Assembly (NCBI RefSeq): GCF_003544935.1 | Contig: NZ_CP032098.1 | Coordinates: forward strand, 1,302,001-1,366,000 | Length of the DNA: 64,000 nt | Origin: Malaciobacter molluscorum LMG 25693 | Lineage (GTDB): Bacteria; Campylobacterota; Campylobacteria; Campylobacterales; Arcobacteraceae | Direction: 5' to 3' | Shown here: piece after piece, positions 1 through 64,000 of the stretch | Position numbering within the stretch: position 1 is the first letter of the stretch | How the letters are laid out: every line of letters begins with the position of its first letter | Notes under the pieces: generated by a model | What the model was told of the DNA's origin: nothing | The model's database searches: none | Seen by the model: the letters and a program-made list of their open reading frames with translations, nothing else | Program-made: the position numbers and the translations under genes

Positions 1-57
1 ATTCCAAGTATGACTTCAACTGAATTTGAAACTTTAAAACCAGAAATTAGCATTTAA
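1..57 (+). CDS. C-terminal end of an unidentified protein (cut by window edge)
   Basis: Frame 1 is open from the first base and reads 18 residues (IPSMTSTEFETLKPEISI) to a TAA at 55-57. A hairpin that begins inside this tail and runs into the next gene suits a real gene end between two convergent genes. Too little is visible to assign a family. It may also be a chance open stretch. Confidence 0.45.
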   Translation: MPSMTSTEFETLKPEISI

Positions 58-68
58 TGCTAATTTCT
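42..68. terminator. Bidirectional hairpin between convergent genes
   Basis: A 27-base near-perfect palindrome has arms AGAAATTAGCATT at 42-54 and AATGCTAATTTCT at 56-68. It spans both stop codons, as expected for a shared terminator. The T-runs on either side are weak. Confidence 0.5.
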
Positions 69-926
69 TGATTCTTTTGCTTCTTCTAAAAAAAAATCTT
101 CTAATCTTTTATCTCCATATGTAGAAGCAATATTGTCTTTTGCTAAAAGAGTTAAAAAAAATTCAATTGGGCCATATACTTTAGAAGAAGTGAAAATTCT
201 AAGAAGTTTTATAATAAGAACTCTAATAAAATCAGGTAAATGTATTATTTTAATATCTTTATTCCAAGCTTTTAGTGCAAGTTTTGCTATTTCATTTTGA
301 GTTAATATATCTGGACCTCCTACTTGTTCTTCTTCATTTTCATTTGAGATTAATTTATTTATACAAAATTTAGCTAAATCTTCTCCATGAATTGGATTGA
401 GTTTATATTCTCCATGAGAAAACAGATATACCTTCCCATTTTTTGCCATATTTAAAAAGTCTTTCATATCTGAAAAAAAACCATTTGGTCTTATAATACT
501 ATACTTTAAAGGTGATTTTTTCAATTCATCTACAAACTTCTCTTTTGCTTCAAATATTTTTAGATCTCTAAATTTATCTCCATCTATTGCCGAAATATAT
601 TCAAATTTAATTATATTTGATTTGATTGCTTCATTTAGTAAATTTTTATTACCTTGATAATCAACATCCATATAAGTTAAACCATCTTTTTGTCTAGTAA
701 TACCAATACTTGAGAAAATATAATCAATATTATTTGCTATATTATTTAATGTTTTAGGTTTTGTAACTTCTGCAATAAAAAATTCATCTACATTTGAAAA
801 TAATTTCTTTTGTTTTTCTTCTCTTATTATTACTCTTACAAAGTGACCTTGCTTTTTTAATTCTTTTACAATATATTGACCTAAATATCCTGTCGCTCCT
901 GCAACTAAAAATCTTTTTTTCTCCAA
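60..926 (-). CDS. NAD(P)-binding atypical short-chain dehydrogenase / NmrA-like protein
   Basis: This 288-residue cytoplasmic protein opens with a Rossmann nucleotide-binding loop, GATGYLGQYIV at about residues 9-19, typical of extended or atypical SDR and NmrA-like proteins. The classical Y-x-x-x-K catalytic pair is not evident, since the expected region reads YISAIDGDKF, so it may be an atypical family member that binds NAD(P)H without classical dehydrogenase chemistry. The C-terminal third carries hydrophobic helices (about residues 230-265) like those of the YwnB/Ycf39-type group. It is transcribed divergently from the AraC regulator at 1129, which could control it. Substrate unknown. Family call firm, activity open. 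Confidence 0.8.
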   Translation of the reverse strand: MEKKRFLVAGATGYLGQYIVKELKKQGHFVRVIIREEKQKKLFSNVDEFFIAEVTKPKTLNNIANNIDYIFSSIGITRQKDGLTYMDVDYQGNKNLLNEAIKSNIIKFEYISAIDGDKFRDLKIFEAKEKFVDELKKSPLKYSIIRPNGFFSDMKDFLNMAKNGKVYLFSHGEYKLNPIHGEDLAKFCINKLISNENEEEQVGGPDILTQNEIAKLALKAWNKDIKIIHLPDFIRVLIIKLLRIFTSSKVYGPIEFFLTLLAKDNIASTYGDKRLEDFFLEEAKESRN

Positions 927-1128
927 GATAGTTTCCTTAGATTGATTATTTGTTTTGTTTTTTAATAATATAATTTTTTTAATTTAGATGGTATAAAAAA
1001 TTCATTATTTTTATAAAAATTTGTAATTATTAGATTTAACAATTATATCTTTAGGAATAATTTTATATAGTTATATAAATAAGTAATATTTAACAAAATA
1101 TTTTATCATTAAAAAAGGAAAAGTTATT

Positions 1129-1980
1129 TTGACATATGTGGTACCCAATTATTTTATTGAAAATCAATATTCAAATCTTTTAAAAATAGATAATTTATTA
1201 TGTCTAAATTATATTACTAAAACACAAAATACTAACGTCTATGCTAGAACAACAATGCATAGTATGGGGATTGTAATTGAGGGTTCAAAAGTAGTTCATC
1301 TTAAAAATAAAGATATAAATATAGAAAAAATTGATATATTTTTTCTTACGCAAAATAACTATTATATGAGTGAGCGGCTAGTTAATGATTCTAAATATAA
1401 GTCTTTATTAGTATATTTTGATGATAAGTTTATATTTGATTTTATAAATAAATATAATATTCAAATCAATACAAAAGATGAACAAAGTACAATTAAAATA
1501 AACTATAAAAGTGATAAATTATTCAAAAATAGTGTACAAACTTTTCAAGAATATTTAAAAGTTGATTTTAATGAAAATCTTTTAAAACTTAAAATTGAAG
1601 AGATATTTTTACAAGCAATAAAACAAAATAAAAAACAGATGTATTCTTTTTTTAACTCAATTTTAATTACAAGTAAAAACCGTATCAAATATATTTTAGA
1701 ATCAAATATAGACCTTATACAAACCCTTGATGATATGTGTAGTATCACAAGATTATCAGAAAACAAGATAAGAAGATATATCAAAAAAGAGTTTAATCAA
1801 ACTCCAAAAATATGGCTAGACACAAAAAGATTAGAAAAAGCAGTTTTACTTTTAAATAATACAAATAAAAGTATCTCTGATATATCTACAACTTGTGGAT
1901 ACTCTACTGTTTCATGGTTTATTTCTCAATTTAAAAAATATTACAATCTAACACCTAAAGAATTCCGACACAAAATCTAA
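1129..1980 (+). CDS. AraC family transcriptional regulator
   Basis: This 283-residue protein has a two-helix-turn-helix AraC/XylS DNA-binding domain at its C terminus (about residues 180-283), with the family signature in the second helix (SISDISTTCGYSTVSWFISQF) followed by FKKYYNLTPKEFR. The N-terminal 170 residues resemble the cupin-like sensing part of AraC_N proteins but show no recognisable ligand site. The start is a TTG at 1129, chosen because AAGGAAAAG lies 7 bases upstream. The next in-frame start would be GTG at 1138. It is divergent from the SDR-like gene at 60-926 and 64 bases ahead of a methyltransferase gene, both possible targets. Confidence 0.85.
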   Translation: MTYVVPNYFIENQYSNLLKIDNLLCLNYITKTQNTNVYARTTMHSMGIVIEGSKVVHLKNKDINIEKIDIFFLTQNNYYMSERLVNDSKYKSLLVYFDDKFIFDFINKYNIQINTKDEQSTIKINYKSDKLFKNSVQTFQEYLKVDFNENLLKLKIEEIFLQAIKQNKKQMYSFFNSILITSKNRIKYILESNIDLIQTLDDMCSITRLSENKIRRYIKKEFNQTPKIWLDTKRLEKAVLLLNNTNKSISDISTTCGYSTVSWFISQFKKYYNLTPKEFRHKI

Positions 1981-2044
1981 GATTTCTTGTACATATATAT
2001 TTTAAGTTTTTGTAAAATACTTATGAATTTATAAAAGGAAATAT

Positions 2045-2791
2045 ATGAAAGAATCAAACAATTGGAATGCAAACAAATATAAAAAACATGCAAATTTTGT
2101 ATCAAATTTAGCCTTACCTGTAGTTGAATTACTAAATCCTAAAGAGGGTGAAAAGATTTTGGACTTAGGTTGTGGAGAGGGAACTTTGGCTTTAGAAATA
2201 AAAAAATCTGGGGCTGAAGTTATTGGCGTAGATTTAAGTGAAAATATGGTTGAAAAAACAAAATCAAAAGGAATAGAGGCAAGTGTAAAAAGTGTTACAA
2301 GTTTAGATTTTCAAAACCAATTTGATGCAGTTTTTTCAAATGCAGTATTGCATTGGGTAAAAAATAGTGAACTTGCAATTCAAAAGATAAATCAAGCTTT
2401 AAAAAAAGAAGGTAGGTTTGTAGCTGAATTTGGAGGATATGGGAATATCAAAAGTTTAACTGACGCTATGCAAATAGTATTTAATAATCATTCTTGGGGA
2501 AAATTTAATAATCCTTGGGTTTTTTTTAGTGATATAGAATACAAAGAATTTTTAGAGAATAATGGTTTCAAAGTTGAATATATAGAATTAATACCAAGAT
2601 TAACACAAATTGACGATATTACAAATTGGTTAGATGTATTTGCAAATGGTATAACACAAAACTTAACAAATGAAGAAAAAATAATATTTAAAAAAGAAGT
2701 AAAGGAGATATTAAAAGAAAAACAATATAACCAAATTGATGGTTGGAGTGCTGATTATGTAAGATTGAGAGTTAAAGCTATTAAGAAGTAA
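2045..2791 (+). CDS. Class I SAM-dependent methyltransferase
   Basis: The 248-residue protein has motif I ILDLGCGEGTLALEI (about residues 38-52), an acidic motif II ending in IGVDLSENMV, and a post-II segment DAVFSNAVLHWV that resembles trans-aconitate and malonyl-ACP methyltransferases (Tam/BioC-like). Substrate cannot be told from sequence. AAAAGGAAAT ends just before the ATG. It follows the AraC regulator on the same strand with a 64-base gap and ends in a strong hairpin shared with the convergent gene at 2811. Confidence 0.85.
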   Translation: MKESNNWNANKYKKHANFVSNLALPVVELLNPKEGEKILDLGCGEGTLALEIKKSGAEVIGVDLSENMVEKTKSKGIEASVKSVTSLDFQNQFDAVFSNAVLHWVKNSELAIQKINQALKKEGRFVAEFGGYGNIKSLTDAMQIVFNNHSWGKFNNPWVFFSDIEYKEFLENNGFKVEYIELIPRLTQIDDITNWLDVFANGITQNLTNEEKIIFKKEVKEILKEKQYNQIDGWSADYVRLRVKAIKK

Positions 2792-2812
2792 ATATTATTA
2801 TTTACTTCTTTT
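2783..2812. terminator. Bidirectional Rho-independent terminator
   Basis: Perfect 11-bp stem AAGAAGTAAAT (2783-2793) / ATTTACTTCTT (2800-2810) with a 6-base loop, followed by TTTT. On the other strand A-runs become T-runs, so it can serve both the methyltransferase and the convergent gene. Confidence 0.75.
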
Positions 2813-4037
2813 AAAAAGTTAAAATTTGTTTTAATTGATTTATTCTTTCTTTAGTTAAATATGCATTCCATTCTTCTTTTTTAGATGAAGGGCTTAGTGC
2901 TAAAAATAGCTTTATATTAGCATCTCTATATTTTATCCATATCCTTTGAACTGTTTTAATATTATTATATGTTATTGGATATGACATAGTATAATCTATA
3001 GGTGATTTTTTGAGTTTTGTTAGAACTTTTTTGTATATTGTATTTAGTTCTTTATCATAATATTTTAAAGAATATTTTAATTTTATAGTAAAGCCTTTTT
3101 TTACTTTTTTTATTAGTTTGAAATATTTACTTTTTTGTTCACTTTCTGATTCTATTACAAAACTAGCTCTACCTGAACCTCCATGACCTTCTTCTAAAAT
3201 AGTCTTCTTTTCAATAAATTTATTTGCATATTTTAAAGCATCATCTAATAAAATTTGATTTGTTTTTGAAAGTTCATTTTTTAATTGTTTTATTTCATTT
3301 TCTCTTTTTAACTTTCGTTTTTTTTCAGTTCTATAAGAACAATATCCCATGCCCATACCACTAGTAATAAACTTACATAAGTCAAATTTAGCAATACCAT
3401 TTTGCCAGTTATTATATGTATCTTTTACTGCTGCTTCATATTCAGCTGGTACATTTCCACCTCTTACTACTAAATCAAAAACAAGTTTTGGGTTTGCTTT
3501 TCCAAATCTTCCATTTTTTGATGCTTCTTGGGCTAATTCCCAGATATAATAGGGGGATGAATTTGTATCTTTTATCTTATATTTTTTTATAAATGCTTTT
3601 GCATCAAAATTATTAGATTTTGCTGCTAATTTTAAAGTTTTTAATTTATCTTTTTCATCATATAATTTTAAATTTGGATTGTTCTTTTTAGCTTCTTTAT
3701 AAATTTCTAAAGCTTTTTTAGGATCTGCAAGTTCTAAGCTATTTGCCCGAAAAAGTAAGTAGTCTAATGCATAAGCTAATGCTTTTTCATGACCTTTTAT
3801 TGCAGCTTGTGTAAAGTGATAAATTGTTTGTTTTTTTGTAAGTACATATTTATACGCTAAGGCAAAATGAGCTTGTGCTTCCCCTTGTTTTGCTATATCT
3901 TCATATATCTTTTTTGCTTGTATTTTTTTACCAGCCTCATAAAGTTTGTTTGCTTTTGATAATAAAGATATTTCATTTTTTGCAAAACAAAAAGTTAATG
4001 AGAAAAATATTAAGATAAATAGGCTTAGAAGTTTCAT
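2811..4037 (-). CDS. Secreted protein with Sel1/TPR-like N-terminal repeats, function unknown
   Basis: This 408-residue protein begins with a clear signal peptide (MKLLSLFILIFFSLTFCFA, cleavage near residue 19), so it is probably periplasmic. Residues 25-130 contain Sel1/TPR-like helical repeats (LYEAGKKIQAKKIYEDIAKQGEAQAHFALAYKY). The central and C-terminal parts are lysine-rich and match no family I recognise. A run KKRKLKRENEIKQLKNELSKTNQ near residue 245 looks like a short coiled coil. No linked operon partner: the gene ends at a terminator shared with the methyltransferase, and 81 bases separate its start from the PhnD-like gene. Confidence 0.6.
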   Translation of the reverse strand: MKLLSLFILIFFSLTFCFAKNEISLLSKANKLYEAGKKIQAKKIYEDIAKQGEAQAHFALAYKYVLTKKQTIYHFTQAAIKGHEKALAYALDYLLFRANSLELADPKKALEIYKEAKKNNPNLKLYDEKDKLKTLKLAAKSNNFDAKAFIKKYKIKDTNSSPYYIWELAQEASKNGRFGKANPKLVFDLVVRGGNVPAEYEAAVKDTYNNWQNGIAKFDLCKFITSGMGMGYCSYRTEKKRKLKRENEIKQLKNELSKTNQILLDDALKYANKFIEKKTILEEGHGGSGRASFVIESESEQKSKYFKLIKKVKKGFTIKLKYSLKYYDKELNTIYKKVLTKLKKSPIDYTMSYPITYNNIKTVQRIWIKYRDANIKLFLALSPSSKKEEWNAYLTKERINQLKQILTF

Positions 4038-4118
4038 TATAATTCTTTTTAAATAATTATATATTCTTATAATTTAATATATACTTTTTTATGAAGAATT
4101 TACTAGTAGGAAATTTTC

Positions 4119-4946
4119 CTACCAGTTATTATTTATTAGGTTTTGTTCTTTCATTGTTTGAGTTAATAATTCATAACCTTTTAATTCTTTATGTGTTGTT
4201 TTAACCCATTTATTTAAACCTTCCATTTGCATCATTTTTTTGATGATCGGTTCATTTGGATCTTGAGCAAGCATCATTTCTGTAAAAACTTTTTGAATAT
4301 TATTATCTAGACTATCTAAAACAGTAAAATTACAATGACAATAGCCTTCACTTGTATAAAAAGATTCTATTTCATCACTTGGAAACATTCCTTGTTCAAT
4401 CATTCTAACCCAGGTGCTAATTCCTATTGCTCCTGCATCTACTTTATCATTTAAAATTGCTTCTAATATATCAAATTCACTTTTTCCTGTATCACCATGT
4501 TTTCCTAAGTCTGAATTAAATCTTACAATTTTTACATCATTAATATTCTCTAATTCTTTTTCTAAAAATTTGTATGGAAGTATTGCTGCTTGTGCAGAAT
4601 CAGCACTTCCTAATGCAAATTTTTTTCCTTTTAAATCTTTAATTGATTTTATATTACTATTTGATTTTGTAATAAATACTGATTTAAAATCAATATCTGT
4701 ATCTCTCATAAGTAAAGCTTTTACTTTACCATTGCTTTGTTCATGACATCTTACCCAAGCTACATTTGTATTCCAAGCTATATCAATTTTCCCTGATAAT
4801 AAATACTCAACTTGAGCTTCATAATTAGAAAACATAACATAGTCAAGTCTAACACCTCTATCGTTAAAATAGTCTCTTATAATATCCCAAATTGGTAATA
4901 CTTTTGGATCATAAGCAACTGCTCCTAGCATAATTGTTTTTTGCAT
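4119..4946 (-). CDS. PhnD-like substrate-binding-fold protein without signal peptide
   Basis: This 275-residue protein has the type 2 periplasmic-binding fold seen in PhnD/SsuA/transferrin-like proteins: VEYLLSGKIDIAWNTNVAWV (about 47-66), the hinge segment SIKDLKGKKFALGSADSAQA (about 102-121) and the later VDAGAIGIS. It starts directly with the first strand (MQKTIMLGAVAYDP) and has no signal peptide or lipobox. The start is firm because AAGGAG lies 8 bases upstream. It is therefore probably cytoplasmic, unlike true ABC-transporter binding proteins. It is the last gene of a three-gene operon, 11 bases after the acyl-CoA-dehydrogenase-like gene, and no permease or ATPase is nearby. A ligand-sensing or substrate-presenting role is possible. 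Confidence 0.75.
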   Translation of the reverse strand: MQKTIMLGAVAYDPKVLPIWDIIRDYFNDRGVRLDYVMFSNYEAQVEYLLSGKIDIAWNTNVAWVRCHEQSNGKVKALLMRDTDIDFKSVFITKSNSNIKSIKDLKGKKFALGSADSAQAAILPYKFLEKELENINDVKIVRFNSDLGKHGDTGKSEFDILEAILNDKVDAGAIGISTWVRMIEQGMFPSDEIESFYTSEGYCHCNFTVLDSLDNNIQKVFTEMMLAQDPNEPIIKKMMQMEGLNKWVKTTHKELKGYELLTQTMKEQNLINNNW

Positions 4947-4957
4947 CTATTTTCTCC

Positions 4958-6085
4958 TTATGGAATAGGTTGATCAGTTAAAGCTTTTCCTAACCAAGTT
5001 GAAAGTACATCTGTACTTGGTGCCATGACTTGAGCTGCAAATGCATCTCTTAAAAGTCTTTCAATTTTTATTCTTTTTGCATAGGCAGTTCCACCACCTA
5101 TTTTCATAGCTAAAGTACATACATCAACTGCAACTTCTGATGCGTTTAATCTTGCAGAAATTATTTGAGCTAATGCATCTTCTTGTCCTGTTGCTCCACT
5201 TTTTGCTGCTGCTAAAGTGAAATGTTTAGCACTTGTAGCTTTAGTATATATTTTAGAAATATGATTTTGTACAGTTGGTATATTACTAAGAGTTGTATTA
5301 TCTGGATATTTTCTATTTTTTGCATAATCAATTATTGTATTGCATGCATTAAGTGCTACACCACTATAAACAGCACTTAATCCCAGAATAAAAAATGGTC
5401 CAACAGTATTAAATATTTGTTCTTCTGCACTACCAGCTTCACCTAATCTATATTCACTACCAATTTGAACATTCTCAAGAAGCATAGGCATTGAAGCATT
5501 TCCTCTCATTCCTAAACCATCCCAATTTGATTCTTGATAACTTACTCCCATTAAATCTTTATGTACTAGCCAATTATCTAGTCCTTCAGTATCAATACTA
5601 TTTGCATCAATAAGACAATAATCTGCATATAAAGCAGAAGTAACAAAACTTTTTCTACCATTTAAAATATATTTATTATCTTTTTTAGTTACTTTTAATT
5701 CTGGTTGATAAAAATGTGTTCCTGAACCACTTTCACTATATGCTAATGCAAGAAGTATTTCTCCATTTGCAATTTTTGGAAGAAATTTTTGTTTTAGTTC
5801 TTCACTTCCATGTGTTACAATGCAATTTGTTGCAACATTATGCATCATATAACAAAGTGCAGTTGTTGCACAAGTAGAAGCAAAAGCTAATACAGTTTGA
5901 GCATGTTCTTCCAATGATAAACCCATTCCTCCATACTCTTTTGGTACTAAAAGAGCAGTTATTCTCTCTTTTTTTAAAGCATCAAAACTTTCTTTTGGAA
6001 AAGTTGCATTTTTATCTACATCTGTAGTATAAGGTTCAATATGTTTTTTTGCAAATTCCAGCATTTTATTATAAATATTATCCAT
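4958..6085 (-). CDS. Acyl-CoA dehydrogenase-fold flavoprotein with non-canonical catalytic base
   Basis: The 375-residue protein has the normal family length and domain order. The FAD-binding segment LALAYSESGSGTHF (about 112-125), the middle beta domain (NGRKSFVTSALYADY) and the C-terminal helices (CTLAMKIGGGTAYAKRIKIERLLRDAFAAQV) are all visible. The Y-E-G-T motif that carries the catalytic Glu in most family members is replaced by MAPST, with Ala355 where Glu should be. Glu222 (EQIFNTVGP) sits where isovaleryl-CoA dehydrogenase keeps its base, so dehydrogenation is not excluded. A flavin monooxygenase role, as in DszC or amine N-hydroxylases of this fold, is another option. It lies between the diiron protein (12-base gap) and the PhnD-like gene (11-base gap). 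Confidence 0.8.
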   Translation of the reverse strand: MDNIYNKMLEFAKKHIEPYTTDVDKNATFPKESFDALKKERITALLVPKEYGGMGLSLEEHAQTVLAFASTCATTALCYMMHNVATNCIVTHGSEELKQKFLPKIANGEILLALAYSESGSGTHFYQPELKVTKKDNKYILNGRKSFVTSALYADYCLIDANSIDTEGLDNWLVHKDLMGVSYQESNWDGLGMRGNASMPMLLENVQIGSEYRLGEAGSAEEQIFNTVGPFFILGLSAVYSGVALNACNTIIDYAKNRKYPDNTTLSNIPTVQNHISKIYTKATSAKHFTLAAAKSGATGQEDALAQIISARLNASEVAVDVCTLAMKIGGGTAYAKRIKIERLLRDAFAAQVMAPSTDVLSTWLGKALTDQPIP

Positions 6086-6097
6086 TTAAATTTTTTC

Positions 6098-7348
6098 CTA
6101 CATAAAATTTGGTGTATGTGCTTTGGAGATATCATTTGCTAAATCTTCATCCATACCTATATCAATAAGTCTTTTAATTCTATTTTTATTCATTGTCTTT
6201 TTTAGTTCTTCTACTAGTTCAAAACCTCTTTTGTAGTCATCTGGTTCATCACTTCCTCCTGCCAAGATAGCAAGTGATTCTAAAAGCATTGTTGATTCTG
6301 TATTTAATTCATCCATAAACTCTTTTCTTTTAAATGCCGTGTTTTTTAAAGAGTTTATTCTATATGGATTTTGTTCAATAGCAGATCTTACATGTTCCAT
6401 ACCATATGCTACATGTCTCATCTCATCTCTTTTTGCTAATTTTATAAGTTTTTTTGTTGCCTCATCAGGCATATACTTTTCTAAAAAACTTAATAAGTCA
6501 ACAAATGTTCCTTCACCCATAACATGAAGTAAAAAAGAACTTTTTATATAATCCTCTTCTTTAAAAAGAGAGTATAATGAGCGTTGAGTTACTTCACTAG
6601 AGTATTGAAATCCACCTCCATTTGCATTTGCTCTTTTTGTAAAAACTTCTATATGTCTTGCTTCATCATTCATTAAAGATGATAAAAAAAGTGGAACTTC
6701 CATGTAATATGGATTGATTTTACTAATAAATTTACCAGGAATGTATAACGCAGAAAATTCATTTTCTACTAGATATGTCATGATTTGGCATATTGCTTTT
6801 TCTAATATTGGATTAAGATTTGGAATCTCATTCCATGCAATATCTGTTGTTGCGTTCCATTGTAAATTTTTACCTTCTTCATAAAGTATAGAAACAGGAT
6901 CTGACCATATAAGTTCTTTGTGGGAAAGTTCAAAATTATAATGAGGTGAACCTTCTTGTGTAACTATTCCTCTAGTTAAAAGACCATTATCTATGGGGGC
7001 TTTATCTAATATTTCTTCACTCAAATTTAAATCTTTCAATTTTGGATTTGATGTTTCAATACCTTTCATCTTTTTATTCCAAGATGCTGATGATGAAAAA
7101 CTATTTTTTGTGATTTTTTGTATTTTGTAAGAGTATTGTTGTTTTAAAACTTCTCTTCCTAAATATAAATGTCCTTTTATTTTTGCCCAACCTCTAAGTT
7201 CTGTTTCAATGTTTGGATTTAAAGAAATGATTTCGATGATTTCATAAGTATTTGAAACTAAAAATACATTTTCTAGTTTTAAAAATAGTGCTTGGGAAGG
7301 CTTTAAATGACCTGTAAAAATAGATATACAATGATTTTGATTATTCAA
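6098..7348 (-). CDS. TusA-like domain fused to a ferritin-like diiron domain
   Basis: Two parts are visible. The N-terminal ~80 residues resemble the TusA sulfurtransferase fold (IIEIISLNPNIETELRGWAKIKGHLYL), but the Cys-Pro-x-Pro signature is absent. The C-terminal ~250 residues have the ligand pattern of a carboxylate-bridged diiron four-helix bundle: a Glu in YLVENEFSALY, E-x-x-H in MNDEARHIEVF, a Glu in HVMGEGTFVDLL and a second E-x-x-H in RDEMRHVAYGMEH. I place the start at TTG 7348, with GGAG 6 bases upstream, rather than the ATG at 7381, which lacks a ribosome-binding site. It is first in an operon with the acyl-CoA-dehydrogenase-like and PhnD-like genes. An oxygenase or oxidase is likely, substrate unknown. 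Confidence 0.65.
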   Translation of the reverse strand: MNNQNHCISIFTGHLKPSQALFLKLENVFLVSNTYEIIEIISLNPNIETELRGWAKIKGHLYLGREVLKQQYSYKIQKITKNSFSSSASWNKKMKGIETSNPKLKDLNLSEEILDKAPIDNGLLTRGIVTQEGSPHYNFELSHKELIWSDPVSILYEEGKNLQWNATTDIAWNEIPNLNPILEKAICQIMTYLVENEFSALYIPGKFISKINPYYMEVPLFLSSLMNDEARHIEVFTKRANANGGGFQYSSEVTQRSLYSLFKEEDYIKSSFLLHVMGEGTFVDLLSFLEKYMPDEATKKLIKLAKRDEMRHVAYGMEHVRSAIEQNPYRINSLKNTAFKRKEFMDELNTESTMLLESLAILAGGSDEPDDYKRGFELVEELKKTMNKNRIKRLIDIGMDEDLANDISKAHTPNFM

Positions 7349-7404
7349 ACGTATCTCCAAAACTAAAATAATTTTGGCCATCTAATAAATTAATAACTTA
7401 ATGA

Positions 7405-7425
7405 TGGAATCTCATCCTGAGACCT
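7405..7425. promoter_or_regulatory. Small hairpin in the leader of the diiron operon
   Basis: TCTCA (7410-7414) pairs with TGAGA (7418-7422) around a 3-base loop, flanked by GG and CC that can extend the stem. It lies 58-75 bases upstream of the chosen TTG start. No U-tract follows on either strand, so an operator or leader element is more likely than a terminator. Confidence 0.3.
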
Positions 7426-7463
7426 GATTTTGTCATTTTATCGTAACAATTTTAAAATGTAGA

Positions 7464-9296
7464 TTATTTTATAGGAATACTTAATATAAATTTTGCACCT
7501 TTTAATTTAAGCTTATTATAAGAGTATTCTATATTTTTAGCTGTTAATGTTCCATTCATATGTTTTGTAATCATCTCTTTAGACATGTATAATCCAATTC
7601 CTGTACCATTTTTATTACTCTTTGTTGTAAAATATGGATTGAAAATTTTATTAATAATATTTTCTGGTATTCCATCTGCATTATCTGTAATTTCTAAAGT
7701 TATTTCATTTGTTTCTTTATTGACCTTTGAATCAAAGAAAATATATTTGTTTTGTTTATTCTTCTCCTCTAGTGCATCAATGCAGTTATTTATAATATTT
7801 ATTATAACTTGGATAAATTCATTTTTTAGACCAAATATTTTAATTTTTTGTAGATTCTTTATAATAGATATATCTCTATTTTTAATTTTTGATTGAGTTA
7901 AAAACAGAACCTTTTCTATACACTCTTCAATATCAAAATAAGTTAATTTTTTATCAGGTTTAAAATAATTTCTAAAATCTTCAATTGTTTGATTTAAATG
8001 ATTTACAGAATTAGTTATTCTATTAATTGCTTCATCTAAAAACTCATCATCTAATATTTCAAACTCTTTTTTTACTTTTATTCCTGTTGCACTTGATGAA
8101 ATAACAGAAAGAGGTTGTCTCCATTGATGCGCAATATTTTCAAGCATTTCTCCCATTGCAGCCATTTTTGATTGTTGTTCTATCATTTTATTTTTACTAT
8201 CTAGTTCTTCGTTCATCTTTTTTATATCAGTTATATCCATAAAAATACCAAGAATTCCAATAATTTCACCTTTTGTATTTGTTAAAGGAACTTTTGAAGT
8301 TATTATATCTAATCGATTTTTATTTTTTGTAAGAAGAGATTCTTCTGTTTTTAAAACATGTTTTCCCGTTTCTATTACACTTTTATCATCTTTTCTATAT
8401 TTAATAATATCTTTTGTATTCCAAGGAAGTTTAAAATCTGTTTTTCCTATTATTTGTTCTTGTACTTGATAACCTGCTAGATTTAAAAAATATTTATTTG
8501 CTCCCAAATATTTAAAATCAGTATTTTTCCAGAAAATTGCAATTGGTATTGAGTCAATTATGTTATTTAAAAGGAGTTTAGCCTCTTGTAATTCTTCTAT
8601 TTTTTTAGAAAGGTTTGATTGAGATTTTATAAGTTTTTTCTCAATCTTAGTTATTTTTTTGTTTATTATTAATATGGTTAAAATAACAATTATTAGTATA
8701 ATAGTGCTAGAAAATATTGAATAAATTTTCATATTTTCTATTTGTTTATTTATAGTTTTTTTATCAATTATATCCATTTTTTTAAACTCTTGGAAAATAA
8801 AATCTTGATATTGTAAAAGAAATTCAATTTTTCTTGATAAAGATAAAATAGTTTTATAAAGTTCACTATTTTTATCTTTTATAAATAATTCCCCTTGAAG
8901 TGATAAAATAGATTTTTTATGTAAGTTTTGTGGTTGTAGTATATTATTTTCTAAAATCTTATCGATTTTAGAAATCTCTTTTTTTGATATATACCATAAT
9001 TTGCCAATTCTATTTTTTTGTTCTAATGTTAATGTATTTATTTGTTTATCAAATTCTTCAATAGATTTTATCCATATAATTTTTTTATCTTCTAAATTTA
9101 AAGTTGATAGAAGATTTTCAGTATTCATTTTAAGCTCTAAAAAACTATTTTTTGAATTTGATAGGCATGTCAATTTTTTATTTAATAAATCTATTTTTTG
9201 TAAAAAGAAAAAAACTATGACGGTACTTAATAAAAGGCCAATTATTAGAATAACAAAGCTATAAAAAGTAAAATCTCTAATTTTTAAGTTACTCAT
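7464..9296 (-). CDS. Membrane-bound PAS-domain sensor histidine kinase
   Basis: The 610-residue kinase has a first membrane helix (about 12-32), an extracytoplasmic helical domain (about 35-190), a second membrane helix (about 193-212), a PAS domain (about 242-355, ending in GILGIFMDITDIKKM), a HisKA segment with H390 in NIAHQWRQPLS, and a HATPase domain with an N box (NIINNCIDAL) and G boxes (DNADGIPENI, NGTGIGLYMSK). Its start overlaps the end of the solute-binding lipoprotein gene by 8 bases, so the two are almost certainly co-translated. The lipoprotein probably delivers a ligand to the kinase's outer domain. No response regulator gene is adjacent. Confidence 0.85.
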   Translation of the reverse strand: MSNLKIRDFTFYSFVILIIGLLLSTVIVFFFLQKIDLLNKKLTCLSNSKNSFLELKMNTENLLSTLNLEDKKIIWIKSIEEFDKQINTLTLEQKNRIGKLWYISKKEISKIDKILENNILQPQNLHKKSILSLQGELFIKDKNSELYKTILSLSRKIEFLLQYQDFIFQEFKKMDIIDKKTINKQIENMKIYSIFSSTIILIIVILTILIINKKITKIEKKLIKSQSNLSKKIEELQEAKLLLNNIIDSIPIAIFWKNTDFKYLGANKYFLNLAGYQVQEQIIGKTDFKLPWNTKDIIKYRKDDKSVIETGKHVLKTEESLLTKNKNRLDIITSKVPLTNTKGEIIGILGIFMDITDIKKMNEELDSKNKMIEQQSKMAAMGEMLENIAHQWRQPLSVISSSATGIKVKKEFEILDDEFLDEAINRITNSVNHLNQTIEDFRNYFKPDKKLTYFDIEECIEKVLFLTQSKIKNRDISIIKNLQKIKIFGLKNEFIQVIINIINNCIDALEEKNKQNKYIFFDSKVNKETNEITLEITDNADGIPENIINKIFNPYFTTKSNKNGTGIGLYMSKEMITKHMNGTLTAKNIEYSYNKLKLKGAKFILSIPIK

Positions 9297-10752
9297 TTAT
9301 TGATTCCTTATATAACTTTATTTGTTTTTCTCTTCCTAACTTATTTGTTATTTGTTCCCATTGTTTATAAACTATATCTAATGCTTGTTGTGCTGAAAGT
9401 TCTTTAATTATAGCTTTATGTAAATATATATTTAATGCATCATAATAAAGTTCTGCTCCTGGTATTCGAATATCTGTAATTATATTTTTGTTTGATAAAG
9501 ATTTTTCAATTGTTTTTAGATACTTAATTGCTTCGTCTTTAGAAAAACCACTTTTATTCCACTCTTCATAAGAAGTAGGGTAAAAATGAGAAACTCTTGA
9601 TGGATTTACTCCACTCCATCCTTTTGAAATAAGTTTTTGAGTTAACTCTTTTGAAGACATATGTGTTGCAAAGTCTAATGCAAGTTTTTTATTTTTACTA
9701 TTTTTATTTACTACAATAATCCAATTGCCAGTTAATGCAGTAACTTTATTAAATCTTTTTTCCCATTTTTGTTTTTTTGAATTATATACACTATTACTTC
9801 CTGGTAAAACAGCATAACCAATTTTGTTTTTTATAACTGATTCTTTTGCATTATTTGCCATTATTCCAATATCTCCCCAATCAATTGCTAATGCAACATC
9901 ACCAGCAATAAAACTCTGTCTTACTTCAAATGGAGAATAGTTTATTATTTCTTTTGGAGCATATTGCATTATATTTACATATTCTTTTAATGCTTTTACA
10001 AATGCAGGGTTATTTATTCTTGGTTTCATTGTATTTATATCAAAATAAAAAGCATTATCTTCAGGATATTTGGCATATGCTGCTGCTCTAGCAAAAAATA
10101 AAAGCATTGTCCCATAATTAGAAATTCTACTTCCTATTAAACCATGTTCAATCTTACCATCATTATCCCAATCCCATCCATTAAAAAATTGTGCTATATT
10201 TGTATATTCTTGCCATGTATTAGGTACTTTTAAATCATAATGATAAATTTGTTTAAATTTTTTTTGGTATTCTTTATTCTCTAAAATATCTTTTCTATAA
10301 TAGATAATTACATTATCACCATCATAAGGTAAAAAATAGCATTTATTATTCCACGAGTAAATATATTTTTTATAAATGGGTAAAACATCATCCCAATGTA
10401 TCTTATCTTTTGCCCATTTAGGAATTTCAAGGGCACTATTATTTGATAGGATTGAACCAGCCCAAGAGGAGAATAAAAAGAAAACATCATAATTTATATT
10501 TGGATCTGTTAAAGACTCTTTTATTTCAGATACAGTGTCATCCCAACTTGGAGTAACAACTCTAATTATAACATCTTTATTTTTTTGTATTTTTTTTGCT
10601 TCAATTTTTACAGGATCGCTAATTAATCCACCTAAGTGGGGCACAAGAACAGTAATAATTTGTTCTTTTGTTTTATCTGTTGAGTTTTCATTATTACATG
10701 AATTAAAAAAAATTGTTATAAATATTAAAAAAAATATTTTAATTACTCTCAT
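9289..10752 (-). CDS. Family 1 extracellular solute-binding lipoprotein (sensor partner)
   Basis: The protein is a MalE-like binding protein of about 487 residues: signal peptide MRVIKIFFLIFITIFF and lipobox FFNSC giving an acylated Cys, then a two-lobed body with segments typical of sugar-type binding proteins (YDVFFLFSSWAGSIL, WDWDNDGKIEHGLIGS, SFIAGDVALAIDWGDIGIMA). The start is set at 10752 because GGAG sits 8 bases upstream. An in-frame ATG at 10776 has no such signal. No permease or ATPase gene follows. Instead a histidine kinase overlaps it, so it probably senses rather than transports. Ligand unknown. Confidence 0.8.
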   Translation of the reverse strand: MRVIKIFFLIFITIFFNSCNNENSTDKTKEQIITVLVPHLGGLISDPVKIEAKKIQKNKDVIIRVVTPSWDDTVSEIKESLTDPNINYDVFFLFSSWAGSILSNNSALEIPKWAKDKIHWDDVLPIYKKYIYSWNNKCYFLPYDGDNVIIYYRKDILENKEYQKKFKQIYHYDLKVPNTWQEYTNIAQFFNGWDWDNDGKIEHGLIGSRISNYGTMLLFFARAAAYAKYPEDNAFYFDINTMKPRINNPAFVKALKEYVNIMQYAPKEIINYSPFEVRQSFIAGDVALAIDWGDIGIMANNAKESVIKNKIGYAVLPGSNSVYNSKKQKWEKRFNKVTALTGNWIIVVNKNSKNKKLALDFATHMSSKELTQKLISKGWSGVNPSRVSHFYPTSYEEWNKSGFSKDEAIKYLKTIEKSLSNKNIITDIRIPGAELYYDALNIYLHKAIIKELSAQQALDIVYKQWEQITNKLGREKQIKLYKESINE

Positions 10753-10839
10753 AATGACATCTCCTGTTATCATCAAAGGTAATAAATCATACTCTTAAAA
10801 CACTTAAAAAACTAAAAAAATTATTTATACTATGATTTT

Positions 10840-10866
10840 TTAATAAATAAAAAATTTAAAATCATA
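10840..10866. other. AT-rich flank with weak stem downstream of the SUKH-like gene
   Basis: TATGATTTT at 10831-10839 can pair with AAAATCATA ending at 10866, giving a 9-bp A/T-only stem just downstream of the pseudogene. It recurs in copy 2. It is a weak candidate terminator only. Confidence 0.25.
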
Positions 10867-10878
10867 AAAATTTTATTA

Positions 10879-11402
10879 TTACCATTTTTCAACTTTGATA
10901 TTTTCAATAAAATCTTCAAAACTATTAGCTAATTTAATCATAGTACCTGGCATTTTATTTTCAGATGGATTAAATTTATTCATTGCAGATTCAAAATCAT
11001 TTTCAGGTAATTGTTCTTCATATGGATCTTGTTCACAAAAATAGATATATCCAAAGCTATCTTCTCTAAGTGAAATACAAATCTCAGCAAGTTCTATATT
11101 AACAAATGGAATATTTCCATAGGGGAATGCAACTCCTTCTCTATGCTTAAAATTAAGAAAAATATCTTTAGCACTATAAAATCCATCAAATCTTAAGTCA
11201 TCTCTTGGTCCAAAAGCTTTATTAATTTCAAAAACAAATTCATAATCATTATTGTTAATTATTAGACCATTTTTTTTATGTAAAAATCTAGAAATGCTTT
11301 GGGAAAATGAATGTTTCTTTTTTTTCGTAAGAGTTAAATTATAGGTAGGGGGTTCTCTTTTGAGTATGTGTTTCCATATATTTTAAATATATTATTACCC
11401 AT
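10879..11402 (-). pseudogene. Broken SMI1/KNR4 (SUKH)-like gene, copy 1
   Basis: From the ATG at 11402 the frame reads a short plausible start (MGNNIFKIYGNTYSKENP) and then hits TAA at 11334-11336. Read through, it gives FPKAFLDFYIKKNG, close to the SUKH core. An A8 tract at 11270-11277 then shifts the frame, and the remainder (GLIINNNDYEF through SFEDFIENIKVEKW) is open in another frame to a stop at 10879. At least a stop and a frameshift therefore separate the parts. The ATG-to-stop distance is 524 bases, not a multiple of three. SUKH proteins are commonly immunity proteins to contact-dependent or polymorphic toxins. Either decay or length variation of the A8 and C5 tracts could explain the lesions. 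Confidence 0.6.
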
Positions 11403-11474
11403 AATTTTATCCTTTTAATAATTTCATCAAATTGTAAGAAAATATAGTCAAGATTTATATCATACAAATAAGTT

Positions 11475-12147
11475 ACTTAAAAAACTAAAAAAATTATTTA
11501 TACTATGATTTTTTAATAAATAAAAAATTTAAAATCATAAAAATTTTATTATTACCATTTTTCAACTTTGATATTTTCAATAAAATCTTCAAAACTATTA
11601 GCTAATTTAATCATAGTACCTGGCATTTTATTTTCAGATGGATTAAATTTATTCATTGCAGATTCAAAATCATTTTCAGGTAATTGTTCTTCATATGGAT
11701 CTTGTTCACAAAAATAGATATATCCAAAGCTATCTTCTCTAAGTGAAATACAAATCTCAGCAAGTTCTATATTAACAAATGGAATATTTCCATAGGGGAA
11801 TGCAACTCCTTCTCTATGCTTAAAATTAAGAAAAATATCTTTAGCACTATAAAATCCATCAAATCTTAAGTCATCTCTTGGTCCAAAAGCTTTATTAATT
11901 TCAAAAACAAATTCATAATCATTATTGTTAATTATTAGACCATTTTTTTTATGTAAAAATCTAGAAATGCTTTGGGAAAATGAATGTTTCTTTTTTTTCG
12001 TAAGAGTTAAATTATAGGTAGGGGGTTCTCTTTTGAGTATGTGTTTCCATATATTTTAAATATATTATTACCCATAATTTTATCCTTTTAATAATTTCAT
12101 CAAATTGTAAGAAAATATAGTCAAGATTTATATCATACAAATAAGTT
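11475..12147. repeat. 673-bp tandem duplication, copy 2
   Basis: Same sequence as 10802-11474 as far as can be seen by eye, offset by exactly 673 bases. It is followed by a third occurrence of the 10-base junction ACTTAAAAAA at 12148-12157. Apparent identity suggests a recent event, or an assembly duplication. Confidence 0.9.
11552..12075 (-). pseudogene. Broken SMI1/KNR4 (SUKH)-like gene, copy 2
   Basis: This repeats the lesions of copy 1: ATG at 12073-12075, an in-frame TAA 22 codons later, and a frameshift at the second A8 tract. Because both copies carry the same defects, the damage either came before the duplication or reflects the same sequencing error in both. Nothing recognisable as a toxin lies beside either copy. 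Confidence 0.6.
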
Positions 12148-12200
12148 ACTTAAAAAAATAGAAAATTATTTTTTATATATCTTTTATAAATAAAGACTTT

Positions 12201-12217
12201 AAAGTTACAGTAAAATA
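12201..12217 (+). promoter_or_regulatory. Sequence shared with the rhodanese upstream region
   Basis: AAAGTTACAGTAAAATA here is identical to 20459-20475. Its core TTACAGTAA is a near-palindrome. It lies about 65 bases upstream of the Crp/Fnr start and could be a regulator site, but two copies in an AT-rich genome are weak evidence. Confidence 0.25.
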
Positions 12218-12278
12218 ATAATATTTAATTAGTTTTTATAACTATTTGTTAAAATTATTAAAATGATAAAGGTTTTTA

Positions 12279-12887
12279 ATGAAAGAAATAAATAGTGAAT
12301 TTTATTATGATAAGTTTAGAAAAGCTTGTAATCAATATTATAAATTTAATGATAACTCTTTTGAATTATTTAAAGATATAACTTTTATAAAAGAGGTTAA
12401 AAAATCTCAGGTTTTACAAGATACATATTCTCAAGCAAAATATATTTATTTTATAGTAAAAGGTATTTTAAGAACTTATTATTTAAATGAAAAAGGCAAT
12501 ATTTACACAAAAAATATTTTTAGTGAAAATTATTTTTCTGCCTCAAAAGTATCTTTATTAACAAAAAAGGATTCATATTTAAATATCGATGCTTTAGAAG
12601 ATAGTATATTGATTTATATTGATTTTGAAAAATATAGACAATTAATAAATAAATATATAGAATTTAAAGAATTTTATATAAATTATATGGAAAAGAATTG
12701 GGTTATAGTAAAAGAAAAAAATGAGATTTCACTAGTTTTAGATGATGCTCAAAAAAGATACGAAAACTTTATAAAAGCAAATCCAAATATAGAAAATAGA
12801 ATAGCATTACATCATATTGCAAATCATTTAGGAATTACTCCTACTCAACTTAGTAGAATAAGAAAAAAGATAAAATCACATAAGTGA
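12279..12887 (+). CDS. Crp/Fnr family transcriptional regulator
   Basis: The 202-residue protein has a cNMP-binding-like beta barrel (about 30-125; AKYIYFIVKGILRTYYLNEKG matches the usual glycine-containing turn) and a C-terminal helix-turn-helix (IALHHIANHLGITPTQLSRIRKKIK, about 176-200). No cysteine cluster typical of FNR is present, so an oxygen-sensing Fe-S role is unlikely. An AAAGG site sits 7 bases before the ATG. The 130 bases upstream carry a sequence that also occurs upstream of the rhodanese gene. It converges on the DsbC-like gene, with a hairpin between them. Confidence 0.85.
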   Translation: MKEINSEFYYDKFRKACNQYYKFNDNSFELFKDITFIKEVKKSQVLQDTYSQAKYIYFIVKGILRTYYLNEKGNIYTKNIFSENYFSASKVSLLTKKDSYLNIDALEDSILIYIDFEKYRQLINKYIEFKEFYINYMEKNWVIVKEKNEISLVLDDAQKRYENFIKANPNIENRIALHHIANHLGITPTQLSRIRKKIKSHK

Positions 12888-12897
12888 CTTATCTTTT
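12865..12897. terminator. Hairpin terminator of the Crp/Fnr gene
   Basis: AAAAGATAA (12865-12873) pairs with TTATCTTTT (12889-12897), with a loop that includes the stop codon region. Its T-run lies on the plus strand, and the A-run on the left can serve the convergent gene. Confidence 0.55.
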
Positions 12898-12902
12898 CGT
12901 AA

Positions 12903-13634
12903 TTATTTTATGTTATATTTGTATAAAACTTCAATCCAAGATACTTTTTTACCTTTTATGTTGTATAAAGTAGGTGTTGCTTGAATACCTAACGCTTGTG
13001 CAATTACTAATTGTTCATCAAGTTGTTTTTCTAAATTTTCATACTCTTTATTTGTATATTTTCTATTTTTAAATTCCTCAGAAGTTGCTGTAACATTAAG
13101 CATAGCTTTGATTTTTTCTTCTTTTGTCTTTTTACTCATATAATATAAAGACAATTCTCGTGCATTAGCATGGAAGCTTAGAGGATAGAAAAATATTCTT
13201 ATTTTTACATTTTTCTCAATTTTTGGAAAATATGCTTCAAATTTTTTGCAGTATGGACACTCTGGGTCGGTAAAAAGAATATATTCATCTGTTCCTGAAC
13301 CATAAGTAAAAGCTTCTTTACCTATTATTTTAGATAAGTCAACAGGAATAGTAAGATATTCTCCTGTAGATGAATCCATAGCTTTACCTGTAATTAAAAC
13401 TTTTTTATCTTTTGTTAGAAAAAGTTCTTGTTGATGTTGTTCTTCAATTAAAGTATCTAAAATATAAATACTTCCTAAATCTAAAGCTTTTTTTACTTTT
13501 ATATGTGCATCTTTTATTAATTTCAAGTTATTAATTATCTTTAACTCTTCACTTGATACTTCTTTGTTGTTTTGTGCATAAAGAAAAGTTGTACAAAAAA
13601 ATAGAACTAATAGACCTTTTATAATATTAGACAT
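12903..13634 (-). CDS. Periplasmic DsbC/DsbG-like thiol-disulfide protein
   Basis: The 243-residue protein has a signal peptide (MSNIIKGLLVLFFCTTFLYA), a short N-terminal part (about 25-110) in the position of the DsbC/DsbG dimerisation domain, and a thioredoxin fold with active site FTDPECPYCKKFEAYF (C-P-Y-C) and cis-Pro loop ATPTLYN. It is expected to reduce or isomerise disulfides in periplasmic proteins. It stands alone, converging on the Crp/Fnr gene. No DsbD-like reductase is seen in the window. Confidence 0.85.
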   Translation of the reverse strand: MSNIIKGLLVLFFCTTFLYAQNNKEVSSEELKIINNLKLIKDAHIKVKKALDLGSIYILDTLIEEQHQQELFLTKDKKVLITGKAMDSSTGEYLTIPVDLSKIIGKEAFTYGSGTDEYILFTDPECPYCKKFEAYFPKIEKNVKIRIFFYPLSFHANARELSLYYMSKKTKEEKIKAMLNVTATSEEFKNRKYTNKEYENLEKQLDEQLVIAQALGIQATPTLYNIKGKKVSWIEVLYKYNIK

Positions 13635-13741
13635 ATGCTCTCCCTAAAAAATTTATAAATATAATACAGAAAAAATGTTTAGAGAGAGTAAAATTGTAAG
13701 GATAAAATATAAATAGTTAGTATAAGTAAGTTAAAATATAG

Positions 13742-13993
13742 TTAAAATCCATATTCATCTTTTAATTTATTTATTTTATTTCTTATGAGACTCTCTTTCC
13801 ATCCATGTCTGCTAGCAAATTCAGTAATCTCTTTTTCTCTTTGTTGTTTATCACAAAATACAAAAATTCTTTTAATAAATGGTTTTGGTATTTGTATAGC
13901 TACCATTTGAAAATAATTGTCTTTACACTCTTTAGAACAAAAAACTTTACTTATAGAAATCTTTTTTTGACAATATGGACAATGATTAGACAT
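13742..13993 (-). CDS. Small zinc-ribbon protein, function unknown
   Basis: This 83-residue protein starts with two Cys pairs, C-P-Y-C near residue 5 and C-S-K-E-C near residue 19, the usual layout of a zinc ribbon. Its C-terminal half (KQQREKEITEFASRHGWKESLIRNKINKLKDEYGF) looks like a helical, possibly helix-turn-helix, segment. I recognise no named family. It stands alone and may be a small DNA- or RNA-binding regulator. Confidence 0.55.
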   Translation of the reverse strand: MSNHCPYCQKKISISKVFCSKECKDNYFQMVAIQIPKPFIKRIFVFCDKQQREKEITEFASRHGWKESLIRNKINKLKDEYGF

Positions 13994-14133
13994 AAGTATC
14001 CCTTTAATGTATTTTAAAAATTGGAGTATAACAAATAAACTTTAAATGCAACTAAGTTGCCACGAAAATATATAAAAAATTTTTTTATTTAAGCTTTATA
14101 TTGTAAAATCGTACAAAAAATTAGGAAATTTTA

Positions 14134-14592
14134 ATGACAGATTCAAAAATATTTTATGTTTTATTAATCATGTTATCTGGTGCTGTAATGCCAATTCAAT
14201 CTGCACTTAATCTCTATTTAGCAAAATGGAGTGGTTCTTTTACCTTTGCTTCTATGATCTCTTTTTTTGTTGGAACAGTTTGTCTAATTGTTGTGGTATT
14301 GCTTTTTTCAAAAGTTAGTTTTTCAAGTTTAGATTTTTCTCAGACTCCACCATTTTATGCTTGGTTGGGAGGATTCTTAGGGGCTTTTTTTGTAACAATG
14401 GTAATCATAAGTGCTCCTAAAATTGGTATGACTTCAATGTTTTTATCAATAATATCTGGTCAATTATTAATGTCTATAATAATTGATAAGTATGGTTTTT
14501 TTGGTTTTGATATAAAAGAGGTATCTATAACTAAAATAGTTGCAGTTATATTTGTGATAACGGGAACATGGTTATATACATTAGATAAATAA
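14134..14592 (+). CDS. YdcZ-type (DUF606) small DMT-superfamily membrane protein
   Basis: The 152-residue hydrophobic protein has about five membrane helices and the family's N-terminal pattern MLSGAVMPIQSALNLYLAKW, followed by YAWLGGFLGAFFVTMVIISAPKIG. Members of this half-length drug/metabolite transporter family usually act as dimers, substrates unknown. It ends in a strong hairpin shared with the convergent AEC transporter gene. Confidence 0.8.
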   Translation: MTDSKIFYVLLIMLSGAVMPIQSALNLYLAKWSGSFTFASMISFFVGTVCLIVVVLLFSKVSFSSLDFSQTPPFYAWLGGFLGAFFVTMVIISAPKIGMTSMFLSIISGQLLMSIIIDKYGFFGFDIKEVSITKIVAVIFVITGTWLYTLDK

Positions 14593-14594
14593 AT

Positions 14595-14622
14595 GTAATA
14601 AACTATAATAATAGTTTATTAC
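14595..14622. terminator. Bidirectional terminator
   Basis: Perfect 11-bp stem GTAATAAACTA (14595-14605) / TAGTTTATTAC (14612-14622) with a 6-base loop, placed between two convergent stop codons and followed by a T-rich stretch. Confidence 0.7.
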
Positions 14623-14639
14623 AAGTTTTTAAGTTAAAT

Positions 14640-15539
14640 TTATAGAATTCTTGAAATTACATATGTTGTTAAAAAAGATACTACTATTCCATATCCTACA
14701 ATTGCAGTACTTAGTCTTGGTGCAAGTCCTACCATAGCTGCAATTGCACCTGCTGTAATCATAGGTGACATACCTGCTTCTAAAATTGAAACATCACTTG
14801 CAAGTGTATGTTGCCATCCTAGAATAACTGCAAATATATATGCAATAATAGGTCCTATTATTAGTTTTATTAATAGTGCAATGCTTAATGGTTGTAAGTC
14901 TGATTTTGGGAGTTTTAGTTTAAGTTGAAGCCCAACTGCAACTAAAGCTACAGGAATAAGAGTAACAGAAAAATCTTTTAATATACTAGTTAATAAAGGT
15001 GGAAAATCTACACCTAGAAAACAAAATGCTATAATTAATGATAAAAATGGAGGAAAAGTTAAAACTTTTCTAACAATAATTCTTGGAGTTGTCTTTTTAT
15101 TATCTGTATATAAAGCAGTAATTAAAGTACCATAAGTTGCCAATGCAATAAAAGTTCCTAATTGATCATAAATAATTACATAAGGAATAGCTTTTTCACC
15201 TATATACATACTTATTAAAGGGATACCTGCAATTGAACTATTTGATAAAACAGCAACTAAAAGTAATGATCCTGTAACTTCTTTTGACCAATTTAAATAT
15301 TTTGAAAAAACTAAAACTACAATAGCTGTTAAAATCATAACAACCCATGCAATAATAGCTGGTATAATAATGTCAATTGATATAGTAAGTTTAGGTACTT
15401 GTAATAAAATTATTGCTGGTAGTGAGATATAAATAATATATTGATTTAATATTATTGGAGTCTCATGGGAAAAAATTTTGAATTTTTGTAGAGCATATCC
15501 AATAATTATTGCAACAATAATTAAGGAAAAGTTTTCCAT
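14640..15539 (-). CDS. AEC family (auxin efflux carrier-like) transporter
   Basis: The 299-residue protein has about ten hydrophobic helices in two five-helix halves, and the family's central LVAVLSNSSIAGIPLI and C-terminal EAGMSPMITAGAIAAMVGL segments. These carriers export or exchange organic anions or other small molecules. Its ATG overlaps the TAA of the HxlR gene (TAATG), so it is co-translated with that regulator and probably exports a compound the regulator responds to. Confidence 0.85.
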   Translation of the reverse strand: MENFSLIIVAIIIGYALQKFKIFSHETPIILNQYIIYISLPAIILLQVPKLTISIDIIIPAIIAWVVMILTAIVVLVFSKYLNWSKEVTGSLLLVAVLSNSSIAGIPLISMYIGEKAIPYVIIYDQLGTFIALATYGTLITALYTDNKKTTPRIIVRKVLTFPPFLSLIIAFCFLGVDFPPLLTSILKDFSVTLIPVALVAVGLQLKLKLPKSDLQPLSIALLIKLIIGPIIAYIFAVILGWQHTLASDVSILEAGMSPMITAGAIAAMVGLAPRLSTAIVGYGIVVSFLTTYVISRIL

Positions 15540-15916
15540 TAATTTCTTCTATTTTTTTCTGTATAGCACATATTTTCTTCTGTTATTTTTCCAAATTCTT
15601 TAACATATTCTACACCCCAATTATACATCTCTTCCAATAATGGTTTTAATCTTTTCCCAGCTGGTGTTAAAGAGTATACAACTTTTGGTGGAACTTCAGG
15701 AAAAACTTCTCTGTTTATTATATTTTTTTCTTCTAATTCTTTTAATTTAACAGTTAATGTTTTTTGTGTAATGTCCGAAATTTCTTCATGTAAGTCTTTA
15801 AATCTTTTATCTTCTTGAATTAAATGCCAAATTATTCCTAATTTCCATCTATCATTGAAAATATCTAAAGTAACACTTATCGAACAATTAAATTGTTTAT
15901 TATTTATATAATACAT
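15539..15916 (-). CDS. HxlR family redox/electrophile-type regulator
   Basis: This ~125-residue winged-helix regulator has the family pattern: a conserved Cys near the N terminus (NCSISVTLDIFNDRWKLGIIWHL), FKDLHEEISDITQKTLTVKLKELEE for the recognition helix region and VVYSLTPAGKRL for the wing. Relatives such as YodB, CatR and HypR sense quinones or disulfide stress through that N-terminal Cys. The start is at 15916 (AAAGGA upstream), not the ATG at 15934. It overlaps the AEC gene and is divergent from an EamA exporter, with a palindrome between them. Confidence 0.88.
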   Translation of the reverse strand: MYYINNKQFNCSISVTLDIFNDRWKLGIIWHLIQEDKRFKDLHEEISDITQKTLTVKLKELEEKNIINREVFPEVPPKVVYSLTPAGKRLKPLLEEMYNWGVEYVKEFGKITEENMCYTEKNRRN

Positions 15917-15964
15917 AATTCGTCCTTTCCACATAGAATTATATCATAATAAATATAAAACTCT

Positions 15965-15992
15965 TATACTTACCTAAAGTAAAGTAAGTATA
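15965..15992. promoter_or_regulatory. Palindromic site, probable HxlR operator 1
   Basis: TATACTTAC (15965-15973) and GTAAGTATA (15984-15992) are perfect 9-bp inverted arms with a 10-bp spacer. It sits between the divergent HxlR and EamA genes. The same arms, spacing and almost the same spacer recur at 16957-16980, which makes chance unlikely. Confidence 0.7.
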
Positions 15993-16042
15993 ATTTAAGT
16001 AAATTATAGAGATAATTCTCTATTAGTTTATAAAGGATATAA

Positions 16043-16951
16043 ATGAAAACAATGATATTTAATGAAAATAAGGACTCTAAAGATAATAAATATTACATAT
16101 TTATTTTTCTCGCGATGGTATCATGGGGAATTGCATGGCCAGCAAGTAAAGCTGCTACAATGCATTCAAGTCCTGAAATTGCTGCATTTTGGAGATATGC
16201 AATATCTTTTATTTCAATAATTCCAATACTTTTTTATTTAAAGATATCTTTTAAAGCTGATAAAATAGGAATAATATATATGTTTATTGCAGGCATATTA
16301 AGTGCAGGATTTAATTATTCAACTTTTTTAGGTTTAAGTTATGGACAAGCAGGTTATGGTGGAACAATTATGACTTCATTAGCTCCAATATTTACATATT
16401 TTTTATCAATTATATTTTTAAAAAATAAGGTGACTCTTATGCAGTCAATTGCATTATTCATAGGTATTTCAGCAACAATTATTTTATTGAAAGTTCCAAC
16501 AGAAGGTATTCATTTTTTAAATGTAAATACAGCTTTTTTTGTAATTTCTGCTTTATGTTGGGCTTTTATGACAATTTTATCTAAGAAAAGCTCTGCTCAT
16601 GTAGATCCCTTACTTTATACGTTAATAATATTTTTTATAACAACAATTGTTAATTATATAATTGCAATACCTTTTCATCCATTTTTAATATTTAATTATG
16701 ATGAAACTTTTTGGTTAACAATTTTATATGTGGGTCTTTTTTCAGGTACTTTTAGTACAACACTTTTTTTTGTATCAATAAAAAAAATAGGTGCAGATAA
16801 AACTGCAACATTTATGTTTATAATACCAGCTGTTGCTATTTTATCAAGTAATTTAATTTATCATGAAAAAATATTGTTTTCGACTATACTTGGATGTATA
16901 TTATCTTTTCTTGCAGTAATTATATATAATAAAAGAAAAGTAAAACAATAA
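16043..16951 (+). CDS. EamA/DMT family permease
   Basis: The 302-residue protein has ten predicted membrane helices in two EamA repeats. Each repeat shows the expected features, such as FLAMVSWGIAWPASKAA near the N terminus and ISALCWAFMTILSKK at the start of the second half. These proteins usually export metabolites or amino acids. It is divergent from the HxlR/AEC pair across the palindrome and precedes the quinone reductase operon, so it is probably part of the same response. Confidence 0.87.
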   Translation: MKTMIFNENKDSKDNKYYIFIFLAMVSWGIAWPASKAATMHSSPEIAAFWRYAISFISIIPILFYLKISFKADKIGIIYMFIAGILSAGFNYSTFLGLSYGQAGYGGTIMTSLAPIFTYFLSIIFLKNKVTLMQSIALFIGISATIILLKVPTEGIHFLNVNTAFFVISALCWAFMTILSKKSSAHVDPLLYTLIIFFITTIVNYIIAIPFHPFLIFNYDETFWLTILYVGLFSGTFSTTLFFVSIKKIGADKTATFMFIIPAVAILSSNLIYHEKILFSTILGCILSFLAVIIYNKRKVKQ

Positions 16952-16956
16952 TTATA

Positions 16957-16980
16957 ATACTTACCAAAAGTAAAGTAAGG
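16957..16980. promoter_or_regulatory. Palindromic site, probable HxlR operator 2
   Basis: Core CTTAC (16960-16964) / GTAAG (16975-16979) with the same 10-bp spacing as operator 1. The shared stretch is ACTTACC, one variable base, then AAAGTAAAGTAAG. It lies about 50 bases upstream of the quinone reductase gene. Confidence 0.68.
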
Positions 16981-17027
16981 GAAAATTAATCTAGTAAGAT
17001 ATATAATTTCAAAAAAAAGGATTTATA

Positions 17028-17618
17028 ATGAAAAAAATATTAATAATAAATGCACATCAAAAATATGAAAGTTTTGCCGAAGGTAATTTAACTCAGAGTT
17101 ATATAGATAAAGCAAACAATTTTTTTACAAAAAATGGTTTTGAAGTTAAAAATACTGCAATAGATAAAGGATATGATGTTAAAGAAGAGTTAGAAAAATT
17201 TGCTTGGGCTGATTATGTACTTTTTCAATATCCTGTTTATTGGATGAGTTTGCCTTGGATTTCAAAAAAATATATTGATGAAATATGTTCAGGTGGCGCA
17301 GGAACAGTTACTTATGAAAGTGATGGAAGAAGTAGAACTGATGCATCTAAAAAATATGGTAGTGGTGGATTATTAAAAGGCAAAAAATATATGCTTAGTA
17401 TTACATATAATTGTCCAGAAAGTGAATTTGATAATAAAGATGGATTCTTTGAAGGTTTATCTTTAGATCAAGCAAATTTTGCAGTACATAAAACTTTTCA
17501 ATTTTGTGGATTAGAGCAATTAAAAACATATTCTGTACATGATGTATATAAAGGTGATTTAAACTTAGAAAAAGAGTTAGAAAAGTTTGAAGATATATTA
17601 AAAGATAATTTTTTATAA
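17028..17618 (+). CDS. mdaB: MdaB-type NAD(P)H-quinone oxidoreductase
   Basis: The 196-residue flavodoxin-like protein matches the MdaB group well known in Helicobacter: N-terminal KKILIINAHQKY for FMN/FAD phosphate binding, QYPVYWMSLPWISKKYIDE near residue 67, and the glycine-rich YGSGGLLKGKKY. It should reduce quinones by two electrons with NAD(P)H, avoiding semiquinones. It is first of three genes that run to 18566 with 11- and 10-base gaps, behind a palindrome shared with the HxlR promoter. Confidence 0.9.
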   Translation: MKKILIINAHQKYESFAEGNLTQSYIDKANNFFTKNGFEVKNTAIDKGYDVKEELEKFAWADYVLFQYPVYWMSLPWISKKYIDEICSGGAGTVTYESDGRSRTDASKKYGSGGLLKGKKYMLSITYNCPESEFDNKDGFFEGLSLDQANFAVHKTFQFCGLEQLKTYSVHDVYKGDLNLEKELEKFEDILKDNFL

Positions 17619-17629
17619 AAGGAAAAGAA

Positions 17630-17923
17630 TTGAACAATATAATAGTAGTAGCTAAAATTAAAGTAAAAAAAGAGTATAACCAAGAGATATATAAAGTATT
17701 AGAAACTTTACATGAACAAACACACAAAAATGATGATGGTTGCATTCAATATGATTTACATAAAAATTTAGAAGAAGAAAATTCTTATACATTTATTGAA
17801 ACATGGGAAAATGAAGATTTTTTAAATAAACATTCAAATAAAGAACATTTTAAATCATTTGTTTCAAGTATTGAAAATAAAGTAGAACATTTAGATATTC
17901 AGAAATTAGAAAAAATAAAATAA
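17630..17923 (+). CDS. Antibiotic biosynthesis monooxygenase (ABM) family protein
   Basis: This 97-residue ferredoxin-like-fold protein shows the family's core CIQYDLHKNLEEENSYTFIETWENEDFLNKH and the preceding LETLHEQTHKNDDG. Small ABM proteins such as YgiN act on quinols or act as cofactor-free oxygenases. In Escherichia coli ygiN sits with mdaB, matching the order here. Start is TTG at 17630 with AAAAGG upstream, 11 bases after the MdaB stop. Confidence 0.85.
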   Translation: MNNIIVVAKIKVKKEYNQEIYKVLETLHEQTHKNDDGCIQYDLHKNLEEENSYTFIETWENEDFLNKHSNKEHFKSFVSSIENKVEHLDIQKLEKIK

Positions 17924-17933
17924 AGGATAGTTT

Positions 17934-18566
17934 ATGAGTAAAGAAGAATTTTTAAAAGCAATGGATTTTAGACATGCTTGTAAAGTTTTTGATGATACAA
18001 AAAAAATCTCAAAAGATGATTTAGAGTTTATTTTAGAAGTAGGGCGAAAATCACCTTCTTCTTTTGGAATGGAACCTTGGAAATTTTTAGTGATTCAAAA
18101 TAGTGAATTAAAACAGAAAGTAAGACCTGTTTGTTGGGATCAAGTTCAAATTACATCTTGTAGTGATTTAATTATTATTTTAGCAAAAATTGAAGATTTA
18201 AAAGTTGAAACTGGTATTCCTGAAAAAAGATTTGCAAGAAGACCTATGCCTCAAGAAAAAAGAGATTTTTATGTAAATCTTTATGCAAATCACTTAAAAG
18301 ATACTTTAAGTAGTGATAAAAATATTTATGAATGGACAGCAAAACAGACTTACATAGCAGCAGGTAATATGATGACAGCAGCAGCCTCTATTGGAATTGA
18401 TTCTTGTCCTATTGAAGGTTTTGAAAAAGATAAATTAGAGAAAGTTCTAGAATTAGATACTACAAAATATCAAGTTGCATTGGTTTTACCTTTTGGATAT
18501 AGATTAAATGAACAATCAGAACAGCTAAGATTAAATTTTGATGAAGTAGTTGAATATATAAAATAA
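17934..18566 (+). CDS. NAD(P)H-dependent nitroreductase (NfsB-like)
   Basis: The 210-residue protein belongs to the oxygen-insensitive nitroreductase family: FRHACKVFDDTKKISKDDLEF at the start, RKSPSSFGMEPWKFLVIQN as the FMN-binding segment, and DSCPIEGFEKDKLEKVLEL near the C terminus, close to NfsB/YfkO-type proteins. It would reduce quinones or nitro compounds. It closes the probable electrophile-detoxification operon and ends in a strong hairpin. Confidence 0.88.
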   Translation: MSKEEFLKAMDFRHACKVFDDTKKISKDDLEFILEVGRKSPSSFGMEPWKFLVIQNSELKQKVRPVCWDQVQITSCSDLIIILAKIEDLKVETGIPEKRFARRPMPQEKRDFYVNLYANHLKDTLSSDKNIYEWTAKQTYIAAGNMMTAAASIGIDSCPIEGFEKDKLEKVLELDTTKYQVALVLPFGYRLNEQSEQLRLNFDEVVEYIK

Positions 18567-18585
18567 AAGAGTTTCTCTTTTATTT
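18561..18585. terminator. Bidirectional terminator
   Basis: Perfect 11-bp stem AAATAAAAGAG (18561-18571) / CTCTTTTATTT (18575-18585), loop TTT, then T-rich sequence. It overlaps the stops of the nitroreductase and MBL genes. Confidence 0.75.
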
Positions 18586-19482
18586 TATTTTCTGTTTTTC
18601 TTTTTCTAATCTTTTAATAACTCTATTAAAATCATCTTTTGTATTACATTTCATTATAAGTTGTTCTATATCTAAATCTTTTTTTCTTGATGTTCTTTTT
18701 ATTTTTTTTAAATTTATTACATCTGAATCATTTAATATTGTAATTTTATTTTCTAATTCTAATACTTTTAATTCTTCTGTTATTTCATCTATATATGTAG
18801 GTTTTAAATGATTTATATAAATCTTTACATCATCTCTTTTTAGTTTTGTTAATTCTTCTTTGAAAAGTTTTAGTGTTAAATGTTTACTTGTTTGTGCTGC
18901 AACTTCAAGTCGTGAAGGGAAAGAGACATCAACTATTAGCTGTTTTATTGATAGATTTTGGTTTATTTCTTCCCAAATTTCATCACAGATAAAAGTGTCA
19001 CCTGTAAAGAATATTGAATTTTCATCTTTTGTTATTACATAACCACAACTTGAAATAGTATGGTTTGTTTTTATAGGTTTTATTGAAAAATTCCTAAACT
19101 GTAAAATTTTATTAACTTGAATTTCAATAAACTCAATTGAGTGTTTTTGATTAATTAAATCAATATCAGAAAAATCTGGCCAAATATTCCAGTTGAAAAT
19201 ATATCTATTTAGATGTTCAATTGTCTCTTTTAATGCATAAATTTTTATTGGTTTATTCCTAACCTCATAAAAAGATTCAACTAAAAAAGGAATATCTATT
19301 ATATGGTCTAAATGAGAATGAGTAAGAAAAATATTATCAATATATTTTGCATCATCTCCAATTGCTTTTATTATATTTCCTGCATCAATAACACTGCATC
19401 TATCTATTTGAATACTTGTGTTGTTTGCATCAATACCTTTTCCACCATATGCCCCTAAAATTTTTATTTTCTCTTTAAACAT
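18580..19482 (-). CDS. MBL-fold hydrolase, class II cyclic-nucleotide phosphodiesterase-like
   Basis: The 300-residue protein has the metallo-beta-lactamase metal motif LTHSHLDHIIDIPFLVES (about 54-70), whose H-x-H-x-D-H-x-x-D-x-P-F form is typical of class II 3',5'-cyclic nucleotide phosphodiesterases (CpdP/PDE1 type), and later metal ligands in KTNHTISSCGY, FFTGDTF and YINHLKP. The last 40 residues are a lysine-rich extension. No signal peptide, so cytoplasmic. It may hydrolyse cAMP or a related nucleotide. Substrate is not certain. Confidence 0.75.
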   Translation of the reverse strand: MFKEKIKILGAYGGKGIDANNTSIQIDRCSVIDAGNIIKAIGDDAKYIDNIFLTHSHLDHIIDIPFLVESFYEVRNKPIKIYALKETIEHLNRYIFNWNIWPDFSDIDLINQKHSIEFIEIQVNKILQFRNFSIKPIKTNHTISSCGYVITKDENSIFFTGDTFICDEIWEEINQNLSIKQLIVDVSFPSRLEVAAQTSKHLTLKLFKEELTKLKRDDVKIYINHLKPTYIDEITEELKVLELENKITILNDSDVINLKKIKRTSRKKDLDIEQLIMKCNTKDDFNRVIKRLEKEKQKIK

Positions 19483-19596
19483 TTATGACCCTATTTTTTA
19501 TATAAAAAATTATAACAAAAAAAATATGATATATCCATGTGTAATAGATAAACAACTATATAAAATTATACAAAAGTAAAAATTAGATTAAATACA

Positions 19597-19624
19597 TAGT
19601 TTGAAAGAGAACTCTTTCAAACTA
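19597..19624. terminator. Terminator of the rhodanese gene
   Basis: TAGTTTGAAAGAG (19597-19609) and CTCTTTCAAACTA (19612-19624) are perfect 13-bp arms around a very short loop. The element overlaps the stop codon of the rhodanese gene. A T-rich stretch follows on the minus strand. Confidence 0.65.
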
Positions 19625-20263
19625 TTTTGTACACTCTTTTTTATCTTTAATAGAATACAAATCTTTGTATTTACATTTATACCAAATCTTATTTTTATCT
19701 AATTTTGTGCTCCATTCATATCCTGAATGTTGTAATCCATTTATAACTCTTTGCCCTTTTAATTTGCCATCTTTTTGTTTTGAACCTTGAAATCCATCTG
19801 TAATAGTCCATACATTTGTAAAACCTTCTTTAGCTAATATATTTACTACAGGAGCAGATCTTGTAGAACCAGATCTGCATGTAATAAATATCGGAGTATT
19901 TTTATTCGTTTTTGCTTTTTTCAATTCAAATAAAATCTCTTTTAAAAAATATTTATTTTTTTTCATATTATATGCTTTTGTCTTTTCTGAATATATTGAA
20001 CTATCTAATATTTTAAATGGAATATGAAAATCAACTCTTTTTGACATACCTATAAACATAAGTTCTGAAGGTGTTCTTACATCTATCAAAATGGCGTCTT
20101 TGTCTTTTTGTAAATAGTCTTGGGCATCTTTTGCTTTTACATATAAACCCAATGTAGTTTTAGCAGTATCTTTGCTTGGTGTAGGAGCTCTTTTTATTTC
20201 TGTTGCTAAAAGAGTAGTTGAAAGTGTAAAAGAGATTATTGAAGTTAGTATTAAACTTTTCAT
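19622..20263 (-). CDS. Periplasmic rhodanese-domain protein
   Basis: The 213-residue protein has a signal peptide (MKSLILTSIISFTLSTTLLA) and one rhodanese domain, with ILIDVRTPSELMFIGM (about 59-74) and the active-site loop ITCRSGSTRSAPVV carrying the catalytic Cys (about residue 130). It probably handles reduced sulfur in the periplasm. The C-terminal 50 residues contain a Cys pair (KCKYKDLYSIKDKKEC). It stands alone, 285 bases downstream of a chemoreceptor gene, and that gap carries an inverted repeat. Confidence 0.85.
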   Translation of the reverse strand: MKSLILTSIISFTLSTTLLATEIKRAPTPSKDTAKTTLGLYVKAKDAQDYLQKDKDAILIDVRTPSELMFIGMSKRVDFHIPFKILDSSIYSEKTKAYNMKKNKYFLKEILFELKKAKTNKNTPIFITCRSGSTRSAPVVNILAKEGFTNVWTITDGFQGSKQKDGKLKGQRVINGLQHSGYEWSTKLDKNKIWYKCKYKDLYSIKDKKECTK

Positions 20264-20398
20264 TTATATCCTTATATAATAAATATTTATAGATTATATA
20301 TAATATAAAATTATAATTATCTTATAAGCAAAAATTATTAGTTAATTTTGAATAAAAAAAGTTATTAGATATATGTATAGTGTAAAAAGCATTTATAG

Positions 20399-20444
20399 TA
20401 TAACATAATGTTAAAAAATAGATTATTTTATACATTATGTTATA
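20399..20444. promoter_or_regulatory. 13-bp inverted repeat upstream of the rhodanese gene
   Basis: TATAACATAATGT (20399-20411) and ACATTATGTTATA (20432-20444) are perfect inverted arms with a 20-base spacer. No T-run follows. It may be a regulator site for the rhodanese gene, whose start is about 136 bases away. Confidence 0.4.
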
Positions 20445-20458
20445 AAAAGAATAGTTAA

Positions 20459-20475
20459 AAAGTTACAGTAAAATA
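20459..20475 (+). promoter_or_regulatory. 17-bp sequence shared with the Crp/Fnr upstream region
   Basis: Identical to 12201-12217 (AAAGTTACAGTAAAATA). It is next to the inverted repeat and about 195 bases upstream of the rhodanese start. Confidence 0.25.
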
Positions 20476-20490
20476 TCTATTAAAGTAAAA

Positions 20491-20534
20491 AAGATGAGCC
20501 TTTTTATAAAAATAATATTTATTGAAAAGACTCT
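20491..20534 (-). terminator. Possible terminator of the NIT chemoreceptor gene
   Basis: On the minus strand GAGTCTTTT can pair with AAAAGGCTC, one pair being a G-T wobble, around a 20-base AT-rich loop. It is followed by ATCTTTTTTAC. It lies 15 bases past the stop codon. Confidence 0.4.
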
Positions 20535-20548
20535 TTATATATTAAAAG

Positions 20549-23128
20549 TTATACTCTTTCTTTACCTTTAAAGTTGTTTTTTCTTACATTTTCAACTAAA
20601 GATTTTGCTATTTTTGAAGTTTCTAATGCTATTTGATTTGCTTGATTTGCAACATGCGCATTTTCTTGTGTTTGTTTATCTAAACTATTTACTGCTTCAT
20701 TTATTTGTGTTATTCCTGCTGTTTGTTCTTTAGATGCATTTTGAATATTTTGTATTAAAGAAACAGTATTTTGTACATTTGAGTTTAGATTGTTATATCC
20801 TTCAATCATTGATGATGCGATTTTTTTACCTTCTTGTGATTTTCTTGTTGCATTATCAACAATTGATTTGATTTTATTTGCAGCATCAGCACTTCTTGCT
20901 GCTAGACTTCTTACTTCTTGAGCTACAACTGCAAAACCTTTTCCCGCTTCACCTGCTGTTGCTGCTTCAACTGCTGCATTTAATGAAAGTATATTTGTTT
21001 GAAAAGCTATTTGATCAATTAGACTTGTTGCTTCACTTATCTCTTCTACTTGTTTATTTATTTCATCCATTGATACAGTTGTTTTATTAGCTAATTCTTT
21101 TCCTTTATCTGAAGAATCTTCTAATATTTTTGCATTTTTTGACATCTCTTGAACAAAGTCATTTGTTGATGCAATGTTTCCACTTATTTCATCTATTGCT
21201 GCAACTGTTTCTTCAAGTTTTACTGCTGCATCATTTGATGAAGTATTTAATACATCTACATTTTCGAGAAGTGTACTAGAACTACCTTTTAAAGTATTAC
21301 CAATATCTTGATTTTCTATTAGCATTGAAGTTATAGATTTTCTTAATTTATTTATTCCTTCAAGCACTTTTTGTAGTTCACCACCTATTTCATAATCTAT
21401 TTTTTCCATACTGGCAGTATAATCATAATTTGAATACTTTTCTAAAGTTTTAAGAATTTCTTCAAATATCGAATTTTGAATATCAATAGTTTTATTTACT
21501 GAATAAGCTAGAGCTTGTACTTGTGGATTTGATGCAATTGATTTTATTTTACAATTATAAAAACCTTGTCTCATTCTATTTAATACCATAATTGCTTCAC
21601 CTACACATAACATATCATCTTCTAAACCTTTATTGATTTTTTTGATATTTTCGTTTGCCATTAATGCAATATGACCTAACTCATCTTTTCCATAGATTTT
21701 TATCTCTTCTAATTCATTTATTTCTCTATTTAAATAAAGCATAAATTGTTTAATACCTTTATATACACTTTCTGTTGAGTTAGAGATATTTTTATAAATA
21801 ATATAAGTTAATAAAAATAAAACTATTAACGCAATACTTAAAATAGATATTTCAGTATAAAAAGAGTTACTTACTTTTTTATGAAATTGGTCTATTTCTT
21901 TTGCTATATATTCTCCTAAGAAATCATCAATTTTCTTTAATATATTTATTTTCTTTGTTATTGTATCAAACCAATAATCTTCTTCATTTGAAAATTGGTC
22001 TTTTAATAATATTTGAATTGCTTTTATTGCTGGAGTGTCATCAATTTTAACCATTTCATCAATTTCTTTTATACTTTTTGAGTTTTTTATGGCAACTTCT
22101 ACTGCATTTATTGCTTCATAATATTTTGTAAATGTCTCTTTTATATTTTTTAATTGTTCTCTTTCTTTTTTTGTTGTTGAAGAAAATGAGTTATACTCTT
22201 TTATAAACTCATTTAATTTTTTGTACTCATTGTTTATTGCTTCTTTATATTTGAGTTTTTTTCTTAGTACAAAATTTTTGAAATTATGAATTATTCCTCC
22301 ATATCCTATAAGTTCTTGAATATTTCCTAATATTAGAGTTTTTTCTTCTGATTCAAGAAGTACTTTTCTCATTTTTTCAACTTCTTCAACTGATTTATCT
22401 CTTAGCATTTCTTGTACATAACTTATTACGTTTGTTTTTGAATAAATATAAAATTGATCCATATATTGATTTTGTTCAGAGATTAAACTAGAAAATTTTG
22501 CATACATTCCATGATCAAAAGATCCTCTTGAAAAAGTATTAGCACCAACTGCTCTTTCTATTCCAGCTCGCTCTTTTGCCATTAGTAAATTATAATAAGA
22601 TAGAATATCTTTTGTTATCTTTGAATTAGTAGATAAAGAAGAAGTTCTTGCCACAAAATCTAATAGATTTGAATTTATTTTAGTATAGTAACTAATTGCC
22701 TCTTTTGTATTAATATTAAAATTGTCAATTAAACTTCTTATATTTTCTAGTTTTTTGAGTTCTTCTATTGAAGCATTTATATATGAACGTGATCCTTTTC
22801 CTAAAATAGATTTATTTAAATTAGAAAAAGTTTCTTTGAAAATTTCATATTGTTTATTTGTAAATTCTCTTTGTTTTAATAATTTTTCTTTAAACTTTTT
22901 ATCTTTACCACCTAAAAATCCGGCTGTCATACCTCTTTCTTTTTGAGTTTCATGAATAAGTTCGGAGATTGCATTATCAAGAATTATTATTTGTTGTAGA
23001 TTATTAAAATTGTTTTTTTCATTAAGGTCTCTAAATATTATCAATGAAGATAAGATGATAATAAATAAAATTGAAATACATACCAGCGTTAAAAGTTTGA
23101 TTTTGATTGATAAATCATTAAATTTCAT
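20549..23128 (-). CDS. Methyl-accepting chemotaxis protein with NIT sensing domain
   Basis: The 859-residue receptor has a membrane helix near residues 10-30, an NIT (nitrate/nitrite-sensing type) periplasmic domain recognisable by [20 protein letters not shown] (about 52-71), a second membrane helix (about 430-447), a long linker (about 450-600) and a signalling domain whose tip reads [20 protein letters not shown]. The C terminus is NFKGKERV and lacks a CheR-tether pentapeptide. The receptor gene follows a PAS-domain gene by 11 bases, so the two are co-transcribed. Ligand may be nitrate, but NIT domains have other ligands too. Confidence 0.88.
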
Positions 23129-23139
23129 TTTATATCCTT

Positions 23140-23526
23140 TTACTTCATAGTTTTATAAATATTTGCATATTTTTCTATTTCGTCTTTAGAAGCCTTTCTT
23201 CTACAAGAAATAAATCCCTTGGATCCATCGCATGAAATATAAGGATAAATTGTACTATATACCCAATAGTACTTGCCAGATTTTGTTTTGTTTTTTACAA
23301 AGCCTTTCCATCTATTACCTGATTTTATTGTATTCCAAAGTTCTTCGAAAACAACTTTTGGCATATCAGGATGTCTAACTATACTATGTGGTTTACCAAT
23401 AATCTCTTCAAGATTAAATTCTGAAAAATTACAAAATTGATCATTTGCAAATCTTATTATCCCTTCTTCATCTGTTTCTGAAACAAGAAAAGAGTTATTT
23501 GTTAATTCTATTCCTATATCTTCCAT
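23140..23526 (-). CDS. Single PAS-domain protein, Aer-like
   Basis: The ~128-residue soluble protein is essentially one PAS domain: [41 protein letters not shown] and [21 protein letters not shown]. This matches Aer-type FAD-PAS sensors, including the RHPDMP segment. The start is put at 23526 because AAGGA lies 8 bases upstream. The ATG at 23550 has no such signal. It precedes the NIT chemoreceptor in the same operon, so it may feed redox information to that receptor. Confidence 0.82.
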
Positions 23527-23655
23527 TGCAAAATCCTTGTGTATTAGCATTTATAGTTAGTATATAGGTTAAGCTAGAATTTTAAACTTATTTTTTTATA
23601 TTAAAATTATAATATAAGTATATTTTTATATTTAAATTATAATATATACAATAAT

Positions 23656-25146
23656 TTATTTATAAAGGATTCTAATAATTGAAAAAATAAATAACCCAAC
23701 TGAAATTTGTTGGTAATCTTTATCAATTAATAATAAAATGATGGAACCTAACATTAGTGAAATTGATAAAAAATATGATTTTAGAGTTTTTGTTACTTCT
23801 TTTCTCAAATAATCAAGTTGATTATTTGAAATTTCTACTTTTAGTTCACCTTCGCTTGCTTTTTTTATTGTAGATTTAAAATCTTTGATTGTAAAAGGTA
23901 TATCTTTAAATTCATCAATTATAGTTTCTATAAAAGAGTCTTTTGATCCTAAAGCTTTAGGTAAATTATCTTTTAGGATAGGAAGTATATCTTTTATACC
24001 ATTAAAGTTTTCTATATATGTTGTACCTAAACCTTCAATAATGGCACTAACTCTTATAATATATATTGCATCGCTTGGAAGTTTAAATGGTAGATCTCTT
24101 GTACTCTCAAGTACCTCAAAAGCAAGTTTTTGCATTGATTCACTATTTAAATTATTATTTGAAAATATTTCAAACATTTTACTTGTAAACTCTGCAAGTT
24201 GTGAAGTTGGAGCTTCATATGCAATTGTTCCAAGTTTTTTACTTGCATTTATGTAAGACTCATAATCTTGTTCATTTGCAGCTTTTATAAGTTCAATTAT
24301 TGCAATTCTTGTATTGTTAGGAACAGTTTTAACCATTCCAAAATCAAGAAGTATTATTTGATTATCTTTTGTTATTAAAAGATTTCCAGGGTGTGGATCA
24401 GCATGAAAATAACCTTTTATAAGCATTTGTTCTGTATAAAAATTAATTAAAATTGATATAATTTCTTTAAAATCAATATTATTTTTAAGAATATTGTTTT
24501 TATCATCAAATCTAAACCCTTCTTCAAAACTCATAACTAACGCATCATCGCTACATAAATCTTCATATGGCAATGGAAATTTTATATTACTATTTTTATA
24601 AGTTTTAGAAAATTTTTTTAAATTTTGTAATTCATTTGATAAGCTTACTTCCTCTTTTATCATAGAAGAAAACTCTTTAATAACAGCTTCTATTGAATTT
24701 TTGGTATAATAAGAAAATAAGGGTTTAAAAATAAAATTAAAGAAGTTTATTATTTTTATATCTGCAATAACTCTTTGTTTAATTCCTTCTCTTCTTAATT
24801 TTACTGCAACTTTTTTATTATTTTCTAAAAATGCAATATGTACTTGACCAATTGAGGCAGATGCTATTGGATTAGTATCAAAGTTTTTAAAAGAACTATT
24901 TTTAAAAGCTCTATTATAAACAATTTCAAAATCTTCTTTATTCATTGAAGGTAATTTATCATGTAGTTCTTTTAATTCATCAAGATATTCTTGACTAAAA
25001 AAATCTGCTCTTGTTGCTAAGACTTGAGCAAGTTTAATAAAACTCGCACCAAGATTAATGATTGTATATTTTAACTCTTTAGGTTTAAGAGGTTTAAGAC
25101 CAATAAAACTATCTCTTTTTTTTATTACTAAATAAATTGTAAGCAA
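23656..25146 (-). CDS. ABC1/UbiB-AarF family atypical kinase
   Basis: The protein shows the family's core: INLGASFIKLAQVLATRADF (K-x-A-Q where most members have K-x-G-Q), the alanine-rich ASASIGQVHIA loop, AVKLRREGI, and the catalytic FHADPHPGNLLI with ILLDFGMV. Two hydrophobic helices end the protein (about 450-496). UbiB proteins are atypical ATPases linked to isoprenoid quinone synthesis or lipid traffic. The first standard start is TTG 25146, but the frame stays open upstream (LKNIKLYSFSRIYKVF) to 25212/25218, where only ATA and ATT are available after AAAAAAGGA. The true start is probably there. A small helical protein gene directly precedes it. Confidence 0.8.
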   Translation of the reverse strand: MLTIYLVIKKRDSFIGLKPLKPKELKYTIINLGASFIKLAQVLATRADFFSQEYLDELKELHDKLPSMNKEDFEIVYNRAFKNSSFKNFDTNPIASASIGQVHIAFLENNKKVAVKLRREGIKQRVIADIKIINFFNFIFKPLFSYYTKNSIEAVIKEFSSMIKEEVSLSNELQNLKKFSKTYKNSNIKFPLPYEDLCSDDALVMSFEEGFRFDDKNNILKNNIDFKEIISILINFYTEQMLIKGYFHADPHPGNLLITKDNQIILLDFGMVKTVPNNTRIAIIELIKAANEQDYESYINASKKLGTIAYEAPTSQLAEFTSKMFEIFSNNNLNSESMQKLAFEVLESTRDLPFKLPSDAIYIIRVSAIIEGLGTTYIENFNGIKDILPILKDNLPKALGSKDSFIETIIDEFKDIPFTIKDFKSTIKKASEGELKVEISNNQLDYLRKEVTKTLKSYFLSISLMLGSIILLLIDKDYQQISVGLFIFSIIRILYK

Positions 25147-25208
25147 AAAATTAAAGACTTTATATATTCTTGAAAAAGAGTATAGTTTTATATTTTTTAA
25201 AAAATTTA

Positions 25209-25472
25209 CTATTTTAATTCCTTTTTTAAATCTTCTAAATCATCTTTAGTAACAAGTCCTAATTCACATATAGCTTCTTTAATACTATTTTTTAATTGCT
25301 TTTTAAACTCCTCGTCTTGTTCTTTACCTTTTTTTTCTAGTGATTCAATAAATCCTTTTATATCACCTTTGTCAATTTTACCTTTTTCTTCGAGCTTTTT
25401 AAGTTCATCTTCTACCTTATCTTTTAGTAAAGTAGTTGCACCAATCCCAGCATAAATTAGATCTTTTAACAT
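25209..25472 (-). CDS. Small helical phasin-like protein
   Basis: The ~87-residue protein is a hydrophobic N-terminal segment (MLKDLIYAGIGATTLL) followed by long charged helices (KVEDELKKLEEKGKIDKGDIKGFIESLEKKGKEQD), as in phasin/PhaF-like proteins. The start is the ATG at 25472 (AAAGGA upstream), not the earlier in-frame ATG at 25511. No PHA synthase is in the window. Its stop codon overlaps the extended upstream reading frame of the ABC1 kinase gene, so the two are probably coupled. Confidence 0.6.
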   Translation of the reverse strand: MLKDLIYAGIGATTLLKDKVEDELKKLEEKGKIDKGDIKGFIESLEKKGKEQDEEFKKQLKNSIKEAICELGLVTKDDLEDLKKELK

Positions 25473-25492
25473 TTTAAATCCTTTTAATATTA

Positions 25493-26005
25493 TTATTCTT
25501 GTATTGTCCAAATTAGTTTTTCTGTAGAAAATCCTAGTTTCTTTATTTTTACTAAAATATTATCTATTGTATTTTTTGGTAATGTTGATGTTCTTGATAA
25601 TATCCATAAATATTCTCTTGAAGGAGTTCCTACAACTGCATATTTGTAATCTTTATCTAAATCAATAATCCAATAGTCTCCATAAAATGGTCTAAAAAAA
25701 CTAACTTTTAATTTACTATTAGAATCATTTGTTGCATATGCAACTCCTGTTGCACTTGTTTTTTTATTTGTATCTATTTTCTGGCATCTATTTATAACTT
25801 TTAATGTATTGTCATCTTTTAATGAATAAGTTGCAGTTACATTTTTGCAGTTTTTTTCGAAAAAATGTTCATATCTTGCAATTTCATACCATTTACCCAT
25901 ATATTTTTTGATATTTACACTATTTTCTGTAGGTAAAGGTGGATGATTTGATGCACAACCTGAAAAAATTAATATTGTTAGCATTATATAAAAAAAATAT
26001 TTCAT
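25493..26005 (-). CDS. blc: Outer-membrane lipocalin Blc
   Basis: The 170-residue lipoprotein has a signal peptide and lipobox LIFSGC, followed by the lipocalin motif MGKWYEIARYEHFFEKNC (about 36-53), the RCQKIDTNKKTSATGVAYA strand and the C-terminal YLWILSRTSTLP motif. Bacterial lipocalins bind lysophospholipids or other lipids at the outer membrane. It is first in a short leftward run with the phasin-like and ABC1 genes, 20 bases upstream of the former. Confidence 0.9.
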   Translation of the reverse strand: MKYFFYIMLTILIFSGCASNHPPLPTENSVNIKKYMGKWYEIARYEHFFEKNCKNVTATYSLKDDNTLKVINRCQKIDTNKKTSATGVAYATNDSNSKLKVSFFRPFYGDYWIIDLDKDYKYAVVGTPSREYLWILSRTSTLPKNTIDNILVKIKKLGFSTEKLIWTIQE

Positions 26006-26102
26006 TTTATCTCCTTAGTTTTTAAATTATATGATTAAATTATAAATATTAGTATATAATTTTTGTAAATTCATATTAAAAAAAATCTTTTAAAGGATAA
26101 AA

Positions 26103-26744
26103 ATGAAAATAGAATCTAATCATAATAATTCAAAAAATTTGCTAACTATTGAAAATAACAAGGAAGTTAATAAAAGCTTTAAAAATACATTATTTGATGA
26201 GTATGAAAATATAGATTCTGATTTTTCTTATGAAAAAATTGTCAATACAGATTTAAGTAATATATCATCTATATATAAAAATGGTGAGGATATTAAAAGA
26301 GCAAAAAGTCTAAAAATTGCAACAATGTTTTCTGATAATGAAATATTGTCAAAAGCTTTATATGAAAAAGTTTTTGAAAAAAGTCTTTCAAACCAACATG
26401 AGTATCTTTTTAATATAATTCAAGATAAAATAGTATTTTTAAGTAGTGATTCAACTACAATTGAGGACTTATTACAAAAAAGTGTAAAACAAAGAATTAA
26501 ATTAGATAATACAAGTAAAGATTTAGAACAAATATCACCTAAATACATGAATACTATTTTAACTTATATGAACTCTATAAGTTTTATAAATTCAATGAGT
26601 AATTCATATAAATCATTAAGTAGTATTTATGATAAAGATGATAAATATTCAATTCTTTATAATAATCATTATTTAGAATATCAGTTTTTAATTGCAAGAT
26701 TTAAAGAGTATGATAGACAAATTGAAAAGCTTCGTCAACTTTGA
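26103..26744 (+). CDS. Hypothetical soluble helical protein
   Basis: The 213-residue protein is asparagine- and serine-rich and mostly helical, with no signal peptide, membrane helix or motif I recognise. Segments such as RAKSLKIATMFSDNEILSKALYEKVFEKS suggest long helices. It converges on the TIGR03915-like gene with a 10-base overlap. AAAGGATAAAA precedes the ATG, so it is likely expressed. Function unknown. Confidence 0.6.
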   Translation: MKIESNHNNSKNLLTIENNKEVNKSFKNTLFDEYENIDSDFSYEKIVNTDLSNISSIYKNGEDIKRAKSLKIATMFSDNEILSKALYEKVFEKSLSNQHEYLFNIIQDKIVFLSSDSTTIEDLLQKSVKQRIKLDNTSKDLEQISPKYMNTILTYMNSISFINSMSNSYKSLSSIYDKDDKYSILYNNHYLEYQFLIARFKEYDRQIEKLRQL

Positions 26745-27466
26745 AATTCTGTCATATAAGTTCTATAAAGTAAAGGCACAAGATTCTTTTGTACTTTTTC
26801 ATTTTTTCTTGATTCTATACTTATTGTTTGAAAAAAATTATTCCATAATTTTTTAAATTTTTCTTCATTTTCTGATAAAGTGGGTTCTTCAAATGAAGCA
26901 ATATTCTGTATGCCAAAATAGTTATCATTTTTTATAAATGCAATCTTTCTATTTATATCATGAATTATGTATCTTTGGTTGTTTAATCTTTTATAAAAAT
27001 GTTTTCCTAAAAAATAACAAATATTATAGTTATTTTCTAATTTTGCATATAAAGTACCGTCTTCAAGCTCTTCAAATCTTAAAAAACCTGTCATTTTATG
27101 ATTTATACTAAAAAGTTTTTTTTCTAAGTTTTGAATATAAAATATTGAACTATTATTTATATTACTAAGTTGTTTTTGGTCTTTAAATCCAATTCTTATG
27201 TAATTTAATAAGTGTAATTCAAATTCATCATTATCACACATAAAAATATTTAATATAGTTTTAAAATATTTAGAATAAAAGTTTTTCTTTATTGCTTGCA
27301 TTACTTTTTTTGCTTTTATTTCATCTGTTTTAATGTGTAATAAATTTTCTAAAAATAAATTATTTGGTATTTTCGTTGATATATTTTTTGGTTTTAATCT
27401 TTTGTAATAAACTTCATAAACTAAAGTTAAAAAGCCTTCAAATGTTTTATCATAAATTAAAATCAT
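26735..27466 (-). CDS. TIGR03915-type partner of radical SAM DNA repair protein
   Basis: The 243-residue protein begins MILIYDKTFEGFLTLVYEVY, characteristic of the DUF4130/TIGR03915 family that occurs with a TIGR03916 radical SAM enzyme. It carries the related blocks KMTGFLRFEELEDGTLYAKLE and NICYFLGKHFYKRLNNQRYIIHD. In some genomes this domain is fused to a uracil-DNA-glycosylase-like domain. Here no such extension exists. Its start overlaps the radical SAM gene by 4 bases. Confidence 0.85.
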   Translation of the reverse strand: MILIYDKTFEGFLTLVYEVYYKRLKPKNISTKIPNNLFLENLLHIKTDEIKAKKVMQAIKKNFYSKYFKTILNIFMCDNDEFELHLLNYIRIGFKDQKQLSNINNSSIFYIQNLEKKLFSINHKMTGFLRFEELEDGTLYAKLENNYNICYFLGKHFYKRLNNQRYIIHDINRKIAFIKNDNYFGIQNIASFEEPTLSENEEKFKKLWNNFFQTISIESRKNEKVQKNLVPLLYRTYMTEFQS

Positions 27467-28704
27467 AATTCACCTGTTATTGCACTATACTCTATATCAA
27501 ATAACGATGGCTGTATTATCTTTTTTTTAGGAGGTTCAATAATTGCTTGTTTTATTGTATCTGTTGCAAAAGATACTTTACTATTGTATTTACCTTTGCA
27601 AGTTATAAAGTATTGTGCTCTTTTTAATGAAATTTTTAATTTTTTTAAATCATCAAAGTCTAAACTTTTAAATCTTCTAGCTTTTAAAATCTTAAATACA
27701 CCTCTTACTCCAATACCTGGAATTCTAAGAAGTTCATCTTTACTTACTTTATTTATTTCCATTGGGAAATAACTTAAGTTTTGTAAAGCCCATGATGTTT
27801 TGGGATCTATTTCTTCATCCAAATTTAAATTTTGTTCATTTAGTATTTCATCATAAGTAAAATCATAAAATCTCAAAAGCCAATCAGCTTGATAAAGTCT
27901 ATGTTCTCTTAATAAAGGTGGTTTGTCGATAATAGCAGGAAGATTTTTATCATCATTTACAGGAATATAGGCACTATAATATACTCTTTTTAAAAGTGCT
28001 TTATCATATAAAACTGAACTAAGTTTTAAAATATCTCTGTCTGTTTCAGGTGTAGCACCCACAATTAATTGTGTACTCATACCTATTGGTTTTGTATCTT
28101 TTTCTAAACTTATATCTCTTGCGTATTTTAATGGTTGTAAAACTTTTTGTTTAGTTTTATTTGGTGCTAATAGTTTTAATGATTTGTCACTTGGTAGTTC
28201 TATATTTGAACTAACTCTATTTGCTAAAGATACAACTTCCCTAATTATTCTATCATCAGCACCTGGAATTAGTTTCACATGGATATAACCATTAAAACTA
28301 TACTCAAATCTTAATATTTTAAGAGCCCTTAATATTAAAAGCATAGTATGATCTTCATTTTCAATAATTCCAGAGCTTAAAAATAGTCCTTCAATATAGT
28401 TTCTTTTATAAAAATTGATAGTAATATCTGCAAGTTGTCTTGGAGAAAAAGCTGCTCTTTTTATGTCATTGCTTTTTCTATTTACACAATATGCACAATC
28501 ATATATACAAAAGTTTGTAAGTAGCACTTTTAGTAAAGAAACACATCTTCCATCTGCTGTGAATGTATGGCAAATACCACTATTATGAGTTGCCCCTAAT
28601 TCTCCTGTTTTATGATTATTATCACTCCCACTTGAACTACAACTTACATCATATTTTGCACTATCTGCTAAAATTATCATTTTTTCATATATATCTTTTT
28701 TCAT
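27463..28704 (-). CDS. Radical SAM putative DNA modification/repair protein (TIGR03916-like)
   Basis: The 413-residue enzyme has the radical SAM cluster C-I-Y-D-C-A-Y-C (C-x3-C-x2-C, about residues 67-74), the family's conserved front end (YDVSCSSSGSDNNHKTGELG), SNIELPSDKSLKLLAPNK, and a helix-hairpin-helix at about 320-345 (DELLRIPGIGVRGVFKILKARRF). The last part suggests DNA binding. The pair with the 26735 gene is a widely conserved but uncharacterised set. Its damage or modification substrate is not established. Confidence 0.88.
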   Translation of the reverse strand: MKKDIYEKMIILADSAKYDVSCSSSGSDNNHKTGELGATHNSGICHTFTADGRCVSLLKVLLTNFCIYDCAYCVNRKSNDIKRAAFSPRQLADITINFYKRNYIEGLFLSSGIIENEDHTMLLILRALKILRFEYSFNGYIHVKLIPGADDRIIREVVSLANRVSSNIELPSDKSLKLLAPNKTKQKVLQPLKYARDISLEKDTKPIGMSTQLIVGATPETDRDILKLSSVLYDKALLKRVYYSAYIPVNDDKNLPAIIDKPPLLREHRLYQADWLLRFYDFTYDEILNEQNLNLDEEIDPKTSWALQNLSYFPMEINKVSKDELLRIPGIGVRGVFKILKARRFKSLDFDDLKKLKISLKRAQYFITCKGKYNSKVSFATDTIKQAIIEPPKKKIIQPSLFDIEYSAITGEL

Positions 28705-28764
28705 ACTATTATTTTATAAAATAAAAATACAAAATAAGAAAAATATTACATTTTGTAATTTAAA

Positions 28765-29832
28765 TTAAAAGACATTTGGTAATTGCCTAATTATTTCTGC
28801 ACTAGGTTTTGCAAAATAGTATCCTTGTGCATAATCAAGTCCAATATTTTTTAATGTTGCTAATTCATATGGTGTTTCAACTCCTTCTGCTAGTATTTTT
28901 ATATTATTTTCCATAGCAACATTTCTTAAAGCTTTATATACAGAACGTTTCATTTCATCTTGATCTATATTCGTTATAATATTTCTATCTACTTTAATAA
29001 TATCAGGCTTTAAATCAATTATCATATTTAAAGATGAGTAGCCTTCTCCCACATCATCAAGTGCAATTAAGAAACCTTGTTGCCTATAATAGTTTAAAAT
29101 TGTTTTTAAATGTTGAATATCTTTTACTTTTTGTGTTTCAACAACTTCAAAAACAATATTTTTAGGATCAAATTCAAGTTGTTTTGCCCATTTTACAGTT
29201 GATGCAAGACAAAACTTTGGATCATAAATAGTTGTAGGAATAAAGTTTATAAATACTTTTGCATCAACTTTTTTTACTGCAGTAGTTTTTAGGGCATTTT
29301 CTCTACATAATCTATCAAATTTGAAATCCATATCATTTCTTGCTGATTTTTCAAATAAAATATCAGGATAAACTAAATCACCATTTGGCATTACTCCTCG
29401 TACAAGTGCTTCATATCCAAATATTTTTTTATTATGAATATCTATTATTGGCTGAAAATGAGAAGTGAGACTTTTATTTTCTAATATATCAAAGAAAGTT
29501 TTATCTTCTATAAAATTAAGATATTTTTCTAATGGTTTTGCGTATAAAATAGTATTAAGTGAAAGTTTATGCTTTTCATTTTCAATATATACTTTTATTT
29601 CATTTAATTCAAGAGTATTAAAGTACGTTTTTATCGCATCTATATTTTCTTCAAAAAAGATTTTAGGATTTTCTTTTTCTATAGTTATGATGTTATCTTG
29701 TGAAGAATAAATTAATTTTAGTTTTTCAAAAAAAATTTTAAGTTTTTTTGTTAATTCAGGAATTAATGAAATAAAATGAATATTACTTTTTTGATGACAA
29801 ATACTAAATTTTTGTTTACATTTACAATCCAT
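28765..29832 (-). CDS. EAL-domain c-di-GMP phosphodiesterase with Cys-rich N terminus
   Basis: The 355-residue soluble protein carries an EAL domain (about 105-350) with key residues intact: YEALVRG, the Asn in VFINFIPTTI, EVVET, LDDVGEGYSSL in place of the usual D-D-F-G-T, IKVDRNI, LAEGVET and the Gln in YAQGYYFAKP. It should hydrolyse c-di-GMP. The first 100 residues are not a family I know. They begin with MDCKCKQKFSICHQK, three cysteines and a His-containing fourth-Cys cluster that could bind metal. It is a single-gene unit, not near any motility gene other than the scattered chemoreceptors. Confidence 0.85.
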   Translation of the reverse strand: MDCKCKQKFSICHQKSNIHFISLIPELTKKLKIFFEKLKLIYSSQDNIITIEKENPKIFFEENIDAIKTYFNTLELNEIKVYIENEKHKLSLNTILYAKPLEKYLNFIEDKTFFDILENKSLTSHFQPIIDIHNKKIFGYEALVRGVMPNGDLVYPDILFEKSARNDMDFKFDRLCRENALKTTAVKKVDAKVFINFIPTTIYDPKFCLASTVKWAKQLEFDPKNIVFEVVETQKVKDIQHLKTILNYYRQQGFLIALDDVGEGYSSLNMIIDLKPDIIKVDRNIITNIDQDEMKRSVYKALRNVAMENNIKILAEGVETPYELATLKNIGLDYAQGYYFAKPSAEIIRQLPNVF

Positions 29833-29897
29833 ATAAAAATCCTTTTAATATATAAATAATAGTTTATAGGATTTTTATATTAGTTTGTAGGTATTTT

Positions 29898-30746
29898 TTA
29901 TTTTTTTATTTCTAATTTACATCCAAGATTTGCCATTCCACATGAGTACATGCTACTTGATACAATACCATCTATTTCTAATTTTGCATAATCTTTTACA
30001 TTTGATAAGTTTATTCCTCCACAAAGTAATATCTTAATATTTTTATTTATTTTATTTTTATATTCTATTATTTTTTTAGTCGTATCTAAATCTATCTTGT
30101 CTAATTGTAATACATCAATACAATTTTCTATTAATTTTTTACTATCTTCATATGTTTTTGATTCAACAACAATCTTTTTTTCTGGAAGTCTATTTTTTAG
30201 TTTATTTATCTCTTTATAAAAAGTTTCATTATTATCATAAATAATTCTATGGTAATCAAAAAATAAAATAGATTCACTTAGTCCTAACCTATGAGGTAAT
30301 GCACCTCCACAGAGTATAGCTTTAATACACATTCTTTTACTAAAAGGAATAGTTTTTCTTGTAGTTAATAGTTCACATGAACTATTATACTGTTTTATTA
30401 TTTTTAACATACTTTTTGTTTGTGTAGCTATTTTACAACTATATTCTAGTAAAACTTGAGAAAGTTTTAATACTTGCTGAATCTTTTCATAACTTCCTTT
30501 TATTTTTAGAATTACTTCACCTTTTTTAAGTTCTGTTTTTGAAGGTTTAAATTTTTTTATTTTACATCCTAAAATTTTTGCAATACTAGCAGCCTCTTCA
30601 CTACATGCAACTATTATATCTTCTCTTGTGTATATTTCTAAAGTAGCTTTTATGTTTTTTTCTTCTTGAACATGCGTAGTTAAATCTAAATAGGGTAAGT
30701 CCTCATTTATATATCTACATAGTTCTTCTTCTGTTAGATTAAACAT
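29898..30746 (-). CDS. modD: ModD, nicotinate phosphoribosyltransferase-like molybdate-operon protein
   Basis: The 282-residue protein resembles quinolinate phosphoribosyltransferase: DLPYLDLTTHVQ, LLEYSCKIATQTKSML, LLTTRKTIPFSKRMCIKAILCGGALPHRLGLSE and the C-terminal ILLCGGINLSNV. The TTRKTIPFSK with CGGALPHRLGLSE pattern is the ModD form. ModD's chemistry is unproven. It is the last gene of the molybdate operon, 10 bases after the second permease gene. Confidence 0.88.
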   Translation of the reverse strand: MFNLTEEELCRYINEDLPYLDLTTHVQEEKNIKATLEIYTREDIIVACSEEAASIAKILGCKIKKFKPSKTELKKGEVILKIKGSYEKIQQVLKLSQVLLEYSCKIATQTKSMLKIIKQYNSSCELLTTRKTIPFSKRMCIKAILCGGALPHRLGLSESILFFDYHRIIYDNNETFYKEINKLKNRLPEKKIVVESKTYEDSKKLIENCIDVLQLDKIDLDTTKKIIEYKNKINKNIKILLCGGINLSNVKDYAKLEIDGIVSSSMYSCGMANLGCKLEIKK

Positions 30747-30756
30747 CTTTTTCCTT

Positions 30757-31428
30757 TTAAATATGTTTTTGGTTTGTTTGTAAAAAGTTTAATATTATAA
30801 AAAATATTAAAGATATAACTATTAATATTCCACTTAAAATAAGTGCTAAATTATAATCTCCATCAAATACTGCATTATATATTGCAAGTGAAATAGTATC
30901 AGTTTTACCTATAATATTTCCTCCTATCATAAGTGTTATTCCTACTTCTCCAAGTGCTCTTGCACAAGATATTAATAAACATGCAAGTAAACTTTTTTTT
31001 ATAGAAGGAAGAATTATAAATAAAAGAGTGATTAGCTTACTTTTACCACTTAAGTATGAAGCTTCTATTATATTTTTAGGAAATTGTTCAATAGCTGACT
31101 GTAAAGGTTTTACCATTAATGGAAGACCTGCTATAAATCCAGCTATTACTAAACTTGGAAAGCAAAATATAAAAGTTATATCAAATTTATAAAAAAAACT
31201 ACCAATTATCCCATCTCTTCCTAATAATAAAAGTAAAAAAAAACCTATTGCAATAGGAGGAAAAATTAAAGGTAGTGTTACTATTGTATTAATAAGCCAT
31301 TTAAATCTAAATTTTTCTTTAGAAAGTAAAAAAGCTAAAAACACACCTATTGTAAGAAATAGTAATAGATTAATCCCTACAGTTTTAATACTTAAAAATA
31401 AAGGATTAAAAATCATAGAATAATCCAT
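30757..31428 (-). CDS. Second molybdate/tungstate-type ABC permease (ModB-like)
   Basis: The 223-residue membrane protein has about five to six hydrophobic helices and the BPD_transp_1 cytoplasmic loop EASYLSGKSKLITLLFIILPSIKKSLLACLL, close to ModB. It is shorter and more divergent than the permease at 32981. It follows the second binding-protein gene by 3 bases, so the two may form a second transporter with the single ModC. Confidence 0.82.
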   Translation of the reverse strand: MDYSMIFNPLFLSIKTVGINLLLFLTIGVFLAFLLSKEKFRFKWLINTIVTLPLIFPPIAIGFFLLLLLGRDGIIGSFFYKFDITFIFCFPSLVIAGFIAGLPLMVKPLQSAIEQFPKNIIEASYLSGKSKLITLLFIILPSIKKSLLACLLISCARALGEVGITLMIGGNIIGKTDTISLAIYNAVFDGDYNLALILSGILIVISLIFFIILNFLQTNQKHI

Positions 31429-31431
31429 TTT

Positions 31432-32124
31432 TTATAGTCCAAATTTAGTAAAAATATCTTTTGCTTTTTTTGTTTGTATAAATTTTAAAAAATCTTTACA
31501 CTCTTTTTTACAATTGCCTGTAGAAGCTGCAACTATATCAATTTTTGAATAAAGTTTATTATCAATCTTAATATATCCACCAAGTTTATTTTTATTTGCT
31601 AAGGCAGAAGTTAAATTTATAATTCCAACATCAATTTCATTTGTAATTAAATAAGTTGTAACTTGAGGAACAGTTGCAGTAATAAAAAGTTTTTCTTTTA
31701 TATCTAAAAAAATCTTAGAATTTTTAAGTATTTGCATAGCAGCAATTCCATAAATAGCTTTTTTAGGATGAGGGATTGATACTCTTTTAATTTTATCTAA
31801 TAATATTTCATTTAAATTATTTATTTTTATTTTTTTAGAGTATGCAAGTACAGCTTTGCCTTCTCCTATTGTAGTATATTTTATAAAATCAATATTGCTT
31901 TTATTTTGTAAAAAGTTTTTATCTCCTATTATTAAAGCTAAATTTGTATGTTTTGCTTGCGCACTTACTTGTCTCATATTTCCATAAAAAGCATCAATAT
32001 TTTTATTGTAAAGTTTTAAAATTTCTTGAATGGGTTTTTTATAGCCTGCTCCTGCTGCAATTTTAAAATCACTAGCATTTATTATTACTATAGGCAAGAA
32101 CAGAATTAATAATAACTTTTTCAT
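31432..32124 (-). CDS. Second ModA-like binding protein
   Basis: The 230-residue protein has a signal peptide (MKKLLLILFLPIVIINA) and a short ModA-type body: FKIAAGAGYKKPIQEILKLY, PHPKKAIYGIAAMQIL, and TATVPQVTTYLITNEIDVGIIN. Residues corresponding to the oxyanion pocket differ from the first ModA (34059), which suggests a different anion or affinity. It sits between ModC (8-base gap) and the second permease. Confidence 0.8.
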   Translation of the reverse strand: MKKLLLILFLPIVIINASDFKIAAGAGYKKPIQEILKLYNKNIDAFYGNMRQVSAQAKHTNLALIIGDKNFLQNKSNIDFIKYTTIGEGKAVLAYSKKIKINNLNEILLDKIKRVSIPHPKKAIYGIAAMQILKNSKIFLDIKEKLFITATVPQVTTYLITNEIDVGIINLTSALANKNKLGGYIKIDNKLYSKIDIVAASTGNCKKECKDFLKFIQTKKAKDIFTKFGL

Positions 32125-32132
32125 AATAATTC

Positions 32133-32984
32133 CTAATATGATATATTTGGAGAGAAGGCTTTTGTACTTACTCTAACTTTTGAACCAATTTTAAGATTTA
32201 AAGTTTCATCTTCACTTAATACTACTTCTACTAATTGTTGACCAATAGATATAATAGCTATATATATTACATCAACTTTTACTATGTCTAGAAGTTCACC
32301 TTCAAATGAGAATTTAGCACTTCCTGATGTTTTTAATAAAACATCTTTTGCTTTTCCCTCTTTTTTTACAACACCATTTTGCATTACAATTACTTTATTA
32401 CTAAGTCTATAAATTTCACTTGGATCATGACTTACCATAATTGTAGTTGTTTTAAATTTTTTATGAAGTGTTAATATTTCATCTTGAAGTTTTGTTCTAA
32501 TTGTAGGATCTAAAGCGGATAATGGTTCATCCATTAACAATAATTTTGGTTTATTCATCAATGCTCGACATAAACTTACTCTTTGTTTTTGACCACCACT
32601 TAAAGTTGTAACATTTCTATCTTTTAATTTTGAAAGTTCTGTTATTTCTAATAGTTCTAAAGCAAGTTTTTTATCTTTATTTACAAAGAGTAAATTTTCA
32701 ATAACACTCATATTTGAGAAAAGTGCATAATCTTGAAAAACAAAACCAATTTGTCTTTTTTGTACAGGAAGAAAATGTTTATCATCTTGCCATACTTTTC
32801 CAGCTACATTTATATAACTATTTGATTCTTCAAGACCAGCAAGTATTCGAAGTAGGGTAGTTTTACCACTTCCACTAAGACCTGTTAATGCTACAAAATC
32901 ACCTTCATTGATTTGTAAATTTACATCAAGATTCATTTTTCCAATCGAACCTATTAGTTCTTTTTCAACATCTATTTTTATCAT
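32133..32984 (-). CDS. modC: ModC, molybdate ABC transporter ATP-binding protein
   Basis: The 283-residue protein has the Walker A GLSGSGKTTLL (about 35-45), Q-loop GFVFQDYALF, signature LSGGQKQRVSL, Walker B LLLMDEPLSALD and H-loop MVSHD. A single TOBE-like region follows (about 220-280). It overlaps the ModB gene by 4 bases. It is the only ATPase for two permeases and two binding proteins. Confidence 0.92.
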   Translation of the reverse strand: MIKIDVEKELIGSIGKMNLDVNLQINEGDFVALTGLSGSGKTTLLRILAGLEESNSYINVAGKVWQDDKHFLPVQKRQIGFVFQDYALFSNMSVIENLLFVNKDKKLALELLEITELSKLKDRNVTTLSGGQKQRVSLCRALMNKPKLLLMDEPLSALDPTIRTKLQDEILTLHKKFKTTTIMVSHDPSEIYRLSNKVIVMQNGVVKKEGKAKDVLLKTSGSAKFSFEGELLDIVKVDVIYIAIISIGQQLVEVVLSEDETLNLKIGSKVRVSTKAFSPNISY

Positions 32985-33670
32985 AGAAAACTCTTTTTTT
33001 GTTTTTGGTTAAAAATATATACACTAAGAAGTACAAGGAAACTAATAATAAGCATTAATGCACTATAAATATGAGCACTTTTATAATCCATAATTTCTAC
33101 AAATTCATATATTGCAACTGATGCAACTTTTGTTTGGCCAGGAATACTTCCTCCTACCATTAATACAACACCAAATTCTCCTACAGTATGTGCAAAAGTT
33201 ACTATTAATGCAGTTAATAATGATGGTTTAATATTTGGAATTGCAATTTTTAAAACGGTTTGTATTTTACTTTTTCCACTAATTAAACTAGCTTCAATCA
33301 TATTTTTATTTAAACTTTCAAATCCACTTTGTAAAGGCTGAACCATAAAAGGTAAGCTATAAATACAACTTGCAATAACTAACCCATAAAAATTAAAAAC
33401 TAATTGAATATTAAAATAGTCTTCAAAAAACTGTCCTAAAAATGAATTTTGAGATAAACTATATAATATATAAAATCCTAAAACAGAAGGCGGTAAAACT
33501 AGTGGAAGTGCAGTAATTGCTTCTAATATTGGTTTTACTCTTGATTTAGTTTGTGATAAATACCAACTTAAGGGCATTGAGATAATAAAAAGTATAATTG
33601 TAGTAATCAAAGCTAATTTAAATGATAATAAAAAAGGTCTAAATTCTATATTTGATAATATTTCAATCAT
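32981..33670 (-). CDS. modB: ModB, molybdate ABC permease
   Basis: The 229-residue permease has about five to six hydrophobic helices, the ModB-type ITALPLVLPPSVLGFYILYSL and the EAA-like loop EASLISGKSKIQTVLKIAIPNI. It overlaps ModC and the Mop-like gene by 4 bases each, marking one translationally coupled block. Confidence 0.9.
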   Translation of the reverse strand: MIEILSNIEFRPFLLSFKLALITTIILFIISMPLSWYLSQTKSRVKPILEAITALPLVLPPSVLGFYILYSLSQNSFLGQFFEDYFNIQLVFNFYGLVIASCIYSLPFMVQPLQSGFESLNKNMIEASLISGKSKIQTVLKIAIPNIKPSLLTALIVTFAHTVGEFGVVLMVGGSIPGQTKVASVAIYEFVEIMDYKSAHIYSALMLIISFLVLLSVYIFNQKQKKSFL

Positions 33671-34062
33671 ACAATTACCTCTTTAATTGAAAGTTCACTT
33701 GATTTAAAAACAGCATTTACATTATCATTTAATGCAAGATTCATTCTTTTGGCTGATTTTGATGTGATAATACTAGTAAACGTACTATTTTTATGTTTTA
33801 GTTTTATACTTGTAAGAAGTTTTCCTATCTCCAATTGTATAATTTTACATGCAATAGAGTTTGCAAGACTTATTTGGCCTTGAAACTCTTTTGCTATTGC
33901 AATATTAGAAGCTTTTATTGTCAATATAACATCTGTATTAACTTTAATATTATATAAATCTAAACTCATCATAGATAATGTAACATCGTAAAATTTAAAT
34001 TCTACAATATTTAAATTATCTATAGTATCAATTTTAGATACAGTAGCTTCTAAATTATTCAT
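33667..34062 (-). CDS. Mop/TOBE-domain molybdate-binding protein
   Basis: The 131-residue protein is made of two Mop/TOBE-like repeats; the second is clear in LANSIACKIIQLEIGKLLTSIKLKHKNSTFTSIITSKSA. No signal peptide, so it is a cytoplasmic molybdate store or buffer. It lies between ModA and ModB and overlaps both neighbours by 4 bases, unlike the common stand-alone Mop gene. Confidence 0.82.
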   Translation of the reverse strand: MNNLEATVSKIDTIDNLNIVEFKFYDVTLSMMSLDLYNIKVNTDVILTIKASNIAIAKEFQGQISLANSIACKIIQLEIGKLLTSIKLKHKNSTFTSIITSKSAKRMNLALNDNVNAVFKSSELSIKEVIV

Positions 34063-34808
34063 GGTACTAAATATCCAAAATCTTTAAATACCTTTTCAGC
34101 TTTTTTACTTAATATAAAGCTATAAAAAGCACTTGCTTCTTTATTATTCTCGGCTCTTTTTAGTAAAACAATCCCTTGATTTATTGGAGTATAAAGTTTA
34201 CTATCAACTGTGTACCAATTTACTCCTTCTTTGTATTCTTTCATTTTTTCTGAATATAAAGATGATTTTGCTATAAATCCTACATCAGCAGCTGTTAATG
34301 CATATGTAACAGCTTGTGATATAGATTCTGCATAGATAAGTTTATTCTCTACATCTTTATAAACTTTTGCATTTTTCATTGCTTGTACACTTGCTGTTCC
34401 ATATGGTGCAGTTTTTGGATTTGCTATTGCAATTTTTTTAAAACTTGGATTTGTAATAAGTTTTATACCTTTTTTAAAATCTTGTTTTTTAGCGCTTAAA
34501 TATGCTAATGAACCTTGTGCATAAACAAGAGGTCTTGTTACTGCAAAGTCTTCTTTGTATAAAGCTTCAGGAAACTTCATATTAGCAGCCATAAAAATAT
34601 CATATGGCGCACCATTTCTAATTTGTGCTGTAATTTTTCCACTACTTGTTAGTGTTACATTTACTTTTGTATCTGGATAGATTTTATTAAACTCTTTTTT
34701 TAAATCATTAATTGCATATGATACATTTGCAGCTGCTGCTATATTTATAGTACCAGCTAAAAGACTACTTACACAAAGAATGCTTCCTATAATAATTTTT
34801 CTTAACAT
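34059..34808 (-). CDS. modA: ModA, molybdate-binding protein
   Basis: The 249-residue protein has a signal peptide (MLRKIIIGSILCVSSLLA) and the ModA body: NIAAAANVSYAINDLKKEF, LTSSGKITAQIRNGAPYDIFMAAN, IANPKTAPYGTASVQAM, and AESISQAVTYALTAADVGFIA. It follows modE by 9 bases. Confidence 0.93.
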   Translation of the reverse strand: MLRKIIIGSILCVSSLLAGTINIAAAANVSYAINDLKKEFNKIYPDTKVNVTLTSSGKITAQIRNGAPYDIFMAANMKFPEALYKEDFAVTRPLVYAQGSLAYLSAKKQDFKKGIKLITNPSFKKIAIANPKTAPYGTASVQAMKNAKVYKDVENKLIYAESISQAVTYALTAADVGFIAKSSLYSEKMKEYKEGVNWYTVDSKLYTPINQGIVLLKRAENNKEASAFYSFILSKKAEKVFKDFGYLVP

Positions 34809-34817
34809 TTAAACTCC

Positions 34818-35600
34818 TTATTTTCCAATCATAATATCTGATGATTTTATCACAGCAAAAATATTTTGCCCAACTTGTAAATCTAACTGTTCTGCAGCTT
34901 CTTTTGTAATTACTGATGTAATTGTTTCGTGAGTTGATATTTCAATTAAAACTTCACAACTAACTTCACTAAAGTTTAATTTTTGAATTACCCCTTCTAG
35001 TTTATTTCTAGCACTTAAGCCTAGAAGTTCTGAAGTAGCTATCATTACATTATTAGATTTAAAAATAGCGATAATCTCATCTTCAATTTTCAAACCTAAA
35101 GTCTTTACACTATTTTTTGAAATATTAGAAACCATTTTTTGTTTACTTTTTGTTTCTAAAATAATGCTTGCATTAACTTTATCTTCAACGATATTTACAA
35201 TTTTTACTGCCAATTGATTTCTTGCACTAATTTGCATTGAGAACCTTTTTAAAGATTTTAAACTTCCTGTATTAAAATCTGTAAGATTTGTAAGTCTTTC
35301 TAGAAATTTTTTGTGTTCACTTTGTAGTATAGAATACGTTTTTATAAGGTTTTTTCCATATTCAGTAAGTATTGCTCCACCACCACCTTTTCCTCCAGTT
35401 TCTTTTTTTACAACGATATTTGGACAAAGGTTATTGATACTATCTACTGCCTCCCATGCCGTTTTATAGCTCATTGGCACAATTTTTGCTGCTTTACTAA
35501 TAGAACCTTCTTTTTGTATTGCTTGTAAAAGTTTGATTCTTTTTTCCAATAAAAAAGGAATATCAGAATTTAAAAGTGTTAGTGTTGATTCAAACTGCAT
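34818..35600 (-). CDS. modE: ModE, molybdate-responsive regulator
   Basis: The 260-residue regulator has the ModE N-terminal winged helix (GSISKAAKIVPMSYKTAWEAVDSIN and GGKGGGGAILTEYGKNL) and two C-terminal Mop/TOBE repeats (about 125-260; SARNQLAVKI and SARNKLEGVI begin each). With molybdate bound it is expected to repress this operon. It is the first gene of eight and probably acts at the palindrome-rich upstream region. Confidence 0.93.
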   Translation of the reverse strand: MQFESTLTLLNSDIPFLLEKRIKLLQAIQKEGSISKAAKIVPMSYKTAWEAVDSINNLCPNIVVKKETGGKGGGGAILTEYGKNLIKTYSILQSEHKKFLERLTNLTDFNTGSLKSLKRFSMQISARNQLAVKIVNIVEDKVNASIILETKSKQKMVSNISKNSVKTLGLKIEDEIIAIFKSNNVMIATSELLGLSARNKLEGVIQKLNFSEVSCEVLIEISTHETITSVITKEAAEQLDLQVGQNIFAVIKSSDIMIGK

Positions 35601-35621
35601 GTATTTCCTTATGTACTTTGT

Positions 35622-35666
35622 TATATAACGAAGAAATCATAACGTTATATACCTTAATATATAATG
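35622..35666. promoter_or_regulatory. Probable ModE-binding region upstream of the mod operon
   Basis: CGTTATATA (35643-35651), a 6-base spacer and TATATAATG (35658-35666) resemble the known ModE box, in which CGTTATAT and ATATAACG arms face each other. A further half-site TATATAACG lies at 35622-35630. It is 22-66 bases upstream of the modE ATG. Confidence 0.6.
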
Positions 35667-35708
35667 AAAACATAATGAGAAAGTGTATAGAATCTAATCT
35701 TTTAAAGA

Positions 35709-36905
35709 TTAGATTTTAAAAGGAAGATTTATAGTAATCTCAGCACCTTCAAACTCTTCATCATTATATTTGAATTTGCAATTACGTGCTTTTATTTTTC
35801 CATACATTGAGTCATTTATTATTTTATAACTGATATTTAGACCTAGTCCAATACCATTTGCTTTATGTTTTGTTGTAAAATAGGGTTCAAATATTTTATT
35901 TATATATTCTGTTTTTATTCCACCTGCATTATCTTTTATTACTATTTCTATTAAATTATTTTTATTTATATAGCTATCTATAAAAATATATTTTTTTGTA
36001 GTGATTTTATCCAAGGCATCTTTTGAGTTCTGAATTATATTTATTAATGCTTGAACTAAACTATTTGGAAGGTTAATAAGTGTAATAGTATTATCTAAAT
36101 TTAAAATAACATTTATATTATTCTCTTTAATTAAATGTTCTCTTGTATTTATTGTTTTATGAATAAAATAAGATAAATTAAATTCAGCAAGAGTATCTTT
36201 ATAAGAATATTCTCTAAAATTATCAATCATCTCTGATAATGATTGTGTAGTATTCATTATACTTTCACTAGATTTTAGTATATCTTTTTCTTTTGCAATA
36301 CCAAGTTCAATATTTAACTTTATTCCTGATGCTAAAGTTGAAATTAAAGAAAGGGGTTGTCTCCATTGATGAGCAATATTCCCTATCATTTCCCCAAGTG
36401 CAGCCATTTTACTTTGTTCTATTAATTCTAATTGTTGTTTTTGGATTTGTTCTTTAAGTTCTATTTCTTTTTGTAGTGCTTTATATAAATTATCATTTAC
36501 AGCTTCAAGTTGTTTATTTTTAATTATTACTTCTATATAAAGATTTAATTTATTAATTAATTGATGATTTTCTATTGGTTTTGTAAGATAATCAATTGCT
36601 CCAATTTGAAAACCTTTTTGTTGAAACTCCTCTTCTTTAAATGCTGCAGTTAAAAATATGATTGGAATATTTTGTGTTTTTGGATTACTTTTTAAATATT
36701 TTGCAGTATCAAAACCATCTAGTCCTGGCATTTGAATATCTAAAATAATAATATCTATCTCTTCTTTGTATGTTATTTTTAAAGCATCCTCTCCATTTGT
36801 TGCTAATATTAAATGAACATTTTCTAAATATTCTTGTATTAAATATTGCAAAGATACACGGTTTGCTTCAATGTCATCAACTGCTAAAATCTTAATTTCT
36901 TTCAT
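35709..36905 (-). CDS. Receiver-histidine kinase fusion
   Basis: The 398-residue soluble protein starts with a receiver domain (ILAVDDIEANRVSL, phospho-acceptor D56 in IIILDIQMPGLDGFD, KPI at about 109-111), then a HisKA segment with H179 in NIAHQWRQPLS and a HATPase domain (NIIQNSKDAL, DNAGGIKTEYI, GIGLGLNISY). It overlaps the CheB-CheR gene by 4 bases and is last of three signalling genes. Receiver first, kinase second suggests a relay in which the receiver regulates the kinase. Confidence 0.87.
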   Translation of the reverse strand: MKEIKILAVDDIEANRVSLQYLIQEYLENVHLILATNGEDALKITYKEEIDIIILDIQMPGLDGFDTAKYLKSNPKTQNIPIIFLTAAFKEEEFQQKGFQIGAIDYLTKPIENHQLINKLNLYIEVIIKNKQLEAVNDNLYKALQKEIELKEQIQKQQLELIEQSKMAALGEMIGNIAHQWRQPLSLISTLASGIKLNIELGIAKEKDILKSSESIMNTTQSLSEMIDNFREYSYKDTLAEFNLSYFIHKTINTREHLIKENNINVILNLDNTITLINLPNSLVQALINIIQNSKDALDKITTKKYIFIDSYINKNNLIEIVIKDNAGGIKTEYINKIFEPYFTTKHKANGIGLGLNISYKIINDSMYGKIKARNCKFKYNDEEFEGAEITINLPFKI

Positions 36906-38554
36906 ATCTTCCTCTTATATATTTTATTGTTTTTATCTATAGTTAAAAACTTATCATGATTATCTAGTGATTCACTCTCTCCCAAAACTAAAAAACCATA
37001 ATTATCTAATGATTTATGAAATAATGAAAAAATATTATCTTTTAACTCTTTATCAAAATAAATGATTACATTTCTACAAAAAATCAATTGAAAATCATTA
37101 ATTTTACTATCTTCTACTAAGTTGTGCCTAAAAAAAAGTATTCTTTCTTTTATCTCTTCTTTTATTTGTACAAAATCACCAAAATCTTTAAAGTAATTAC
37201 TAAAACTTTCACTTCCATCTGCTTGATAATAATTTTTTAAAAACTGTTTATAATTAGTTTTTGAATAAATACCATTTGTACCATTTCTTAGAATTACTTC
37301 ATTTAAATCTGTAGCATAAATTAAACTTCTATCTAATAAGCCTAACTCTTTTAAGAATATTGCAATAGAATAAGCTTCTTCACCACTACTACAGCCTGCA
37401 CACCAAACTTTTATATCTAAAAAACTGTCAAGTTTAGGTAAAATTTCTTCTTTGAGTTTTTTAAATACTTCGGGATTCCTAAAAAAGGTAGTTACATTTA
37501 CAGATATATTTAAAAATAGGTCTTTAAATATATTTTTATCTCTTAAAATAATATTTTGAAACTCTAAAAAACTTTTTGGTTTTAATGTACTATAAAAAAG
37601 TTTAACTCTTCTAATAATATGTTCAAGATTATATCCTGTATAATCATATCCATATTTATCATATATTTTATAAAGTAGAACTTGAATATCATCTTTTGTG
37701 AATAAATCGCTATTTAAAAAATAGTTTATATAATTACTTATTTCATCAATTTTTAAGATGCTATCATAATTTTTTGTTTTGATAGCATTTTCTAACATTT
37801 GTTTTGCATCACATTCTATTGGATCTTCAACTAAAACAGTTGTTTTATTCTCTTGTAAAAGCTTTAAACTATCACTACCATCAGAACCATATCCACAAAC
37901 TAAAACAGCTAATAAATTGTTTTTATATTCATTTGATAAACTTTCAAATGTTGTACTAATAGATGGTCTTGAAAAATTTCTTTTTTCTTCATTTGTTAAA
38001 AATATAAATCCTCCTGCAACAATCATATGTTTTCCTGGAGGTGCTGTGTAGATTGTTTTTGTTTCTATACACATATCTGAAGTTGCTTCTACAACTTTAT
38101 AATATTTAGTTTTTGATTGTAAAATTCTACTCAAACTACTTTTTTCATCACTTTTATGATGCATAATTATAAATATGGATATATTAGAAGCAGGTAAATT
38201 TTCAATGATTTTAATAAATTTTTTTAGACTTCCTGCACTTCCAGCAAGTGCTAAATATTCTAAATTTAATGTTTTTATTTTATTCACATGTTTTTGTAAT
38301 AATTTCACTGTAAATCCTAAATCAATTAAATAGCTTTTTAATGTATTCTCATTTGTAATTATTTTTAAGTTATATTTTATTTTTTGAAGGGCAATTACAA
38401 TAGAATCAGGGATACATTGGATATTTAAGAAATTTATTTCAACTAATTCATTTGTATTTAGTAGATTAAGTAGAAAAGATATTTGGTCTCTTTCTACTTC
38501 TTGTACAATAATTTTTAGAACATTTGCACTTTTATGAAAAATTAATTTTTTCAT
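36902..38554 (-). CDS. CheB-CheR fusion protein with STAS-like N terminus
   Basis: The 550-residue protein has three parts: a STAS-like N-terminal domain (about 1-90; IPDSIVIALQKIKYNLKIIT), a CheB methylesterase domain with catalytic S106 (AGSAGS), H132/H133 (IIMHHKSD) and D226 (CGYGSDGS), and a CheR methyltransferase domain (about 260-550; NVTTFFRNP, WCAGCSSGEEAYSIAI, FCRNVIIYFD). It would set methylation of chemoreceptors or of another target. It is unusual in having no receiver domain. The hybrid kinase and the receiver-kinase flank it with 4-base overlaps. Confidence 0.87.
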   Translation of the reverse strand: MKKLIFHKSANVLKIIVQEVERDQISFLLNLLNTNELVEINFLNIQCIPDSIVIALQKIKYNLKIITNENTLKSYLIDLGFTVKLLQKHVNKIKTLNLEYLALAGSAGSLKKFIKIIENLPASNISIFIIMHHKSDEKSSLSRILQSKTKYYKVVEATSDMCIETKTIYTAPPGKHMIVAGGFIFLTNEEKRNFSRPSISTTFESLSNEYKNNLLAVLVCGYGSDGSDSLKLLQENKTTVLVEDPIECDAKQMLENAIKTKNYDSILKIDEISNYINYFLNSDLFTKDDIQVLLYKIYDKYGYDYTGYNLEHIIRRVKLFYSTLKPKSFLEFQNIILRDKNIFKDLFLNISVNVTTFFRNPEVFKKLKEEILPKLDSFLDIKVWCAGCSSGEEAYSIAIFLKELGLLDRSLIYATDLNEVILRNGTNGIYSKTNYKQFLKNYYQADGSESFSNYFKDFGDFVQIKEEIKERILFFRHNLVEDSKINDFQLIFCRNVIIYFDKELKDNIFSLFHKSLDNYGFLVLGESESLDNHDKFLTIDKNNKIYKRKI

Positions 38555-41500
38555 TTATGTTTTTTATTACTCCATAGTTTAATTAAATTAGCTAAAATAT
38601 TTATATCAATGGGTTTTGATAAATAATCATCTGCTCCAAGTTTTATGCATTTTTCTCTATCATCTTTCATAGCTTTTGCAGTTACAGCAATAATAGGAAT
38701 GTTTTTCATTTTTTCATTATTCCTAATTCTTTCCATTGCTTCATAACCATCCATTACTGGCATCATTATATCCATAAGTATTAAATCAACACTATTTTTA
38801 TCAAGAAAATCTAAAGCTTCTTGACCGTTAAAGGCTGTAAAAGTTGTAGCATTAAACTCTTTTAATGCAGCATCTAATACAAAGATATTTTTTATATCAT
38901 CATCTACAATTAATATTTTTTTATCACTTAAATCTACTTCTTTAAAAATCTCTTTTGTTTCTTTTATATCTTCTTCTCTGTGTAAAAAAAGATTTATTTC
39001 ACTTAATATTCTTTCATTAGAATTAGCTGTTTTTACAATTATACTGTTACTATATTCTTGTAGTTTTATTTTTTCTTCTTTTGTTAAATCTTTAGCTGTA
39101 TATATAATTATAGGAAGTTTTGGATATTTATTTTTTATAAATTCACAAACTTCTTGTCCTGTTCCATCCATTAAACTTAAATCAACAACAACTGTATCAA
39201 AACTTTCAGTTTTCAATTTATTAATTGCATCTTGGGCACTATTTACAGCAGTAATATTTATATCATTTGTACCTATTAATTCAATAAGTGCTTCTTTTTG
39301 TATATCATTGTCCTCAACTATTAATAGATCTTTTATTTCTTTTTTATTTATGTTTTCAATTGAATTAATTACATTATTAATATCACCGTCTAAAACAGGT
39401 TTTTGTAAATATCCAATTGCTCCAAGCTTTAAAGTTTCATTATTTTTATCTTTTGATGAAATAACATGAACAGGAATATTTTTTGTTGCTTGTTTTGATT
39501 TTAATTCTCTTAATACTTCAATACCATCCATATCTGGAAGAGTCAAATCAAGCATAATTCCTTTGATATTATACTTTTTAATTAGTTCTAATCCTGTTGT
39601 AGCATTTAGAGCAATAAGTCCATAATTACCACTTTTTTTAATCTCTTCATATACAATAGAAGAGAATACTTCATCATCATCAATAATTAAAAATGCTTCT
39701 TTATTTTTATCTAAAAGTTTTCTATCATCAATAACTATTTGTTCTTGTTCTTCCAAAGATAAAGAAGGTTTAGTTGTAAAAGTAGATTTTTGTTCAGGTT
39801 TTACTATTTCTTTTTCTATATGCTGTACATCATTTTTATTTAAATTTGGTAAATCAATACTAAATTTACTTCCTTTATTCTCCTTTGATTCTAATGAGAT
39901 ATAACCACCAAGAAGTTTGCTTAATTCTTTTGAAATAGATAATCCAAGTCCTGTTCCGCCATATTGTCTACTTGTACTACCATCTGCTTGTGTAAATGCT
40001 TTAAAAATAAGTTCTTGTTTATTCTTTGGTATTCCAATCCCTGTGTCTTGCACACTTATACAAAAATCTTTAGTTAAGTTTTTAGAAGCAGATATACTTA
40101 AAGTAATACTTCCTTTTTTTGTAAATTTTAAAGAGTTTGAAACTAAGTTTCTTATAATTTGAGAAATTCTATCTTTATCATTATAAATTGGTGCATTATA
40201 ATTGTCTTCTATTTCAAATTTAATACCTTTTTCAATAGCGGCATAATTAAAAATTTCTTTCATTTGTTTTAATAAGTCAATACTATTAAATTTATCAACT
40301 ATTAATTCCATTTTTCCAGATTCTACTTTTGATAAATCTAAAATATCATTTATTAATCTTAATAGTTCATTACCTGATTCAAAAATTGTTTTTGCTTTTT
40401 TTATATCATCTTCTGTTAATGTTTTTTTACTGTTTTTTTGAAGTAAAGAAGATAATAATATTATTGAATTTAACGGTGTTCTTAATTCATGTGACATATT
40501 TGCTAAAAATTCTGATTTATATTTTCCAGATTGTTCTAATTCTTTTGCTTTTTGTTCAATCTCTTTTTTTGTTTCTTCTAAAAGTCTATTTTGTTCTTTT
40601 AAGTTTTGTTCAGAAATTTTTAGTTGTTGCTGTTGTTCTTCCATATTAGCATTAGCTTCTTCTAATTGTTGTTGTTGCTCTTCTAAGTTAGCATTAGCTT
40701 CTTCTAATTGTTGTTGTTGTTCTTCCATATTAGCATTGGCTTCTTCTAGTTTTATTTGATTTATTTCTAATTGAGTATTAGCTTCTTTTGTCTCTTCTAA
40801 AAGTTCTTTTACTTTTTTATTTTTTATTGCACTTGATATAGCAATACAAATAGTTTTATTTATATTATCAAAAAAGTCTAATATCTTTTTATCAAAAGTA
40901 GAAAATGAACCAATTTCTATAACTCCAAATATATCTTTATTATAAATAAGTGGAAATGTGTATGTATTAAAAGATTTTTGAGTTGTTGTTCCTGTTGTTA
41001 TTAAAGATTCATCTTTTTTTATATTTGTTAAAAGAATAGGTTTTTTTTGAAATGCAACTTGACCAATAATTCCCTCTTTTAATTTAAATTCACTTGATAA
41101 TTCATCTCTTTTTACATGAGCGAAGCTTGAGTATTCTTTTAATTTTTTTTCTTTTTCATTATAAATATAAAGTACAGCAACACCAGCATTTACATAATTG
41201 CTTATAAAATTTATAGATTCATCAGTAACATCTTTTAAATCTTTTAAATTGATTAAAATCTGATTTAGTTGATTTACTCCATCTTTAATCCATGTTTCTA
41301 TTTCTATTTTATTTATATTTTCTTGTGTTCTAATAATACCTTTATTTACAGCTTTACTCATCAATCCAATTTCATCTTTTGAATCAATTTTTAATAGTTC
41401 TACTTCATTTGATTCTCTATTTAAAAATTTAAAGAATGTTAATAAGCCTTCTTGAAATGTATTCAAAGAGTTAATAATATATTTTTGAATAACAAAATAA

Positions 41501-42531
41501 AGAATTAATGTTACAACTATTAAAGTAATTAAACTTATAAAGATAAGAGTTCTTTTTAATTCATTTGGTGTTTTTAAAATTTCATCTAAATCAACTTGTG
41601 AAATAACAGCCCATGATAAATTTTTATTTATATTAAAAAGAGTATATGAAGAAAGAACTTCTTTTCCTCTAAAATCAATATTTGTTTTTGTATTTGAAAA
41701 ACCTTTGAAAGCTTCCTTTACTGGAAGTGTATTAATAAAACCAACCTCTGGATTTTTAAGTGAGGCTTCAAGGGAGTGTGTGTTACTTGCTAGAAAACTA
41801 TTACTTCTCATTAAATAATCTTTTCCAACAAGATAGTCTTCATGTGTATTTGCATATCCTGCTCTAAAATTCATAATATCTTCAATACTACTTAATTTTA
41901 ATTTTAAAACAACTACAGATTTAAACTCTCCATCAATATAAATAGGTGCAGCTAAAAACATTGCTGGCCCATAATCATTTGGGGCATATTTTTCAATATC
42001 ACTATATACAATTTTTCTTGTATTTTTCACTTTTCCCCATACTTTAGCTAGAGGAGAATCAGCTAAGGTTCCTGTTTCTAAATTTTGACCATAATCAGAT
42101 AATTTTTTGTATGTATAAAATACATGACCTTCATTTGATATTACTAATACATCATTAAAAGGATATGTATTTGTATAATCTTTATAAAAAGTATCCCATT
42201 TAGGTAAGGCTTGTTTGATTTTTTTATTATCAATTGGGAAATTTTCAAATTTATCATATCCAATTTCTTTATGAAGTTTCTCAAATTCAACAGTTAAATT
42301 TTTTACAAAAGGAGTATCTGAAAGTAGTTTTACTTGTTTTGTATATAATTTAAAAAGTTCTTGTAATTGTCTTACTTTAGAATCTCTTGTTGATGTTAAT
42401 GCTTTATATTTTTGTGCAATTAAAGTATTTTCTGTTTCTTTTATTGAAATAACACCTAAAATTGTTGATAGAAAAATTAAAGAAAAAATTAAAATTAAAA
42501 AAAGTTTTATTTTGATTGATAAGTTTTTCAT
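38551..42531 (-). CDS. Hybrid histidine kinase with three receiver domains
   Basis: The 1326-residue protein has a Cache-type extracytoplasmic domain between membrane helices at about 10-30 and 330-352 (RNSEIGLMSKAVNKG-like linker follows), a GAF domain (about 435-585), a glutamine-rich coiled coil (about 590-690), HisKA with NMSHELRTPLNS, HATPase (RNLVSNSLKFT, GTGLGLSISKELS), then three receivers: LIIDDDEVFSS with LDLTLPDMDG, LIVEDNDIQKE with VDLSLMDGTG, and ILIVDDDIKNI with MDIMMPVMDG. It overlaps the CheB-CheR gene by 4 bases and begins the operon. Confidence 0.88.
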   Translation of the reverse strand: MKNLSIKIKLFLILIFSLIFLSTILGVISIKETENTLIAQKYKALTSTRDSKVRQLQELFKLYTKQVKLLSDTPFVKNLTVEFEKLHKEIGYDKFENFPIDNKKIKQALPKWDTFYKDYTNTYPFNDVLVISNEGHVFYTYKKLSDYGQNLETGTLADSPLAKVWGKVKNTRKIVYSDIEKYAPNDYGPAMFLAAPIYIDGEFKSVVVLKLKLSSIEDIMNFRAGYANTHEDYLVGKDYLMRSNSFLASNTHSLEASLKNPEVGFINTLPVKEAFKGFSNTKTNIDFRGKEVLSSYTLFNINKNLSWAVISQVDLDEILKTPNELKRTLIFISLITLIVVTLILYFVIQKYIINSLNTFQEGLLTFFKFLNRESNEVELLKIDSKDEIGLMSKAVNKGIIRTQENINKIEIETWIKDGVNQLNQILINLKDLKDVTDESINFISNYVNAGVAVLYIYNEKEKKLKEYSSFAHVKRDELSSEFKLKEGIIGQVAFQKKPILLTNIKKDESLITTGTTTQKSFNTYTFPLIYNKDIFGVIEIGSFSTFDKKILDFFDNINKTICIAISSAIKNKKVKELLEETKEANTQLEINQIKLEEANANMEEQQQQLEEANANLEEQQQQLEEANANMEEQQQQLKISEQNLKEQNRLLEETKKEIEQKAKELEQSGKYKSEFLANMSHELRTPLNSIILLSSLLQKNSKKTLTEDDIKKAKTIFESGNELLRLINDILDLSKVESGKMELIVDKFNSIDLLKQMKEIFNYAAIEKGIKFEIEDNYNAPIYNDKDRISQIIRNLVSNSLKFTKKGSITLSISASKNLTKDFCISVQDTGIGIPKNKQELIFKAFTQADGSTSRQYGGTGLGLSISKELSKLLGGYISLESKENKGSKFSIDLPNLNKNDVQHIEKEIVKPEQKSTFTTKPSLSLEEQEQIVIDDRKLLDKNKEAFLIIDDDEVFSSIVYEEIKKSGNYGLIALNATTGLELIKKYNIKGIMLDLTLPDMDGIEVLRELKSKQATKNIPVHVISSKDKNNETLKLGAIGYLQKPVLDGDINNVINSIENINKKEIKDLLIVEDNDIQKEALIELIGTNDINITAVNSAQDAINKLKTESFDTVVVDLSLMDGTGQEVCEFIKNKYPKLPIIIYTAKDLTKEEKIKLQEYSNSIIVKTANSNERILSEINLFLHREEDIKETKEIFKEVDLSDKKILIVDDDIKNIFVLDAALKEFNATTFTAFNGQEALDFLDKNSVDLILMDIMMPVMDGYEAMERIRNNEKMKNIPIIAVTAKAMKDDREKCIKLGADDYLSKPIDINILANLIKLWSNKKHK
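40630..40760 (-). repeat. 42-bp in-frame repeats encoding a coiled coil
   Basis: About 2.7 copies of a 42-bp unit encode 14-residue blocks such as ANMEEQQQQLEEAN and ANLEEQQQQLEEAN, two heptads each, between the GAF and HisKA domains. Near identity of the copies suggests slippage could vary the coiled-coil length in steps of two heptads. Confidence 0.8.
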
Positions 42532-42682
42532 TTAGCCTCTTATATTTAAATTCTTATAATTTTATCATTAAGTTACTTTATATTTAAAAAATGGATTTAT
42601 TTTAAATAAAACATATATTAATTTTCAAATCAGAATTATTTAGTTATAATCGCGATAGCTTACAAATTGGAGTATATTTTAT

Positions 42683-44278
42683 ATGGTACAAATAGTTAAT
42701 TTGAAAAAAGCTTTTGGAGCAAGAGTTTTATTTCAAGATATAAATTTAAAGTTTGATACAGGGAAAAGATATGGACTTATTGGTGCAAATGGTGCTGGTA
42801 AAACAACTTTTCTTAAAATTCTTTCTGGGCAAGAAGATGCAACAGAAGGTGAAGTACAAATTCAAAATGGTAAAAAAGTAGGAGTTCTTTCACAAAATCA
42901 ATTTGCTTATGAAGAATATTCAATTTTTGATACTGTACTTTTGGGTAATAAAAGACTTTATAATGCAATAAAAGAGAAAGAGAAACTTTATATGAGTGAA
43001 GAGTTTACTGATGAAGTAAACCAAAGATTAGGTGAATTAGAAATAATTAGTGTTGAAGAAGATCCAACATATGAATATGATGTTAAAATTACTAGAATTT
43101 TAGAAGATTTAGGTTTTCCAGCTTCTCAACATAATGATTTAATGAGTTCTTTAACAGGTGGAGATAAATTTAAAGTTTTATTAGCACAAGTTTTATATCC
43201 TAAACCTGATATTTTATTTTTAGATGAGCCAACAAATAATCTTGATATTGAAACAATTGGTTGGTTAGAAAATCAGCTTCAACATCATGATGGTACTATG
43301 GTTGTTATTTCTCACGATAGACACTTCTTAAATGCAGTATGTACACATATTTTAGATGTTGATTATAAACAAATTAGAGAATTTACTGGTAATTATGATG
43401 ATTGGTATATTGCATCAACAGTTATTGCTAAACAACAAGCAGCTGATAGAGATAAAAAATTAAAAGAGAAAGATGAGTTAGAAAAATTCATCGCTAGATT
43501 TAGTGCAAACGCTTCAAAAGCAAAACAAGCAACTTCAAGACAAAAACAACTTGATAAATTAGATATTAGTTCTATTCAACTTTCAAGTAGGAGAGATCCT
43601 TCTATTATTTTTAAACAAAAAAGAGAAGTAGGGAAAGAACTTTTAAATGTAAAAAACATCTGTAAGTCATATGATGATCATGTAGTATTAAAAGATATAT
43701 CTTTTACAGTTGAAAAAGATGACAAAATTGCACTTATTGGACCAAATGGTATTGGTAAAACTACTTTATGTGAAATATTAGTTGAAAATATAAAACCAGA
43801 TAGTGGAGAAGTTCATTGGGGAGCAACTATTCAAAATGGATATTTCCCTCAAAATGCAACTGATATAATTAAAGGTGATATAACTTTATATGATTGGTTA
43901 AGAAATTTTGATAAAGAAGCAGATATTAATGAAATAAGAAATTGTTTAGGAAGAATGTTATTTAATGGACAAGAGCAAGAGAAAAAAGTTGAAGCTTGTT
44001 CAGGGGGAGAAAAACATAGAATGTGGCTTTCTAAAATAATGCTAGAACAACCAAATTTTATGATTTTAGATGAGCCTACAAACCATTTAGATTTAGAAGC
44101 AATTATTGCTTTAGGTGAAGCATTACATGAATATCCTGGTTCTGTAATTTGTGTATCTCATGATAGGGAATTATTAGATGCTTACGCAAATAGAATTTTT
44201 GCAATTCAAGAAGATGGAACAATTTTAGATTTTAAAGGTACTTATGAAGAGTACATTGAATTTAAACTAAACAAATAG
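42683..44278 (+). CDS. ABC-F family ATPase, YbiT-like
   Basis: The 531-residue protein has two ABC domains and no membrane helices. Walker A motifs are GANGAGKTTFL (about 35-45) and GPNGIGKTTLC (about 353-363), signatures LTGGDKFKVLLAQ and CSGGEKHRMWLSK, Walker B with LFLDEPTNNLD and MILDEPTNHLD. The linker (about 245-300) is rich in Lys, as in ribosome-binding ABC-F proteins. Length and the start MVQIVNLKKAFGARVLF match YbiT. It should act at the ribosomal E site on translation. Confidence 0.9.
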   Translation: MVQIVNLKKAFGARVLFQDINLKFDTGKRYGLIGANGAGKTTFLKILSGQEDATEGEVQIQNGKKVGVLSQNQFAYEEYSIFDTVLLGNKRLYNAIKEKEKLYMSEEFTDEVNQRLGELEIISVEEDPTYEYDVKITRILEDLGFPASQHNDLMSSLTGGDKFKVLLAQVLYPKPDILFLDEPTNNLDIETIGWLENQLQHHDGTMVVISHDRHFLNAVCTHILDVDYKQIREFTGNYDDWYIASTVIAKQQAADRDKKLKEKDELEKFIARFSANASKAKQATSRQKQLDKLDISSIQLSSRRDPSIIFKQKREVGKELLNVKNICKSYDDHVVLKDISFTVEKDDKIALIGPNGIGKTTLCEILVENIKPDSGEVHWGATIQNGYFPQNATDIIKGDITLYDWLRNFDKEADINEIRNCLGRMLFNGQEQEKKVEACSGGEKHRMWLSKIMLEQPNFMILDEPTNHLDLEAIIALGEALHEYPGSVICVSHDRELLDAYANRIFAIQEDGTILDFKGTYEEYIEFKLNK

Positions 44279-44303
44279 TTTTATTATATAAACGTAGTTT
44301 TTT

Positions 44304-45890
44304 GTGAGTTTCATTAATATATTATATTTATTGATTAATATTGTAATTTTATTTTTTGCAATATATTTTATTATTTTTAATTCAAAAAAAAGAAGATTAT
44401 ATAAAGATAGTGCAAAAGAGTTATCACAAAACCCTAATTATAGGGAATGTACACAAAAAGAAAAAGAACTTTTAAAAAAATATTATTATATAAATATAAA
44501 AGATGAAAAAGTTCATTCTACTGATTGTGTTTTTTTATATCCATTAGAAGAAGATCATACTTCTTCTAATTCTAAATTTGTTCCTAAACGTTTTAATTTT
44601 AATGGAGCAATACTTATTTGTGGTTTATTCTTTAGTTATTTTTATAAAAACTCTAAAATTAAGACTTTTGAATATATAGTTTATAAAAATAATGTCTATT
44701 TAGTATCAGTTTTATTTGAAGATGATAACATTTTACATGATTTAAATATGGAAGATGAACTTCAAAAAAAATATGATATTGACTTTGGACTTGTGGAAGA
44801 GGGCAAATATATTCTTACTGGAACTAGAGCCTCTTTACAAAGTTTACTTTCTACAATAGTATTTTTAATATTACTTAACTTTATTGATATAAAAATTGAT
44901 GCAATTTTATATGTAATTTCTTTAATTCTTATCTATTATTCTTTTTTAAAAGATAAAACAAAAACATTTGTTGATTATAAGAAACACAATCTAACAATTG
45001 CTATTTTCACTTTTATAAATATAGCTTTATTGCTTATTAGTTTTTATGATTATAATGTAATGAAAGCTGCTATTTATTCCACTTTTTCCAAAGAAAGAAC
45101 AATTAATTTTCAAAAAGATATAGATACTAAACCTTTGGAAATAGCCCAAAGAGTTTATTTATCTGGTTATAGATTATGTGATGATTATAATTGTAAAAAG
45201 TTTACTGTTTTAAATAAAGATTTAATATTTAAAAAAGATTTTTTAATTGATCATTTTTTTACAAATGAAGATAAGATATTTTTTAAAAAAGTTAAGGAAA
45301 AAATAGATATTTTATCAGGTAGTTTTGATGCTTATTATAAAATAGATTATAAAAGTGTAATTACTTATTTAAATAAATTTAAAAAGTATAATCTTGAGTC
45401 TTTAAATGATTTTGAAAATATAATAAAAAAAATAGTTAAAAATGAAGAGTTCTCTCTTCTTCTTTCAAAATCAAAGGATTTTAATAAATATAAAAATGCT
45501 TTTTATAGATTTAGAAATGATTTATTAAGATTTGAATCAAATAGATTAAGAAAAATGCAAAAAGAGTACATTGATAAAAAAGCAAAAACTTTTTTTGTAA
45601 TTTTAGATAGACAAAAAAATAATTCTCTTGAAAGAAAATATTATCAAAATGATTATGAAATGATGATATTAAACTATAATCAATCAAAAAGAATGAATAA
45701 TATAGAGGGTATTATTGTTGATATTAAAAAACAAAATGGTAAAGAGTATGCTTATATACAAACTTCTGTCGCTAAAGAATTTTTAATAGGTAATATAATT
45801 ATTCTTTTAATAATTATATTAAACCTATTGATTTTTTGTTTTAATCTTTTTATTTATATTTTTACTAAAAAGAAAAAAAGAGTTATTTAG
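44304..45890 (+). CDS. Membrane protein of unknown function
   Basis: The 528-residue protein has a membrane helix at the N terminus (INILYLLINIVILFFAIYFII), two or three more around residues 170-250, and one near the C terminus (NIIILLIIILNLLIFCFNLFIYIF), with a large lysine-rich soluble part between about 260 and 490. No family recognised. Start is GTG at 44304, without a clear ribosome-binding site, so an alternative start is possible. It follows the ABC-F gene by 25 bases and ends at a strong shared hairpin. Confidence 0.55.
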   Translation: MSFINILYLLINIVILFFAIYFIIFNSKKRRLYKDSAKELSQNPNYRECTQKEKELLKKYYYINIKDEKVHSTDCVFLYPLEEDHTSSNSKFVPKRFNFNGAILICGLFFSYFYKNSKIKTFEYIVYKNNVYLVSVLFEDDNILHDLNMEDELQKKYDIDFGLVEEGKYILTGTRASLQSLLSTIVFLILLNFIDIKIDAILYVISLILIYYSFLKDKTKTFVDYKKHNLTIAIFTFINIALLLISFYDYNVMKAAIYSTFSKERTINFQKDIDTKPLEIAQRVYLSGYRLCDDYNCKKFTVLNKDLIFKKDFLIDHFFTNEDKIFFKKVKEKIDILSGSFDAYYKIDYKSVITYLNKFKKYNLESLNDFENIIKKIVKNEEFSLLLSKSKDFNKYKNAFYRFRNDLLRFESNRLRKMQKEYIDKKAKTFFVILDRQKNNSLERKYYQNDYEMMILNYNQSKRMNNIEGIIVDIKKQNGKEYAYIQTSVAKEFLIGNIIILLIIILNLLIFCFNLFIYIFTKKKKRVI

Positions 45891-46356
45891 AATGTCTTGA
45901 AGACATTCTAATCTCTTTTCTTTTTATTGCATCATTATATCTTCGTTTATCATCTTCTGTTACGAGTTCAATTTGTGGAACTTTCATCACTTTTCCATCT
46001 TCATCAACTGCAACCATAGTAAAATAGCATACATTTGTATTTTTAATTGAATTATCTCTTGTATCTTCAGAAATAACCTTTATACCTATCTCCATTGATG
46101 TTCTTCCTGTATAATTTACACTTGCATGAAAAGTTACAAGTGAACCAACTTTAATAGGATTTTTAAATAATACCATATCAACAGAAAGTGTTACAGCATG
46201 GTATCCTGTGTATTTAGAAGCACACGCATATGCTACTTGGTCTAACATTTTTAATATTTCTCCACCATGTACATTTTTACCCGTAAAATTAGCCTTCTCG
46301 GGAGTCATCAACATAGTCATTGTTAAAGATTTTTCTCTTTTAACATTATTATTCAT
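45883..46356 (-). CDS. Hotdog-fold acyl-CoA thioesterase (YciA/BFIT-like), copy 1
   Basis: The 157-residue protein has the hotdog core NVHGGEILKMLDQVAYACASKY (the Gly-rich helix start and catalytic Asp), followed by VDMVLFKNPIKVGSLVTFHASVNYTGRTSMEIGIKV. It is a close relative of the next gene, consistent with tandem duplication, and should hydrolyse acyl-CoAs in the cytoplasm. Its end overlaps the convergent membrane protein gene by 8 bases. Confidence 0.87.
   Translation of the reverse strand: MNNNVKREKSLTMTMLMTPEKANFTGKNVHGGEILKMLDQVAYACASKYTGYHAVTLSVDMVLFKNPIKVGSLVTFHASVNYTGRTSMEIGIKVISEDTRDNSIKNTNVCYFTMVAVDEDGKVMKVPQIELVTEDDKRRYNDAIKRKEIRMSSRHSK
45887..45911. terminator. Bidirectional terminator
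   Basis: Perfect 10-bp stem TTAGAATGTC (45887-45896) / GACATTCTAA (45902-45911), overlapping the stops of the membrane protein and thioesterase genes, followed by TCTCTTTTCTTTTT on the plus strand. Confidence 0.75.
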
Positions 46357-46479
46357 TTCTAACCTTTTCTAAATCTTTTCATTTTTATTATAAAATAAAA
46401 TTGTAGCATCAAAGTAGTATTTTTATTTGTTATAAAAAAATAGAAGAAAAAAAAGAAAAAAGTAACTAAAAGTTATAAC

Positions 46480-46956
46480 TTAACTTCTTTTTTGTAATTT
46501 TTCTCTAAATTCCCTTCTTTGAATTGCCTCTTCATATCTTTTTATTTCTTTATTTGTAATAGGTGTATATTTTGGTACAGCCTTTGGTTTCATATTTTCA
46601 TCAACTGAAATCATTGTAAAATAGCAAGTATTTGTATGAGATTTTTCTTTTGTTTTTACATCTGTTGAAACTACTTTAATTCCTATTTCCATAGATGTAG
46701 TTCCTGTATAATTTATTTTTGCTTTAAAAGTTACTAGTGAACCAACTTTAATTGGACTTTTAAAAAGAACTAGATCTGAGGAGAGGGTAACAACATATGT
46801 TTTACAATATTGTGCTGCACATGCATATGCAACTTGATCTAAAAGTTTTAATATTTCGCCTCCATGTACATTAATTCCTGAAAAATTAGCCATAGTAGGA
46901 GTCATTAACATTGATATTTTAATTTTTGTGGGTAAATCTCTTCTTTTTTTCTTCAT
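46480..46956 (-). CDS. Hotdog-fold acyl-CoA thioesterase (YciA/BFIT-like), copy 2
   Basis: The 158-residue protein aligns with the first thioesterase throughout, e.g. NVHGGEILKLLDQVAYACAAQY and LVLFKSPIKVGSLVTFKAKINYTGTTSMEIGIKV. The copies are clearly diverged, so the duplication is not recent. It is 11 bases after ligA and 123 bases upstream of copy 1. Confidence 0.87.
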   Translation of the reverse strand: MKKKRRDLPTKIKISMLMTPTMANFSGINVHGGEILKLLDQVAYACAAQYCKTYVVTLSSDLVLFKSPIKVGSLVTFKAKINYTGTTSMEIGIKVVSTDVKTKEKSHTNTCYFTMISVDENMKPKAVPKYTPITNKEIKRYEEAIQRREFREKLQKRS

Positions 46957-46967
46957 TAAAAATTCCT

Positions 46968-48950
<1,983 letters not shown>

Positions 48951-48976
48951 TTAAATAGTAATTATATCAAAAAGTT

Positions 48977-49687
48977 TTATACAATCTTTTGAAGTATATC
49001 GACTCTAAATGGTTTTAATAAGGTTATTTCATCACCATTATTATAACTATCAAATTTTTCTTTTATTTTTGATTTTAATTCATCTGTGATTGAAACTTCA
49101 TTATATGTTACATTCATTTGTTTATTTTCAAAATCATTAAAGTTTTCATAATATACTTCAGTTTGAAAGAATATCTCTTTAAATAATTTAAACTTATTTG
49201 TATCTACACTATTTTTAATAGCTTCAAATGCTTTTTTTCTAACTTCTTCTTCATTGTGAAACATTGCAACAAGTTCATTTTGTGCACCTTGATGTAAAGG
49301 TTCACTAATATAAGCAAAACCACTTGGTTTAAGAACTCTTTTTATTTCATCAAGTGCTTTATTCATAAATTCAGCGGGAATATGATGGAAAGATTTAAAC
49401 ATAAATACTATATCTATACTATTATCTTCAACATCAATATTTTCTGCTCCACAAAGTTTAAACTCTATATTTTTTTCATTTAATGCCAAGTTTAATTTAT
49501 GTTGATTTTCATCCACTTCACATGCAATAACTTTTCGATTTATTCCATTATTTGCAATTTTTCTAGTCATAATAGCTTTTCCACAACCAAGTTCTAACAT
49601 AGTTTTGTTATCTAAATTTAGTGTTTCAATTAGATAATCTTCATTTATTGTTTGTGTAATATTTGTCTCAAGAAGTTTCATTTTCAT
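48977..49687 (-). CDS. Class I SAM-dependent methyltransferase
   Basis: The 236-residue protein has motif I TMLELGCGKAIMTRKIA (about 29-45), motif II (VIACEVDENQHKLN) and the post-motif VFMFKSFHHIPAEFMNKALDEIKRVLKPSGFAYISEPLHQG. UbiE-like in shape. Substrate unknown. It is 50 bases upstream of ligA on the same strand. Confidence 0.85.
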   Translation of the reverse strand: MKMKLLETNITQTINEDYLIETLNLDNKTMLELGCGKAIMTRKIANNGINRKVIACEVDENQHKLNLALNEKNIEFKLCGAENIDVEDNSIDIVFMFKSFHHIPAEFMNKALDEIKRVLKPSGFAYISEPLHQGAQNELVAMFHNEEEVRKKAFEAIKNSVDTNKFKLFKEIFFQTEVYYENFNDFENKQMNVTYNEVSITDELKSKIKEKFDSYNNGDEITLLKPFRVDILQKIV

Positions 49688-49819
49688 CCTTTTGTTAAAT
49701 AAATTAAGATTATACTAAATTTTTCTAATTAAATAATAAGAAAAATAATTTATATTTTGTTTAAGCATATTACCAAAAATTTTTAATTAATATAGTATAT
49801 ATTGAAAAAAGAGGTTATT

Positions 49820-50383
49820 ATGATTTTAGATTATAAAGAATTAGAAGATTTAAATAGATATAAAGTGATGTCAGATACTGTTGTTCCAAGACCAATTGCA
49901 TGGATTGTAACTGAAGATGGTGGGGTAATAAATGCTGCACCTTTTTCATATTTTATTCCAATATCTAGTAATCCTGCAACTTTAATTGTATCAATAGGGC
50001 AAAAAGAATCTGGAATCCCTAAAGATACCTTAGCAAATATATTAAAAACAAAAAAAGCTACCATATGTTTTGTTAATAAAGATAATATACAAGAAGTTAA
50101 AAATTCAGCACTTGCTTTAGAAAAACAAGAGAGTGAAATAGAAAAATTCGAAATAGATGTACAAAAAGTATTAGAAGATTATCCAGCTATGATTAGTTCT
50201 TCTCAAACTGCACTTTTTTGTGATTATTATGGGAAAGTTGATATACCTGGAAAAACAACACCTTTAATTTTAGAGATCAAAAAACAATTTATTGAAGATA
50301 ATAGAATTGATGCAAAATTTCATGTGCATGTTGATAATGTTGGAAGATGTGGAGCATACTTTAAAGCAATGATTGATTTATAA
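49820..50383 (+). CDS. Flavin reductase-like FMN-binding protein
   Basis: The ~187-residue protein has the flavin_reduct fold: VVPRPIAWIVTEDGGVINAAPFSYFIPISSNPATLIVSIG, then LANILKTKKATICFVN. The start is the ATG at 49820 (GAGG 6 bases upstream), not the TTG at 49802. Such proteins supply reduced FMN or act as oxidoreductases. No partner monooxygenase is adjacent. Confidence 0.85.
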   Translation: MILDYKELEDLNRYKVMSDTVVPRPIAWIVTEDGGVINAAPFSYFIPISSNPATLIVSIGQKESGIPKDTLANILKTKKATICFVNKDNIQEVKNSALALEKQESEIEKFEIDVQKVLEDYPAMISSSQTALFCDYYGKVDIPGKTTPLILEIKKQFIEDNRIDAKFHVHVDNVGRCGAYFKAMIDL

Positions 50384-50394
50384 GTGTAGAAAGC

Positions 50395-52767
50395 TTAAAA
50401 GCTTTCCCACTCATTATTATCTGTTTGTTCAGAAATTATATTATTTTTAGGTTTTTGTATGATTATTTCTTCTTTTGCTTTTACAAGAGTATCATTTTTT
50501 GAACTACTTGTATCTTTACCTCTAAAATTATTTTTATGAACATTTTGAACAATTTGAATTGCAATATTATTTGTTTCAATTGCAATAGAATTGGTCTTTT
50601 CTGCAACTGCTGCATTACCTTGAGTAACTTTATCTAATTGATTAACAGCTTCAGATATTTGAGTCATTCCAACTGTTTGTTCTTTTGCTGCATTTGATAC
50701 ATCATCTATTAATTCATTTGTTATTTGAATTTTACTTTCTAAAGAGATAAATCCTTCTATCATTTTATTGCTTGCAACTTTACCATTATTTGCTTTTACA
50801 GTAGCATTTTCTACTAGAGTTTTTATCTCTTTTGCAGCTTCTGCACTTCTATTTGCAAGATTTCTTACTTCTTGTGCAACTACAGCAAAACCTTTTCCTG
50901 CTTCACCAGCACCAGCAGCTTCAACTGCTGCATTTAATGATAAGATATTTGTTTGGAATGCTATTTGATCGATTACAGTAATTGCTTCATTTATATTGTT
51001 TACTGTTGAATTAATCTCTTCCATTGCTGCAACTGTATCATTTGCTAATTTTTTACCTTCTTGTGCAGAAGATTTAGTATCTTGAGATATATTTAACATT
51101 TCTGTTGATTTTTCGCTTGTTTGTTTAATATTTCCTGTAATTTCTTCTATTGACGCAGCTGTTTCTTCCAATGAAGAAGCTTGTTCATTCGCATTATTAT
51201 TTAAATTATTAACATTTTTTGTAAGACTTGTTGCACTATTTTTTAAAATTAAACCATCTTTTTGGCTATCTACTAATAACTGTGTCATCATTTGATTTAA
51301 ATTGATAAGTCTTTCTCCAATAACACCTGCATTTTCTTTTTCTAAAGTATTTAAGAAGTTTCTTTTACTATATTCTTCTAAAATATTATTTATATTATTT
51401 ATATTTGCACCAACTAATTTTTGTAAGTTATCTAACATACTATTAAATAAGTTTTTTAATTCATTTAAAGAATCAGTCGAACAATTTTTATCAATTCTTT
51501 TATCTAAAAATCCTTTACTTACATTATTTACTATTTCATTTACATTATTTAATAATATATTCTCTTCTTCAATTGTATTTTTTATTTTTTCTACATTTGT
51601 ATTAACATTATCTGCCATTCGACCAAATTCATCATTTGATATGATATTTATTTTTTCAGTATCATTTGATTCTTTATTGAGATATTTAAAAAATAGATCT
51701 AAACCTTCAGATATTATTGATAAATTATTTTTAAGTTTTTTAATACTAAAAAGAATTACAACAGTTATTAAAAGTATTCCAATAATAGAGATGATTATGG
51801 CAAAATATTTAATATTTTCTGCATCTTGAAGATATTCTTCTTCTGGAACATTAACAAAAACAGCCCAATTATAGTCAATATTTTCTATGTCAAAAGGTTT
51901 TGAATAATAATATGATTTTAAACCATTTCTAGCAACTGTAACAAAAGAGTGACTTTGTAAAGTTTTTATTTTATTTACTGCTATATTATAATTAGAATCA
52001 TTATTTGTATAATCAAGTAATTGTTTTGATACTAGTTTTTTTTCTGGATGACCAATTATTATTCCATCGCTATTTACTAGAAAAGCATATCCACTTTTAT
52101 ATATTTTAATATTTTGTGTAATTTTCGATAATGTATCTAATTTTATTTCTCCACCTACTACTCCTATAAATTTTTCATTTTTATAAAGAGGTATTGATAA
52201 AGTAATTAATAAAGTTTTTTCACCGTTTATTTTATGATAGTAAGGATTTGTTATATATGCTTTTCTTTCTTCAATTGGTTTTTTTATCCATGGATTATTT
52301 TCATTATATTCTTCAGCTTTTTGAATTATAATATTATTATTGACTTTTGTGATATAAGGATTAAAACCTGTTTTTGTATACCATTCATTTTCAATATTGT
52401 ATTTACTGTCACTTTTTGAATTAAAAAGCATGTCTTTATTTTTAAATGACCACCATAATCCTAATATGTTTTCATTATCAAGCAAGATTTTTTTAAGTTT
52501 TTCAACAGTATGTATTTCATCTAATTTAACACCTTGATTTATTGCAGATTGAAAATCAAAATAAAATGTATTAATAACACTTGTTGTTGAATCAATTCTT
52601 CCTTTAAAATCTAAAGCAATTGTTTCAGCTTTTTGCTTAACATATTTTGTTGCATTATCATGTGAAGCTTCAACTGACATTTTAGAGATGAAAAATAGTG
52701 TTGTTGAAAAAACAATTATTATTGATAATAATATTTTAATGAGTAATTTGTTTCCAAAACTTTTCAT
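50395..52767 (-). CDS. Cache-domain methyl-accepting chemotaxis protein, paralogue A
   Basis: The 790-residue receptor has a membrane helix (about 8-26), a dCache-type periplasmic domain (about 30-315; [36 protein letters not shown]), a second membrane helix (about 322-343), a long linker and a signalling domain with tip [20 protein letters not shown]. The protein ends NEWESF, whose W-x-x-F resembles the CheR tether. It is closely related to the receptor at 53016. Confidence 0.9.
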
Positions 52768-52973
52768 ATAAATCCTTTAATTAAAATTTCGGAATTGTAC
52801 TGTAAAATGGTATCATGAAAGTGTCATCATTATTACTTAATATATTTTAACTATAAAAACTATTATATTTAATCTAATAAAATAATAAAAAAATGTTTTT
52901 AAAAAGTGTTGCATTAATTCAAAATAATTTATTTGTAAAATTGTATATTATAAAAAATGGAATTAAAAAAAGT

Positions 52974-53014
52974 AAGAGGAGAAAAAGAGGGGGGGGGAGA
53001 GAGGAGAGAAAAAG
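52974..53014. other. 41-base uninterrupted purine run with G9
   Basis: No pyrimidine occurs from 52974 to 53014. It includes nine consecutive G at 52989-52997, which is striking at this base composition. It lies directly downstream of the chemoreceptor B gene, so its transcript would be C-rich there. Confidence 0.9.
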
Positions 53015-53026
53015 CCTAAAAGCTTT
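53011..53026 (-). terminator. Short hairpin at the end of chemoreceptor B
   Basis: On the minus strand AAAGC, six bases and GCTTT form a small stem that includes the stop codon, followed by TTCTCTCC. It is short, so efficiency is doubtful. Confidence 0.4.
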
Positions 53027-55445
53027 CCCACTCATCTTCATTATCTGCTTGTGATTTAAAAGTTTTATCTTCTTTATATGTTGAATCGTTTTTTAATTCT
53101 GATTTTTTATAAGAAGTATGTTCTTCTTTTCTCTTTTCAATAATTGAACTTTCTTTTTTAAGTTCTGTTTGAGATTTCATATTATTTTTGCCATCAAAAT
53201 TATTTTCATTAACATTTTCTACTACTTTAAATGCAACTGCATTTGTTTCTTGTGCAATACTATTTGTTTTTTCAGCAATTGCGGCATTTTCTTGAGTAAA
53301 TTTATCTAATTGACCAACTGCATCAGATATTTGAGTCATCCCAATACTTTGCTCTTTTGCTGCATTTGTTACATCATCAATTAATTTACTTGTACTTAAA
53401 ATTTTACTTTCAAGTTGAGAAAAACCTTCAATCATTTTATTGCTAATCTCTTTACCATTATTTGTTTTTAAAGTAGCATTTTCAACTAAAGCTTTAATTT
53501 CTTTTGCTGCATCTGCACTTCTTGAAGCAAGATTTCGCACTTCAGCTGCAACTACTGCAAATCCTTTTCCAGCTTCTCCTGCTGTTGCTGCTTCTACAGC
53601 TGCATTAAGAGATAAAATATTTGTTTGAAATGCTATTTGATCAATTACTGTTATTGCTTCATTAATAGCAGTTACTTGCTCATTTATTTCATCCATAGAT
53701 TTTACAGTTTCATTTGCAAATCCTTTACCTTGTGATGCTGAATCTCTTGTGTCATTTGAGATACTTAACATTTCTTGGGCTTTTTGACTTGTTTGTTCTA
53801 TAGTGCTTGTAATCTCATCAATCGCTGCAGCTGTTTCTTCTAGTGAAGATGCCTGACTTGTAGCATTATTACTTAAAGTTTTAACGCTTGAAGTTAATTC
53901 TATTGAACTATTTTGTAGTGACATTCCATCTGCTTGGCTAGATTGAAGCATCTTTGTAATCATTCTATTCATTTGGATAATTTCATTACCTATTTTTCCG
54001 CATGATGAAGAATCAAGTTTTGCTGTAAAATCTCTTTTTGTATATCTTGATAAAGTATCAATAATTATATTTAAGTCTTTTCCAATTAATTCTTGAAGAT
54101 TTTTTAACATATTATTTAATAGATTTTTTAATTCATTTAAAGAATCAGTATCTGTTTGTGCTGTAATTCTTTTTTCTAAATAACCTTTTCCAACTGTATT
54201 TACTATTACTTTTACTTCTTCAATTAAGTTATTGTCTTTATCAATACTTTCTTGTATCTTTTTAACATTTGTATTGATATTATACGCCATTACTCCAAAT
54301 TCATCAGCAGATTTTATCTCTATATTTTTTGGATTTGTAGTCTCTTTATTTAAATATTTAAAGAAATCATCTAAACCAAAAGAAATAGAAGATAAATTTT
54401 TATTTAGTTTTCTAATTGATAATATGATAATTCCAGCAATAATTATTAATGCTAAAATACCTGCAATAATTGAGAAGTTTCTGATAAAAATTGCATTTGA
54501 TAAATACTCTTCTTTAGGTACAGAAACAAAAAAAGTCCAATTAGTATCAGTTTGTGCAATTGAAAAACTTTTTGAATAGTAATATGAAGTTTCTTCTGTT
54601 GTTGGAGAAACTTTTGAAAATATATAATTTTCACCATTTTTTGAAGCATCCAATGCTGCTTTGTAGTCTTGTTTATCATCAACAACATCAAAAATATATT
54701 TTCCTAATAATTTTTGATTTGGATGACCAATAATCATATCGTAACTATCTACAATAAAAGTATAACCATTTTCATAAACTTTTATCTTTTTAGTCATTTC
54801 TGAAAATGTATCTAATACTATATCTCCTCCAATAGTTCCTATATATTTCCCTTTATAATACATTGGTAAAGAAAGAGTGGCCATAAGAGTATCAACTCCA
54901 TCAACTGGATAAAAATATGGTTTTGTAATGTAATCTTTTCCTGATTTCATTGGACCACCAACCCATGCATCATTTTCATTATATACTGCACCTGGTTGTA
55001 TTTTGTATTTTCCATTTGATTTTGTTATATAAGGATTAAACTCTCCATTTTTATCATATAAACGTTTATCTGAATTATCTTTTATAGTTTCAAATAATAA
55101 TCCACTATCTTTTATTTTAAACCATAAACCAGATAAATTAGGGTTGTGGTCTAATACTCTTTTTAAGTACGATACTGTTTCTTCTTCATTGAGTTTAACA
55201 TTATTATTTAATGCTTCTTCAAATTTTGACTTAAGCATTCTAATAACAAGAAAAGATCTATTTATATCATTCTGTACATCAGATCCATATTTCTCAGCTG
55301 TTTTTTGAATAAAATTCGATGCTTCTTCTTGAGAACTATCATACGAATATTTTGATACAAAAAACATAGATAAACCAAATACTAAAATTATAGTACCTAA
55401 AACTTGGAAAAGAAGTTTATTCCCAAAACTTGAACTCTTTTTCAT
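53016..55445 (-). CDS. Cache-domain methyl-accepting chemotaxis protein, paralogue B
   Basis: The 809-residue receptor has a membrane helix (about 11-30), a dCache domain (about 35-320; [42 protein letters not shown]), a second membrane helix (about 330-350) and a signalling domain with tip [20 protein letters not shown]. It ends in DEWESF. Its sensing part differs from paralogue A more than the signalling part does, so ligands may differ. Confidence 0.9.
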
Positions 55446-55479
55446 AGCCGTAACTCTCCCCTTAACTTAATTTATATAC

Positions 55480-55485
55480 ATTATA
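55480..55485 (-). promoter_or_regulatory. -10 element of chemoreceptor B
   Basis: TATAAT on the minus strand (in GATATAATG), 35 bases upstream of the ATG, with an AT-rich region in place of a -35 box. GGGGAGAG precedes the start as ribosome-binding site. Confidence 0.45.
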
Positions 55486-55571
55486 TCATAATAAATTAAT
55501 AAAAAGAAGAGTTAAAGTGTCATAAATTATTTTTAATAGCTTTTTTAATAGTTATTTTTTTAATTTTATTA

Positions 55572-56969
55572 TTATTTTTTAGGATATGTCATTTCTTCTG
55601 GCTTAACATATTTATTAAATTCTTCTTCTGTTAATAAACCAAGTTTTAAAGCTTCTTCTTTCAATGTAGTACCATTTTTGTGGGCAGTTTTTGCTATTTT
55701 TGCTGCATTTTCATACCCTATATATGGATTAAGAGCGGTTACTAACATTAAAGAATCATTTAAATATTTGTTTATATTATTTAAATTTGGTGTGATTCCA
55801 ATTGCACAATTGTTATTAAATGACACAATTGTATCGCTTAATAATCTAATAGACTGTAAAATATTATAAGCAATTACTGGTTTAAAGACATTTAGTTCAA
55901 AATTTCCTTGGCTTGCACTTATACTTACCGTTGAATGATTACCCATAACTTGAACAGAAACCATTGTCATCGCTTCACATTGCGTTGGATTAACTTTTCC
56001 AGGCATTATTGAACTTCCTGGTTCATTTTCTGGAATATTTATTTCTCCTATTCCACATCTAGGTCCTGATGCTAGCCATCTAATATCATTAGCAATTTTC
56101 ATTAAGTTACTAGCAAGTGCATTTAAAGCACCACTTAAAAATACTTCTCCATCATGTGAAGTTAATGCATGAAACTTATTTGGATGTGAAACAAAATCAA
56201 AGTTAGTGTCAGTCTTTTCATTTAATACTTTACAAACCATATTTGAAAACTCTGGATGAGAATTTAATCCTGTACCAACTGCTGTTCCTCCAATTGCTAG
56301 TTCACAAATATATTTCATACTATCATTTAATTGATTTTCTGCTTTATTTAACATATCCACATATGCACTTAACTCTTGACCAAGTGTTAATGGAGTTGCA
56401 TCTTGTAAATGAGTTCTTCCAATTTTTACTATATTTTTAAATTCATTTGATTTTTTTTCAAAAGTATTTTTTAAAAGTTTTATTGCAGGAAAAAGTTGTT
56501 TTTGAATTTCAAGAACAAAAGATATTCTCATTGCAGTAGGATATGTGTCATTTGAACTTTGACCTTTGTTAACATCATCATTTGGATGAACTAACTTCTT
56601 AACTCTAAAATCTTCACCTAAAATTTCTATAGATCTATTCGCTATTACTTCATTCATATTCATATTTGATTGTGTTCCACTTCCTGTTTGCCAAACAACA
56701 AGGGGGAAGTTTCCTTCAAGTTTTCCTTGAATTACTTCTTCGCAAGCTTGGATAATTGCGTGTGTTTTATTATTATCTAGTCTTTTTAAATCATTATTTA
56801 CAATTGCACAAGCTTTTTTTAAGTGAGCAAAACCAATTATCACTTCTTCAGGCATCTTTTCTGTACCAATAGGAAAGTTTTCTACACTTCTTTGTGTTTG
56901 TGCAGCCCAATATTTATTATCAGGAACTTGCATTTCTCCCATTGTATCTTTTTCAATTCTATAACCCAT
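55572..56969 (-). CDS. fumC: Class II fumarate hydratase FumC
   Basis: The 465-residue enzyme has the class II signature [17 protein letters not shown] (about 317-333), [16 protein letters not shown] near residue 98 and [16 protein letters not shown] near residue 184. It is Fe-S independent and converts fumarate to malate. It begins the fumarate/mesaconyl-CoA stretch of the window but is separated from it by a DUF5718 gene. Confidence 0.96.
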
Positions 56970-57031
56970 ATTAATTCTCCTTAAGCTTTAAAAAGTTATT
57001 TCAAATATATTATGATAATTAATATCAAAAA

Positions 57032-57868
57032 TTAATTAACTACTTGATATAATTTTGAACACTGTCCTAAATATAAGTCTTTACCACTTATATCATTTAT
57101 TATATCTTGGTAACTATAAATATGTGCATTATACACATATATAAAAATTTCATCACCTTTTTTAAGATAATTATGTTTTCCAAATTCAGAATATGCTGTT
57201 GCACCTGCAGCAATAATTATTCCTTTTGCCTTTTTAGCATCTTTTAAAAATGGAGTTAGTTCTTCTAATGGACCACAATCTTCTTGTGTATTAAATTTAT
57301 TTACCATCCAATCTTTTAATTGATTGAAAAAATAACTATATGATTTAACTGCTGAAACTGTTCCATAATCATGTAAAATTCCATCTCTTCTTAAAAATGA
57401 GGCAATATGAAATCTATTTAAAATTGATTCTTTTTCATCAAAACTATCAATTCTTATAAAATCTTGTGAAATTCCTTTTGTTTTTTCACCCCAGTTCTTT
57501 TTAGAACTTAGTTTTTTACTATCATTAGTTCTAATTGAACAATCATTAAATGCTGCAAATCTTTTAGGAATAATGTCGACTATTTTTTCATTTTCATATT
57601 CAAAATCACAAATTAGTGCTACTTCTGCTTCTACTTGTAGGTTTTCATTTTCTCTACCATGTGTTAGAATTTCTTCATCACAAATAGGATATGTTCCTAA
57701 AAAACTATCATGATCTTTTATATAAAAAGGAAATAATCCTTTTGGAGCATTTTTATCTTCTGTTTGTATTACAGAAAATTCATCGGCTTCTCCTGCCTCA
57801 CCTAGGTGATTTGCAAAGTTTCCTGCAACTGCAAATCCTAAATAATCTCTAAAATCCTCTTTTAACAT
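57032..57868 (-). CDS. DUF5718 family protein
   Basis: The ~278-residue protein begins MLKEDFRDYLGFAVAGNFANHLGEAGE and carries the family blocks LFPFYIKDHDSFLGTYP, VEAEVALICDFEY and CSIRTNDSKKLSSKKNWG. The fold resembles fumarylacetoacetate hydrolase-like proteins, but function is unknown. The start is 57868 (TTAGGA upstream) rather than 57898. Confidence 0.8.
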   Translation of the reverse strand: MLKEDFRDYLGFAVAGNFANHLGEAGEADEFSVIQTEDKNAPKGLFPFYIKDHDSFLGTYPICDEEILTHGRENENLQVEAEVALICDFEYENEKIVDIIPKRFAAFNDCSIRTNDSKKLSSKKNWGEKTKGISQDFIRIDSFDEKESILNRFHIASFLRRDGILHDYGTVSAVKSYSYFFNQLKDWMVNKFNTQEDCGPLEELTPFLKDAKKAKGIIIAAGATAYSEFGKHNYLKKGDEIFIYVYNAHIYSYQDIINDISGKDLYLGQCSKLYQVVN

Positions 57869-57900
57869 TTGTATTCCTAATATAAATTTTAAAAACATAT

Positions 57901-57906
57901 ATTATA
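57901..57906 (-). promoter_or_regulatory. -10 element of the DUF5718 gene
   Basis: TATAAT on the minus strand (in GCATATAATATATG), about 35 bases upstream of the chosen start. Confidence 0.4.
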
Positions 57907-57982
57907 TGCTTTTCTTCTAATATCTAAGCAGTAATAAAAAATTAGTTAAATTATTTAAAAAAAGTAGGGTAAAAAGTAAGTG

Positions 57983-58008
57983 ATCACAAGGCTAAAAGCC
58001 TTTGTGAT
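57983..58008 (-). terminator. Terminator of the class I fumarase gene
   Basis: ATCACAAGGCT (57983-57993) pairs with AGCCTTTGTGAT (57997-58008), one base bulged, just past the stop codon at 58013. The minus strand then reads CACTTACTTTTTACCC. Confidence 0.65.
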
Positions 58009-58012
58009 TAAT

Positions 58013-59503
58013 TTATATAGTTCTCCATTTTGCTGGCCCAGTAGTATGAATAGACGTACCTTCAGTATCAACAGCAACAGTAACAGGCATATCTTTTACT
58101 TCAAACTCATAAATAGCTTCCATACCCATCTCTTCAAATGCTAATACTTTAGCATCTTTGATTGATTGTGATATTAAATATGCTGCGCCTCCTGTTGCTA
58201 TTAAATACATTGATTTATACTCTTTTATTAAATCAATTGTTGGTTGTTTTCTCTCTGCTTTTCCAATCATCCCCATGATTCCTATTTCCATCATGTCTTT
58301 CGTGAATTTATCCATTCTTGTTGATGTTGTTGGTCCTGCTGGTCCTACTTTCTCATCTCTTACTGGATCTACTGGTCCTACATAGTAAATAAATCTATCT
58401 TTTAATTCTACTCCATTTGGTAGTGGTTTCCCTGCTTCTTTATATTCTACTATCTTTTTATGTGCTGCATCTCTTGCTGTTAAGATTTTCCCTGACAATA
58501 GTAATGTATCCCCTGATTTAAATTGTGACAAGTTCTCTTTTGTTAAATCTTTTATATTTACTCTTTTTACACTATCCATTGGTATCTCTAAATCTGGCCA
58601 TATATCCAAATCTGGTTTCTCAAATTTTGCTGCTCCATTCCCATCTAATTCAAACTCTATATGTCTTGTTGCTGCACAGTTTGGTATCATTGCTACTGGT
58701 TTTGATGCTGCATGACATGGGTAATCTAAGATTTTTACATCTAATACTGTTGTTACTCCTCCTAGTCCTTGTGCTCCTAATCCTAGTTTATTGATATCTT
58801 CATATAGTTTTAATCTTAATTCTTCTACTGCGTTTTTTGCACCTCTTGCTTTTAATTCATGTATATCTACATGATCCATCAAAGACTCTTTTGCTAGAAG
58901 CATCGCTTTCTCTGGATTTCCACCAATTCCTATTCCTAGAATCCCTGGAGGACACCATCCTGCTCCCATATGTTTTACATTCTCCATCACCCAATCATAG
59001 ATACTATCACTTGGATTTAGAACTGTGAATTTTGATTTATTCTCACTTCCTCCTCCTTTTGCTGCTACTGTTATATTTATTTTATCTGAGTTATCTACAC
59101 TATAATGGATTACTGCTGGTGTATTATTTTTTGTATTTTTTCTTTCACCTGCTGGATCGCTCACTACTGAATATCTTAGTGTATTATCTGGATCTGTATA
59201 TCCTTTTGCTACACCTTCATTTAATACTTCTTCTAATTCTTTACTCAATTCTAGTTTTGCGTTTAATCCCACTTTTATAAATATATTTACTGATCCTGTA
59301 TCTTGGCATAATGGTCTGTGCCCCATCGCACACATCTTTGAATTTATTAATATTTGTGCTATCGCATTTTTCGCTGATTGCGATTCCTCTTTTTCATATG
59401 CTTCTACCATCGCTTTTACAAAATCTTCTGGATGATAATATGATATATATTGACAGGCCCCTGCTATACTATCTATTATATCTTGCTCTTTTATTACTTT
59501 CAT
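58013..59503 (-). CDS. Class I (iron-sulfur) fumarase, possibly also a mesaconase
   Basis: This 496-residue single-chain class I enzyme has cluster-binding segments with Cys in RPLCQDTGSVNIF (about 64-76), MGAGWCPPGILGIGIGGNP (about 181-199) and MIPNCAATRHIEF (about 278-290), plus the C-terminal VGPVDPVRDEKVGPAGPTTSTRM. Some class I fumarases also hydrate mesaconate. The nearby mesaconyl-CoA hydratase gives that option some context. Activity on either substrate is inference. Confidence 0.9.
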   Translation of the reverse strand: MKVIKEQDIIDSIAGACQYISYYHPEDFVKAMVEAYEKEESQSAKNAIAQILINSKMCAMGHRPLCQDTGSVNIFIKVGLNAKLELSKELEEVLNEGVAKGYTDPDNTLRYSVVSDPAGERKNTKNNTPAVIHYSVDNSDKINITVAAKGGGSENKSKFTVLNPSDSIYDWVMENVKHMGAGWCPPGILGIGIGGNPEKAMLLAKESLMDHVDIHELKARGAKNAVEELRLKLYEDINKLGLGAQGLGGVTTVLDVKILDYPCHAASKPVAMIPNCAATRHIEFELDGNGAAKFEKPDLDIWPDLEIPMDSVKRVNIKDLTKENLSQFKSGDTLLLSGKILTARDAAHKKIVEYKEAGKPLPNGVELKDRFIYYVGPVDPVRDEKVGPAGPTTSTRMDKFTKDMMEIGIMGMIGKAERKQPTIDLIKEYKSMYLIATGGAAYLISQSIKDAKVLAFEEMGMEAIYEFEVKDMPVTVAVDTEGTSIHTTGPAKWRTI

Positions 59504-59538
59504 TTACATTATTTCCTTTCACTTGCGAAGTGACTGAT

Positions 59539-59544
59539 ATTATA
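59539..59544 (-). promoter_or_regulatory. -10 element of the class I fumarase gene
   Basis: TATAAT on the minus strand (in TGTATAATATC), about 36 bases upstream of the ATG. A small CACTT/AAGTG hairpin lies in the leader. The fumarase may thus be transcribed separately from the lyase. Confidence 0.4.
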
Positions 59545-59553
59545 CATATTTGT

Positions 59554-60537
59554 TTATGAAAAAAATCTTTTTGTCACTTCTTCTTGAAGTTTTTGTCCTG
59601 AAAAGTGACCTCTTTGTACAAGTTCCCAAAAATATCTATATGTTGCTCTATCATGAAGTTCTCCATCATATTGAATTGGACCCCATTCTGCATCTTGGGC
59701 TTTAAGTAAAATATTTTGAGCTGCTTCAAGTTCTGTAAAATCTGGTTTCATAGCATCAACAATTGCTTGAATTTGTGTTGGATAAATTGACCACATTCTC
59801 ATAAATCCAAATTCATTTCTAGCAATTTCTGCATCTTTAAATGTTTGGTATGGATTTTTTAAATCTAATGTTACATTATGACAAGGTATAACATGATTTT
59901 GAATAGCTGCTTGACAAACTCTAGTTTTAGCAGCAGCAATTAATCTATGAGTAAATTGTCCAGGACTTCTCATATTACTTGCAGGAATTGCACCTTGGTA
60001 TCCTGATACAAAATCCATTAATCCAAAATCAAGAACTTGAAGCCACGGTAATGTTGCAATTTTTTCTACATCCTGTAATGCACCATGAGTTTCAATTAAA
60101 ATATGAATAGGTATCTCTTTTGTAATACCTGCTTCTTTTGCTACTTTTTGAATATACTCAACTTGTGTTTTAACATCATCATAAGATGTTGATTTTGGAA
60201 GAGTAATATAAGCTAATTTTTCACCAGCTCCTGGTACTAAAATATCAATATCTTGTCTCCAATCAGGGTGTGAAAAGTCGTGAATTCTTGTTCCTGCCAT
60301 TGAATATGGGTTTGCATCAGAATTAACAACTCTTACAATCATATTTGCATGTTCTACTTCTTTTCCTGTTTCAGCTCCATCTTCACAATCACAAGTAATA
60401 TCAAAAACTGGACCTAATTTTTTTTGCATTTCAAATGCTTTTAAAATTAATTTTTCACTACCTGCAAAGTGTTCACAAGAAGGGATAATTGGTAAACTTT
60501 TTCCTGATTCGAATAATGCTTTGTTTGGATGTGTCAT
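59554..60537 (-). CDS. CitE/HpcH-family CoA-ester lyase (probable malyl-/methylmalyl-CoA lyase)
   Basis: This 327-residue TIM-barrel protein has the CitE-superfamily metal and substrate residues in place: DITCDCEDGAETG (about 46-58), IHILIETHGAL with the Glu ligand, and LDFGLMDFVSGYQG with the Asp ligand. It is close to the betaproteobacterial aldolase/citrate lyase proteins. Next to the mesaconyl-CoA hydratase it could split beta-methylmalyl-CoA into glyoxylate and propionyl-CoA. Malyl- or citramalyl-CoA are alternatives. The gap from the hydratase gene is 185 bases and contains hairpins. Confidence 0.8.
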   Translation of the reverse strand: MTHPNKALFESGKSLPIIPSCEHFAGSEKLILKAFEMQKKLGPVFDITCDCEDGAETGKEVEHANMIVRVVNSDANPYSMAGTRIHDFSHPDWRQDIDILVPGAGEKLAYITLPKSTSYDDVKTQVEYIQKVAKEAGITKEIPIHILIETHGALQDVEKIATLPWLQVLDFGLMDFVSGYQGAIPASNMRSPGQFTHRLIAAAKTRVCQAAIQNHVIPCHNVTLDLKNPYQTFKDAEIARNEFGFMRMWSIYPTQIQAIVDAMKPDFTELEAAQNILLKAQDAEWGPIQYDGELHDRATYRYFWELVQRGHFSGQKLQEEVTKRFFS

Positions 60538-60559
60538 AATAAATTCCTTTTTTTAATTT

Positions 60560-60706
60560 GGTTCCCAATTAAAAAATGGGACCTTTTTATTTTTTGTCTT
60601 CTTTTTTGTCTTCACTTCGTTCGCCACAAGACTACGCTATGAAGAGCACGGGAAGTAAATTCCCGTTAAAAGAAGAAAAACTCTAAAGGAGACAACGAGT
60701 TGTCTC
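60560..60706. other. Hairpin-rich intergenic element
   Basis: Three stem-loops lie in 147 bases: GGTTCCCA/TGGGACC (60560-60583, one bulge), ACGGGAA/TTCCCGT (60648-60666) and GAGACAAC/GTTGTCTC (60689-60706). The part between 60607 and 60646 is GC-richer than surrounding DNA. It sits between the hydratase stop and the lyase ribosome-binding site, so it could terminate, stabilise or regulate the transcript. Confidence 0.6.
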
Positions 60707-60722
60707 AACAATTCTTATTAAC

Positions 60723-61802
60723 TTATTTTTTTGTCTTTCTTTTAGGAATGATTACAGTGTAATCTAAATCAAGTACTACATTTTTTAAGTAATTACCATC
60801 TTCAGCTTTTGGTGATTCAATCTCTTCTGATTTTTGATTTTTAACAGCAATTGTTCTTAATCTTAATAATCCTATATCTTCTCTTTCATGTTCAATTGTT
60901 TCAACTATTTCTGTATAAGCATAAATAGTATCACCTCCAAATGTTGGATTTGCATGCGTCCCACTATTTATTGAGTAAATCCACTGTGCATTTTCTAATC
61001 CATTAAACGAAATAGTTCTAGCTATTGAAATAACATGCCCACCATACATTAATCTTTGTTTCATTGGTGTGTTTTTCATCATAAAATCATCAAAATGAAC
61101 TTTTGCATTATTTTGATATAGTTTTGTTGCTAATGTATGATCACTGTCATCAATAGTAATTCCTTCTGGATGATTTAATCTTTCACCTGTAATATAATCT
61201 TCAAAAAAGAATTTCCCACCAGTTGCAGATGTATCAATATCTTTTTGTTTGGGAATATTGATATTTCTTGTAATTGGTTGAGTTTTTTCAAATGTAGGAA
61301 TATGTTTTATTCCACTTATTTGTTCTTTATTCTTTTTATGAACCATAACCCATCTTTTTAGATTAAGAACTTCTTGTTTATCTTGGTTATAACCAATTGA
61401 ATGAACATATACAACTCCACTTTTCCCATTTGAATTCTCTTTTAATCCAATAATTTCTGTTTCTAATCTTACTGTATCACCTACAAATACAGGATTAGGA
61501 AAAGATACTTCAGCATAGCCTAAATTTGCAATAGCATTTAAAGATATATCTTGAACTGATTTCCCAAATGTTAAATGAAACATTAATAAATCATCAAGAG
61601 GTTTCTTTTTATATCCCATTCTTTGCGCTAATACATCTGATGAATGTAATGCAAATCTACTTCCCGTTAAGGCAATGTAAAAAGATACATCACCATCAGT
61701 AATTGTTCTAGGAAGTGGGTGAATTATTTTCTGTCCAATTTCAAAATCTTCAAAAAAATTACCTAAATTAATCTTAGACAAAATATCCTCCTTATTTGTC
61801 AA
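60723..61802 (-). CDS. mch: Mesaconyl-CoA hydratase (MaoC family)
   Basis: The 359-residue protein has two MaoC-type hotdog domains and matches the mesaconyl-CoA hydratase type closely: GNFFEDFEIGQKIIHPLPRT (about 14-33), ALTGSRFALHSSDVLAQRMG, LLMFHLTFGKSVQDISLNAI and GKSGVVYVHSIGYNQ. Known relatives interconvert mesaconyl-CoA and beta-methylmalyl-CoA. It overlaps the ligase/CitE-like fusion gene by 11 bases, so the two are coupled. Confidence 0.85.
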   Translation of the reverse strand: MTNKEDILSKINLGNFFEDFEIGQKIIHPLPRTITDGDVSFYIALTGSRFALHSSDVLAQRMGYKKKPLDDLLMFHLTFGKSVQDISLNAIANLGYAEVSFPNPVFVGDTVRLETEIIGLKENSNGKSGVVYVHSIGYNQDKQEVLNLKRWVMVHKKNKEQISGIKHIPTFEKTQPITRNINIPKQKDIDTSATGGKFFFEDYITGERLNHPEGITIDDSDHTLATKLYQNNAKVHFDDFMMKNTPMKQRLMYGGHVISIARTISFNGLENAQWIYSINSGTHANPTFGGDTIYAYTEIVETIEHEREDIGLLRLRTIAVKNQKSEEIESPKAEDGNYLKNVVLDLDYTVIIPKRKTKK

Positions 61803-64000
61803 ATAAATTTTGACCTAATGCTTTATATGTTTCATATAAAGAGATTCTTTTTTTAGCCCATTTAATTCTTGAACTATCAACTAATTTATTATTATAAATA
61901 ATTACTTCTCTTCCATCTTTTGCTGCTTCTTCATATTTTTCTATCATCTCTTCATATGCAGAAACATCTGCTTGTTTAGGTGTAAATATATCATTTATAT
62001 ATTCAATTTGTACTGGATGAATTAAAGATTTTCCATCAAAACCTAAATAATAAGCATCTTTAGTAGAATCTTCACAAGCAAACTCATCTAATACATCATA
62101 ATAAGGTCCATCTATTACAAATTTACCAAATGCTTTAGCTGCAAGTGCAATTTGAGATAGATAATTAAACATTGCTTTTGAACCTTTTTTCATATCTATT
62201 TGAAGTCTATTTGCTAATTTATTTGACCCTGCAACTACAACTTCAACTCTAGAACTTGCACTACAAATTTCTTGTATATTTAATACAGAAATAGGAGTTT
62301 CTATCATGATCATTAAAGTTAATTCAGGATTAACTTCATCTATTAATTTAACAGCTTCTAAAACATCCTCTTTTGAGTCAATTTTTGAAAATAGTATTCC
62401 ATCAAGTTCTATCTCTTTTGCAAGCTCTAAATCTTTTTTGATATCTTCTGTTCCAAGGTTATTAACTCTAATAACTCTTTCAGAATCTCCAAAATTTGCA
62501 CCTTGCTCTTTATATACACTTCTTAGAACTTCTCTTCCTACTTCTCTTTGACCTTGTAAAATAGCTTCGAAATCAAAAATAACTGTATCTGCTAAAACTG
62601 TTCTAGCTTTTTCTACATTTTGTTTATTGTAAGCTGGTACAAATAACATAGATCTTCTTGCTCTATACTCAACTATGTGCTCACCTGCTGCTCTTGCTTC
62701 TTCCATATCATGAATATTTTTAATTAATTGTTTTCTTAATACTTTTCCATTTTTTGTTCTTGGATAATCTTTCATACTAAAGATTTTTTTAGGAGCTTTA
62801 TATTTAGCAAGATTTGCTTGTGCAAATGCTAATATCTCTTCTTCGTCCTCTTTTGATAAATCTTTATGACCAACAACGGCAATAGAAACAAGTGTTTTAT
62901 CTTTTTCTAACTCAAATCCAAATGCTACACAATCAGCAACTTTTGGATGAGTTTTTACAACTCTTTCTACTTCATGTGGAGATACTCTAAATCCAAAAGT
63001 ATTTATAATATCATCTTTTCTACCAATGAACCAAATGTATCCATCTTTATCTTTTTTTGCATAATCTCCTGTGAAAAAATATCCATCATGTTTAGCTTTT
63101 GAAGTCTCATCTTCTAATTGCCAATATTCTAAAAATAATCCAGGATCATCAACTCCAATACTAATCATACCTTCTTCTTCAACACCAACTTCTTCTAACG
63201 TTTCAGGATTAAGAAGTTTTACAATATGACCTGGTTGAACAAATCCTGCACTTCCTGGTCTAATTGGATTATTTACTGAATGAGAAATATAATAAGAACA
63301 TTCACTCATTCCAATAGCTTCAAAAATGTCTTGTTTAAATCTTGTTCTCCATGCTTCAATCATCTCTGTTGAAAGATGTTCTCCAGCACTCATACAATAT
63401 CTTAAACTTGGACAATCATCAATTGTAAAATCAGTTTTTTGAATAATTTGTCTATAAATAGTTGGAACCCCAATAAATATTGTACATTCATGTTTTTTAA
63501 TTAAATTAATCCATGTTGAAGCATCATTTGCCCCTTCATATGCAATTACTGTATGACCATTGTATAAAGGATCCATTAATGCTGAACCTAATACATATGT
63601 CCAATTAAATTTACCAGAGTGCATAATTCTGTCATTTTTCTTGAAATTGAACCAATATTCTGTTGCTGGAGTTCTTCCAACTAATGATCTATGTGAATGT
63701 AATACACCTTTTGGATAACCAGTTGTTCCTGATGTATAAACTAAATATGCAGGTTCCCCTGATTTAGCATTGTAATGGTTTGGCGTTTTATCTGTATTTT
63801 TTAATATCTCATCTAAAGCATATACATTTATACCTTTAGGCTTTTTATAATCTTCAACACTATTTGTTCCAGCAACAATAATAGTTTTTAAATTATCAAC
63901 ATTTTCTAAATAAGGAACTAAGTTCTCATACATAGATGCTGACATAACTATCGCACTTGCTTGTGAATCTTCTGCAAGGTATTTAACTTCTGAACCACTT
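61792..64000 (-). CDS. Acyl-CoA synthetase fused to a CitE-like domain (5' end outside window)
   Basis: The frame is open to the window edge, so the N terminus is missing. Residue numbers here count from the first visible Met (63945). Residues 1-420 are an AMP-forming acyl-CoA synthetase: P-loop YTSGTTGYPKG, FEAIGMSECSYYIS, TGDYAKKDKDGYIWFIGRKDD and the C-terminal Lys in PRTKNGKVLRK. After a short linker, residues 430-717 are a CitE/HpcH fold (RRSMLFVPAYNKQ, IMIETPISVLN). The usual Glu-Asp is Glu-Ala (FEA, 460-461) and the metal Asp is Lys576 (GSNKLANRL). It probably activates an organic acid for the hydratase, while the second domain may be non-catalytic. Confidence 0.82.
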   Translation of the reverse strand, partial: SGSEVKYLAEDSQASAIVMSASMYENLVPYLENVDNLKTIIVAGTNSVEDYKKPKGINVYALDEILKNTDKTPNHYNAKSGEPAYLVYTSGTTGYPKGVLHSHRSLVGRTPATEYWFNFKKNDRIMHSGKFNWTYVLGSALMDPLYNGHTVIAYEGANDASTWINLIKKHECTIFIGVPTIYRQIIQKTDFTIDDCPSLRYCMSAGEHLSTEMIEAWRTRFKQDIFEAIGMSECSYYISHSVNNPIRPGSAGFVQPGHIVKLLNPETLEEVGVEEEGMISIGVDDPGLFLEYWQLEDETSKAKHDGYFFTGDYAKKDKDGYIWFIGRKDDIINTFGFRVSPHEVERVVKTHPKVADCVAFGFELEKDKTLVSIAVVGHKDLSKEDEEEILAFAQANLAKYKAPKKIFSMKDYPRTKNGKVLRKQLIKNIHDMEEARAAGEHIVEYRARRSMLFVPAYNKQNVEKARTVLADTVIFDFEAILQGQREVGREVLRSVYKEQGANFGDSERVIRVNNLGTEDIKKDLELAKEIELDGILFSKIDSKEDVLEAVKLIDEVNPELTLMIMIETPISVLNIQEICSASSRVEVVVAGSNKLANRLQIDMKKGSKAMFNYLSQIALAAKAFGKFVIDGPYYDVLDEFACEDSTKDAYYLGFDGKSLIHPVQIEYINDIFTPKQADVSAYEEMIEKYEEAAKDGREVIIYNNKLVDSSRIKWAKKRISLYETYKALGQNLFDK

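Follow-up and report, generated by a model that had tools for sequence, protein, structure and literature searches.

Structure of the locus

The window analysed here is a stretch of 64,000 nucleotides from the genome of Malaciobacter molluscorum LMG 25693 (contig NZ_CP032098.1, positions 1,302,001 to 1,366,000). It contains a cassette of three genes, all on the minus strand, that encode a diiron protein, a flavoprotein of the acyl-CoA dehydrogenase fold (ACAD) and a binding-fold protein (SBP). The features of the cassette, numbered by position in the window, are as follows.

6098..7348, minus strand: diiron gene (TusA-like N-terminal part and ferritin-like diiron domain); the reading frame is open to an ATG at 7381
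7097..7333, minus strand: TusA-fold domain, residues 17-95 of the 427-aa reading frame, from a Foldseek match to 3lvj_C
6101..6934, minus strand: ferritin-like diiron oxygenase domain with E208, E240, H243, E290, E320 and H323
4958..6085, minus strand: flavoprotein gene, acyl-CoA dehydrogenase fold, Rv1679/FadE16-like, from domain and family matches and an alignment to 5ol2
4119..4946, minus strand: binding-fold gene, cytoplasmic PhnD/selenate-type fold, Rv1680-like, from family scores and the start of the sequence
4332..4337, minus strand: invariant His204-Cys205 of the binding-fold protein, from alignments

The gaps are 12 bases between the diiron and flavoprotein genes and 11 bases between the flavoprotein and binding protein genes. 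A three-gene operon with gaps of 11-12 bases, as described in the original prediction, is thus confirmed at 7381/7348-6098, 6085-4958 and 4946-4119. The diiron start that had been placed at 7348 is well chosen: the TTG at this position is the likely start and is favoured over the ATG at 7381, since GGAG (7358-7355) lies 6 bases ahead of it and the first 15 residues of the 427-aa frame have very low confidence in the AlphaFold2 model. A consensus scan for own promoters of the cassette yielded sites no more numerous than in shuffled sequences.

Directly upstream, a PAS histidine kinase gene overlaps the end of a gene for a sugar-type periplasmic binding protein (7464-10776, minus strand); this pair was not seen beside the cassette in more distant relatives. 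Elsewhere on the minus strand of the window, two sets of ABC transporter genes of the molybdate type, accompanied by genes for a ModE-like regulator and a ModD-like protein, were recognised by eye (29898-35600). A run of fumarylacetoacetase-like, class I fumarase-like, CitE/malyl-CoA-lyase-like, MaoC-like and fused AMP-ligase and CitE-like ORFs (57032-63945, minus strand), read in the same way, looks like a C5-dicarboxylate (mesaconate-type) pathway.

Domain composition of the encoded proteins

The diiron protein was modelled by AlphaFold2 from 50 diverse sequences (pLDDT 90.2, pTM 0.84); this model supersedes an earlier one from 12 close sequences (pLDDT 68.6). Among solved structures, its fold is closest to those of azoxy synthase VlmB (Z 22.7), R2lox (Z 21.9) and ADO (Z 21.2). 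The helix bundle contains two EX(~30)EXXH ligand sets, as expected of a diiron-carboxylate protein, and all six ligands (E208, E240 and H243 with E290, E320 and H323) are invariant in 50 sequences that have 31-85% identity to the window protein. The diiron oxygenase-type domain proposed for this gene is therefore well founded on both fold and ligands. The protein is not a member of the R2-like ligand-binding oxidase family NF006200, which it matches at 34.6 bits against a cut-off of 194.

The TusA-like N-terminal part of the same proposal is weak in the window protein, where the Pfam TusA score is 12.7 bits, and gains support from homologues L057 and L127, which pass the Pfam cut-off, and from the modelled fold, in which Foldseek matches E. 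coli TusA (3lvj_C) with a TM of 0.77 on the target. The active Cys-Pro of TusA is missing: no Cys occurs at the motif columns of the 50-sequence alignment. Homologue L127 has LDCGSG near the motif position.

The flavoprotein matches the N-terminal, middle and C-terminal domains of acyl-CoA dehydrogenases, in agreement with its initial reading as acyl-CoA-dehydrogenase-like. In the alignment to 5ol2, the stretch with the catalytic Glu, IYEGTSEV, reads VMAPSTDV in the window protein, and YEGT is MAPS or a close variant (MAP motif) in every flavoprotein homologue aligned. The same alignments contain no Glu at the IVD-type alternative position. Because YEGT is replaced and the alternative Glu is absent, the flavoprotein is probably not a classical acyl-CoA dehydrogenase. 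It is a clear relative of the Rv1679 family NF049984, below its cut-off (267.8 bits against 600), and the DszC family is also among its family matches.

The third protein matches Phosphonate-bd at 2.4e-31. Its sequence begins with the first strand of the fold, without any apparent signal peptide, as had been noted when it was called PhnD-like and not exported. Its best curated family is NF049985 (Rv1680 of Mycobacterium tuberculosis), of which it is a clear relative below the cut-off (326 bits against 400); the next is TIGR04553, a putative selenate SBP, with 100 bits. It does not qualify as a PhnD-type ABC transporter SBP, having no apparent export signal and no transporter genes that recur beside the trio. 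Residues common to all types of the binding protein include R81, D82, D84, D152, E157, H204 and C205, and the His-Cys pair is absent from the aligned PhnD-type structure 7s6g. A match to NMT1 (2.7e-11) and the presence of a CHCNF motif raised the possibility of a thiamin (THI5/NMT1-like) role. It was set aside rather than refuted, as only His-Cys and Phe of this motif are invariant (compare CCCFC in THI5) and no other feature ties the cassette to thiamin.

Conservation and distribution of the cassette

A search of a collection of 84,980 species with the diiron alignment returned 90 relatives, of which 80 were kept. They were found in Campylobacterota, Brachyspira, Bacillota, Actinomycetota, Armatimonadota, Chloroflexi, Gemmatimonadota, Methylomirabilota and other groups; within the family of the window, the gene is present in 21 of 104 genomes. 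The trio is tightly adjacent in 66 of the 80 diiron loci, across many phyla and in three gene orders: the order of the window (55 loci), ACAD-SBP-diiron (10) and ACAD-diiron-SBP (1). All 66 loci with the three genes on one strand show tight adjacency. The neighbourhood is conserved well beyond chance, so that the conserved co-occurrence on which the original prediction depended is present. The flanking genes vary between lineages, and hence the trio is the unit. Protein distances among its members correlate (r 0.85-0.94, to which shared species history contributes), a pattern that fits joint inheritance.

The carriers listed are mostly oxygen-exposed bacteria. The classical strictly anaerobic, selenoprotein-rich groups are absent among them, except for Brachyspira and one "Clostridia" MAG contig (L100). 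The latter is probably misbinned, since it shares neighbours with two Helicobacter loci (L101 and L106). Cargo of phages or plasmids was rejected as an explanation, there being no diiron relatives in the viral contigs or plasmids searched. Damaged copies include a diiron gene with an internal stop (L070, genome G034), frameshifted diiron and ACAD genes (L194, G495) and a MetE-type cassette broken into several pieces (L066, G346).

Variant cassettes

The diiron protein also occurs in some genomes that lack the flavoprotein and the binding protein. In Gemmatimonadota, Methylomirabilota and some soil MAGs, the diiron protein has no TusA part and is encoded beside a cupin or an OsmC-like protein, the latter related to a selenoprotein family; the binding protein of the trio is mostly missing from these genomes. 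Nine such TusA-less relatives (L130, L132-L136, L138, L139 and L142) are each followed by a cupin gene, and their genomes are SelD-positive. We regard this as a second, simpler selenium-linked arrangement.

In other variants the diiron gene is replaced. Some Campylobacterota have an ACAD-SBP-MetE-OsmC cassette, with MetE-core and OsmC proteins in its place. The MetE-core partner is reminiscent of the MesD/MesX theme (PMC7857596); a role in methionine synthesis was rejected, as this partner is confined to the diiron-less Campylobacterota type. A radical SAM partner is found at an actinobacterial plasmid locus and in the M. tuberculosis-type families. The ACAD and SBP half is found on plasmids of Mycolicibacterium, Rhodococcus and Miltoncostaea (L052, L053 and L054), in the vicinity of genes for radical SAM, DoxX, deiodinase-like or carboxymuconolactone-decarboxylase proteins, and on the Miltoncostaea plasmid selB-selA-selD lie a few kb upstream.

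Physical linkage to selenium genes

In Streptomyces hyderabadensis (L149) and Amycolatopsis acidicola (L174), the trio forms part of a single run SelD-ACAD-SBP-diiron-SelA-SelB. Amycolatopsis has two copies of the trio, each with its own SelD; at the second (L150/L173), SelD-SelA is divergent from the trio and SelB is near. SelD is directly upstream of the trio in Sulfuricurvum and just beyond it at locus L179. Linkage to sel genes was thus observed in Streptomyces, Amycolatopsis, genome G673 and Sulfuricurvum. By chance, 0.18 SelD neighbours within 5 kb are expected over about 90 loci, and the probability of at least four independent ones is about 4e-5. In addition, four actinobacterial loci have UGSC genes near the trio, namely those of Actinophytocola (L144), Blastococcus (L146), Amycolatopsis (L150) and Mycolicibacterium (L152). 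In these genes a TGA occurs in frame at the UGSC motif, as in selenoprotein genes. The genome of the window itself has an intact SelD-SelA-SelB about 350 kb from the trio and hence no such linkage.

These locations bear on the possibility that the trio protects the cell, by destroying toxic selenium species or by shielding selenium enzymes from oxygen. The O2-type diiron site, the prevalence of oxygen-exposed selenium users among the carriers and the OsmC-like and cupin partners of the diiron protein in other lineages would agree with it. However, the trio is found in selenocysteine biosynthesis operons and not in resistance operons, and its binding-fold protein suits capture better than disposal, so that we consider a protective role quite unlikely.

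Co-occurrence with selenium utilization

SelD is strongly matched in all 39 Campylobacterota that have the binding protein of the cassette (34 of the diiron type and five of the MetE type), compared with 223 of 298 genomes (75%) above the cut-off in the phylum as a whole (hypergeometric P 4.8e-6). In the Pseudonocardiaceae-type family (of genome G405), SelD is present in 15/15 diiron carriers against 173 of 249 genomes (69%; P 0.0035), and in the family of G388 in 3/3 carriers against 71 of 104 (P 0.31). All these P values are optimistic, as the genomes are related and independence is overstated. Among carriers from other phyla, 34 of 36 have SelD; the two misses are a draft genome with no clear match and a MAG with a partial match. 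Genomes of the same genus can have SelD without the trio, and therefore the trio is not essential for selenium use.

The original prediction suggested oxidation of a sulfur- or nitrogen-containing compound, and a selenium-independent oxidation of a sulfur, nitrogen or phosphonate compound could account for several features of the cassette. In one desulfurization pathway, DszC and DszB are an oxidising flavoprotein of the ACAD fold and a binding-fold enzyme, and the ACAD-fold and binding-fold proteins of the trio recall this pair. The replacement of the diiron protein by MetE-core and OsmC proteins in some Campylobacterota and the radical SAM partner in Mycobacterium-type loci point in the same direction. 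Such a reaction gives no reason for the presence of SelD in virtually all carriers, the location in Sec operons or the UGSC genes nearby, and we consider it the least probable of the explanations weighed here. Oxidation by a diiron/flavin pair is still plausible, but given the co-occurrence with SelD, the location in Sec operons and the neighbouring selenoprotein genes, a selenium compound is the more likely substrate.

The known users of selenophosphate accompany the trio almost without exception. Among the 80 carriers, SelA is above the cut-off in 74, with one more having SelA in two pieces, and SelU is above it in 29; four Bacillota carriers that lack SelA have SelD and SelU. Altogether 79 carriers have SelA or SelU, and the exception is a MAG of 1.9 Mb. 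This pattern helps to distinguish supply of selenium to SelD from consumption of its product. As a consumer, the trio would turn selenophosphate into a selenium metabolite or cofactor, as in the selenoneine and ovoselenol pathways; SelD is indeed directly next to the trio or part of one run with it in Streptomyces, Amycolatopsis (at both copies), Sulfuricurvum and G673, and a PhnD-type fold could bind selenophosphate. A new consumer, however, is expected to be sometimes the sole user of SelD, whereas a supplier should occur with either user, as is observed: no intact carrier was seen that has SelD but lacks both SelA and SelU. Nor is the trio repeatedly accompanied by genes for tailoring, export or resistance. 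The pattern of users favours, without proving, the supply direction, and a consumer seems unlikely, if somewhat less so than a protective role.

Possible role in selenium supply

A link of the trio to selenium is very likely. That it is an accessory selenium-supply module acting upstream of SelD is, in our estimate, an evenly balanced proposition, suggested by guilt by association. Its recurrence in genomes of many phyla, nearly all of them selenium users, and its occasional place inside a selenocysteine gene cluster, indicate that the cassette is probably an undescribed oxygen-dependent route to usable selenium.

We propose that the diiron oxygenase, with its degenerate TusA domain, and the ACAD-fold flavoprotein would make an oxidative attack on a selenium compound, for which an organic or methylated selenide or seleninate is the likeliest candidate. 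With its invariant His204/Cys205, the cytoplasmic binding-fold protein would hold an oxyanion-like intermediate or take the released selenium, and the product would pass to SelD and further to the selenocysteine or 2-selenouridine systems. Oxidative release and capture are suggested by the O2-type diiron site, a flavoprotein without the dehydrogenase base and a cytoplasmic oxyanion-type binding fold; we infer the selenium compounds as substrates, the flow towards SelD and the bond that is broken. The exact reaction, in which O2 would be used to free selenium for SelD from an organic or oxidised source, is doubtful in this form. Only slightly less tentative is the speculation that the cassette could be dedicated to O2-dependent selenium acquisition by C-Se cleavage and cytoplasmic capture, that it could be the missing in vivo donor route to SelD in oxygen-exposed bacteria, and that the radical SAM and MetE-core versions could be alternatives to the diiron step.

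Literature searches on Rv1679/Rv1680, on selD with acyl-CoA dehydrogenase and on diiron proteins with selenophosphate turned up no account of the cassette, which agrees with the initial remark that no named pathway has this set of genes. The in vivo selenium donor of SelD is incompletely understood (PMC13188914), and according to a 2022 review a high-affinity selenium transport system has not been identified (PMC9312934). With a widespread cassette that follows SelD and occurs within Sec operons, the question of how selenium is supplied can be put to a direct test in ordinary laboratory bacteria.

Comparison with known systems

R2lox, VlmB and the aldehyde-deformylating oxygenases share with the cassette protein the diiron helix bundle and the ligand pattern of four Glu and two His; in contrast, identity in structure alignments is only 11-19%, and the cassette protein has the extra TusA domain. 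The YedF protein also contains a TusA domain. It is selenium-linked (PMC9312934), so that a TusA-type domain likewise occurs in a selenium-linked protein, although the cassette version lacks Cys-Pro. The likeness to the DszC and DszB pair is at the level of fold, and no DszA-like partner is found beside the trio. In each of the three types tested, the family that the third protein matches best other than Rv1680 is TIGR04553, a putative selenate ABC transporter SBP; unlike it, the third protein has no apparent signal peptide and no neighbouring permease or ATPase genes, and has the invariant His-Cys.

Another close parallel is M. tuberculosis Rv1679 (FadE16)-Rv1680-Rv1681 (MoeX), represented by NF049984, NF049985 and NF049973. 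It contains the same pair of flavoprotein and binding-fold protein in the same order, with radical SAM and DoxX-like proteins where the cassette has the diiron protein, and the curated cut-offs are not reached by the window proteins. If the proposed role in selenium supply is true, it would give the first functional handle on the uncharacterised Rv1679-Rv1680 families of M. tuberculosis.

Follow-up and report, generated by a model that had tools for sequence, protein, structure and literature searches.

The best match to our regulator among solved structures is Bacillus subtilis HxlR, which is reportedly called a positive regulator in the title of a 2005 paper by Yurimoto. B. subtilis HxlR (structures 7bzd, 7bze, and 7bzg; PMC7835342) positively regulates the formaldehyde fixation genes hxlAB and senses formaldehyde through a Cys11-CH2-Lys13 bridge. 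HypR (YybR; structures 4a5m and 4a5n), also from B. subtilis, is a DUF24 activator of a flavin oxidoreductase, controlling hypO and turned on by thiol modification. B. subtilis YodB and CatR and Staphylococcus aureus QsrR are likewise DUF24 proteins, thiol sensors that repress quinone reductases and nitroreductases. In Campylobacter jejuni, the PF01638 regulator RrpA positively regulates the divergently transcribed mdaB, and mdaB-rrpA respond to quinones; in an rrpA mutant, mdaB was about 2-fold down by RT-qPCR, although the change seen by RNA-seq was no longer significant once corrected (PMC8765430). PMC4508579 is relevant to HxlR in Campylobacter, and our comparisons also draw on PMC6798810, PMC8063818, PMC6943732, and PMC4776306. 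Our searches of the literature, with RegPrecise and subscription papers outside their reach, found nothing on HxlR with Arcobacter and no prior account of the regulon described here, which may therefore be in print elsewhere.

Here, we analyzed a 64-kb stretch (the window) of a 2.80-Mb Arcobacteraceae genome in which an hxlR-type gene lies beside genes for transporters and reductases, and we compared the locus with the rest of the genome and with related genomes.

Locus and operator sites

The first-pass annotation had proposed a candidate HxlR regulon defined by two near-identical palindromes, and both are present without mismatches at the expected places (Table 1). Operator 1 reads ACTTACCTAAAGTAAAGTAAG and operator 2 reads ACTTACCAAAAGTAAAGTAAG, and the claimed equal spacing holds, with CTTAC and GTAAG arms 10 bp apart at both sites. 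The flanks of operator 1 lengthen its palindrome to 9-bp arms (TATACTTAC-N10-GTAAGTATA). The two sites share a 20-bp core, CTTACC[T/A]AAAGTAAAGTAA[G/T], for which the window contains no further match at up to three mismatches; by shuffling, the chance level for the core in the window is 0.02, and 0 of 100 shuffles reached two copies. Sites resembling operator 2 also precede mdaB in two other genomes (L065 in G004 and L071 in G005).

Table 1. Genes, operators, and predicted promoters of the locus, in window coordinates
Feature	Position	Strand	Remarks
AEC-type membrane transporter	14640..15539	-	Mem_trans/AEC, PF03547
HxlR/DUF24 regulator, 125 aa	15539..15916	-	PF01638
Predicted HxlR promoter	15938..15946	-	extended -10 TGATATAAT; 25 nt from operator 1
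Operator 1	15968..15988 (core 15969-15988)	+	between divergent HxlR-AEC and EamA
Predicted EamA-operon promoter	15995..16016	+	TTAAG 15995-15999, -10 GATAAT 16011-16016; 22 nt after operator 1
EamA-family transporter	16043..16951	+	PF00892
Operator 2	16959..16979 (core 16960-16979)	+	upstream of mdaB-ABM-nitroreductase
Predicted mdaB promoter	16986..17007	+	TTAAT, -10 TATAAT 17002-17007; 22 nt after operator 2
MdaB-like flavodoxin-fold NAD(P)H oxidoreductase	17028..17618	+	Flavodoxin_2, PF02525
ABM-domain protein	17630..17923	+	PF03992
Nitroreductase	17934..18566	+	PF00881

The gene names given earlier agree with the Pfam assignments. The ABM-domain protein is one that we take to be YgiN-like, and the nearest NCBIfam model for the nitroreductase is the oxygen-insensitive NAD(P)H nitroreductase, with a score under its cut-off. 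We place the HxlR start at the conserved Met at 15916 rather than at 15934, because the six codons that the longer reading frame adds show no conservation; operator 1 consequently lies 52 nt upstream of the HxlR start. The AEC start overlaps the HxlR stop (15534-15540), and thus a single transcript probably serves for translation of both proteins.

A genome-wide motif search placed the core at five positions with at most one mismatch. The three copies outside the window are identical (CTTACCTAAAGTAAAGTAAT; 351781, 1744972, and 2510254) and precede a KefF/KefG-like flavodoxin-fold reductase with a LysE exporter, an old-yellow-enzyme reductase (NamA-like), and a RarD-type EamA transporter. A sixth, weaker site, found via a wider motif, lies at 1035502 before LysE-PhzF. 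All six are upstream of quinone/electrophile enzymes or exporters. Candidates with two or three mismatches, among them 177435 (in a 561-aa open reading frame), 11239, and 606761, were dropped as regulon sites, these having no -10 box at offset 22; as a whole, the class with two to three mismatches in this genome shows no excess over a reversed control.

Beyond this genome, a scan of named genomes yielded 49 loci with HxlR relatives, of which 44 are from Campylobacterota; the other five (Bacillus, Sebaldella, and three archaeal records) were dropped before counting. The operator lies upstream of HxlR in 42 of the 44 loci at a threshold of at least 14 of 20 bases, and in 38 at one of at least 17 of 20.

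The HxlR protein

The window HxlR scores 105.2 bits on the Pfam PF01638 model for HxlR-like winged helix-turn-helix proteins (cut-off, 20.8), and its fold and family are evident from sequence. We rejected its filing as RrpA or RrpB given its NCBIfam scores of 73.4 bits against a cut-off of 185 for RrpA (NF047367), where genuine RrpA loci score 202 to 204 bits, and 91.6 bits against 175 for RrpB (NF047364). Among solved structures, it matches B. subtilis HxlR (7bze; E, 7e-31) and HypR (4a5m; 3e-22), and more weakly YodB (4e-18) and QsrR (about 1e-7). The closest named HxlR record is from Arcobacter sp. CECT 8985 (86%). In a tree of 106 HxlR proteins, one branch (support, 91) splits off 66 rows from RrpA and the paralogs in the same genome; because we picked these rows mainly for their resemblance to the window protein, because some (a few) have no good operator, and because few columns and long branches weaken the tree, we take it only as consistent with a distinct clade.

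Cys11 is present in all 42 readable rows of 45 aligned orthologs, the other three being unreadable at that position owing to start-codon choice; the window protein has a second Cys near its C terminus. At position 13 the aligned rows carry Ile or Val, not the Lys13 of the B. subtilis bridge. We therefore rejected a formaldehyde sensor like that of B. subtilis, and quinones or other electrophiles are likelier signals than formaldehyde.

Promoter layout and mode of regulation

Counting as a -10 box any hexamer with at least five of the six bases of TATAAT, we found a fixed geometry on both sides of the operator. Of 42 loci, 32 have a target-side box that starts exactly 22 nt past the operator, and 35 have an HxlR-side box that starts exactly 25 nt from it. 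An extended -10 (TGN) is present in 32 of those 35 HxlR promoters, compared with TG in 1 of the 32 target promoters, which instead have TTAAGT at offset 6-11 and no recognizable -35 box. For sites away from HxlR, circularity was avoided by taking 20 nonadjacent sites by operator alone, with the -10 box unused in finding them; 16 have the box at offset 22, whereas other offsets average 2.3%. Two of the four exceptions are RarD sites, one in each of two genomes; the other two lie before a luciferase-like monooxygenase and before a nitroreductase with TACTAT. The RarD site (L005; L072 in G005) is a perfect operator copy in two species with TATAAT at offset 7, not 22, and this target may be controlled in the opposite sense, that is, repressed, or may not be regulated.

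TTAAG-N11-TATAAT was rejected as a general promoter signal, since the window holds 17 matches against 15.1 expected, two of them at the sites described here. The three window promoters are predictions, that of the EamA operon from conservation. The fixed spacing could partly come from the copying of a whole promoter.

A site near -54 to -35, in constant phase before promoters that have no recognizable -35 box, is the arrangement that a class-II-type activator would require. The fixed operator-to--10 spacing and the placement of the site upstream of the core promoter are better explained by activation than by repression of the YodB type, and we consider it probable, taking the whole statement including activation, that an HxlR-family thiol sensor activates detoxification promoters through this operator. 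We infer the binding, the cysteine switch, the activation, and the ligand as follows. An HxlR dimer would bind the 20-bp quasi-palindrome CTTAC-N10-GTAAG, and Cys11, as family knowledge suggests, would react with quinones or other electrophiles. The modified dimer would occupy roughly -54 to -35 of target promoters, its center near -44.5 if transcription starts 6 to 7 nt after the -10 box, and would help RNA polymerase use promoters with TATAAT but no recognizable -35 box. EamA-mdaB-ABM-nitroreductase would thereby be switched on, as would the loci for the KefF/KefG-like reductase with LysE, the old-yellow-enzyme reductase, and LysE-PhzF elsewhere in the genome. Operator 1 also faces the HxlR-AEC promoter, which has an extended -10 of its own and is thus probably active at a basal level and autoregulated.

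The reverse mode, in which reduced HxlR would block both divergent promoters until Cys11 modification releases it, seems to us unlikely, although it deserves serious attention. YodB, QsrR, and CatR, of the same DUF24 superfamily, repress similar detoxification genes, and C. jejuni RrpB (PF01638) represses nfrA; the window protein scores higher on the RrpB than on the RrpA model, if under both cut-offs, and the RarD site is placed to cover a -35 region. Repression is harder to reconcile with a site that stands upstream of the core promoter at an exact 22-nt spacing before unrelated targets, or with target promoters lacking both an extended -10 and a recognizable -35 box, and the solved relatives closest to the regulator, HxlR and HypR, both activate.

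Conservation and co-occurrence with the HxlR clade

Under strict matching, sites occur in six of six genomes of the genus, and reversed-control matches in none of the six. The TTAC and GTAA arms are nearly invariant and core bases 10, 13, and 14 drift, as expected of a dimer binding site. The asymmetric core keeps one orientation toward the target; the inverted form occurs in L033 and L077/L105. When the operator was combined with TTAAG and TATAAT as a composite site, 64 of 104 genomes of the family contained it, compared with 4 of 104 for the reversed control.

The composite site tracks the HxlR clade, which is present in 67 of the 104 family genomes (best E ≤ 1e-40): 62 of these 67 have the site, against 2 of the 37 without the clade (Fisher, 6e-20). 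At the order level, 17 of the 23 genomes that have the clade carry the operator, against 3 of the 176 that lack it (6e-17), and outside the window's family the counts are 9 of 15 and 3 of 167; the clade cut-offs behind these comparisons, 1e-40 and 1e-45, were chosen after a gap in scores was seen. The five HxlR-bearing family genomes without a composite match include one (G075) with the core inverted. Two order-level candidates inside open reading frames (L112 and L120) were dropped as regulon sites. In one genus (f20 g27; L082-L090), most HxlR promoters have a shifted variant, TTACAT..CTAAAAGTATCGTAAGGA, and other promoters there retain the standard operator.

Judged on sequence, the assignment of this regulator to this site is very probably correct. 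A different transcription factor that binds the site, with HxlR as merely one of its targets, would account for three order-level genomes that have the site without a close HxlR, among them G025 and G143, whose sites precede a nitroreductase and MdaB; we consider it improbable, since site and clade occur together and are lost together across the 104 family genomes, the site stands in the HxlR divergent promoter at nearly all the Campylobacterota loci counted above, and none was found at the genome's other three HxlR genes. That the sites have no regulatory meaning, being copied pieces of promoters or random matches in AT-rich DNA, is scarcely credible: matches at three mismatches (18) hardly exceed the reversed control (11) in this AT-rich genome, but the strict matches and the composite site far outnumber their controls, and both arms are kept across families while inner bases drift.

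A different element, AAGTATGTACTTTTT, lies upstream of two of those three HxlR genes (L009 at 38182 and L011 at 2262811), and it has exact matches in the genome only at these two loci.

With HxlR assigned to the site, the candidate regulon is borne out by the six genome sites, by conservation, and by co-occurrence with the clade, and it is larger than first proposed.

Target genes

In 40 regions chosen from the family-level composite matches, a nonrandom sample favoring genomes with several sites, 41 of 44 composite sites precede a detoxification- or export-type gene or a similar one, and for 3 no gene was found. The targets are nitroreductase (12), MdaB (8), iron alcohol dehydrogenase (Fe-ADH; 4), luciferase-like monooxygenase (LLM; 3), KefF/G-like reductase (3), LysE (2), zinc-type quinone/alcohol dehydrogenase (ZnADH; 2), metallo-beta-lactamase-fold protein (MBL; 2), NfsA-like nitroreductase (2), and PhzF, EamA, and DoxX (1 each); some operons continue with glutathione peroxidase (GPx). 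The labels Fe-ADH, PhzF, LLM, GPx, DoxX, NfsA-like, and ZnADH come from scanned proteins of these loci, MBL and SDR were assigned by eye only, and "KefF/G-like," "NfsB-like," "YqhD-like," and "YgiN-like" reflect weak model hits or recall. Genes that recur divergent from HxlR are MdaB, ABM, nitroreductase, old yellow enzyme, EamA, and iron alcohol dehydrogenase, and AEC is frequently downstream of HxlR. The gene content supports the earlier suggestion of an electrophile detoxification set with exporters added.

We lean, with some reserve, toward a phylum-wide electrophile-stress regulon of Campylobacterota, in which a distinct HxlR clade would use one operator in exact phase to recruit RNA polymerase at promoters without a -35 box. 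If so, it would be the activating equivalent of the YodB/QsrR regulons, with a single switch for export and for quinone, nitro, enoate, and aldehyde functions. The precise operator and promoter layout would indicate how free-living and host-associated Campylobacterota except Campylobacter may cope with stress from quinones and aldehydes, and it predicts what many orphan flavoenzymes and exporters do.

Comparison with known systems

The first-pass annotation had likened the gene set to the YodB/CatR regulons. The likeness stands for the kind of genes controlled; it does not extend to the regulator, as HxlR and HypR are nearer and YodB and QsrR further off in sequence, or to the likely mode, the spacing being activator-like. 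The YodB site, TACT-N7-AGTA, also differs from the CTTAC-N10-GTAAG found here. The analogy should be replaced by activation of the HxlR/HypR/RrpA type.

A layout that looks like a repressor arrangement, as read from sequence, is found in another HxlR subgroup (L096, L100/L226, L215-L218, and L222) and contrasts with that of the window's clade. Its promoter reads CCTTTTGGTATGTATA...TTTTTAGTA...TTGAC, with the repeat abutting a canonical -35 TTGAC, and the L222 copy stands before MdaB-nitroreductase.

RrpA-mdaB of C. jejuni likewise pairs a PF01638 regulator that has a conserved N-terminal cysteine with a divergent mdaB (PMC8765430). RrpA is, however, a more distant relative of the window HxlR than are B. 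subtilis HxlR and HypR; its published repeat is TATCAT-N19/24 (PMC8765430), whereas here several operons share one operator. At six RrpA-type loci examined, for which two proteins were scanned and both scored above the RrpA cut-off, mdaB is divergent at three (L207, L210, and L211) and the full operator was not found. L210-L212 have in common CTTTACTTTTGG, which resembles one operator half in reverse and is therefore a hint, offered as a lead only, of common descent of the two systems.

HypR is likewise a DUF24 protein and has the activating mode proposed here; no comparable multi-operon operator set was found for it in our searches. B. subtilis HxlR has its sensing Cys11 in the same place as the window protein, and it serves formaldehyde fixation genes rather than quinone and nitro reductases (PMC7835342). 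The regulon described here offers a comparison case for how close relatives within DUF24 come to work as activators (HxlR, HypR, and RrpA) or as repressors (YodB, QsrR, and RrpB).
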